The notes beneath the pieces were generated by a model. The model saw nothing but the letters and a program-made list of their open reading frames with translations. It made no database searches and was not told the origin of the DNA. Below are positions 1-33,696 of a stretch of 33,696 nucleotides of DNA, piece after piece. The stretch is from a virus: the IMG/VR virus record IMGVR_UViG_3300030419_005044, positions 1 through 33,696 of that record; one strand, written 5' to 3'. A program made the translations under genes and the position numbers. The first letter of the stretch is position 1. Every line of letters starts with the position of its first letter.

Positions 1-1165
1 ATTAGCGCCACTTGAGCCTGAGGTTCCGTCGTTTCCATTTACGCCGGAAGAGCCTGAAGTACCAGAAGAACCATCAGCCCCACTTGAGCCAGAAGTACCA
101 GCGTTACCTTGGTTTCCTTGATTACCTTGATTGCCTTGAGCACCATCAGCACCAGAAGAACCTGAAGTACCAGAAGAACCATCAGCGCCACTAGACCCTG
201 AAGTTCCATTATTTCCATTGTTCCCGTCATTTCCATCGTTTCCATTTACGCCGGAAGAACCTGAAGTACCGGAAGAACCATCAGCACCATTAGCACCACT
301 TGAGCCTGAGGTTCCGTCGTTTCCATTGTTCCCGTTGTTTCCATCGTTTCCATTTACGCCGGAAGAACCTGAAGTGCCAGAGGAACCATCGGCACCATTA
401 GCGCCACTTGATCCTGAGGTTCCGTCATTTCCATTAGCGCCACTAGACCCTGAAGTACCAGAAGAACCATCAGCACCAGAAGAACCTGAAGTACCGTGGT
501 CAGCACCACTTGAACCCGAGGTTCCGTCGTTTCCATCAGCACCACTAGATCCTGAAGTACCGGAAGAACCATCAGCACCATTAGCGCCACTTGAGCCTGA
601 GGTTCCGTCGTTTCCATTGTTCCCGTTATTCCCATCGTTTCCATTTACGCCTGAAGAACCTGAAGTACCAGAGGAACCATCGGCACCATTAGCACCACTT
701 GATCCTGAAGTTCCGTCGTTTCCATTAGCACCACTAGATCCTGAAGTACCAGAAGAACCATCATCACCACTTGAACCTGAAGTTCCATCGTTTCCATCAG
801 CACCACTAGATCCTGAAGTACCGGAAGAACCATCAGCGCCACTTGATCCTGAAGTTCCATCGTTTCCATCAGCACCACTAGATCCTGAAGTACCGGAAGA
901 ACCATCAGCGCCACTTGATCCTGAAGTTCCGTCGTTTCCATTAGCACCACTAGATCCTGAAGTACCGGAAGAACCATCAGCGCCACTTGAGCCTGAGGTT
1001 CCGTCATTTCCATTAGCGCCACTAGACCCTGAAGTACCGGAAGTGCCATCAGCACCAGAAGAACCTGAAGTACCATGGTCAGCTCCAGAAGAACCAGAAG
1101 AGCCTGATGTACCATCGGTTCCGTCAGCACCACTTGAACCAGAAGTACCACTCCCGCCACCTCCT
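1..1165 (-). repeat. Low-complexity Gly-X-Y coding repeat with higher-order units
   Basis: The DNA encoding the collagen-like region repeats at 9-base scale and in larger units. A block encoding GSSGVNGNDGNNGNNGND followed by GTSGSSGAN appears near 226-361 and again near 589-723. The near-identical copies could recombine or slip to change fibre length. Confidence 0.8.
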
Positions 1166-1326
1166 CCAGCACTTATTTGCTGCCAAGCAGAGTTCTCTTT
1201 TATGTATACATTATAAGGGGAATCAGTAGAATAATAGTTAGCACCGTCAGATACAGTGTGAAGAACTGAATCCTTCTCACTATCCAGACCTACTAACTTA
1301 TCGCCAACGTACCTTTTGACCGCCAT
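1..1326 (-). CDS. Collagen-like Gly-X-Y repeat fibre protein, partial (C-terminus off the window)
   Basis: The frame is open from an ATG at 1326 to the window edge: 442 codons with no stop, so the C-terminus is missing. Residues 1-53 are a non-repetitive head ending near WQQISAGGGGG. From residue 60 on, glycine occupies every third position for about 127 triplets, mostly GTS, GSS, GAD, GAN, GND and GNN. The triplet phase is broken twice by a single His in GADHGTSG (residues 84 and 277). Gly-X-Y repeats form collagen triple helices in phage tail fibres; this family knowledge supports a trimeric fibre. There is almost no Pro or Lys and much Ser/Thr, so hydroxylation is unlikely and O-glycosylation is possible. 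It lies directly downstream of a glycosyltransferase cluster, with its own GTGTAAT element 11 bases before the start and no Shine-Dalgarno. Confidence 0.88.
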   Translation of the reverse strand, partial: MAVKRYVGDKLVGLDSEKDSVLHTVSDGANYYSTDSPYNVYIKENSAWQQISAGGGGGSGTSGSSGADGTDGTSGSSGSSGADHGTSGSSGADGTSGTSGSSGANGNDGTSGSSGADGSSGTSGSSGANGNDGTSGSSGADGSSGTSGSSGADGNDGTSGSSGADGSSGTSGSSGADGNDGTSGSSGDDGSSGTSGSSGANGNDGTSGSSGANGADGSSGTSGSSGVNGNDGNNGNNGNDGTSGSSGANGADGSSGTSGSSGADGNDGTSGSSGADHGTSGSSGADGSSGTSGSSGANGNDGTSGSSGANGADGSSGTSGSSGVNGNDGNNGNNGNDGTSGSSGANGADGSSGTSGSSGVNGNDGNDGNNGNNGTSGSSGADGSSGTSGSSGADGAQGNQGNQGNQGNAGTSGSSGADGSSGTSGSSGVNGNDGTSGSSGAN

Positions 1327-1337
1327 ATACTATGTAA

Positions 1338-1344
1338 ATTACAC
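1338..1344 (-). promoter_or_regulatory. GTGTAAT element upstream of the collagen-like gene
   Basis: GTGTAATTT reads on the minus strand with 11 bases between the heptamer and the ATG at 1326. It sits beside the stop codon of the upstream gene. No Shine-Dalgarno lies between, so a promoter giving a leaderless or near-leaderless message is possible. It is one of eleven such elements in the window. Confidence 0.4.
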
Positions 1345-1345
1345 A

Positions 1346-1738
1346 TTATTGGCCATAATCTTCGTAAGATTTTTCTTCTAATAGATTTGAACCAGTATGT
1401 ATGTTAATTTCTTTCTTAATTTCAGCTCTTTTGTCGTTAGTTTTGTAGACTAATCGCGCTAATTCAATAAAAACATTATCAAATTCTTGATTTTTTTCTT
1501 TTATTCTTATTTCGTCTTCTATTTCCCATAATGTTTCATTAATTTCTTTTAACTGCCAATAGAGTCCATATTTTCTAAAAACATGTTCAAACCAAGGTGG
1601 TTCAGCTATAGTCTCTTTTAGCGTGTTATATTCTTTTTGAATATTAGCTAATTTCTGTACGTTCTCTATCTTGTTAAGTTTTATTTCTAATATAGATAGC
1701 TTATCCAAGATCTCTCCATCTGATACTTCTACTTTCAT
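1346..1738 (-). CDS. DUF6165-family protein
   Basis: A 130-residue, mostly helical, charged protein. The opening SDGEILDKLSILEIKL, the middle LANIQKEYNTL and the C-terminal LARLVYKTNDKRAEIK and GSNLLEEKSY segments match my recollection of the DUF6165 family, which occurs beside glycosyltransferase genes in surface-polysaccharide loci. Its biochemical role is unknown. The start overlaps the stop of the 1246-residue glycosyltransferase as ATGA, so the two are probably translationally coupled. It may act with the sugar enzymes upstream; that is inference from position. No membrane segment or catalytic motif is visible. Confidence 0.65.
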   Translation of the reverse strand: MKVEVSDGEILDKLSILEIKLNKIENVQKLANIQKEYNTLKETIAEPPWFEHVFRKYGLYWQLKEINETLWEIEDEIRIKEKNQEFDNVFIELARLVYKTNDKRAEIKKEINIHTGSNLLEEKSYEDYGQ

Positions 1739-4700
1739 AATACTTTTAGGTGAACTATAACTTCTGTATAATATTCATGACGGCCAGTTTCCTTTAGAAA
1801 TCTAGACCAAAACTTATCTGTAATATCTATACCATCAAGTGAAGTTATTTTAAGATCTATTCTTTTATCATCTTTAAATCTCTTTATTAAATCTACTGCT
1901 CTAGTAAAGTTTCTATTTGTTCCATGGACTTCTCCTGACATAGCTCTCACATTTTGAAGTATCAACTCGTAGCTATCTTCAAACATTTTAATTTCTTCTC
2001 CTTCTATGTCAAATTTTAAAAAATCTATTTTTCTGTTATCTACTTCATTTAGTATCTGCCTAAAGTTTATAGAGCCAATCTTTGACTTTACTAAATTAGA
2101 GTAGTAGCTACTTTCATATACGACTTCTTTCTCAGGAGCTTCTTTAAAATATTTGTTTAATATTGTTACTTTGCTCTTTTCTTCTGGAGTTAAAGTCTTT
2201 TCAAAAATTTCTATATTATCTTTGAATGCCTCAACTCCTAAATACGTTATATTTTTTCCTCTATTTACATGGTAGAGAGGTCCTCTAGAGGAACCCAAGT
2301 CAACAACTAGATCACCATGCTTTATCTTATTAAATTTTTGATAGATATCTTTTTCTATTACCTCATTGAATACGTCTGTCCAATTTTTAGCGCTAGAGTA
2401 GACCTCTCTTTTAAGTATTAGTCTATCTATTGACTCTTTGACCATTTCAAAAGTAATTTTCTTTGAGCATTCATACTCTCTATCTGTGCCTTCGTGCTCA
2501 GGGCACCAGTTCCAATTACCCGAATCAAACTTATGTTTATTCCAGCATGAGTTGCAAACGTCCTTATTAATTATTCTGTAAGGCGTTTTAAATTCAGTTT
2601 TTTCGTTACTAAAGCCGCTTATAAGGATTACATCTTTATTTAAACCCCAAGCCAACCAAGATAAACCAGACCCAAGCCCTATAAAAAACTCACAGTTATG
2701 TAAGTCAGTTATTCTCTCCTGTAGCTCAAAGTCTCCAGTCTTGTTTATAACTCCTTTAGGCAGATGGTTCAATTTGTCCCTCCCTCCGAAAGAAGCATGC
2801 TTATCTATACATACGACTTTATAGCCTTTGGAATTAAGGTATTCCACAACTTGATCCCAACCCGTGGGATTATTCCAGTACTTACATTGGGTTGTAGACT
2901 GAACTGATATACAAACGTATTTGTCCTTGATTACTCTTTCTTTATTAACAACGTCTACCTTTGCCCTCACTTCTTTATGCGGCAAGCCAAGGTGGTAAGA
3001 TGCTGCTCTTTGCTCCTCTGCGTTTTTTACCCAGTCGGGTGTATGGTCAAACCAGCCTATTTCCAACCTATCGTCAAAGTCTATACCTTCAACATCTTTT
3101 AGATCATCTACGAACTTTATGTTCGGATAGCTATTTCTATACAAATCATTTCTAAAGGTAAAAAGATACACGTCGCAATCATTATGTACTCTATATTCCT
3201 CCGCGTAAGGAGTCCAAGCTATGCTATCTCCTAAAGAGGAGCTTCCAAGCTTAATTAAAACTTTTTTCTTTTTCTTGGGTTTTTGTTGTTTATATCTGAA
3301 TATCATATTCCTACAAAAAGTGTTCCAAGAGAAAGGCCTTCCATTAGTAGCTTCTCTCATAATTTGAGCCGCTTCATTCCTGCATGCTTCATCATCTTCG
3401 CTCTCTAAGAGGTAATAAGCATTAAGTTTGAAATTTCTTAAAGTCTTTAATTTGTTAAATATTTCTTTTAATTCAACGATGTTAAAGCTTTTCAAATCTA
3501 GGAAAAAGTAATCTACATCTTCTTCGTATCTATTAACATAAAAATTGTGATCAAAGTAAAGGTCTTGTATATCGTTTGACTCAGTCTCTGTAATTTTTCT
3601 ATTAGTTATTAAGCACAGGTTCTTCCTGTCTACTTCATGTTGTATATCTGAAATACTCAGAGCGCATAATTCGTCAAAGAAGTTATAATAAGTTGGTAGT
3701 ATTTTATTGTCTTTATACTCTTTTGTAGACTCTATTGAATCATATAAGTTTTGTTTGCCTACTCTCTCTTGTTCTTTACTAACATTTGAAGGCGTTGCAT
3801 GAGATTGATTGTGGTTAAGCACTTTGTACATAGGCCTAGGAAATAATATATAGTCGCCATATTTTTGCAGTTGCGCCATTCTTATAGAGTCTTCTGATAC
3901 TGTTTTGACGGGATCATTTACTTCTATATTAACGTTATTTTGATTCTTATGCCCTCTTAAAGCTCCGAAAAATCTAAAAGACCTTAAGTAGGACCAATCA
4001 AATTTACCTGAATCAATAAGATCCTTCTCGTGCTTATCTAAGTAATCATGCCAATTTCCCTGAGGAAAAGAAAAGTCAGCATTAGTAATATTTTCTGAGT
4101 CATGAACATTATCTTTGTACTGATGAAACCAAGTGGAAAAAGTAAATGGCTTAGGGTTCTTTTTGAGCATATAATTTAAAAACTCTAAAGCCTTGGGGTA
4201 TATTCCATCATCGGCATCAATTAAAGCTAGGTAATCGCAATCTTTTGTAACAAAGCGCTGAGGATTCCAAAACATTTCTTTCTTACTTTTTTGCTCGCAA
4301 TAAATTACTCTAGTGTCTCTAGACGCTAAATCAAGAAGAGCATCTTTTACTGAATCGTCTTTACTAAAATCATCTGTAACGAACCACTTCCAGTCAGAAT
4401 AAGTTTGACTACGTATTTGCTCGTATAATCCCGGTATGTATCTGGCGTTATTGTAGAAGCTTGTATACAAAGCTATTCTTAAATCTTCTTTTTTTCTTGG
4501 GTTTTTAATAATTTCCTTAATATGCTCTTTTGCATCTACGTCATCTATAAAAGTTACCTTATCATTATTTTCATATTTTTTGTATAGATCGCAAGACTCT
4601 ATTCTATTCATTAAAACAGGCATGCCCCAAGATATAGCCTCTTTTACGCTTAAAGGATTCAGCTCTCTTTTAGACGGAAAAAAGAATAAGTCCATGCATG

Positions 4701-5475
4701 AGTAAAAAGTATCAACGTCATTTCTTTCTCCCCAAACTTTACAATTAGGTAAATCTGTATTCTCAATACCACAATTACATAGATAACAATCATTCCCTAT
4801 AAAATGAAACTCTATATTCTCGTCTAACATTTGCTCGGCTATTTCATAAATAAACTTTTGATTTTTATTTTCATGAAAAAGGCCAACGTTTAATATATGA
4901 GTTTTCTCGGGATCCAAACCGAGACTCAATAAGGTCTCTTTTCTGTCCGGTCTTTCCTTAGGTGTTATTTCATAATCCCATATATAGCATTCGGCATCCG
5001 GAAAGACTTCTTTTATCTTCTCTGGATGATAGTCGGAAACGCAAACATAACCATCTGGAATATGAACTTTGTTACTGAAATCAAAAGAGTTAGAATGACA
5101 AGTTTCTAATATTTTATAACTCCTGTTTTCGTCATATATTTTCTCTAGTAAATCTTCTGGAAATCCATTATATTCAAAATTTTCTGGTATTTCATTAAAA
5201 TGTATGACATGTGGTTTAAATTCTTGTATAATCTCCCAAAGCCTGTTTCTCTCTTCTTTCCAATTATCGGAGAAGCAAGGCCCTACGCATTCATGACTTT
5301 TTTTGCCAACAAGATTAATTATTTTATCTTTTTGTATATTATATGAACCATAATTATTAAATTCTGCTACAAAAACCTCGCTTTCTAGCATACTAACTTT
5401 TATAAGCTCATACAACCACTGGGGAGAGCCTCCAGTAGACAAATGCATTGGTACATATAATATTCTTCTCTTCAT
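1735..5475 (-). CDS. Four-domain fusion: GT4 + GT2 + autotransporter-type heptosyltransferase (GT9-like) + FkbM methyltransferase
   Basis: A 1246-residue protein. Residues 1-333 look like a GT4 glycosyltransferase, with the E-x7-E region FFPSKRELNPLSVKEA. Residues 334-600 look like GT2: LYTSFYNNARYI, TDDFSKDDS, and the metal-binding LIDADDG near 418-424. Residues 601-737 are unassigned. Residues 738-1020 are GT9-like (IKLGSSSLGDSIAWTPYAEE, FIGLGSGLSWLAWGL) and carry four cysteines (974, 977, 991, 1003) in the CNSCW/WCPEH/ECSK arrangement of bacterial autotransporter O-heptosyltransferases (TibC type), where cysteines hold an iron. Residues 1045-1246 are an FkbM-type methyltransferase (LVVDLGSSRG; DFLKFDIEGEE). 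The start overlaps the upstream carbamoyltransferase stop by ATGA. Likely role: building and methylating a glycan, possibly on a Ser-rich virion protein. The acceptor is not shown by the sequence. Confidence 0.85.
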   Translation of the reverse strand: MKRRILYVPMHLSTGGSPQWLYELIKVSMLESEVFVAEFNNYGSYNIQKDKIINLVGKKSHECVGPCFSDNWKEERNRLWEIIQEFKPHVIHFNEIPENFEYNGFPEDLLEKIYDENRSYKILETCHSNSFDFSNKVHIPDGYVCVSDYHPEKIKEVFPDAECYIWDYEITPKERPDRKETLLSLGLDPEKTHILNVGLFHENKNQKFIYEIAEQMLDENIEFHFIGNDCYLCNCGIENTDLPNCKVWGERNDVDTFYSCMDLFFFPSKRELNPLSVKEAISWGMPVLMNRIESCDLYKKYENNDKVTFIDDVDAKEHIKEIIKNPRKKEDLRIALYTSFYNNARYIPGLYEQIRSQTYSDWKWFVTDDFSKDDSVKDALLDLASRDTRVIYCEQKSKKEMFWNPQRFVTKDCDYLALIDADDGIYPKALEFLNYMLKKNPKPFTFSTWFHQYKDNVHDSENITNADFSFPQGNWHDYLDKHEKDLIDSGKFDWSYLRSFRFFGALRGHKNQNNVNIEVNDPVKTVSEDSIRMAQLQKYGDYILFPRPMYKVLNHNQSHATPSNVSKEQERVGKQNLYDSIESTKEYKDNKILPTYYNFFDELCALSISDIQHEVDRKNLCLITNRKITETESNDIQDLYFDHNFYVNRYEEDVDYFFLDLKSFNIVELKEIFNKLKTLRNFKLNAYYLLESEDDEACRNEAAQIMREATNGRPFSWNTFCRNMIFRYKQQKPKKKKKVLIKLGSSSLGDSIAWTPYAEEYRVHNDCDVYLFTFRNDLYRNSYPNIKFVDDLKDVEGIDFDDRLEIGWFDHTPDWVKNAEEQRAASYHLGLPHKEVRAKVDVVNKERVIKDKYVCISVQSTTQCKYWNNPTGWDQVVEYLNSKGYKVVCIDKHASFGGRDKLNHLPKGVINKTGDFELQERITDLHNCEFFIGLGSGLSWLAWGLNKDVILISGFSNEKTEFKTPYRIINKDVCNSCWNKHKFDSGNWNWCPEHEGTDREYECSKKITFEMVKESIDRLILKREVYSSAKNWTDVFNEVIEKDIYQKFNKIKHGDLVVDLGSSRGPLYHVNRGKNITYLGVEAFKDNIEIFEKTLTPEEKSKVTILNKYFKEAPEKEVVYESSYYSNLVKSKIGSINFRQILNEVDNRKIDFLKFDIEGEEIKMFEDSYELILQNVRAMSGEVHGTNRNFTRAVDLIKRFKDDKRIDLKITSLDGIDITDKFWSRFLKETGRHEYYTEVIVHLKVL

Positions 5476-6494
5476 CTATAAATTAAATAATGAACTAGCA
5501 TACCATAAGATATGCCGTTATCTCCCGGAGAAGGCTGCACGAAAAAGTTTACATCTTCGTAAGTCTTACTTAGTCTTTCGTTCAGTAAAACATTCAGGGC
5601 TCCTCCACCAGTTAGACAAACATTCTTATAAGAGTTATTCCAATAAATTTGGAAATTTTCTATAAAAATATTTTCAAAAGCTAGCTGACAATTAAAGGCC
5701 ATATCATAAGCCTCTTTGCCCTCTAAGCAATTAAAGCTTAAATCGCCAAAATGCCTCAAATACGCCTCTGAAACATTTAAGCTCTTAGGATCCTCAATAT
5801 TAAAATACTCGTATATTTTATCGTAAAGGCCTTGGTCGAAACTTCCGTAAGCTGAGAGACCCATTATTTTTCCCGGATAACTCACTCCATTATGTTCATG
5901 CTTGCTTGTCTCGAGTAAATTTCCTAGCTCTGGCTTCCTTAATTCTTTTATGAAGTTCCCCATCCTAGCGTATTTAGTTGGAAAGGGGTTATTATAATGA
6001 GGGTTGATCTGATCAAAATTTATATTGTTTTTATTTAGATCGTAAACACAAAAAGTTCCATCATTTCCTCCTCCATCATAGCTAAATACTATGGCATTGT
6101 CGAATCCGCTAGATAAAAAAGAACCAGCAGCGTGAGCCTTATGATGCGAAGTTACATCTTGATCTGTATGAAAGACTTTTTTTATTTTAAAATAATCCTT
6201 TACAAAGCCAGCTATCTCCTCTGAAGTATCCCAATCAAATAAACCTATATCAAAGCTACTAACAAATATGCCTTTATCAATTAATATAGTATTAATGTAA
6301 TCTAAAAAATTTACTATATCTTCATTTGATACACCTTGAGAGTGTCTAGAAAAAGGATTAAGCAATCTCGTAAAGTACCTACTGCCAAATATCCTTTCGA
6401 ACTCTAGTATAAAAACAGATTCGCCAACGTAGACAGTTATGTTTCCATCATGCCCATTACCTGCGTAGAAGCTTATAACACTATCTGCAACCAT
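5472..6494 (-). CDS. NodU/CmcH-type carbamoyltransferase, catalytic (Kae1-like) domain only
   Basis: A 340-residue protein matching the N-terminal domain of O-carbamoyltransferases: SFYAGNGHDGN at the N-terminus, HHKAHAAGSFLSSGFD, FSYDGGGNDGT, KIMGLSAYG, and the nucleotide-binding LTGGGALNVLLNERL followed by PSPGDNGISYG. This ASKHA-fold domain transfers the carbamoyl group to a sugar hydroxyl. Family members are usually about 550-600 residues with a C-terminal YrdC-like domain that makes carbamoyl-adenylate. Here the gene stops right after the first domain and no partner is seen in the window. The start overlaps the upstream gene by 14 bases, and the downstream glycosyltransferase start overlaps its stop (ATGA). 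Probable role: carbamoylating the glycan made by the neighbouring enzymes. Confidence 0.82.
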   Translation of the reverse strand: MVADSVISFYAGNGHDGNITVYVGESVFILEFERIFGSRYFTRLLNPFSRHSQGVSNEDIVNFLDYINTILIDKGIFVSSFDIGLFDWDTSEEIAGFVKDYFKIKKVFHTDQDVTSHHKAHAAGSFLSSGFDNAIVFSYDGGGNDGTFCVYDLNKNNINFDQINPHYNNPFPTKYARMGNFIKELRKPELGNLLETSKHEHNGVSYPGKIMGLSAYGSFDQGLYDKIYEYFNIEDPKSLNVSEAYLRHFGDLSFNCLEGKEAYDMAFNCQLAFENIFIENFQIYWNNSYKNVCLTGGGALNVLLNERLSKTYEDVNFFVQPSPGDNGISYGMLVHYLIYR

Positions 6495-6816
6495 AAAATT
6501 TAATACTTAAGTTGTTAATCATTTCCAATATATAGGGATGAGACCACCAAAATTCGTTATGTCTGCCGGGGCTTGGCTTACTAAATATATGCTCCTCAAA
6601 AGGCACATTATTATTAAACATAGTAGCTCTAAAAAAGCTGAAAGGAAGATTCTCTCTGCCTACACAAGGAAAAAATAACTTGTCATCATTAAAAAAAGGG
6701 GGATCAAATAGACTAAACTTATCCGAAGTAAATACAGGCTGTCTATTTATAACTTTAATCTCGGCGGCAAGCGGGTAAGCTACATTACCTTTATGTTTCT
6801 TGAAGACATCCTTCAT
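6481..6816 (-). CDS. Hypothetical protein in the sugar cluster
   Basis: A 111-residue protein that I do not recognise. It is aromatic-rich, with FSLFDPPFF, NDDKLFFPCVG and HNEFWWSHPY, suggesting a compact globular domain. There is no signal peptide or membrane segment. It starts one base after the stop of the GT9-like gene and overlaps the carbamoyltransferase start by 14 bases, so it is co-translated with both sugar enzymes. A role in the same glycan pathway is inferred from position only. Confidence 0.6.
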   Translation of the reverse strand: MKDVFKKHKGNVAYPLAAEIKVINRQPVFTSDKFSLFDPPFFNDDKLFFPCVGRENLPFSFFRATMFNNNVPFEEHIFSKPSPGRHNEFWWSHPYILEMINNLSIKFYGCR

Positions 6817-6817
6817 T

Positions 6818-7849
6818 TTACTTTCTATTAATCACAGCTTCTAAAACCGTCTCCCATGAAGGCTGACAGTCATAATTAGGCCTACCTTCCAAACAGTAAG
6901 GTAAAGGGGGCACGCTATTTATTGTAGCATGCTCTATTACGGAATATTGAGGGTCAGAAGCACAGAAGGAAGAACAGGATCCGCCAACAAAAGTGTACTT
7001 ATATTTCTGACTACCTTTTCTATACGGAGCCCTCCATAAAGGATTGATTGATGCTCCAATCTGCACAATATAAGTATCAGTACATCCAGCTAAGTGAAGC
7101 TGCCCTGTATCTAGTGTTACACAGACTTCCGAATTTTTTGTTATATAGTAGTCCTGATCCAAGCTAGTTCTGTTCATAAAACTAACCCCTTCAAACTTAA
7201 AATCCCCAAAAGCATAACAAGACTTATCATGGTCATATTGACCGGGTTCTTTCGACTGATCAAACCCAACTAAGGCAACTTTATAGCCATGATCATTTAA
7301 GCCTCTTATCAGCTCTCTATAGCTTTTTTCGGGCCAAGTCCTGCTGGGCCAGTTCTTACCAATATGTATAACTACATAATTATTATTATTAATAAACTCT
7401 TGATCTTCTCTTTCAAATTCTACAGGTCCGGGATAATAATCATAATGCATTTCGTCTGGCCTAAGATCAAACCCCAACTCTATGCAATGTATCCTTCTAA
7501 TGTCATACAAACCGTACTTTGATTCTATGCCGTTTTTGTCAGGCTTACCTATGGCATTAAAACAATTAAACACTTCGTAATTCTTATAATATTCTTCATC
7601 AAAGTCATTTATATTAATTGTAAATTCTACATGCGGGTTATGATCAAATAAAAAAGGTTTACTAGTGCATACAATAATTTTTTTAGCGTAAGAATGCGCC
7701 AATTTCCTTATTGTTGGAGTAGCCGCAAGAGTATCTCCAAAAGAAAAAGAGTTGATCTTTAGAATGACATCTTTAGCCCTTTTCTGACCCCTTGATTTCT
7801 CAGTATTAAATAGAGGAGCTTGCTCCTCATAAAAGTTAGCTGAATTCAT
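6818..7849 (-). CDS. GT9-family (heptosyltransferase-like) glycosyltransferase
   Basis: A 343-residue protein with GT9 features: ILKINSFSFGDTLAATPTIR near residues 29-48, VVIHIGKNWPSRTWPEKSY near 159-177, and the nucleotide-sugar site VTLDTGQLHLAGC followed by IGASINPLWRAPY near 244-276. Four cysteines follow (292, 296, 319, 328), resembling the cysteine finger in the GT9-like domain of the downstream fusion, though the spacing differs. GT9 enzymes usually transfer heptose, to LPS or, in the TibC branch, to protein Ser. The acceptor here is unknown. It is the first gene of the sugar cluster and is separated from the upstream lectin-like gene by 37 bases. Confidence 0.8.
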   Translation of the reverse strand: MNSANFYEEQAPLFNTEKSRGQKRAKDVILKINSFSFGDTLAATPTIRKLAHSYAKKIIVCTSKPFLFDHNPHVEFTININDFDEEYYKNYEVFNCFNAIGKPDKNGIESKYGLYDIRRIHCIELGFDLRPDEMHYDYYPGPVEFEREDQEFINNNNYVVIHIGKNWPSRTWPEKSYRELIRGLNDHGYKVALVGFDQSKEPGQYDHDKSCYAFGDFKFEGVSFMNRTSLDQDYYITKNSEVCVTLDTGQLHLAGCTDTYIVQIGASINPLWRAPYRKGSQKYKYTFVGGSCSSFCASDPQYSVIEHATINSVPPLPYCLEGRPNYDCQPSWETVLEAVINRK

Positions 7850-7886
7850 TTACTAGTTTTAAAGCTTAAAAAGTCAAATTTCAAAA

Positions 7887-8723
7887 CTAATATCCGGCAC
7901 CATATCTATGTTTTACGGCCTTGTAGTTACCCACGACTTCCCCGCTAGAAAGAGCTCTATTGTAGGCAGAAACTACGCCTATATCTACGTTTATTCCTGA
8001 GCTAGGGTTACCTCCAATATAGAACTGGTGATAGTTTGCGTTTCCTGATGATTTATGAAGCTCTTGAGAGGCAGGAAAACTTCCAGTGTCTTTTGCCTCA
8101 CCATCTAAATAGCTAACCATAACCCCATCAGAAGAATTAAACGTCATTGCTGCATGATAAAAGGTATTTGGCTCTATTGATGGGGAGCTTACGTCTGAAA
8201 GAGTATGAGATATGCCTGTCCAAGGGCTATTTGAATGTGTACCGCCTGAAGCCTCATCCTCCTTGTTGGATGAAAGAACAGACTTAAGTCCACTTATTTC
8301 TCCTCCATTCCCAGTTTGAACAACAAAGCCATAAGAATAACCACTTTTATTATGGTCAGTATTACCAAATATCACCGATCCATGATCTGGGCTGTTTAGT
8401 TCGCTTCCTGTTTTTATTTGAAAGAAACTCTCAATCGTAAAACTTGAGTTTTTATCTTTGAATAAACCAAGGCTTCTGAGGCCCGTAAAGTTCTCTCCTG
8501 TTACTGCTGCGTAGCTGTTATCAGTACCAGCTCTAAATTTATAATAGCCACTGGTCTCATCGTATAGCCCAGTATTCTCTAGCTTAACATCTAACCCACT
8601 AGGAGTTAAGTCTCTCCAATACTCTGTATTGTGGTCATGACTCCTAGAGGAATACCCATCTACTCTAAAAATTAGACCGTCTGTATTTACTCTATATTTT
8701 CCGTAATTTACTTTACTTGACAT
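7887..8723 (-). CDS. LamG/concanavalin A-like virion protein
   Basis: A 278-residue protein. I place the start at ATG 8723 because GGAGGA lies just upstream; a GTG at 8747 would overlap the previous gene. The core has the LamG-like pattern SFTIESFFQIKT, then FYHAAMTFNSSDGVMVSYLDGE, then QFYIGGNPSSGINVDIGVVSAYNRALSSGEVVGNY, where the last part is the usual C-terminal strand and YNRALS turn. Such jelly-roll lectin folds are common in phage tail fibres and bind glycans or hold trimers together. The N-terminus (NTDGLIFRVD) and the C-terminal GAGY resemble the neighbouring 650-residue protein (TDGLVLYTN and GGGY), suggesting a shared assembly signal. Confidence 0.75.
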   Translation of the reverse strand: MSSKVNYGKYRVNTDGLIFRVDGYSSRSHDHNTEYWRDLTPSGLDVKLENTGLYDETSGYYKFRAGTDNSYAAVTGENFTGLRSLGLFKDKNSSFTIESFFQIKTGSELNSPDHGSVIFGNTDHNKSGYSYGFVVQTGNGGEISGLKSVLSSNKEDEASGGTHSNSPWTGISHTLSDVSSPSIEPNTFYHAAMTFNSSDGVMVSYLDGEAKDTGSFPASQELHKSSGNANYHQFYIGGNPSSGINVDIGVVSAYNRALSSGEVVGNYKAVKHRYGAGY

Positions 8724-8724
8724 T

Positions 8725-10677
8725 TTAATATCCTCCTCCGTATCCACCTGTTGACGTACCAGCAGAAGCAGAAAAGCTATAATCTGCAGTATTGCTAGTT
8801 ATATTAAAGTCTTTAGATGATTGCAAATAGTTGTTCCTAGCATCGCTCAATGAAAAAGGTTTATTATAAACAGAGACTTGATATATTTTCCCTTCTGATG
8901 CTGTCTTATCAGTTTTACCTACTTTAGTAAAGTCTCCTATAGCAAGTTTTAAATCTGAACCATCATAAAAGCTATTGTTGGTAATGTCGTACTTACTTGC
9001 GAAAGAACTGTCCTTAGGAAAGCCTGCTTGAGGAATACCTGAACCGTCATCATTAAAAGTAGTAAAGTGTGATGCCGCAGACATTCTAAAGTCAGCCCTA
9101 GCTTGAGCATCTGAAAAGAAAGACAGATCATTTGGTACATTTGACAAAAGAGACTGACTTCCAAAAGAATTTACGTTGTTTATTGATCTGTATACATAAT
9201 AGCCTGTCGCTTCTGGCACGTTCGACCAAGTAAGACTAACAGCTATATTGCTATTTTTTATAACCACTTTCTTGTTTGAAGTAGCAATGGATTCCCCTTC
9301 TTCATTATAAGCTGAAATTCTATAATTTATTGTAGAACCCACAGTGAAGGAATTTTTTGCCGAGGCAATAGCTCTAGCTTTTAAATTCTTGGGAGCAGTT
9401 AAAGAAGTTACGAAAGAAGATGAAACCTCCTCGCCGTTAACAAAAAACCTAACCTTTCCCCCTCCACTCTTAGTCATATTAACAGATACTATAACATGAC
9501 ATAAAGAATTATTCAGTACATGAGAACCAGTTGTAAAAGCATTATAAATCAAGCCAAATTTATTATAAAAAGAGCAATATATTCTTCCTTGATTTATATA
9601 TATGTGTTGCCTTCTTGAAATTTCTTCAGAGCTAACAAAATTAGAGCCTCTTGTTATGTCCGAATATAAAAGCGTAGATATCCCTTCGTCAACAGAGGAA
9701 AGGTTTACCCAAAATTCATAAGATTTTTTATTTGTACTACCTACTGAAAAACTTGAAGAATATCCAATAGCGGAATTCGTGAGGCCTAAATTCGCAAAGC
9801 TATCTTTCCCATAAACAGGCAAAGCATCATCATCAAAATCATTTTTTAAAATACTTAAAGAATTTTTATTTCCACTTATATCTTTTAAACTGTTTTCATT
9901 TTTTCTTGGTTCTCCATATCTTGTAAATTGAGTTCTGCTGGTACCTTTTTCTAATTGAGGATTCTTATATAATATATATCCATGTTGCCTTTCGCTGCTT
10001 GAGGTAGCTGTTTCATGAGGCCAGAAATACAAAGTATGTCCAAGAGTAGTAGTTACTATACCGCTAGTTCCCGAGGTGCCGCTAGTCCCTGAAGTGCCTT
10101 CTGTGCCAGATGTTGCGGTTACCAAGCTCTCTAAACTAGGAGTAAAAGTAACAGATACTACCTGCCATTCCCCCTTGCTGGAAAAGTCGTAATAGCCATA
10201 GTATTTACCATTCTGGTCTGTAGCCTTAACTGAGATAACCGGCCAAGAAGAATTTCTATTATGTAGACTAGAAACAAAAACCTCACAGGAAAAAGTATAA
10301 GTTGTTCCTATTTCTAACTTCAGTGAATTAAAGTCAGAACTCGAAAAAGTATGCTTACCATGATGAATATTACCAACTCCTGCGCCAGAATAGTACTCAT
10401 CAGACCAGCCTTTATACTTATAGACTACATCATTACTTGACATGTGTCCAGAAGCAAGAGATTTATACATTCCTTGTTGATTAGGGTCTTTATCTTTATA
10501 TATTCTATAGAATTGGTTTGGAGACCCTCCGAGTCCAGCAGTGAAGTCTGTTCCTTCTCCAGCAGTAGGTATCAGGTTTGTAGTAGGTTTACCGGGAAAA
10601 CTTTTATAGTAAAGCTCGTTAGTGTACAAGACTAAACCATCAGTTTTTTTACGCATATGTCCATTTGAAGATGCCAT
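8725..10677 (-). CDS. Large fibre protein with carbohydrate-binding-like and LamG domains
   Basis: A 650-residue protein. Residues 30-255 look like a carbohydrate-binding beta-sandwich (TYTFSCEVFVSS; NPQLEKGTSRTQFTRYGEP, a common phage fibre motif). It contains a short Gly-X-Y stretch (GTEGTSGTSGTSGTSG, residues 191-206) like the collagen-like gene. Residues 290-425 start a LamG-like domain (SYEFWVNLSS, VRFFVNGEEV). Its last strands (LKLAIGDF, GKIYQVSVYNKPFSLSDARNNY) come only after about residue 570. An FN3-like segment (APKNLKARAIA, NYRISAYNEEGES, VSLTWSNVPEATGYYVYRS) sits in between. The C-terminus ends GGYGGGY. The start overlaps the upstream stop as TAATG. Likely a virion fibre or adhesin; the receptor is unknown. 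Confidence 0.75.
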   Translation of the reverse strand: MASSNGHMRKKTDGLVLYTNELYYKSFPGKPTTNLIPTAGEGTDFTAGLGGSPNQFYRIYKDKDPNQQGMYKSLASGHMSSNDVVYKYKGWSDEYYSGAGVGNIHHGKHTFSSSDFNSLKLEIGTTYTFSCEVFVSSLHNRNSSWPVISVKATDQNGKYYGYYDFSSKGEWQVVSVTFTPSLESLVTATSGTEGTSGTSGTSGTSGIVTTTLGHTLYFWPHETATSSSERQHGYILYKNPQLEKGTSRTQFTRYGEPRKNENSLKDISGNKNSLSILKNDFDDDALPVYGKDSFANLGLTNSAIGYSSSFSVGSTNKKSYEFWVNLSSVDEGISTLLYSDITRGSNFVSSEEISRRQHIYINQGRIYCSFYNKFGLIYNAFTTGSHVLNNSLCHVIVSVNMTKSGGGKVRFFVNGEEVSSSFVTSLTAPKNLKARAIASAKNSFTVGSTINYRISAYNEEGESIATSNKKVVIKNSNIAVSLTWSNVPEATGYYVYRSINNVNSFGSQSLLSNVPNDLSFFSDAQARADFRMSAASHFTTFNDDGSGIPQAGFPKDSSFASKYDITNNSFYDGSDLKLAIGDFTKVGKTDKTASEGKIYQVSVYNKPFSLSDARNNYLQSSKDFNITSNTADYSFSASAGTSTGGYGGGY

Positions 10678-11510
10678 TATGGTATGACTCCTGAATACAT
10701 AACAGACCCAACTATTAAATTTTGCCTAGCGGAGTCTCCGCTATGAGGATAACGCAAATAGGTTGTTAATACTTGATGAGAAGCTCCGCCTACAGTTACT
10801 CCACTCACCATAGAGTACATATGAGCCCCACTTTGATAATTAGCTACTTCGTCATGGTCAGCCACCCTCTGTATTTTTACTCCTTGCTGAAGAATAGGTG
10901 GCTGGCCGAAAGTTACGGAGCCAGAAACAAACTCTGACTCATTTCTTTTAGAGAGATAGTCCTCTTCTGCATGATTCCTAAGATTGGTGTCTAAGTTTGT
11001 GATTTTTACATCTAAAGCGCCGCTAGTTGTATTTACGAAACCTGTTACAAAACCACTAACACCTTGACCGCTTTCTCCAGTAACTAAAAGAGATAAGTCT
11101 TGTCCTGAAGTAATAAGGCTACCACTTAGTAAATCAATATCAGCTTGGTTATCTAAAGACAGTACGTTAGCGGAAGAATAAGTACCACTTAACTCAATAT
11201 TCTTTCCGCTTATAAACTCTATGTCAGACTTTAATTCAGTAAGAACTTCAGTAGTATAGCCACTCAAGGCTACGCCAGACTCCCCAATCTTAGAAGCTAA
11301 TACGCCACTTACATCGTCTATGTAGCCGGATATATCTCCACTGATACCAGTTACGTAATATTCATCTACAAAACCAGAAGGATTCCCTGAATAAGGATAA
11401 AATCCGGTAATGTTGTTTACACTACCGGATAAGCTTTCAGAGTTTGGCCTTAATAGGTATTCTTTTAAGCTGCCAAGATCTATCTGACCTGTACTAATAA
11501 GTGAAGCCAT
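10677..11510 (-). CDS. SG-rich virion/fibre protein, paralogue of the gene at 20015-21148
   Basis: A 277-residue protein beginning MASLISTGQIDLGS. The first 80 residues align by eye with the 377-residue protein at 20015-21148: IS-[ST]-GQI, then GFYPYSGNPSGFV against GFYTHDNTSGFI, then repeated SG turns. SG recurs about every 8-12 residues, giving a repetitive elongated architecture, and the C-terminal third (NYQSGAHMYSMVSGVTVGGASHQ) looks globular. No enzyme motif is visible. A virion appendage protein is inferred from its place between the capsid and fibre genes. A GTGTAATTAT element lies 9 bases before the ATG with no Shine-Dalgarno. Confidence 0.6.
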   Translation of the reverse strand: MASLISTGQIDLGSLKEYLLRPNSESLSGSVNNITGFYPYSGNPSGFVDEYYVTGISGDISGYIDDVSGVLASKIGESGVALSGYTTEVLTELKSDIEFISGKNIELSGTYSSANVLSLDNQADIDLLSGSLITSGQDLSLLVTGESGQGVSGFVTGFVNTTSGALDVKITNLDTNLRNHAEEDYLSKRNESEFVSGSVTFGQPPILQQGVKIQRVADHDEVANYQSGAHMYSMVSGVTVGGASHQVLTTYLRYPHSGDSARQNLIVGSVMYSGVIP

Positions 11511-11519
11511 GTAGACATA

Positions 11520-11526
11520 ATTACAC
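11520..11526 (-). promoter_or_regulatory. GTGTAAT element upstream of the SG-rich protein
   Basis: GTGTAATTATG reads on the minus strand with 9 bases between the heptamer and ATG 11510, in the 17-base gap after the upstream stop. There is no Shine-Dalgarno. Candidate promoter. Confidence 0.45.
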
Positions 11527-11527
11527 T

Positions 11528-11926
11528 CTATCTACCTTCAGCTAGAATAGACTTAGCCTTATCTGATGGTTTGTTAGACTTTTTATTAGCTTTTGGTTTA
11601 GGTTTTTTATATGCTAGGACGTATTTTTTGAACTCCCTAATTAACCTATTGCTTAAAAGTTCTCGATTTTCAACAGGCAAAATGCCCATTTTTACCGCAT
11701 GAGCATGAAGGTCAGTTTTATTTAACCCTTTTATTTGTCCAATATACTCACTCTCGCTCAAGGTTCCGTACTTTGAGAAACCTGTATCTCCCCATATTTG
11801 ATCTAAAGTAGTCTTCTCGAAAGACTCCTTTTCCTCCATAGCATGGGTTTGCATCATTTGCTTGTCTTTTGCCTTTTTTGTGGCGTTAGTTTTGCGCTTA
11901 GCAGTTGTTTTTTTCTTTGCAGCCAT
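11528..11926 (-). CDS. Small basic protein with SAP-like helical segment
   Basis: A 132-residue, lysine-rich protein. Residues 1-22 are a poly-basic tail (AAKKKTTAKRKTNATKKAK). Residues 68-105 (GLNKTDLHAHAVKMGILP, then NRELLSNRLIREFKKY) resemble a SAP-type helix-extension-helix DNA-binding motif, and the C-terminus is again basic. It lies just after the capsid gene's terminator and has its own upstream element and an AAAGGA Shine-Dalgarno 8 bases before the ATG. It could be a DNA-binding head-completion or internal head protein; this is inference from charge and position. Confidence 0.6.
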   Translation of the reverse strand: MAAKKKTTAKRKTNATKKAKDKQMMQTHAMEEKESFEKTTLDQIWGDTGFSKYGTLSESEYIGQIKGLNKTDLHAHAVKMGILPVENRELLSNRLIREFKKYVLAYKKPKPKANKKSNKPSDKAKSILAEGR

Positions 11927-11955
11927 AACTTAATCCTTTTTCCGTTATACATACT

Positions 11956-11962
11956 TTTACAC
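11956..11962 (-). promoter_or_regulatory. GTGTAAA element directly after the capsid-gene terminator
   Basis: GTGTAAAAGTATGTATAAC on the minus strand lies about 20 bases beyond the terminator and 29 bases before ATG 11926. A fresh promoter is needed here if the terminator works. Confidence 0.45.
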
Positions 11963-11982
11963 GAAATCACCTAACAAAAGAA

Positions 11983-12008
11983 TAAAAAAGCCCTCCTTTC
12001 GGAGGGCT
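11983..12008 (-). terminator. Rho-independent terminator after the major capsid gene
   Basis: On the minus strand AGCCCTCC-GAAA-GGAGGGCT forms an eight-pair, GC-rich stem with a stable GNRA-type tetraloop (GAAA), followed by TTTTTATT. It starts 25 bases after the capsid stop codon. Confidence 0.93.
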
Positions 12009-12032
12009 TAGTTAATTTTCTGGATGTCCAGA

Positions 12033-13202
12033 TTAGACTGCGAGTCCAACGATTGCACGAGAGTCGATACAAACGCGTCCTTCTTCCAAAGAGCCGTAGA
12101 AGCCAATTCTCTCATTACGTTGAGTGAACTGATCGTCAGGCTGAGTGGTGAAAGTATCGCCAGTATCAGATTCCTGAGCAATAGCGCGAACAAACGCACC
12201 CTTACTGTTATCAACACCAACACAAAGCTCATGAGTACCACCAGCAAAAGCAATAGCTGTATTAGCAGTAGAACCATGAGGAGCGATGTTGCCAGAATCG
12301 AACTCATCAAACAGGGTGTTGTACTTCTGTCCAACTCCGAGTTCGTTAAGCTCAGTGATATTCACACCGTAAATCTCCTGCATTCCTGCAGAATTGAAAA
12401 TATCGGTACGAATATTATCTGGAAGCGCAACGTCGCTTCTTGGTGTATCTTGACCAGCACCCTTAGTATTCAAAGGCTGATAAGCAAAAGCGCGAATCTG
12501 TTCTTTGATCTCAGGGCTAACATATAGATCTGTGATACCAGAGCTATAAGCGGTGTCAGGAGTACCGTCTGCCCAAGACTGATTGATTCTCTTATTAAGA
12601 GTCATCAGCTTGTTCAAGTCGGCCAACTGGAACCTATTGGTGTTATAAGCTGGAATAACGTGAGAGCCAGCGGCCAGATCGGAAATGCCAACAGAGTCAG
12701 CGGTAACAGAACTGGTGCTAGCGTTAGCCAAAGCGTTTAGAGCCACAGCCCAAGCATTTCTCTCCTGCTTAAGCAGAACTTCCTGAGACATGCGCTCAAT
12801 AAGCTTGCTTACAACATCAAGTCTTGCCTGTCTGGCATACTTCTTAGTGATAGAAACAGCTGCATCCAAACGATATGTTGCGATCTTCAGCTCTTGAATC
12901 GCAGATACGTCCTGTGAGGTCGGAAGACCACCAGCAACATTCTGGGACCAAACGCTAACGTAACCATCATTGGTTTCGTTGTAGTAAAGATCTAAAGGAT
13001 AACTAGCTCCCTCATCTTGATTAAATGGAGCATCAGTATAGATTGCTCCAGCCGTAGCGGCCTGCTGCAAAACCTTTTGGATTACAGGGCCGAGAAATGC
13101 CGCAAAAGCTTCCGAAGCTTCACGAGCTACAAGCTGATTCTTAGAGCCCATGGCTTTAATCAGTTCAACTTGTTCTGGGGTATTTTTTAACTTAAGTCTC
13201 AT
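12033..13202 (-). CDS. Major capsid protein (HK97-fold candidate)
   Basis: A 389-residue protein. It opens with an amphipathic N-terminal arm (residues 1-50, TPEQVELIKAMGSKNQ). It then has a mixed core with IQELKIATYRLDAAVSITKKYARQAR, LIERMSQEVLLKQERNAWAVALNAL (a long spine-like helix) and SSGITDLYVSPEIKEQIRAF, as in phage major capsid proteins. Assignment rests on length, these patterns and the order protease-scaffold, small virion protein, capsid. It has one of the strongest Shine-Dalgarno sequences in the window (AGAAAGGAGAT) and a strong dedicated terminator, as expected for the most abundant virion protein. No N-terminal propeptide cleavage site can be called by eye. Confidence 0.8.
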   Translation of the reverse strand: MRLKLKNTPEQVELIKAMGSKNQLVAREASEAFAAFLGPVIQKVLQQAATAGAIYTDAPFNQDEGASYPLDLYYNETNDGYVSVWSQNVAGGLPTSQDVSAIQELKIATYRLDAAVSITKKYARQARLDVVSKLIERMSQEVLLKQERNAWAVALNALANASTSSVTADSVGISDLAAGSHVIPAYNTNRFQLADLNKLMTLNKRINQSWADGTPDTAYSSGITDLYVSPEIKEQIRAFAYQPLNTKGAGQDTPRSDVALPDNIRTDIFNSAGMQEIYGVNITELNELGVGQKYNTLFDEFDSGNIAPHGSTANTAIAFAGGTHELCVGVDNSKGAFVRAIAQESDTGDTFTTQPDDQFTQRNERIGFYGSLEEGRVCIDSRAIVGLAV

Positions 13203-13225
13203 TTTCTTAAATCTCCTTTCTAAAA

Positions 13226-13867
13226 TTATAGATCAATCTTCAACAGAATGAAACCGTCTTCGTCAACTGCCCCGAGAGCAGAACCAACCAGTGTTTGAGC
13301 TGCGCCACCAGTGCTTTCAGTAGAAGAAGCACTAAGCTCTCCATCGTAAAGCGCATCGGCGTAGATCTTAGTACCAGCCGTTACAGAATCGGCTCCACCA
13401 CTAGTAAGATTTCCACTGTAAAGAACAATACCCTTAGTCAAGACAGGAACTGCCTGACCACTAACCACAGCCTGCATCTCAGCAGCTTTGCGCGGGTTGT
13501 AAATCAACTTCTCGCCATTCTCGTCGACTTCTGCGACGTCCCAAATGGTTAAACCGAGAGGTTGAGTACCCGAAGCGCAAGGCTCCACTGACGCAGCCGC
13601 GCCATAACGGAATGATACCGTGTTTGAATACGTGGCACCGGGGTTACCGATACCAGTCTTGTTTACAGGATCGTCGGTGTTTTTCCAGCCATCTTTGACA
13701 GAAACCAAAAGCCCCTTATTGATCTTAGCGCCATCGGCTTTAAGATCAGAGTAAGATGCCATTACGTCCCCATCATCGTCTTTAAGACTGAAAAGGTTCA
13801 CGACGTCTGTCTCAGCATGTTGCCTAAAAGGCTTCAGCCGTTGAGTGTTTTTAACAAACGCTGCCAT
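13226..13867 (-). CDS. Virion protein next to the capsid gene, candidate head decoration protein
   Basis: A 213-residue, beta- and Gly-rich protein with no enzyme motif: VSVKDGWKNTDD, VSFRYGAAASVEP, QAVPVLTKGIVLYSG, GFILLKIDL. It has a good Shine-Dalgarno (AGGAGA) and lies between the protease-scaffold and the capsid protein, where many phages place a capsid-stabilising or decoration protein. The composition (small, acidic turns such as DDDGD, many short strands) fits a surface cement protein. Function is inferred from position and expression signals only. Confidence 0.55.
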   Translation of the reverse strand: MAAFVKNTQRLKPFRQHAETDVVNLFSLKDDDGDVMASYSDLKADGAKINKGLLVSVKDGWKNTDDPVNKTGIGNPGATYSNTVSFRYGAAASVEPCASGTQPLGLTIWDVAEVDENGEKLIYNPRKAAEMQAVVSGQAVPVLTKGIVLYSGNLTSGGADSVTAGTKIYADALYDGELSASSTESTGGAAQTLVGSALGAVDEDGFILLKIDL

Positions 13868-13893
13868 AATATTTTATCTCCTAATTTTTTATA

Positions 13894-14541
13894 TTAATAA
13901 CTAATATCAAATTGATCCACACTAAAAGCATTCTTATACTTATCGTATGTGTTAGCCTCAGAAGCTTGAGTCGAAGCAGGGACGACGTCAGTATCTTCTT
14001 TTCCTCTGTCAATCGCGTCTTCCACGACATTTTCAGATTCATCAGAAGCTTTGACCTCTTCTTTCTGCTCTTCGGATTCAGCTACTTTAGCTTCTTCTTC
14101 CTTCTTAGCCAAGACTTCTCTTGACTTGTCTCGAAGCAAAACGTCAATCTTAGTAGAGAAAGATTCCCATCCTTCTGTATCAAGATCTTTGATCTGTTCC
14201 GCAAGAACTTGGCGATCGTTATCTTCTAAAGCAAACCTTTCGTCCAAAGATGCCATTCTTTGATTGAATAACTCTTCGGCTTCTTTTTCTGCTTTTTCGG
14301 ATTCCAGAGTGCCAAGCTTATCTGCAACAGTTTCCAGTTCTGCTTTGACTTTATCATAGTCTACCGTAATAGACTCGATTTTCTCTTGAGCTTCTTTGAG
14401 ATTAGCTTCCACCTTTTGTTTTTCGGCTGAAAATCTCTCGGAAGCTTCCTTGAGTTCCGATTGAATAAAATCAGAAACAGCCGAGGCAGAAAGCTCCTTC
14501 AAAGAATCGTTCGTGATGTCTTTAATACTTTCTATTTTCAT
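13894..14541 (-). CDS. Nested in-frame scaffold protein (internal start)
   Basis: ATG 14541 is in frame with the protease-scaffold gene and begins residue 283, exactly where the coiled-coil scaffold starts (MKIESIKDITNDSLKEL). GAGGAG lies 9 bases upstream, one of the better Shine-Dalgarno sites in the window. The product would be a free 215-residue scaffold, the arrangement known from phage lambda C/Nu3, where the scaffold gene is nested in the protease gene. The site inside a coding frame and its spacing are seen; translation from it is inference. Confidence 0.7.
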   Translation of the reverse strand: MKIESIKDITNDSLKELSASAVSDFIQSELKEASERFSAEKQKVEANLKEAQEKIESITVDYDKVKAELETVADKLGTLESEKAEKEAEELFNQRMASLDERFALEDNDRQVLAEQIKDLDTEGWESFSTKIDVLLRDKSREVLAKKEEEAKVAESEEQKEEVKASDESENVVEDAIDRGKEDTDVVPASTQASEANTYDKYKNAFSVDQFDISY

Positions 14542-15387
14542 AATAGTTTTCTCCTCGTTTTGGATTATTACATTTTTTTCTTGTTTTTGTGAAGTATTTT
14601 CAACTTCAGCAAAAGTATCTTCGTCCTCTTCTTTAGTAGGATCTTCTGAGGGCTCTAGGTTATCTTTTGTAGAAATGCCTTTTACATCGGCAGCAGGAGT
14701 CTCTGTGAGACCTATGCCCAAAGGCACAACTTCGCCAACTACCTTTCTGTAGACGAACATTCCGTCTTTGGTTTTACCTTCTCCCCCTAAGGCTTTTAGA
14801 TCTTTTTCCATAGAAAGAATTTCTTCTTCGTCTTCAACGATTAATCCATTCTCTATGTTCTTATCACTTCCTTCTAAAAGCACTAAATTATAATCTTTAA
14901 AACCTAATTCCCAGCTTGCGCTAATCTTCATATAATCCTCGCTACTTGGGTCAGCTGACTCCTCAATCAAGTCTGCTATTCTTTGGTTTACTACCTTCCA
15001 GATAACTCCACCTAAAGTAACATTAAAAGGTCCTTTTATTTCTTTTACTTCTTCTTCTGTTAATGGTTTATCTGTTCCAAATTCTGAAAAACCTGCTGTC
15101 AAAATAGTACCAATTACTTTATCTCTATTATGCTCAATATTAATTGGTTTATTTTTAAAGTCTTTATGAAAGGCTAAAGCAGTATCTGTATCAACTACAT
15201 CCCCATTTCTATTAACCCTATTAGCAACAAATGCGTTAAAAGCTATAGGCAAAAGATCGACTTGTTTCTCATCTACTTCTGGAATAAATTGAGCGACCTC
15301 GATAGCAGAAGCTAAAGCTAAATACTTATCTTTTTCTTCTGATACAACTGGCCTTACGTTTGAGCTGAAGATTGTAGTATATTTCAT
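13894..15387 (-). CDS. Prohead maturation protease fused to scaffold
   Basis: A 497-residue protein. Residues 20-175 look like a capsid maturation protease: LLPIAFNAFVANRVNRNGDV, the histidine-bearing KPINIEHNRDKVIGTI (His86), and KISASWELGF (Ser156/Ser158), the H and S positions of the assemblin/prohead protease fold. VVPLGIGLTETPAADVKGIS follows near 220-239. Residues 245-282 are an acidic linker. Residues 283-497 are a highly charged coiled coil (KEASERFSAEKQKVEANLKE, EAQEKIESI, then a Glu/Lys-rich stretch) typical of a scaffold. Start ATG 15387 overlaps the upstream stop (TGATG). The catalytic triad cannot be fully fixed by eye. In capsid assembly the scaffold shapes the shell, then the protease removes it. 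Confidence 0.8.
   Translation of the reverse strand: MKYTTIFSSNVRPVVSEEKDKYLALASAIEVAQFIPEVDEKQVDLLPIAFNAFVANRVNRNGDVVDTDTALAFHKDFKNKPINIEHNRDKVIGTILTAGFSEFGTDKPLTEEEVKEIKGPFNVTLGGVIWKVVNQRIADLIEESADPSSEDYMKISASWELGFKDYNLVLLEGSDKNIENGLIVEDEEEILSMEKDLKALGGEGKTKDGMFVYRKVVGEVVPLGIGLTETPAADVKGISTKDNLEPSEDPTKEEDEDTFAEVENTSQKQEKNVIIQNEEKTIMKIESIKDITNDSLKELSASAVSDFIQSELKEASERFSAEKQKVEANLKEAQEKIESITVDYDKVKAELETVADKLGTLESEKAEKEAEELFNQRMASLDERFALEDNDRQVLAEQIKDLDTEGWESFSTKIDVLLRDKSREVLAKKEEEAKVAESEEQKEEVKASDESENVVEDAIDRGKEDTDVVPASTQASEANTYDKYKNAFSVDQFDISY
14551..14556 (-). promoter_or_regulatory. Internal ribosome binding site for the nested scaffold
   Basis: GAGGAG on the minus strand with a 9-base spacer to the in-frame ATG 14541, lying within the acidic linker codons of the protease-scaffold gene. 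Confidence 0.65.
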
Positions 15388-15680
15388 CAGATTATATAAT
15401 AGTTCATTGTCACGTTACCGGCGCTACTGTAGACACCAGAACTAGTTGGTACTTGAATACCTTGGTTTAAATTTGATGCACCAGCTGGAGCGTAAGCTAT
15501 GATCGTATCTGCTCCTGCGGCTGAAGTACTTAGAGTTGTAGCCGCTGAAGTTAGTATATCTGTGATTACAATAGTATCCCCACTGCTTGCTGCGACTACG
15601 GCACCGGCCCCTGCCTTATTAGCCGTTCTTGATACAGAAGGTACTCCTTGAGTTTGTTGTGAATTAGTTGATCTGGCCAT
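15387..15680 (-). CDS. Small Ala/Ser/Thr-rich virion protein
   Basis: A 97-residue protein with no enzyme motif, low charge and many small residues (AGAGAVVAASSGDTIVITD, SAATTLSTSAAGADTIIAY, GNVTMNYYII). The alternation of small and beta-branched residues suggests a beta-rich structural protein such as a head decoration or fibre-tip piece. It sits between a helical unknown protein and the protease-scaffold gene, whose start overlaps its stop. A Shine-Dalgarno (AAGGAT) is 8 bases before the ATG. Confidence 0.55.
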   Translation of the reverse strand: MARSTNSQQTQGVPSVSRTANKAGAGAVVAASSGDTIVITDILTSAATTLSTSAAGADTIIAYAPAGASNLNQGIQVPTSSGVYSSAGNVTMNYYII

Positions 15681-15695
15681 TTTAAATTATCCTTA

Positions 15696-16151
15696 TTATT
15701 CAATTACACTATTTATCCAATCTTTTGCCTCTGATCTAGCTTGTTCGTCACTTTGAAAATATAAATCATCTACATCTCTAAAATCATAGCTGCCTAATCC
15801 ATATCTTTTTACTTCTCTTTCTGCTTCTTTTATTTCCTCCATAGAAGGCTCGAAATGGTCTCCGTCATCCACTGAACCAGCAGAGCAAGTATTAAGAAAA
15901 ACGTTTACATGAGCTAAAGCTTCAGTTGTTTTAAAAGATTGAGAAAAACTGTCAACAAAAACTTGTTTTAATTTTTCTGAGGTAACTTGTCTTTCATAAT
16001 CGTAATTGTGTTGTTCCGCTTTAATAGTTAGTAGTTGCATCACCTTACTGGAGAACTCTAAAGCCGCGTCTCTTTCCCCAGAAATTGGACTAAGTTTTTT
16101 ACCGAAAGAGTATTCTACATCAAGCGACATCATTTTACTAAGAGATTCCAT
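15696..16151 (-). CDS. Hypothetical helical protein in the head module
   Basis: I choose ATG 16151 (151 residues) over a GTG at 16175, which falls inside a GTGTATA promoter-like element. The protein is mostly helical and acidic (ERDAALEFSSKVMQLLTIKAE, then SMEEIKEAEREVKRYGLG) and ends in SDEQARSEAKDWINSVIE. I do not recognise a family. It directly follows a terminator and precedes the small virion protein by 15 bases. A connector, adaptor or head-assembly role is possible but not shown. Confidence 0.55.
   Translation of the reverse strand: MESLSKMMSLDVEYSFGKKLSPISGERDAALEFSSKVMQLLTIKAEQHNYDYERQVTSEKLKQVFVDSFSQSFKTTEALAHVNVFLNTCSAGSVDDGDHFEPSMEEIKEAEREVKRYGLGSYDFRDVDDLYFQSDEQARSEAKDWINSVIE
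15703..15709 (-). promoter_or_regulatory. GTGTAAT element upstream of the small virion protein
   Basis: GTGTAATTGAAT on the minus strand, 22 bases before ATG 15680, within the last codons of the upstream gene. The following 12 bases resemble those of the site at 16926. Confidence 0.35.
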
Positions 16152-16168
16152 TAAGTTACCTAAAAGTT

Positions 16169-16175
16169 TATACAC
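16169..16175 (-). promoter_or_regulatory. GTGTATA element directly after the second terminator
   Basis: GTGTATAAAC on the minus strand lies about 25 bases beyond the terminator at 16201-16233 and 17 bases before ATG 16151. The position supports a promoter role. Confidence 0.45.
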
Positions 16176-16200
16176 TTATTTTTAAAAAACTTATAAAAAA

Positions 16201-16233
16201 AATAAAAAAACCCCTCAAATAAATGAGGGGTTT
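16201..16233 (-). terminator. Rho-independent terminator after the 213-residue virion gene
   Basis: On the minus strand CCCCTCA-TTTATT-TGAGGGG forms a seven-pair stem, extended by AAA/TTT pairs, followed by TTTTTTTATT. It starts about 25 bases after the stop codon at 16258. Confidence 0.92.
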
Positions 16234-16257
16234 AAATAGGGAAAGTGCGGCTAAGGA

Positions 16258-16899
16258 TCAGAACGGAACACCGTCTGACATATCACCAGCAATATCAGGT
16301 CTTGCGGCAGAGTCATCGTCGCCAGCCTGAATGACACCGGATTGATAGTACTTAAAGTTTACTGTATAAGATCTCGTATAAGTATTTACAATTCCAGTTC
16401 CATTTGTGACGGCTGTATTCGAGAGAGAAAGGTCACCTCTTGTGACTGTCATACTGTTAATACCGCTACCAAAATCTACGCCTGAAGTATAAGCCCTGTA
16501 AGCTCCATCAAGTATAGCGTTAACAAATTTCTGAGCTCCACCATCAACTTCGTTGCCATCGGTGTCAAGGAAGTCACCAGAAGTCAAAGAATAATCAGAG
16601 ACAGTTGGGTCTCCCATGATATTCAATGGGCCATGAGTGTACTCTGTGGAACCAACTGATTCTAAAGTTTCGCCGTGTAGAGGAATAACAATCCCTGTTA
16701 CATGCCCACCGTTAATCTCAGAAGGTGGAAGTGGATCGTCCCCATCACTAGCATGAGCTGTCGCGTCGGCGTGGACCATATATTTGATTTTACCTGCGCC
16801 AGCGCCACTAGTAAGGTAACTAAGTTTACTACCAACATCCCCGCCTCCGGGGTTCTTGGCTATCATAAAAGCGTTTAGTGCTGAAAGTTCTCCTGCCAT
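16258..16899 (-). CDS. Abundant virion protein, candidate tail tube or decoration
   Basis: A 213-residue, acidic, beta-rich protein (VTGIVIPLHGETLESVGSTE, GINSMTVTRGDLSLSN, NTYTRSYTVNFKYYQSG). It has a strong Shine-Dalgarno (AGGAGA), a GTGTAATT-type element 26 bases upstream and its own terminator, the same signals as the major capsid gene, so it is probably made in large amounts. This would fit a major tail tube protein or a capsid cement protein. No sheath or tape measure gene is in the window to settle it. Confidence 0.5.
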   Translation of the reverse strand: MAGELSALNAFMIAKNPGGGDVGSKLSYLTSGAGAGKIKYMVHADATAHASDGDDPLPPSEINGGHVTGIVIPLHGETLESVGSTEYTHGPLNIMGDPTVSDYSLTSGDFLDTDGNEVDGGAQKFVNAILDGAYRAYTSGVDFGSGINSMTVTRGDLSLSNTAVTNGTGIVNTYTRSYTVNFKYYQSGVIQAGDDDSAARPDIAGDMSDGVPF

Positions 16900-16925
16900 T
16901 TTTAATTTCTCCTATTATACATTCA

Positions 16926-16932
16926 ATTACAT
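16926..16932 (-). promoter_or_regulatory. ATGTAAT element upstream of the abundant virion protein
   Basis: ATGTAATTGAATGTATAATAGG on the minus strand contains the element and then a TATAAT-like hexamer; it lies 26 bases before ATG 16899 in a 62-base non-coding gap. Confidence 0.45.
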
Positions 16933-16961
16933 TGTTTTTTTCCGTTTTGGAAATTTTATTT

Positions 16962-18122
16962 TTAAACCGTTTTGTCTAAATCTCCCAATTTCATTAATTC
17001 TTTTAGCTTCTCTTCTGGGGTCGCTATGCCGCCAATAATCGTGAATACAGTAAGGTTGTTTTTATCACCACTGTATATCCCTCTATGTACTACACTTCCA
17101 GACCTAAGAATTCTAGTCAATTGATCAAAAGCTTCATCAAGACTAGACTGCGGGATATTATCCAATACCTCTTTGCCTCCAATAAGAATAGCTCCAGCCG
17201 AGTTAGCTGTAGAGATATCTATACCTCCTGACATGCTACCGCTTTGAGCGATACTTCTTACAGCTCTAGAAATACTTACAGGATCATCCCATTTAGGAAC
17301 AGGCGTAGCACCAAAGATAGTAATACCAGAATCCAGAACATTTTTGTAGTCACTAGAATCAAAGGAAGAATAAGAGCTATCTTTTGAAGCTGTCATATTA
17401 AATAAATGAAATACTCCTGCTGTACTCATATTAGCTGTCTGCCAGAAATTAGAGACAGAAACGTTTGAGTAGAGCTTGCTGGTCTTTTCGTTATCTATGA
17501 TAACCAAAGGTGAAACGATCCCTTGGTCGACTAAAGTACAAGCTTCTTTTAGAGTCTCGTAAGCATTAGCATTAACTTTTCTGCCTTCTGAGTATTTTGG
17601 CAAAGCCAGTATAACTCCCACCTTCTTAGAGCCAGACTTAATTGTTTCTTGTAGCTCTTTAGCGGTCTTAACAAGAGGGACAAGAGTACCTGCTCCCGAA
17701 CCTCCTCCAGCTCCTGCGCATACAAAAATTCTGTCTACGTCCTCACCAAAAGAACGACGCATAAAATCAAGTACATCATCTTGCTTCTCCTCAAAACACT
17801 TTGCTGCAACAGATCTATCCTTTCCTGCTCCTCCGGCACCGATACAAAGCTTATTCTCTACGTTAATAGAATTCAAGTCTTGCTGAGCTGTATTAACAAT
17901 GCCAATTTTTCTATAGCCTAACTTATGAAAACTCTCTGCGATTCTAGATCCACCTTGACCAGCCCCAATGAAGGCAAATTTAAACGCTCCATCTACTTCA
18001 TCTTTAACTTCCTTTTTCTCCTCTGGCTCAGGTGGCAAGGGGATGTCAGGTACCATAACATCAATTTCGGCTGCACCAAAATACTGATTTACATCTTGAA
18101 TATTTTCTTGATTTTCACTCAT
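16962..18122 (-). CDS. FtsZ/tubulin-like GTPase inside the head gene cluster
   Basis: A 386-residue protein. Residues 1-47 are an acidic, Pro/Glu-rich extension. Residues 48-205 match the FtsZ/tubulin nucleotide-binding domain in order: FAFIGAGQGGSRIA (T1 loop, 49-62), IGIVNTAQQDL (73-83), CIGAGGAGKDR (93-103), the tubulin signature AGAGGGSGAGT (136-146; usually GGGTGTG), and ALPKYSEGRK. A possible T7-loop Asp is in SGGIDISTANS (298-308), but the second acidic residue normally used for GTP hydrolysis is not obvious. The C-terminal domain has LTVFTIIGGIATPEE. FtsZ-family proteins form GTP-dependent filaments; PhuZ of jumbo phages centres DNA and moves capsids. Here the gene lies 4 bases after portal. 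Its lineage is unclear. Confidence 0.85.
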   Translation of the reverse strand: MSENQENIQDVNQYFGAAEIDVMVPDIPLPPEPEEKKEVKDEVDGAFKFAFIGAGQGGSRIAESFHKLGYRKIGIVNTAQQDLNSINVENKLCIGAGGAGKDRSVAAKCFEEKQDDVLDFMRRSFGEDVDRIFVCAGAGGGSGAGTLVPLVKTAKELQETIKSGSKKVGVILALPKYSEGRKVNANAYETLKEACTLVDQGIVSPLVIIDNEKTSKLYSNVSVSNFWQTANMSTAGVFHLFNMTASKDSSYSSFDSSDYKNVLDSGITIFGATPVPKWDDPVSISRAVRSIAQSGSMSGGIDISTANSAGAILIGGKEVLDNIPQSSLDEAFDQLTRILRSGSVVHRGIYSGDKNNLTVFTIIGGIATPEEKLKELMKLGDLDKTV

Positions 18123-18126
18123 TTTA

Positions 18127-20013
18127 TTAAATTTTACTTTCGTATAGTAAGCTAGCTAAATAATCATCTATTTGATGTTCGCAAGCTATATTTTGTACTT
18201 CTTTAACTTTTTCAGAGTTAGTGTCTAATGGGTTATCTACATACGCTTGACTTTTCTCTAACCATTTTTCTGATGGCTCGTTAGCCATAATAATTTTACA
18301 CACTTCCTCTGAGAGATTTCTAATTTTATTAGTAACTCTTTTATTCTCATATTTAAGTTTAAGTTGGTCTTGAACTTGGCTCTCGAGCTTTTCAGCTAGA
18401 GACAGATTCTCTTTAATTTTTTCAACACTAAACTTTTGAGAGCCACTTGTATTCTCTCCAACGGGCGAAACTTTTTTAGTCGTTTGTGGTGCCTTGCTTC
18501 CCTCTGGCCTACCTTCAGGTTGCTGACCTCCCCCCACAAGAGGAGAATAGAAACCTTCTTCTTTCAGGTCTTTAAATCTTTTTTGAGAATCTATAGACTC
18601 GGATGGCTCTGGAAGGCGACCTGTGTTAATAGCCTCGAGTCCTTCTTCGGCAGTCAAGACGCCATATTGAAGAAGTTGCGCAACCACGCGATTCCAAGTA
18701 GTTTTGTCTTTTAGCTCTATCTCTTGGAAGTGAGCTTGTGGATAATTTTTAAAGCCTAGAGACTTACAAACTCTTTTGATTTCAGGAGCTAAGAACTGGT
18801 TGATAAATGCATCTCTTCCTTGTTTTAATCTTTCTATAAATACCTGAATCTTAATACTAGTATTAGCAAACTTGTCTTCTCCTACTAATATATTGTTTAA
18901 ACCCATTTGAATATCTTGATTCACTACGTTGTATTTCTTGGGGTCAAGTATGCCAGCGATGTCAGGGATAACAAACTTTGCTTCAGTAGTATAATCTGAG
19001 ACTAAAACTTTTCCAACAGACTGGTTCTCGAAAAGCTTCTGCATTGTTTCAATACTTCTTTGATTAATATTAAGGCTTCCGTCTTTAAGTTCGGAACCCA
19101 TAGTAATCAGCAGGATAGCTTGATTAGTAGTACGCGTTAGAGCCATGTCCATTTTTTTCATCTCGGACTTCCAGTTAATATCTTCTAATACCGGATATCC
19201 CATTGGGACAGCAAATGGCTCATAATCTTGCTTCTTGTAAAATACAGGCGTAACTTTTTCCGGGTCTAACTTAATGCTAACTATGCCAACATTTCTATCT
19301 TTTAAAAGTTTTTTAGTATCAGGATCTAAAGTGTCATATACTTGCTTATCTTCTTCGGTTCTAGGATTTTTAAGTCTTTCTAATTCGTAATCGCTAAGGA
19401 CTTTGTAATAAAGACCAGAGAAGAAAGATATGTTACCTCCCATTTGTATATCAGCTGGATTCAAAACTACATACCTAGAAGGAAGAGTATTTGCGTCTGC
19501 TGCTTTTAATATGCTGGCACCATAGGTCTGGGTTATTTTTTTAACATCATCTTGTTGTATTTCTGTATCAAACCTATGAATAAAAACGTTTCCTGAACGA
19601 TAGTACTCTCTAAAAAACCTATCTAAAAAACTTTGTAAATCTATCTTTCTATAAAGAGCTTCAAGGAAATCTCTGGACTTTTTGCTGCCTCCAGTAAAGT
19701 AAATTTTTGTAGCGGAAAACTCTGTCATTAAATCAATGACATTTCTAAACACCGAAAAATTATAATAAGCTTTTTGACAAAGAATAACAACATCTCTAAC
19801 ATCTAAAGAGCTTTTATTGTTTACTCCTTTCGTGTACTTATACGGAACAAGACCATTGTCGATATTTTCAAACCTATTTGTCCTCTCTATTTGACCTCCG
19901 ACATTCCTTCTCGTTCTCGTCGATTGATTGTCTAAGGTGGTATAAGGAGAAGCCGCGAAACTTGTCATCATTGGCTTGATCTGATCTTCTTGCTTTTTTG
20001 TCTTCTTTGTCAT
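18127..20013 (-). CDS. Portal protein
   Basis: A 628-residue protein. The portal pattern is seen in NNKSSLDVRDVVILCQKAYYNFSVFRNVIDLMTEFSA, SFLDRFFREYYRSGNVFIHRF, VVLNPADIQMG (the usual 'x-L-x-P' strand), YNVVNQDIQMGLNNILVGED and IQVFIERLKQGRDAFINQFLAPEIKRVCK, a wing/stem-type layout. The C-terminal 150 residues are charged and partly coiled coil (VEKIKENLSLAEKLES). Portals form a dodecameric ring at one capsid vertex through which DNA is packaged. It lies between the terminase and head genes and precedes the FtsZ-like gene by 4 bases. There is no clear Shine-Dalgarno. Confidence 0.85.
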   Translation of the reverse strand: MTKKTKKQEDQIKPMMTSFAASPYTTLDNQSTRTRRNVGGQIERTNRFENIDNGLVPYKYTKGVNNKSSLDVRDVVILCQKAYYNFSVFRNVIDLMTEFSATKIYFTGGSKKSRDFLEALYRKIDLQSFLDRFFREYYRSGNVFIHRFDTEIQQDDVKKITQTYGASILKAADANTLPSRYVVLNPADIQMGGNISFFSGLYYKVLSDYELERLKNPRTEEDKQVYDTLDPDTKKLLKDRNVGIVSIKLDPEKVTPVFYKKQDYEPFAVPMGYPVLEDINWKSEMKKMDMALTRTTNQAILLITMGSELKDGSLNINQRSIETMQKLFENQSVGKVLVSDYTTEAKFVIPDIAGILDPKKYNVVNQDIQMGLNNILVGEDKFANTSIKIQVFIERLKQGRDAFINQFLAPEIKRVCKSLGFKNYPQAHFQEIELKDKTTWNRVVAQLLQYGVLTAEEGLEAINTGRLPEPSESIDSQKRFKDLKEEGFYSPLVGGGQQPEGRPEGSKAPQTTKKVSPVGENTSGSQKFSVEKIKENLSLAEKLESQVQDQLKLKYENKRVTNKIRNLSEEVCKIIMANEPSEKWLEKSQAYVDNPLDTNSEKVKEVQNIACEHQIDDYLASLLYESKI

Positions 20014-20014
20014 T

Positions 20015-21148
20015 TTAAATTATCATAATATGTCTGCCTATTCCAGCAGCTCCACCACTAGTAAATAGGGTTCCGTCTGGCAACCCTCCGGTATTTGGAT
20101 GAGCTGGTAAACCTTCAAGTATCATAAGTCCACCTGAAACACCGCTCACTGTCATTATTTGGTTTAGAGTAACGTCACCACTTAGATGGACATTTGACCC
20201 GCTAAAGTAAGATCTGTAATTACCCAAGCAGACCTTTTCTCCGCTTACGTTTAATGGGTTAGTACCATATGGCCCAAAATTTATTCTATCATCATCATAA
20301 ACGTCCAACAAAGGTAAACCTGCTTTATCAGTAACAGAGAAAACAGGGGCGTCTGCTCCATACCCCGGAGTCAAGGTAACTAAAGCGCCACTAGCATCAT
20401 CAAAACTAACAGACTTATTAGAGTTGACCCTCATTGTGACTCCGTTATCACCCAACTCGGCTAGATTAGTTTTAAGTCCTAATGTAAAATTCTTCTTAGC
20501 TGTGAAATTAGTAGAAGCATCCGATAAAACATTATTAATTGATGTAGTAAGATTTGTTCCCGTTGTTTCTAGGCTGCTTTTGAGATCACCACTACTGACC
20601 GAAACATAACCCGTCATTTCGGGATATCCAGCAAGCTTCATCCAACCAGCTTTGTTTGCCGAGTCTCCAGTAGCAACGAAAAGCCCTTGGGTGTCATCAT
20701 GCCCAGAGGAAAAAGCCAAGGCTCCAGATGGGGAGCTAACAGAAAAGTCTCCAGAACCTGTATGAAAAAAACTTCCAGACTTAAGAAATTCTCCGCTAGT
20801 AGTTGAGAAATTCCCAGATATAGTTTCTATTTCGGTCTGAAGAAAGCCACTTGTTTCAAAATTATGCGTAACTGCAAAACCTGACACATCTGCAGATTTA
20901 TTAAGTAGAAAGTCTCCGCTATTATCTAAAGCACCAGAAACGCTAGAAGTTAGCCCAGATGTTCTGGACATAATTTCCCCACTATAGCCAGTCATACTTT
21001 TCGGCCCTCCACTTAGAGGGATAAAGCCGGATGTATTGTCGTGAGTATAAAATCCAGATGTATACGTAGAAGAACCCGAAAGCTTTTTATTAAAAAGAGC
21101 TACAAATTCCGAATCATTAATTTGACCACTTGAAATTGAACCAGCCAT
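20015..21148 (-). CDS. SG-rich virion/fibre protein, paralogue of the gene at 10677-11510
   Basis: A 377-residue protein beginning MAGSISSGQINDSE. SG or TG recurs through the first 180 residues (TSGFYTHDNTSGFIPLSGG, TSGLTSSVSGALDNSGDF), suggesting an elongated repetitive shaft. The second half (ANKAGWMKLAGYPEMTGYVS, GAPVFSVTDKAGLPLLDV-like stretch, YRSYFSGSNVHLSGDVTL) resembles the distal part of phage fibres. The N-terminus matches the 277-residue paralogue, so both may dock on the same virion site. It lies between terminase and portal, an unusual place for a fibre. Confidence 0.6.
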   Translation of the reverse strand: MAGSISSGQINDSEFVALFNKKLSGSSTYTSGFYTHDNTSGFIPLSGGPKSMTGYSGEIMSRTSGLTSSVSGALDNSGDFLLNKSADVSGFAVTHNFETSGFLQTEIETISGNFSTTSGEFLKSGSFFHTGSGDFSVSSPSGALAFSSGHDDTQGLFVATGDSANKAGWMKLAGYPEMTGYVSVSSGDLKSSLETTGTNLTTSINNVLSDASTNFTAKKNFTLGLKTNLAELGDNGVTMRVNSNKSVSFDDASGALVTLTPGYGADAPVFSVTDKAGLPLLDVYDDDRINFGPYGTNPLNVSGEKVCLGNYRSYFSGSNVHLSGDVTLNQIMTVSGVSGGLMILEGLPAHPNTGGLPDGTLFTSGGAAGIGRHIMII

Positions 21149-21167
21149 AAGAGCTTATTTGACATTA

Positions 21168-21174
21168 CTTACAC
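21168..21174 (-). promoter_or_regulatory. GTGTAAG element upstream of the SG-rich protein
   Basis: GTGTAAGTAATG on the minus strand begins immediately after the terminase stop codon, 19 bases before ATG 21148. It is a weaker match, with G in place of T at the seventh base. Confidence 0.3.
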
Positions 21175-23028
21175 TTAAAAAAACATAACAGGCTCAAAAG
21201 TTTGCTTATTAGTGTTAATTTCCGTGTTAGTTATATCGTTATAAAGCTTAAGACCCCAATTCGCCAACATTAGTGAAGAATAATTATCTTTTCTTGCTTT
21301 GTTAGCAGAAGTGGATCTTTTAAGGTGCTGCGGCAGATCAAAGTTCTGAGACCCTCTAGCTGTTGCTTTATGCTCCACTAAACTACATTGTTTCTTAGTT
21401 TGGTAGATCATATCGTCTTGATGCTCAATGAAATCAAGCATAGACCAATCTTTTCTGTCGTCAATAAAAATGAGTTTTTTAGGATATGGCAACCTTATAG
21501 AGCTTGTCCTATTAAAGAAGGATTCATTAGAAGCTGTCCTAGAGGCAAACCAAATCTTTTTATAATCTATACAAGCTTGCAAATGTTCATTAGCTCTTCG
21601 TATAAAGTTGCTAGTAAATACTTGATTAAAACAAATTTGATGATTTTCTTGATTGTATTTTATTTTAGCTTGTTTTAAAGTTTTTTGATATTCTGCGCCT
21701 TCCGCATCAGAGTTCAAAGGTATGGTTTTTAAATTTATACCAGCATCTTTAAAGAATTGAGATTCATTACAACTATCTAAATATGTATCAGAGCCAGCAT
21801 TATCAAGACATATAAAAACAATATTAAAAGCCTGAAGAATATAAGCTAAATATTTTACATGTTTATTTAAGCTCCCAAGGCCAGCATAAGTATGTACTAA
21901 AGTTCCCTGTCCTGTATCATCATCTATCTCCATGACGGACATAGCAAAATAGTCAGCAGTAGGACTATCGCTCATATTAGGGTCAATACCCATTACATAG
22001 CGCTTTCCACTTCTTCCGACCATTAGAGTACAAGGTTCCTCATCTCCCTTGAGGGTACACATCTCCATCTTTTTAGCGCTGAAATAACTATCGCTACCGT
22101 CCGTGAACTGAGCGCAATATTCTCGCTGAAAAGAAAAGTGAGAAGATCCTCCTTCTTGAGCCTCCTCAATAATAGTTCTGTCTATCATCTCTTCGGGTAA
22201 CGCCTCGTACCCCATTTGAGATACAAAGTATTTAGCGTCTCCTACTTCTTCGTCTGACTGAATTTTGTTTACCCACTCCTGATAAGTCTTATAAAGATTT
22301 TCAAAAGTATAACTAGCTGAAGATAGAGCTATCATCTTAGATTTATTTTCGAACTTAGTTCTTTCTTCCTCTTTTAAAACCCCATCGGCAATAAGTTTAT
22401 CTTCGAATTCTTTAACTTCCATTCTTCTCTTCATGTCCTGAGGAGCAACAAGGAACGGCATTAGAACGTTTCTGATTATATCTTCTGGCAGTAGGAGATA
22501 CTCGTCAAGGACAAGTATATTTGCACGAAAACCGCGAATCTTTTCTCCGCTTAAAGGGATGGCTGTTATTGTTCCGCCATTTATTTTCCATTCATATTGA
22601 TCATTTCTTTTGGTTTTAGCTCCAAAAGCTTGAGCAAGAAGCGTGGCCTCTTTTGTCTCAACTATCTTTTCTATGTTATTAAAAATAAACCTAGCAGTAC
22701 GAAAGGTTGGCCCAGCTATAAGTATTTTTGTATTTGGTTCGAATATGCACTGTAAGAAGCAATATATAGAAGCTATAAATGATTTACCGCAACCACGACC
22801 CCAGACGCACATACTAAAATTCCTATTGAACATTCCCCTTAAGGTAATCTCTTGGAAAGGGGCTAGTTTTATTCCAGTCAAAAGATAGGTTGTAAAAAAT
22901 AAGTTATTTCTTAAGAACTCAGCTAAAGTAATCCTAGCTTCTTTGTCCTCTAGAAAGCCTTTTATCTTAGCTAACCTAGAGTTAACATCTTCAACTTCTC
23001 TTTCGTACTTTTCTGGAGCTGACCACAT
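21175..23028 (-). CDS. terL: Terminase large subunit (DNA packaging ATPase-nuclease)
   Basis: A 617-residue protein. The ATPase domain has Walker A GRGCGKS (77-83), a following ILIAGPTFRTARFIF segment, Walker B ILVLDEY with catalytic Glu176, and the coupling motif IALSSASYT (233-241). The RNase H-like nuclease domain begins with YVMGIDPNMSDSPTADYFAM (first Asp at 349) and continues with FICLDNAGSD (Asp409). It translocates DNA into the prohead through the portal and cuts concatemers. The length is normal. Its start overlaps the stop of the nuclease gene as TAATG. Confidence 0.95.
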   Translation of the reverse strand: MWSAPEKYEREVEDVNSRLAKIKGFLEDKEARITLAEFLRNNLFFTTYLLTGIKLAPFQEITLRGMFNRNFSMCVWGRGCGKSFIASIYCFLQCIFEPNTKILIAGPTFRTARFIFNNIEKIVETKEATLLAQAFGAKTKRNDQYEWKINGGTITAIPLSGEKIRGFRANILVLDEYLLLPEDIIRNVLMPFLVAPQDMKRRMEVKEFEDKLIADGVLKEEERTKFENKSKMIALSSASYTFENLYKTYQEWVNKIQSDEEVGDAKYFVSQMGYEALPEEMIDRTIIEEAQEGGSSHFSFQREYCAQFTDGSDSYFSAKKMEMCTLKGDEEPCTLMVGRSGKRYVMGIDPNMSDSPTADYFAMSVMEIDDDTGQGTLVHTYAGLGSLNKHVKYLAYILQAFNIVFICLDNAGSDTYLDSCNESQFFKDAGINLKTIPLNSDAEGAEYQKTLKQAKIKYNQENHQICFNQVFTSNFIRRANEHLQACIDYKKIWFASRTASNESFFNRTSSIRLPYPKKLIFIDDRKDWSMLDFIEHQDDMIYQTKKQCSLVEHKATARGSQNFDLPQHLKRSTSANKARKDNYSSLMLANWGLKLYNDITNTEINTNKQTFEPVMFF

Positions 23029-23981
23029 TATAACAAGTTTAGATCATAGGCCAACTGAAGGTCTACATCTTTATAATTTGAACCACAGAAAAATAGTTTT
23101 CTAGTTAGTCTTGTGGCTTCTGTCCTACCCTTAGCAAACAAAAATTGAACGTTGTCATGCTTCTGTATAATGTCTCTTACGTTCCTCATGACGTACTCTG
23201 GAGTAACCTGAACTTTCTTCGTAATGTATTTCAGGTAATTAAACTTCATCATGTTATCTAAAGAGTTTTCTACGACCACAACAACATAAGCCCCTTGCTC
23301 TTCTGCTCTTTCTAACTCTCTAGAAAATCTATCGCAGCCACCAGTAAATGTACCTATGAAGTCTTTGGTCTCTTTTCTTTCTACGTAACACTTATTACCT
23401 TCTTTGTCAAGCCAATAATCTGCAAATTTTAAACCTTCTCTCCTAGTTCCATAATTAATATTTAATGGCTTCTGCTCTCTTGTATCAACTACAATCTCGT
23501 AACCTTCTTCTATGTTCTCTTCTATTTTATTTTTAGGTAGCTTATTGAATCTTTTAAGTAAACCAAGGTCCCAGCATAGATTATAATAATTGCCAAAAAG
23601 CTTTTGGTAATAAAATATAGGAGGCATCATTGACGAACGAAGCTCTACTTGAGTAGGTGAATATTTAATCTTCCTTCTCGTCATTCTATCTTTGATAACT
23701 TGCACGCAAAACTTCCTAGCGTCTTCTTCGGATGCGGACTCTAGATACTTTTTCATATTAGGTCTAGAATTAAAATAGTTAGCAAAATAATGAGCTTTAT
23801 TTTTGAATTTAATCAGCTCACCTGTCAGCAAGTCCCTGCGAGGATAATACTTTTGGTAATATTCAGCCATGCGCATCTTATGTTTGCGTAGATGCATATG
23901 AAGAGCCTTCTCTGTTTCGAATTTTTCTCCGTCGATCTTGCAAGTGAACTCCATCTTTATACAATCTTTTAACTCAGCCAT
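23028..23981 (-). CDS. XPF/ERCC4-type nuclease with N-terminal zinc-finger-like segment
   Basis: A 317-residue protein. Residues 160-290 carry the ERCC4 nuclease signature: IVVDTREQKPL (Asp166, Glu169) and VERKETKDF (Glu201-Arg-Lys203, Asp207), the canonical ERK-x3-D site for metal-dependent cleavage of branched DNA, then SRELERAEEQGAYVVVVVEN. Residues 10-36 (FTCKIDGEKFETEKALHMHL, then RKH) look like a zinc finger but lack a clear second Cys. Residues 107-147 (YSPTQVELRSSMMPPIFYYQ and KLFGNYYNLCWDLGLLKRF) resemble DNA-binding segments in phage endonucleases. It overlaps its upstream neighbour by 8 bases and TerL by one. A role trimming branched DNA before packaging, like T4 endonuclease VII, is inference. 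Confidence 0.8.
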   Translation of the reverse strand: MAELKDCIKMEFTCKIDGEKFETEKALHMHLRKHKMRMAEYYQKYYPRRDLLTGELIKFKNKAHYFANYFNSRPNMKKYLESASEEDARKFCVQVIKDRMTRRKIKYSPTQVELRSSMMPPIFYYQKLFGNYYNLCWDLGLLKRFNKLPKNKIEENIEEGYEIVVDTREQKPLNINYGTRREGLKFADYWLDKEGNKCYVERKETKDFIGTFTGGCDRFSRELERAEEQGAYVVVVVENSLDNMMKFNYLKYITKKVQVTPEYVMRNVRDIIQKHDNVQFLFAKGRTEATRLTRKLFFCGSNYKDVDLQLAYDLNLL

Positions 23982-25083
23982 TTATAGCCTCCTCTACTGA
24001 AAGGCCAAATATTCTAGCCTTAACATCGTCTATTGTCGAAAGGTTTTCTACTTCTTCTTTAACTGCTTTCTTTCTTAATTCAGCCATCTTTATTAATTCT
24101 TGTCGACTCTCTTCCTCTTTCCAAGTTTCTACGAGATTTAATATACTAGCATTGTCTTGAACTTGCTTACTTAATCTGTCGCTTCTTTTTTGTTTTAAAT
24201 CACTAAGTAATTTATGCTGTCTATTAACACAAGAGTTATATTCACTTTGAGCTGTATTAATTGCTTCAACTAAACTCATCGATATTCTTCTTCCTTCGTT
24301 GTCGTTAGCGGTTTCGTCTAGCAATCTTTGTAGTCTCCCTACTCTTCTTTGAATATTAGATGCTATAACAACTTCAGCCGAAAGAACAATATACTGATCT
24401 ACTTCTTCTTGAGTTAGGTCTGGTTTGTTATATGTATACCTAATAAAAGAAGATTCAAATAGTTCTCTTTCGGTATCATTTTGGTAGTTACTTATTTGAT
24501 GAGTAAAACGAAAAGTATGAAGATACGCCATCAACCTCTCTAGATCTTTTTTTTGCCTTGGAGTTATCTTTTCTTTGTCTATCCCACTGCCATGGACAAA
24601 TTTATGTACTCTACTTAAGACTCTGTCTGGATGTTTAGGTGCTCTATACTCAAAAGTTTCCTCCTGTGCCTGCTGAGAAGCTTCGAAGTCTTCTCCGTCT
24701 AAACTTTTAGCATACTCAGTTACCATTCTAGTCTCGGCGCTAAGACTAGTAAGCTTATCGTTAATAAAGATTATCCGAGACATCTCCACATATTTCATTG
24801 TGCCTCTATTGTTCCTAATGAACTCTTTCTGCTCTTCAGATAATTCTGGCTTTTCTACTTTTTGATACTCGCTAGCAGGTATTGCGTTGAAGTCTATTTC
24901 ACTCAAATAAGATTTAACGGCACGACCTTCTTTGCTCCTGCCATCTTTACCCTTGAAACCTGCTACGTCCTGTATTAAATGCATTAACGATATATCTACA
25001 TCTTCTCCAGCTAAGAAGCTGTCTCTTACAGAGGTTAACGCAAATTTTTGCTCGTTAGTTAAAGTTGAATCTTCTTCACTCAT
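23974..25083 (-). CDS. Helical protein upstream of the terminase; candidate small terminase subunit
   Basis: A 369-residue, strongly helical and charged protein. Near residues 75-125 (LSEEQKEFIRNNRGTMKYVE, SRIIFINDKLTSL) there is a helix-turn-helix-like pattern. The C-terminal 120 residues are a probable coiled coil (QRRVGRLQRLLDETANDNEG, HKLLSDLKQKRSDRLSKQ). It overlaps the oxygenase gene by 4 bases (ATGA) and the nuclease gene by 8. Small terminase subunits pair an N-terminal DNA-binding domain with helical oligomerisation segments and usually lie just before TerL, which fits, but the length is greater than usual and no family motif is certain. Confidence 0.4.
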   Translation of the reverse strand: MSEEDSTLTNEQKFALTSVRDSFLAGEDVDISLMHLIQDVAGFKGKDGRSKEGRAVKSYLSEIDFNAIPASEYQKVEKPELSEEQKEFIRNNRGTMKYVEMSRIIFINDKLTSLSAETRMVTEYAKSLDGEDFEASQQAQEETFEYRAPKHPDRVLSRVHKFVHGSGIDKEKITPRQKKDLERLMAYLHTFRFTHQISNYQNDTERELFESSFIRYTYNKPDLTQEEVDQYIVLSAEVVIASNIQRRVGRLQRLLDETANDNEGRRISMSLVEAINTAQSEYNSCVNRQHKLLSDLKQKRSDRLSKQVQDNASILNLVETWKEEESRQELIKMAELRKKAVKEEVENLSTIDDVKARIFGLSVEEAING

Positions 25084-26024
25084 CGTCTTATATATAAAAA
25101 ATCAGTTAACGGAATCTTATTTCGTGGTATCTTAAAAAAAGTGTCTTCTTTTATTAGCATTTGCTTTTTTGCCTGCCAACTGTCAGGATGACACACAAAA
25201 TCAATGGTAAGTAGCTCTCTATCTGTTCTTACGCATTTTTGTCCTTTATGAAAACCATTAGTCATCGCAAATATAACGTCACCTTTTTTACCTGTCAAAT
25301 GCTTGACTCTTTGCTTGCCATAAAAAGTCTCTATTTCCTCATCTTGCCATCTGTATCTATCAGTTAAATTTTCCGGCTTCTCGTCGACACTCCCCTCTAT
25401 ATAAGTAAAAGGTCCATCTTCAACCGAGTCTACATCTTTAAGGTAAACGAAGGCTTTAAAAAAGTAAAGAGCATTTGGATCTACGTGATATAAAGTAGTG
25501 TTATCACTTTGTAAATTATTAGCAAAACTTTTTCTTAGATTTAGAGTTCCTATGGCTGGCATGCATTCAAAGAAGCTTTTAGCTACGTTAACCAAAGCGT
25601 CATCAAATATTATCTCTGAGATCTCCGGCACATTATACAAGGGCTCGGGGACTGATAAGAAAAGCTGGTTATTTCTTGCCTCTGATTGATTCATTGTATT
25701 AAACCCATATTCACCAACTTGTCTTCCTAAGTCAGAATCTATGTCTAGGCGACCTCCATCTAAAATATGGTTTAATTTTTTGCTTATCTCGTCTAAAATA
25801 TACTTTTTATGAGACAGGCCTCCCTCTAGCTTTAACCATCCTTTAGATCTAAGCTCTCTTGAGTGGTTCTTGCTTCCGTTGACTTCGTTATATGGTATGG
25901 GATACTTTATTCTTCTAGTGTTTATAGATGAAATAGTATTCTCTCTATCTTCTTCTAAAAAATTTCCAATAGAGCCTGTCTCGCTTACTTTTATAGTATT
26001 TTTTAACTGAGGGATATCAATCAT
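25080..26024 (-). CDS. 2-oxoglutarate/Fe(II) dioxygenase, phytanoyl-CoA dioxygenase-like
   Basis: I place the start at ATG 26024, which overlaps the sigma-factor stop as ATGA, rather than the upstream TTG. This gives 314 residues. The iron site is readable: YHVDPNALYFFKAFVYL (His180, Asp182) and GFHKGQKCVRTDRELLTIDF (His259, Arg267/269), the HxD...H...R pattern of the PhyH superfamily, with GPFTYIEGS and KKGDVIFAMTNGFH between. Phages carry such oxygenases to modify nucleotides, proteins or host metabolites. The substrate here is unknown. It sits in an operon with the sigma factor and terminase genes, so it is probably expressed with the middle or late genes. Confidence 0.8.
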   Translation of the reverse strand: MIDIPQLKNTIKVSETGSIGNFLEEDRENTISSINTRRIKYPIPYNEVNGSKNHSRELRSKGWLKLEGGLSHKKYILDEISKKLNHILDGGRLDIDSDLGRQVGEYGFNTMNQSEARNNQLFLSVPEPLYNVPEISEIIFDDALVNVAKSFFECMPAIGTLNLRKSFANNLQSDNTTLYHVDPNALYFFKAFVYLKDVDSVEDGPFTYIEGSVDEKPENLTDRYRWQDEEIETFYGKQRVKHLTGKKGDVIFAMTNGFHKGQKCVRTDRELLTIDFVCHPDSWQAKKQMLIKEDTFFKIPRNKIPLTDFLYIRR

Positions 26025-26719
26025 GACCAATCTAAATCGTTTTTGTCTAAAATTTTCCTAGCTTTAGTTATAATTGATTTTTGTATATTTTTTATTTGTT
26101 TATATCCGGGAGTTCTATTCTTCTCGGTAGTTTTAAAATTTAGCTTTTTAGCTATCTCTACCTCGGTCTCATTATCTATATAAAATCCCTTGTAGACAAT
26201 CCACTCATTAGGTTTTAAAATTTCTTTTAGCTTTTCGTTGAGTTTCTTTATCCCCATTTCTATGTTCGACGAAGAGACTTCAACATCACGAACTTCGCTT
26301 TGATGATTTTCTAAGGGTAAAGCCATCTTAACGTCATAGGCAGACTTTTTCTTAGCTAACCAGTTTTTAAACAAAGGGCATCTCGCGTCCTGAGACCCAT
26401 ATATAGCACATCCCGAGTCAGGCTCGGCTGCTGCACATTTCAAACAAGGCTTACAGTAGTTGCTGTAATTATTGCGAATTAAATTTTTAAGTTGATTAGA
26501 TATTATTCTATTCAACCAAGGGGAAAGCGGCTTGTTTTGGTCATACAAATGCCATTTTTTAAATATATGTATTTTCAGTATCTGAGAAATATCATCAAAA
26601 TCCATCCAAGAAATAGAAGTTAAAGTCCATTTATTTTTTCTTTTAGATATTTCTTGGTCAATGATTTCAATACAATTCTCAAATTCTTTTTTGGGTTTAG
26701 CTGCCTTCTTCTTGGGCAT
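26021..26719 (-). CDS. Phage sigma factor-like protein with cysteine-rich insert
   Basis: A 232-residue protein. Residues 33-86 (SISWMDFDDISQILKIHIFK and SPWLNRIISNQLKNLIRNNY) match sigma-70 region 2, and 155-225 (KLKEILKPNEWIVYKGFYI, ETEVEIAKKLNF, GYKQIKNIQKSIITKARKIL) match region 4 with its helix-turn-helix. Between them a segment with Cys at 89, 92, 95, 104 and 114 looks like a small metal-binding insert. Phage sigma factors such as T4 gp55 direct late transcription from short -10-type elements. The basic N-terminal tail (PKKKAAKPKK) may aid DNA contact. A zinc-ribbon gene lies 9 bases upstream. It is a good candidate reader of the GTGTAATT element. Confidence 0.75.
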   Translation of the reverse strand: MPKKKAAKPKKEFENCIEIIDQEISKRKNKWTLTSISWMDFDDISQILKIHIFKKWHLYDQNKPLSPWLNRIISNQLKNLIRNNYSNYCKPCLKCAAAEPDSGCAIYGSQDARCPLFKNWLAKKKSAYDVKMALPLENHQSEVRDVEVSSSNIEMGIKKLNEKLKEILKPNEWIVYKGFYIDNETEVEIAKKLNFKTTEKNRTPGYKQIKNIQKSIITKARKILDKNDLDWS

Positions 26720-26728
26720 ATTTTAATT

Positions 26729-27028
26729 TTATTCTTCCTCTTTTAAAACCGGAGCAATCATATGACCCAAAGACTGGGAATCTCTCTTAGGAAAGTAAGA
26801 CGCCTCCATGTCTAATTCGAGGGGAGGGATATTCGCAGGTATTTCTATATCTTCTTCAATCTCCTCCTCGGCAACCACCTTTTGTTGACGTTTTTCCCCT
26901 GTAGTTAAATTGCAACCACAGGAAGCGCAGAACTTAGGCTTCTTCGGTAATGAAGAGCCTCCCTCTATTAACCAATGGTTAGGACCCCCGCAAGATTTAC
27001 AATAAGTAACTTTTTTAAACTTAGACAT
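26729..27028 (-). CDS. Small zinc-ribbon protein with acidic tail
   Basis: A 99-residue protein. Residues 10-39 hold CKSCGG (Cys10, Cys13) and CASCGC (Cys34, Cys37), a four-cysteine zinc ribbon. The following segment is basic and then strongly acidic (EEEIEEDIEIPANIPPLELD). It is the first gene of the sigma-oxygenase-terminase operon and lies 9 bases before the sigma factor, so it may be a transcription accessory. The sequence alone does not say whether it binds DNA, RNA or protein. Confidence 0.65.
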   Translation of the reverse strand: MSKFKKVTYCKSCGGPNHWLIEGGSSLPKKPKFCASCGCNLTTGEKRQQKVVAEEEIEEDIEIPANIPPLELDMEASYFPKRDSQSLGHMIAPVLKEEE

Positions 27029-27117
27029 GTTTTTTTACAAATAACGTTTTAAAACTAGGTAACTAGTTATTACAACTAAACAACATTTTGTTATAAAAAT
27101 ATTATGCATAATTACAC
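27029..27117. promoter_or_regulatory. Divergent intergenic region with palindrome and GTGTAATTAT element
   Basis: The 75-base gap between the zinc-ribbon gene (minus) and the gene at 27104 (plus) holds AT-rich promoter-like sequence (TTGTTATAAAAATATTATG on the plus strand) and a palindrome AACTAGTT at 27061-27068 inside a wider AATAAC...GTTATT inverted arrangement, a possible operator. GTGTAATTATG reads on the minus strand at 27111-27117, 82 bases before ATG 27028 and within the first codons of the plus-strand gene. Confidence 0.35.
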
Positions 27118-27406
27118 TTTTACCAATAACGATGGAATAAAGTATAAGATCTATAAGAAGCGACCTCATTATAGCTACAACGCAGATGGCCTATGTGATC
27201 CTCCAGATTACAAAGGACCAAAGATCCACGTCTCGCCAGACTTGCCGCCAAAAAGAGAAATGGCTGTCATGCTAGAAGAAATCTTTCATTCCTTCTTTTG
27301 GGATATACCAGAGAAAAAGGTTAGAAGATTTTGCAGTACGGTGACCAATATCTTACATAAAGATGGATGGAGGCAAACAGTCCAATGTGTCGACAAAGAA
27401 GACTAG
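27104..27406 (+). CDS. Small protein resembling a degenerate phage metallopeptidase-like family
   Basis: A 100-residue protein. Its C-terminal half (MAVMLEEIFHSFFWDIPEKK, VRRFCSTVTNILHKDGWR) follows a pattern I associate with small phage metallopeptidase-like proteins, HExxHxxFWD...L...GW. Here the first His of HExxH is replaced by Glu (EEIFH), so catalysis is doubtful. It stands alone on the plus strand among minus-strand genes, and its stop codon overlaps the PhoH stop on the other strand through a shared CTAG. Function is unknown. Confidence 0.55.
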   Translation: MHNYTFTNNDGIKYKIYKKRPHYSYNADGLCDPPDYKGPKIHVSPDLPPKREMAVMLEEIFHSFFWDIPEKKVRRFCSTVTNILHKDGWRQTVQCVDKED

Positions 27407-28170
27407 CTCACTGTCGTAACATCTTTAAACTTAGTTACTAAAAACTTGACAAGCTCTGATCTGACAACGTCAGATTCGTCAAATTCAAAAGTATTTATAC
27501 CGAAGTCTTTACTCTCTTTATCGGTAAACAGATTTTGTATTTTCTCGAAGCCTCCTCTAGCTCCATTCTTTAGGTCTGTCTGAGCTGGGTCAGCTAACAC
27601 AAAGCATTTAGAGCTCATTCCCAATCTAGTCAATACCGTAACTATCTCTTTAACAGTGCTATTTTGGCATTCATCAAATATTAAACACTTAGAATTCCAA
27701 CTCATGCCCCTGCAAAAATTTACTGGGTAAGTGGACACTCTTTCGTCTTTCTGAAGCTTTTTGATTACATTAGGGCACACTAATTCTTCTAACTTATGAA
27801 GGAACGGAAGATTATAGAAATGTAGTTTTTGATCTGCGTCTCCCGGCAAAAAGCCCATTCTAGAGTCCGAGCTTTCTACGGCAGACCTAACATAGACTAT
27901 CTCAGATACTTTGCCTTCGTTTAATAAATGCAAGGCACAGTAAACGCTTAACAAAGTTTTCGAGCAGCCCGCAGGACCTTTAGCAAAAAGTATTTTAGAC
28001 TCTTTATTTAGAGCTATTTTGATAAACTCTTTTTGTTTTTCTGTCCAATCAAAGTTTTCTATATGAAACTTTTCTCGAGGTCTAATTGGCTCTCTTTGTA
28101 GAGCTCTACCCTTAGGATTACCCAATTCTTCTAGAGAATCAGCCAACTGATCAACTCTTATCTTTGGCAT
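27403..28170 (-). CDS. phoH: PhoH-like ATPase
   Basis: A 255-residue protein. Walker A GPAGCSKT is at 65-72 within KILFAKGPAGCSKTLLSVYC. It is followed by the PhoH-specific VYVRSAVESSDSRMGFLPGD and the Walker B region CLIFDECQNSTVKEIVTVLTR, then KCFVLADPAQTD with the sensor region. The length is normal for the single-domain PhoH proteins that are common in marine phages. Cellular PhoH proteins are linked to RNA metabolism and phosphate stress; the phage function is unsettled. It starts 8 bases after the MscS-like gene stop. Confidence 0.92.
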   Translation of the reverse strand: MPKIRVDQLADSLEELGNPKGRALQREPIRPREKFHIENFDWTEKQKEFIKIALNKESKILFAKGPAGCSKTLLSVYCALHLLNEGKVSEIVYVRSAVESSDSRMGFLPGDADQKLHFYNLPFLHKLEELVCPNVIKKLQKDERVSTYPVNFCRGMSWNSKCLIFDECQNSTVKEIVTVLTRLGMSSKCFVLADPAQTDLKNGARGGFEKIQNLFTDKESKDFGINTFEFDESDVVRSELVKFLVTKFKDVTTVS

Positions 28171-28178
28171 GTTAGTTT

Positions 28179-28496
28179 TTAAGCTTCCTCTTCCATAGGT
28201 TTGATTTTCTTCTCTAATCTCAAACCTTTAATGTCCTCATTAGCAATATCTACTTTTGTTTTTGTGTCGTTAAAATAAAATGTAGTGCTTCTTAAGCCTA
28301 CTCTTACGATTCTACAAACTCTTCCTCCCATGATGTAAACATCATCAGATTTTATACCGCCAAAAAGAGACATGGAAACTGCAGCTGCAAAACTGGTTAT
28401 GGTCTCTTTGAAAATAATTCCTGCTGCTCCCGCTAGCAGTAGCCAACCGTGTTCGCCGATAAAGTTCTGACCGGCACTTGCGATTTGATCTTCCAT
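28179..28496 (-). CDS. Short MscS-like membrane protein (paralogue A)
   Basis: I choose ATG 28496 (105 residues, MEDQIASAGQNF) over an upstream GTG that falls in a promoter-like element. Residues 15-45 are hydrophobic (WLLLAGAAGIIFKETITSFAA), one or two membrane segments. Residues 50-92 (IKSDDVYIMGGRVCRIVRVG, LRSTTFYFND, KVDIANEDI) match the beta domain of MscS mechanosensitive channels (GD-x-I-x-G...G-x-V-x-x-I-x-LRST...IPN), in short form. It aligns closely with the gene on the opposite strand at 28552-28998. The family matches MscS by pattern; the complete channel is not present, so gating function is unproven. Confidence 0.6.
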   Translation of the reverse strand: MEDQIASAGQNFIGEHGWLLLAGAAGIIFKETITSFAAAVSMSLFGGIKSDDVYIMGGRVCRIVRVGLRSTTFYFNDTKTKVDIANEDIKGLRLEKKIKPMEEEA

Positions 28497-28499
28497 ATT

Positions 28500-28511
28500 A
28501 TTATAATACAC
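28500..28511 (-). promoter_or_regulatory. GTGTATT element upstream of MscS-like paralogue A
   Basis: GTGTATTATAATATG on the minus strand, with 8 bases between the heptamer and ATG 28496 and no Shine-Dalgarno. It also includes TATAAT. Transcription from it would give an almost leaderless message. Confidence 0.4.
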
Positions 28512-28529
28512 ATTTTTAGCTCATATTCA

Positions 28530-28539
28530 GTGTAATTAT
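28530..28539 (+). promoter_or_regulatory. GTGTAATTAT element upstream of MscS-like paralogue B
   Basis: GTGTAATTAT on the plus strand, 15 bases from the heptamer to ATG 28552. It is the best match to the consensus and, with 28500-28511, makes a divergent pair about 20 bases apart. Confidence 0.5.
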
Positions 28540-28551
28540 TTGTACTGAATT

Positions 28552-28998
28552 ATGGAACAGCAATTAGTAGCTCCCGAAACCGTAAAGGTCATAGAGCACA
28601 TGATGGGCAAATATGGATGGTTTGCATTGTTTGCGTTTTTAGCACTGCTTGGCAAAGACGCTATACATAAAGCTGCAGAAGGCTTTATGGTGTGGATAGG
28701 CTCAGACTTTTCAAATGACGATATTCTTTATATCTCAGGTAGGCAAGCGCGTATAGTTCGCGTCGGTTTTCTCAAGTCGATTTTTTATATGAGTGATAGG
28801 GGAACCAAGATGATCGTACCCAATGACAGACTAAAATTGCTAGTTGTAGAGAAACAACTTCCCAAAAACGGATCTTATCCGTATTTATATAAAGCGGGAG
28901 AACCGGGATACGAAGATCAGGTGGAAAAACGACAAGTTAAAGAGCATATCGCTGAAATCGTTATGGATCTAAAAGACAACGCCAAAAATAAAGATTAA
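28552..28998 (+). CDS. Short MscS-like membrane protein (paralogue B)
   Basis: A 148-residue protein. Residues 20-36 (KYGWFALFAFLALLGKD) are a membrane segment. Residues 50-95 (FSNDDILYISGRQARIVRVG, FLKSIFYMSD, KMIVPNDRL) match the MscS beta domain, including the PN near its end, better preserved than in the divergent paralogue. Both share GW at the membrane start, then DD-[IV]-x-x-[IM]-x-G-R-x-x-RIVRVG. A charged C-terminal tail (QVKEHIAEIVMDLKDNAKNKD) is extra. Full MscS channels are larger (about 290 residues), so this is a reduced version. It leads a plus-strand operon with the TM/coiled-coil gene two bases downstream. Confidence 0.62.
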   Translation: MEQQLVAPETVKVIEHMMGKYGWFALFAFLALLGKDAIHKAAEGFMVWIGSDFSNDDILYISGRQARIVRVGFLKSIFYMSDRGTKMIVPNDRLKLLVVEKQLPKNGSYPYLYKAGEPGYEDQVEKRQVKEHIAEIVMDLKDNAKNKD

Positions 28999-29000
28999 TT

Positions 29001-29297
29001 ATGGATAATTCAGTACATTATATTATAGAAGGTATATTAGCAGTAGGGGGCTTTATGGTTGGCTTAATAGTTAAAAGAGCTTATCACAGTATAGATGAGT
29101 TATGGAAGAAGCACGACGAAATGACAGATAAACTAACAAATATGGCAATTGACTTACCAAAAAATTATGTAACTAAAAATGATTTAACTCATGCAATAGA
29201 CATAATCCACGATAGATTTGATAAGTTAGATGTCAAGCTTGAGAAAATAAGCCAAAACACTTTACCTAGAAACAGAAAGCTAAACGATACTCAATAA
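29001..29297 (+). CDS. Single-pass membrane protein with coiled coil
   Basis: A 98-residue protein. Residues 8-24 (IIEGILAVGGFMVGLIV) form an N-terminal membrane anchor, followed by a charged helical region (YHSIDELWKKHDEMTDKLTN) and KNYVTKNDLTHAIDIIHDRFDKLDVKLEKI, a coiled-coil pattern. The fold could serve as a holin-like or spanin-like protein, or a partner of the MscS-like protein encoded two bases upstream. No decisive motif is seen. The stop codon abuts the stop of the minus-strand gene at 29298. Confidence 0.55.
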   Translation: MDNSVHYIIEGILAVGGFMVGLIVKRAYHSIDELWKKHDEMTDKLTNMAIDLPKNYVTKNDLTHAIDIIHDRFDKLDVKLEKISQNTLPRNRKLNDTQ

Positions 29298-29534
29298 TTA
29301 AAGCTCTCTTACTTTAAAGTTTTTTAATTGTACGTTGGCCATATTCTGAAAGTCTACCTTACCCTCTCTGGTCATTTGCTCTATTTTAGCTAATGCTCCA
29401 TTAGGTTCGGAAGCTTCTGCTTCATTATCGTTCAAATCTTTCTCAAAGGATTGTATGTCTAGGTCCTCGTCAAAAGTGAGACCCACCACAGCTTCATGGG
29501 AAGCCTGCCAAGTGATAATAACTTTCTTTGCCAT
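29298..29534 (-). CDS. Small hypothetical protein
   Basis: A 78-residue protein from ATG 29534 (a second ATG lies one codon earlier). I reject a longer frame to 29678 because that extension overlaps the collagen-like gene on the other strand and has unlikely composition. MAKKVIITWQASHEAVVGL is a neat start; the rest is acidic and helical (DIQSFEKDLNDNEAEASE). No family is recognised. It faces the gene at 29596 across a 61-base AT-rich gap and meets the plus-strand gene stop to stop. Confidence 0.5.
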   Translation of the reverse strand: MAKKVIITWQASHEAVVGLTFDEDLDIQSFEKDLNDNEAEASEPNGALAKIEQMTREGKVDFQNMANVQLKNFKVREL

Positions 29535-29595
29535 CATATCGTTATATTTATTTTTTTGTATTTTTGATAAAAAAACGTATAAGAAGGTAGAAGGT

Positions 29596-29970
29596 ATGTT
29601 TAATATGTTCAAAAGATTATTTAGCAGGAAGCGACAGTGTCCCAAATGCGGGTTCGCTGGTAGCGCTAGAGAATTCAAAAGAGTAGTAATGACAACTAAT
29701 TATACAACTAATGGCTCAGATGGCAGCGATGGTTCAGCTGGTTCAGCCGGAAGCAATGGTTCGTCTGGGGCTCCAACACCAACGCCAACGCTAAGACCCA
29801 CTCATTCAGACGGTAGTGATGGTTCTGATGGTTCTGATGGTAGTGATGGTTCTGGTGGTTCAGCAGGAACCCCTAGCCCAACCCCGGCTCCCTCTTTTAC
29901 TGGCGGAGACGGTTCTGACGGTTCTGACGGTTCCGATGGCTCTGACGGTTCATCAGGGTCTCCGGCTTAA
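29596..29970 (+). CDS. Small collagen-like protein with CxxC head
   Basis: A 124-residue protein from ATG 29596. A longer open frame from 29455 is ignored because it overlaps the minus gene and this start has AAGGTAGAAGG upstream. Residues 4-28 are basic with a single zinc-type knuckle CPKCG (Cys15, Cys18). The C-terminal 85 residues hold three Gly-X-Y tracts rich in GSD, separated by Pro/Thr/Ser linkers (APTPTPT, TPSPTPAPS). Ser, Thr and Pro are available for modification, Lys is absent from the repeats. The next gene, 36 bases downstream, is GT25-like, a family that includes collagen glycosyltransferases. Confidence 0.7.
   Translation: MFNMFKRLFSRKRQCPKCGFAGSAREFKRVVMTTNYTTNGSDGSDGSAGSAGSNGSSGAPTPTPTLRPTHSDGSDGSDGSDGSDGSGGSAGTPSPTPAPSFTGGDGSDGSDGSDGSDGSSGSPA
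29709..29967 (+). repeat. GSD-type Gly-X-Y coding repeat
   Basis: Tandem 9-base-scale repeats encode GSD/GSS/GSA triplets in three tracts, with GGTTCTGAT-like units. They are coding repeats inside the small collagen-like gene. Confidence 0.7.
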
Positions 29971-30006
29971 AACTGTTGATTAATTCCGACAGTCGACTTT
30001 TATCTT

Positions 30007-30567
30007 ATGGAGATATATAAGATAACAGAAGACTTATGTCCCGCCAAGTACAACAGAGTAACGCCAGTAATAGGAGTCTCTAAAACCTCAGGAACAAATT
30101 TAGCTTGGGCAAAGACTCTGATTAAAATAACTGAGGATTACCATAAAAAAGATGACCTTTTTCCTGTTCTTGTACTAGAAGGCGATGCTAATCAAATAAG
30201 ACCTATTGATAAATTTGATATCCCCAAAGAATGTGATATTATTTATTACGGTATATCTTCTGACACTTTCGGGCAAAAAGAAAGATACTCAACAGTTGAA
30301 AACTACCCACATCTAGTAAAATTAAAAAGAATGGCATCTACTCATGCTGTATGTTTTTATAATCTAAATTCAGTCAAAAAGGCTTTACAGTTAGTAGTAG
30401 CCGCATTGTGTTGCAATATAAAAAAAGGGGGAGTCCCTGTCGATGTAATGTGGTCTTTTGAATTAATGCCTGTCTTAAACGTTTACGCTCTAAAAAAGCC
30501 TGTCTTCGTACAAGGAACCTCTGAAAAAGATAATATTTATTACAAAAGCACAAATATTGAATTTTAA
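30007..30567 (+). CDS. GT25-like glycosyltransferase
   Basis: A 186-residue protein. By eye it follows the GT25 pattern: FPVLVLEGDANQIRPIDKF (50-70; canonical enzymes have EDD, here EGD at 58-60), CDIIYYGISSD, then MASTHAVCFYNLNSVKKAL (109-127, the 'g-T-H-A-Y' block) and GVPVDVMWS (142-150, the 'P-x-D' block). GT25 covers LPS galactosyltransferases, animal procollagen galactosyltransferases and the collagen-modifying mimivirus L230. The changed metal-binding triad leaves activity uncertain. It lies 36 bases after the small collagen-like gene, so that protein is a plausible acceptor. There is no strong Shine-Dalgarno. Confidence 0.55.
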   Translation: MEIYKITEDLCPAKYNRVTPVIGVSKTSGTNLAWAKTLIKITEDYHKKDDLFPVLVLEGDANQIRPIDKFDIPKECDIIYYGISSDTFGQKERYSTVENYPHLVKLKRMASTHAVCFYNLNSVKKALQLVVAALCCNIKKGGVPVDVMWSFELMPVLNVYALKKPVFVQGTSEKDNIYYKSTNIEF

Positions 30568-30571
30568 TATT

Positions 30572-30578
30572 GTGTAAT
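30572..30578 (+). promoter_or_regulatory. GTGTAAT element upstream of the cyclase gene
   Basis: GTGTAATGTTTAGTATG on the plus strand overlaps an in-frame ATG at 30577, with 7 bases between the heptamer and ATG 30586. This favours the second ATG as the true start. Confidence 0.42.
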
Positions 30579-30585
30579 GTTTAGT

Positions 30586-32136
30586 ATGGGAGAAATACAT
30601 ACTCTAGCGAGTGCTGGTAATTTAAAAGGGATCAAAAAAGCTTTAAACAACAAAAAGCTGTTTCTATCTTTAGATAAAGAGCAAGGTTGGAGTCCCTTGC
30701 ATTACGCGGCTAATTATAGTAAGGCTAAAATAGTACAGGTAATCCTAGACGCAGGAGTAAACCCTAATATAAAAAGCAAGCCGCCTGAAGGCCAAAAACA
30801 AAACGATTGGAATCTAGCCTTAGAAGAGAATAAAGAGAATAAGACTCCAATAGTTCATCCTATGGATGTTGCAGAAGGTCCACATCGAACTAAGATATTA
30901 AATAATCTAATAGCTAAAGGCGGGAAGTTTTGCGCGGAAGATTTAAACTTGCATCAAGCAGTTCAAATGCAAGACTTAGATGAGATAGAATGCCTACTAG
31001 AAGATGACTCTATAAAAATAAATGCAAGAGACGAGAGAGGATGGATGCCTATACATTATGCAGTTGAAATCGGTAATATAGATATACTAAAATTACTTGT
31101 TGATAATAAAGCTAACGTAAATGGTTCTACGTTTGAACCAGAGCTAGACCAACTTAACCCTTGGGAAATAGCTAATGATAACGGGAATGAGGAGATGTTA
31201 AAATATTTGGTCTCTAAAGGCGCAATGAAACATTCTGAGAGAGGCCAAGTAAAGTATAAGAAGCCCGCAGGCCAAATTAAAGTTGGCAATGACGAACCGG
31301 AATTCAAAGGACTAACATACGAAGACACCCCTAAGCAACCAGAAGGATTATTGGGCAAGTTATTCGAGTCTAAATCTGACAAAATAAAGAGACTAGAGGC
31401 GGCAGCCGCGCAGATGAAACAAAAAGAAGATCAGGCCGCCGAGGTTAGAAAGAAAATCCAACAAGAGGAAGAAAAGAAGAAAAGGCAACGAGTTATCAAG
31501 TGGAAGTGGGGAGAAGACCCTTTCAAGCTAAAAGGAGAGTCTTTAGTTTATGATAGCCCCTGCGAAGCACATACATACTTCATGGATATTGTAGGGTACT
31601 CAAATAAGAGTACAGCGGAGCAAAAAAAAGTCACAGACGAGCTTATATCTTATGTCAAAGGCACTGAAGGATTTCAACAAGCAAACAGGCAAGGCAAACT
31701 AATAATACTGCCAACAGGGGATGGCATGGCGCTGGTATTCTTCAATTCCGTTCATGCAGCGTTTAAGTGTGCGGTAGATGTCGGAAAGAAGACCTACAAG
31801 CACCCGCAGATAGGATTACGTAACGGAGTATACTCTGGACCTGTTGTTCCAGTCAAAGATATCAACGACAATCCAAATGTTTCTGGTTCAGGTATAAATA
31901 TGGCTCAGCGTTGCATGGACGCAGGAGACAATGACCATATACTTATATCTAATGGTGTCCATCAATACGTAAATCAAATGGATATCCCCGGCTTAAAGTT
32001 TGAAGACTGGGGTCCGGTTATAGTTAAGCACGGGTCAACAGTTCATATGTGGACTGCCTATGGGCCTAATTTTGGCAGAACTGAATTTCCTACATGGCGC
32101 GGCACAAAGAAAGCGGAGTTTAAAACTGATGAGTAG
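30586..32136 (+). CDS. Ankyrin-repeat / class III nucleotide cyclase fusion
   Basis: I place the start at ATG 30586, 516 residues. Residues 5-215 contain ankyrin repeats (GWSPLHYAANYSKAKIVQVI, then LDAGVNPNIK; GWMPIHYAVEIGNIDILKLL, then VDNKANVN). Residues 262-305 are a charged coiled coil. Residues 325-490 are a class III cyclase domain: YFMDIVGYSNKS (metal Asp334), LIILPTGDGMALVFF (Asp379), LRNGVYSGPV, and NVSGSGINMAQRCMDAGDND, with the transition-state pair Asn438 and Arg442 (N-x3-R). The two metal Asp and N-x3-R residues are intact, so catalysis is plausible. The usual Lys/Asp or Glu/Cys base-choosing positions do not match either enzyme type, so the product (cAMP, cGMP, cCMP, cUMP) cannot be named. 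Downstream gene overlaps by 8 bases. Confidence 0.82.
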   Translation: MGEIHTLASAGNLKGIKKALNNKKLFLSLDKEQGWSPLHYAANYSKAKIVQVILDAGVNPNIKSKPPEGQKQNDWNLALEENKENKTPIVHPMDVAEGPHRTKILNNLIAKGGKFCAEDLNLHQAVQMQDLDEIECLLEDDSIKINARDERGWMPIHYAVEIGNIDILKLLVDNKANVNGSTFEPELDQLNPWEIANDNGNEEMLKYLVSKGAMKHSERGQVKYKKPAGQIKVGNDEPEFKGLTYEDTPKQPEGLLGKLFESKSDKIKRLEAAAAQMKQKEDQAAEVRKKIQQEEEKKKRQRVIKWKWGEDPFKLKGESLVYDSPCEAHTYFMDIVGYSNKSTAEQKKVTDELISYVKGTEGFQQANRQGKLIILPTGDGMALVFFNSVHAAFKCAVDVGKKTYKHPQIGLRNGVYSGPVVPVKDINDNPNVSGSGINMAQRCMDAGDNDHILISNGVHQYVNQMDIPGLKFEDWGPVIVKHGSTVHMWTAYGPNFGRTEFPTWRGTKKAEFKTDE

Positions 32137-32293
32137 AACAACAAGAAAACATATAAATTATAAAACAGGTAAAGTGGAAAAAACAAGAGATAACAAACCG
32201 CGATGTCAATGCTGCTGCAACCCAAGGCATAGCGCTTTTGGCAACAAACAAGAAAAACTCACCATACAAGAGAGAAAAAAGAACAATGGCTAA
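32129..32293 (+). CDS. Small cysteine-containing basic protein
   Basis: A 54-residue protein from ATG 32129, which overlaps the cyclase stop by 8 bases. It is basic (MSRTTRKHINYKTGKVEKTR) with a CQCCC cluster near residues 29-33 and a charged C-terminus (NKQEKLTIQERKKNNG). The cysteine cluster may bind a metal. No family is recognised. Starting at 32060 would add 23 residues that overlap the cyclase, so I reject it. Confidence 0.5.
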   Translation: MSRTTRKHINYKTGKVEKTRDNKPRCQCCCNPRHSAFGNKQEKLTIQERKKNNG

Positions 32294-32405
32294 ACAAAGT
32301 AAACTGACTAAGTCTCCCCAATGGTGGAAGCATTTGCGTAAATATTGGAAAAGAAAATTTTGGAAACAAGAGAGGCAAAACAATAAAAAAGAAATGAATG
32401 AATGA
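32286..32405 (+). CDS. Very small basic Trp-rich protein
   Basis: A 39-residue protein: MAKQSKLTKSPQWWKHLRKY and then a Trp/Lys-rich tail (WKRKFWKQ). It overlaps the previous gene by 8 bases and the next by 4 (ATGA), which supports its being real despite its length. The amphipathic, cationic, Trp-rich composition would suit a membrane- or nucleic acid-binding peptide; function is unknown. Confidence 0.55.
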   Translation: MAKQSKLTKSPQWWKHLRKYWKRKFWKQERQNNKKEMNE

Positions 32406-32611
32406 AAATATATTGTATCACTTGGAAGGATGAGAGATGGAGCGCTGATAAAGATACATTAAAAGCTATAAATGAAATGATTAATCAAAATAATAAAACT
32501 AAAAATAAGCTGCAATTTCTCTTATTTATTCCTTATGCCATAGGTTTTGTTTATCACGGACTTATATCTTTTGTAAAATGGATTGTAAAAAAGTTAAAAC
32601 GTAATAGATGA
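32402..32611 (+). CDS. Small membrane protein
   Basis: A 69-residue protein starting in ATGA overlap with the gene before. Residues 1-35 are hydrophilic (ITWKDERWSADKDTLKAINE). Residues 38-58 (LQFLLFIPYAIGFVYHGLISF) are a membrane segment with a basic tail (KWIVKKLKRNR), so probably one pass with the tail in the cytoplasm. It could be a small holin or envelope protein; no family motif is seen. Confidence 0.55.
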   Translation: MKIYCITWKDERWSADKDTLKAINEMINQNNKTKNKLQFLLFIPYAIGFVYHGLISFVKWIVKKLKRNR

Positions 32612-32841
32612 AGTTCTTAAAAGAAGGATTAAAGTCATTGTTATTATTGGTTTTTATTTTAGTAGGTGTAATAATGTTTGAGGAAGATCCTGTAGAAGCT
32701 AAAGCTCGTAAGATACAGGAAAGGAGAGGCAATCTACGTACCGAACTCACTAGAGAAGAGAGAGATGAATACATGGAGTACCTAAGGTCGCTAAACGACT
32801 TTAACTATGAAAACCCAATCTACAAATGGACTATCGAATAA
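32608..32841 (+). CDS. Small N-terminally anchored membrane protein
   Basis: A 77-residue protein starting in ATGA overlap with the gene before. Residues 1-23 (MKFLKEGLKSLLLLVFILVG) form a signal-anchor. The rest is charged and helical (ARKIQERRGNLRTELTREER, DEYMEYLRSLNDF). This arrangement, an N-terminal anchor and a helical periplasmic arm, is like a short inner spanin or anchored accessory, but it is unproven. Confidence 0.55.
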   Translation: MKFLKEGLKSLLLLVFILVGVIMFEEDPVEAKARKIQERRGNLRTELTREERDEYMEYLRSLNDFNYENPIYKWTIE

Positions 32842-32995
32842 ATGGAGCATGGCTTCTGGCCTTACCGCCTGTTTCATTGTTCTCATGCTCTACTTTTTTA
32901 TTGACGATAAAAAACCTTTACTAGAAGAAGCTTTTCAAAATAAAACAAATTCTTTGAGTATACCACTTATGAGAACAGGATCGGGAGTAAGATGA
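32807..32995 (+). CDS. Small single-pass membrane protein
   Basis: A 62-residue frame starting at 32807, overlapping the previous gene by 35 bases. An alternative start at ATG 32849 (48 residues, MASGLTACF) leaves a 7-base gap and is equally plausible. A membrane segment (LTACFIVLMLYFFI) is followed by an acidic helical region. It ends in ATGA overlap with the His-rich lipoprotein. No family is recognised. Confidence 0.45.
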   Translation: MKTQSTNGLSNKWSMASGLTACFIVLMLYFFIDDKKPLLEEAFQNKTNSLSIPLMRTGSGVR

Positions 32996-33315
32996 AAAAA
33001 TACATTAAGGAACTTTTAATTACTTTTTTTATACTAATTGTTTTTGCATTTTCTACATGCGGTTGTGCAAACTGGGAAGTCGTAGAATGCGATCATCATC
33101 ATTGTAATCACCATCACCATTTTGATCATCACGTGGACCATCATCATTACCACCACTACACCCCTAGGCAAAGACATTATCACGAACATGTCACTAAGCA
33201 ACAGTCTAGGCCATCTAGGCCTGTACCTCCGAGCAGACCGGTATCTCCACCCTCAAGATCAATTAGCAAGGGCGTACCTCAGCCCCCATCAAGAGAACCA
33301 AGCAGGAAAGAATAA
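32992..33315 (+). CDS. Histidine-rich lipoprotein
   Basis: A 107-residue protein starting in ATGA overlap. Residues 1-24 are a signal peptide (KELLITFFILIVFAF) with a lipoprotein-type Cys at 23 or 25 (STCGCAN). Residues 34-66 hold 17 His in a run of HHH, HHHH, HH and HHH groups spaced by Asp, Tyr and Val, a strong Zn/Ni/Cu-binding composition. The C-terminal 40 residues are Pro/Ser/Arg-rich (SRPVPPSRPVSPPSRSIS). It is probably an outer-membrane- or periplasm-anchored metal-binding protein, made with neighbouring small membrane proteins; its role in infection is unknown. Confidence 0.65.
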   Translation: MKKYIKELLITFFILIVFAFSTCGCANWEVVECDHHHCNHHHHFDHHVDHHHYHHYTPRQRHYHEHVTKQQSRPSRPVPPSRPVSPPSRSISKGVPQPPSREPSRKE

Positions 33316-33473
33316 TGGCTAAAATCGCTAGAAAACGTAATTGGAAAGAGAAAACCGCAAGTATCTATTTGATAAATAAAAACGACCTAAAAGAACAATG
33401 GAAGAGTTACCTGATTATAGCAGCTGGAGTACCGATAGGATTCATAATGAGTATAATTATCTTGCTAAGATGA
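33315..33473 (+). CDS. Very small C-terminal-anchored membrane protein
   Basis: A 52-residue protein. Its ATG overlaps the previous stop as TAATG, and its TGA overlaps the next start as ATGA. The N-terminal half is basic and charged (MAKIARKRNWKEKTASIYLI, then NKNDLKEQWK), and residues 31-51 (SYLIIAAGVPIGFIMSIIIL) form a C-terminal membrane segment. The chained overlaps make the frame credible. Function is unknown. Confidence 0.55.
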   Translation: MAKIARKRNWKEKTASIYLINKNDLKEQWKSYLIIAAGVPIGFIMSIIILLR

Positions 33474-33691
33474 CTTTGTACACTCCCATAGGCGGATTAA
33501 TTCTATGTTTCCTCCTTCTTTTTCTTTCTACTGGCTGTAGCGGCACTTGGGTATGGCAGGAAGACTACCCTAAACATAGAACAATGTCTTTTAAGTGCCC
33601 GCGATGGAATTACAACGAGGCTTATGATGAGCTTCATCACATTTACACAACTAAACAACACGAACCTATCAATGTCAAAATTAAGAAATAG
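33470..33691 (+). CDS. Small lipoprotein
   Basis: A 73-residue protein. The start at 33470 forms the ATGA overlap and gives a clean signal peptide (MTLYTPIGGLILCFLLLFLS) with a lipobox LSTGC, so a lipoprotein with Cys22. The remaining 50 residues are aromatic and basic (TWVWQEDYPKHRTMSFKCPR). A start at 33398 would give a hydrophilic N-terminus and is not favoured. It may be an outer-spanin-like or envelope protein; no family match is certain. The window ends 5 bases later. Confidence 0.55.
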   Translation: MTLYTPIGGLILCFLLLFLSTGCSGTWVWQEDYPKHRTMSFKCPRWNYNEAYDELHHIYTTKQHEPINVKIKK

Positions 33692-33696
33692 TACTA

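Follow-up and report, generated by a model that had tools for sequence, protein, structure and literature searches.

Results

A tubulin-like gene adjoins the portal gene

The window analysed here is a linear fragment of 33,696 nucleotides, comprising the 33.7-kb IMG/VR virus record IMGVR_UViG_3300030419_005044. A first-pass annotation had placed a reading frame for an FtsZ/tubulin-like protein at 16962-18122. The frame and its 386 residues were borne out, while the strand had to be corrected. The frame (P0001), assigned from PF00091, PF13809 and PDB sequence and fold comparisons to a TubZ-like GTPase of the tubulin/FtsZ superfamily, starts with ATG at 18122 and runs down to 16962 on the minus strand, and the plus strand over the same interval is full of stops. 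The portal gene (18127-20013, minus strand) ends 4 bases upstream of the tubulin start. Relatives of this portal match PHROG portal families (best, 8.6e-6), tblastn of the window portal against the portals of Bacillus phages Slash and Stahl gave E values of 6e-6 to 2e-5, and Foldseek with a weak AlphaFold2 model (pLDDT 58) returned almost only portals. A PDB profile search with the portal returned nothing. The gene upstream of the tubulin is really a portal, and with the portal identified by PHROG, tblastn and Foldseek, both the 4-base spacing and the head-gene setting described earlier are confirmed. The contrast with PhuZ drawn there also holds, as phiKZ PhuZ adjoins neither portal nor terminase.

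The large terminase gene (21175-23028, minus strand) belongs to the same gene run, two genes upstream of the portal gene, and was recognized by PF03237 (E 1.7e-8) and PHROG terminase families. Downstream of the tubulin gene lies a fast-evolving gene of 213 aa (16258-16899, minus strand), probably encoding a virion protein, which is swapped for other small genes in divergent relatives. A consensus scan detected an intrinsic-terminator-like hairpin (16233-16208, minus strand; 10 bp stem and T run), which closes the portal-tubulin gene run after the gene 3′ of the tubulin. Because this terminator-like hairpin occurs only past the gene following the tubulin, a single transcript may cover the terminase, portal and tubulin genes. 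Further along are a prohead protease/scaffold candidate (13894-15387, minus strand), which has no library name and is proposed from its position and reading, with its order between the tubulin and capsid genes kept in relatives, and a major capsid protein candidate (12033-13202, minus strand), which weakly matches PF25209, Phage_capsid_4 (E 0.016), and keeps its position and length in relatives.

Several other features were observed in the window. Upstream of the terminase run, a protein with Sigma-70 region 2 (26021-26719, minus strand; PF04542 over cut-off) is a candidate late-gene sigma factor. A 519-aa protein (30577-32136, plus strand) carries ankyrin repeats (PF00023/PF12796) followed by a class III nucleotidyl cyclase-like region, in which residues 335-465 weakly match an adenylate-cyclase model of NCBIfam, an unusual fusion for a phage. 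A sugar-modification cassette (1735-7849, minus strand) comes after the tail fibre genes and encodes a 1246-aa protein in which several glycosyltransferase domains are fused to an FkbM methyltransferase, together with a carbamoyltransferase and an enzyme of the heptosyltransferase type. A long low-complexity repeat region (12-1216) has a proline-rich frame on the plus strand and a collagen-like one on the opposite strand.

The tubulin domain and its active site

The 386-aa protein scored 46.3 bits (cut-off 33; E 7.6e-12) with PF00091 (Tubulin) in Pfam, far beyond what chance could explain, and PF13809 (Tubulin_2) was also over its cut-off (E 3.7e-7). Both families were matched by 26 of 26 aligned relatives, each with a PF00091 E value of at most 0.001. 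The two motifs on which the first-pass annotation based its identification, GAGQGGS of the T1 loop (residues 53-59; 17946-17966, minus strand) and the tubulin signature GAGGGSGAG of T4 (residues 137-145; 17688-17714, minus strand), were confirmed within an FtsZ/tubulin-type domain, the latter by alignment and a motif tally. Loops T1 to T6 all align with those of FtsZ and TubZ, and GQGGS of the T1 loop is invariant in the family alignment.

It had been doubted whether the hydrolysis residues of the T7 loop were conserved, which turned out to be wrong. The T7 synergy loop FDSSDY (residues 254-259; 17346-17363, minus strand) stands opposite VDFADV of E. coli FtsZ, with the catalytic acids D255 and D258 aligned with the FtsZ DxxD, and TubZ aligns as well. 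The FDxx[DE] motif was kept in 243 of 243 family proteins longer than 300 aa, and the FtsZ T7 asparagine is replaced by S, A or T in the phage family. Given the full loop alignment and the invariant T7 acids, hydrolysis in a stacked filament is therefore predicted. D190 of PhuZ is presumably the equivalent T7 residue. Mutation of this catalytic aspartate in PhuZ (D190A) yields non-dynamic filaments (PMC4244570). A tubulin fold for the 386-aa protein is close to certain, and the protein is likely an active polymerizing GTPase.

The AlphaFold2 model of the protein reached a pLDDT of 80 and a pTM of 0.82. The tubulin fold expected from the motifs was recovered, with TubZ structures retrieved first. 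A short C-terminal helix and tail with a conserved KLxELxKLGD motif (16983-17015, minus strand) was seen in the alignment and in the model. Residues 1-36, on the other hand, had a pLDDT below 50 and are predicted to be disordered. Despite this prediction for the N-terminal tail, D21, P25, D26, P28, P30, E38 and D41 are invariant in 26 sequences. They belong to a motif D..(3)PDIPxP...E.K.E.KD at residues 21-46 (17985-18062, minus strand), and a PDIP-like motif is present in most of the 102 unique family proteins. This conserved stretch is a candidate binding peptide, and the N-terminal peptide (residues 1-46) may tether the tubulin to a partner.

The phage tubulin compared with TubZ, FtsZ and PhuZ

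We were particularly interested in the branch of the superfamily to which the protein belongs. When the family profile was compared with the PDB, TubZ came first (E 4.6e-18) and FtsZ next (4e-11). In direct profile comparison, TubZ-like proteins scored 64-111 bits, gp138 of Bacillus phage G 82 bits and E. coli FtsZ 30.6 bits, and phiKZ PhuZ reached 4.7 bits (E 0.7). The FtsZ equivalog level was not reached, since the NCBIfam ftsZ score of 59.9 bits lies far below the cut-off of 295. The best PDB matches of the AlphaFold2 model were TubZ protofilament chains (E 6.7e-23, TM about 0.75). In a viral structure library the best match was A0A6J5RW92 (E 3.6e-31, TMq 0.82, 27% identity), and PhuZ proteins ranked after it. 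A phylogeny with FtsZ, PhuZ and TubZ was set aside, as its branches were too long; it separates the family only, and its placement of PhuZ is unreliable. By sequence and predicted structure, the phage protein is TubZ-like and is neither FtsZ nor PhuZ.

TubZ of Bacillus-type plasmids (B. cereus, 4ei7; B. thuringiensis, 2xka) is like the phage protein in the GTPase loops and the T7 acids, at 18-20% identity. Unlike plasmid TubZ, the phage tubulin is fixed in a head operon, has an N-terminal peptide of its own and lacks a TubR-like gene upstream. FtsZ shares the GTPase domain, all loops and the DxxD of T7. PhuZ (phiKZ gp39, 201phi2-1, RAY) is likewise phage-encoded, accessory and patchily lost, and the portal-adjacent tubulin could, like PhuZ, serve capsid movement. 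However, PhuZ has no profile-level sequence similarity to the portal-adjacent family and resembles it in fold alone. Moreover, PhuZ is expressed early from elsewhere in the genome whereas the present tubulin adjoins the portal, and phage tubulins of the PhuZ type go with a multisubunit RNA polymerase whereas the carrier contigs of this family, which may be incomplete, show none. The TubZ-like gp138 of Bacillus phage G (24.5% identity) was the only match in 50,697 phage records; it differs in having a 98-aa TubR-sized gp137 before it and nucleotide-metabolism genes around it. The gp137-gp138 pair suggests a TubZR-type system in phage G. A0A6J5RW92, named 'FtsZ Cell division GTPase' in an uncultured Caudovirales phage, is a distant relative already in databases and is longer (452 aa).

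Family size, fixed position and selection

Scans of viral contigs returned 65 and then about 200 relatives. The fetched viral loci, which include overlapping fetches from the same contigs, contained 245 tubulin copies (109 distinct sequences), one per locus. The tubulin nearly always comes just after the portal: in the 188 loci showing both genes they were always on the same strand, and in 149 they were immediate neighbours. Two scans of GTDB genomes, which were pattern-based and able to detect near relatives only, found no family member, and a host chromosomal origin was rejected on this basis.

The dN/dS of the tubulin was about 0.03, the lowest among the seven head-module genes compared. 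In 59 divergent loci its median identity to relatives was 63%, against 51% for the portal and 56% for the capsid protein, and the tubulin was the more conserved in 59/59 loci against the portal and in 49/59 against the capsid protein. Purifying selection on the tubulin is thus stronger than on the head genes around it. Tubulin and portal distances were correlated (r 0.91; 0.25 among distant pairs), which is not evidence of binding because the correlation mostly reflects shared ancestry.

Relatives without the tubulin gene

Eighteen loci fetched by capsid protein had the portal together with protease or capsid genes and lacked the tubulin. When L118 (about 4446-4470) was compared with L081 (7980-9143), the DNA aligned on both sides and the tubulin gene alone was missing. 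A likewise clean empty site was found in L097 and L094 compared with L078. The contigs of L118, L097 and L094 are short, so these phages may have a copy at another place in the genome; two long gene-minus contigs (140 and 154 kb) had no tubulin copy anywhere. A quick capsid tree forces at least 5 changes between presence and absence. Because relatives with an intact site lack exactly this gene, the tubulin is accessory and not an obligatory part of the head. PhuZ is accessory too, being present in 66% of chimallin phages (PMC10299810; see also PMC11724907). These natural gene-minus relatives provide a ready comparison.

Phages carrying the tubulin

Searches with positive controls found neither an integrase nor a ParA-type ATPase nor an RNA polymerase beta domain in nine gene-plus contigs of 57-162 kb, which may be incomplete. 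A search of the carrier contigs for phiKZ chimallin, which was insensitive and had no positive control, gave no match. The carrier contigs encode sigma-like factors. One of them (G011, 158 kb) encodes DnaB helicase, Toprim primase, PolIII alpha, ribonucleotide reductase, RIIA and a sigma factor, and represents a large, probably lytic phage that would depend on the RNA polymerase of its host. The carriers are marine phages, up to about 160 kb in size, and show no sign of a phage nucleus. The same 158-kb contig also encodes a TnpB-like protein with Cas12f1-like TNB and OrfB_IS605 domains (L251:5133-6608, minus strand).

Discussion

Because plasmid TubZ is closest by sequence and fold, the filament might segregate the phage genome as an episome in a carrier state, as in TubZ-type DNA partition of plasmids and some phages. 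However, a TubR-sized gene of about 90-115 aa lies directly upstream in 6 of 6 plasmid loci examined, and a portal or structural gene, with no TubR-like gene, takes that place in the phages. There is no repeat array near the tubulin, as a search for tubC-like repeats within 15300-20100 found two weak two-copy repeats only. Nine long contigs without integrase or ParA, and a G011 that looks lytic from its DnaB, PolIII, RNR and RIIA, also argue against partition. A partition cassette was accordingly rejected for want of TubR, repeats, ParA and integrase, and we regard partition as improbable. In nearly every locus the gene is flanked by the portal gene on one side and the protease/capsid genes on the other, which would suit a virion or assembly component, the tubulin fold serving as a portal/neck accessory or as an assembly GTPase in monomer or ring form. 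Yet heads are built without the tubulin, since L118, L097, L094 and the 18 loci fetched by capsid protein lack the gene, and the invariant T7 acids act only between stacked subunits, which makes such a component rather unlikely.

Phage inhibitors of FtsZ are known, and the first-pass annotation had considered a decoy of host FtsZ. A protein of the same superfamily could co-polymerize with host FtsZ or cap it and block the septum, giving longer cells and more virions. This idea is weakened by the profile comparisons given above, in which the family is much nearer TubZ and falls far below the ftsZ cut-off. With all catalytic loops in place and a very low dN/dS, the protein looks more like an enzyme than a decoy, and takeover genes are not usually placed in a late head operon; an antagonist of host division is therefore unlikely. 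A further possibility is that a nucleus-forming phage simply has its ordinary PhuZ at another genomic location; such a protein would also be a phage tubulin with a patchy distribution within its family. However, the family profile does not score phiKZ PhuZ, an RNA polymerase beta domain was not found in contigs as long as 162 kb, the phages carrying sigma-like factors instead, and the chimallin search, for all its insensitivity, gave no match. That the protein is such a PhuZ is thus highly improbable.

The reading we favour, although we consider the chances evenly balanced, is that the protein forms a TubZ-like filament, driven by GTP and expressed late, which positions or transports heads or DNA. 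A GTP-hydrolysing tubulin of the TubZ branch would be made with the terminase/portal gene run during head assembly and would polymerize into dynamic filaments inside the infected cell. Its disordered N-terminal peptide would bind a late partner, which may be the procapsid, the portal/terminase complex or phage DNA, and the filament could concentrate heads and genomes or move them relative to each other. Packaging efficiency would be raised, and heads could still be built without the tubulin. In favour of this role are the T1-T7 alignment, the fold match to TubZ protofilaments, the invariant T7 acids, the low dN/dS, the portal adjacency and the invariant residues of the N-terminal tail. The presence or absence of a single gene at an intact site, as in the accessory PhuZ (PMC11724907; PMC10299810), also supports it. 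Procapsids are carried along PhuZ filaments that treadmill and stall when the filaments are catalytically dead, and an unknown adaptor may bridge a gap of 3-4 nm (PMC8314001). By analogy, one may speculate that the N-terminal tail could itself serve as such an adaptor. Against the filament role, capsids would have no evident place to go in carriers that show no nucleus, and the gene neighbourhood bears on the cargo only indirectly.

Phage tubulins are known mainly from PhuZ jumbo phages and from TubZ partition systems, and those of nucleus-forming jumbo phages correlate with a multisubunit RNA polymerase (PMC7824862). The family described here is a distinct TubZ-like one, widespread and strongly conserved, and lies among the terminase, portal and capsid genes of smaller marine phages that show neither hallmark. 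No account of a portal-adjacent tubulin family was found in the literature; a 2025 BMC Genomics paper on chimallin/PhuZ phages (PMC12625630) might hold one. More tentatively, the family may be a separate tubulin lineage for head assembly and packaging in non-nuclear marine phages, with the N-terminal peptide binding the procapsid or the portal-terminase complex and packaging organized in the open cytoplasm. If so, cytoskeletal handling of capsids would have arisen, or would persist, without a phage nucleus. If the tubulin handles capsids or DNA, cytoskeletal phage assembly would not be tied to the phage nucleus.
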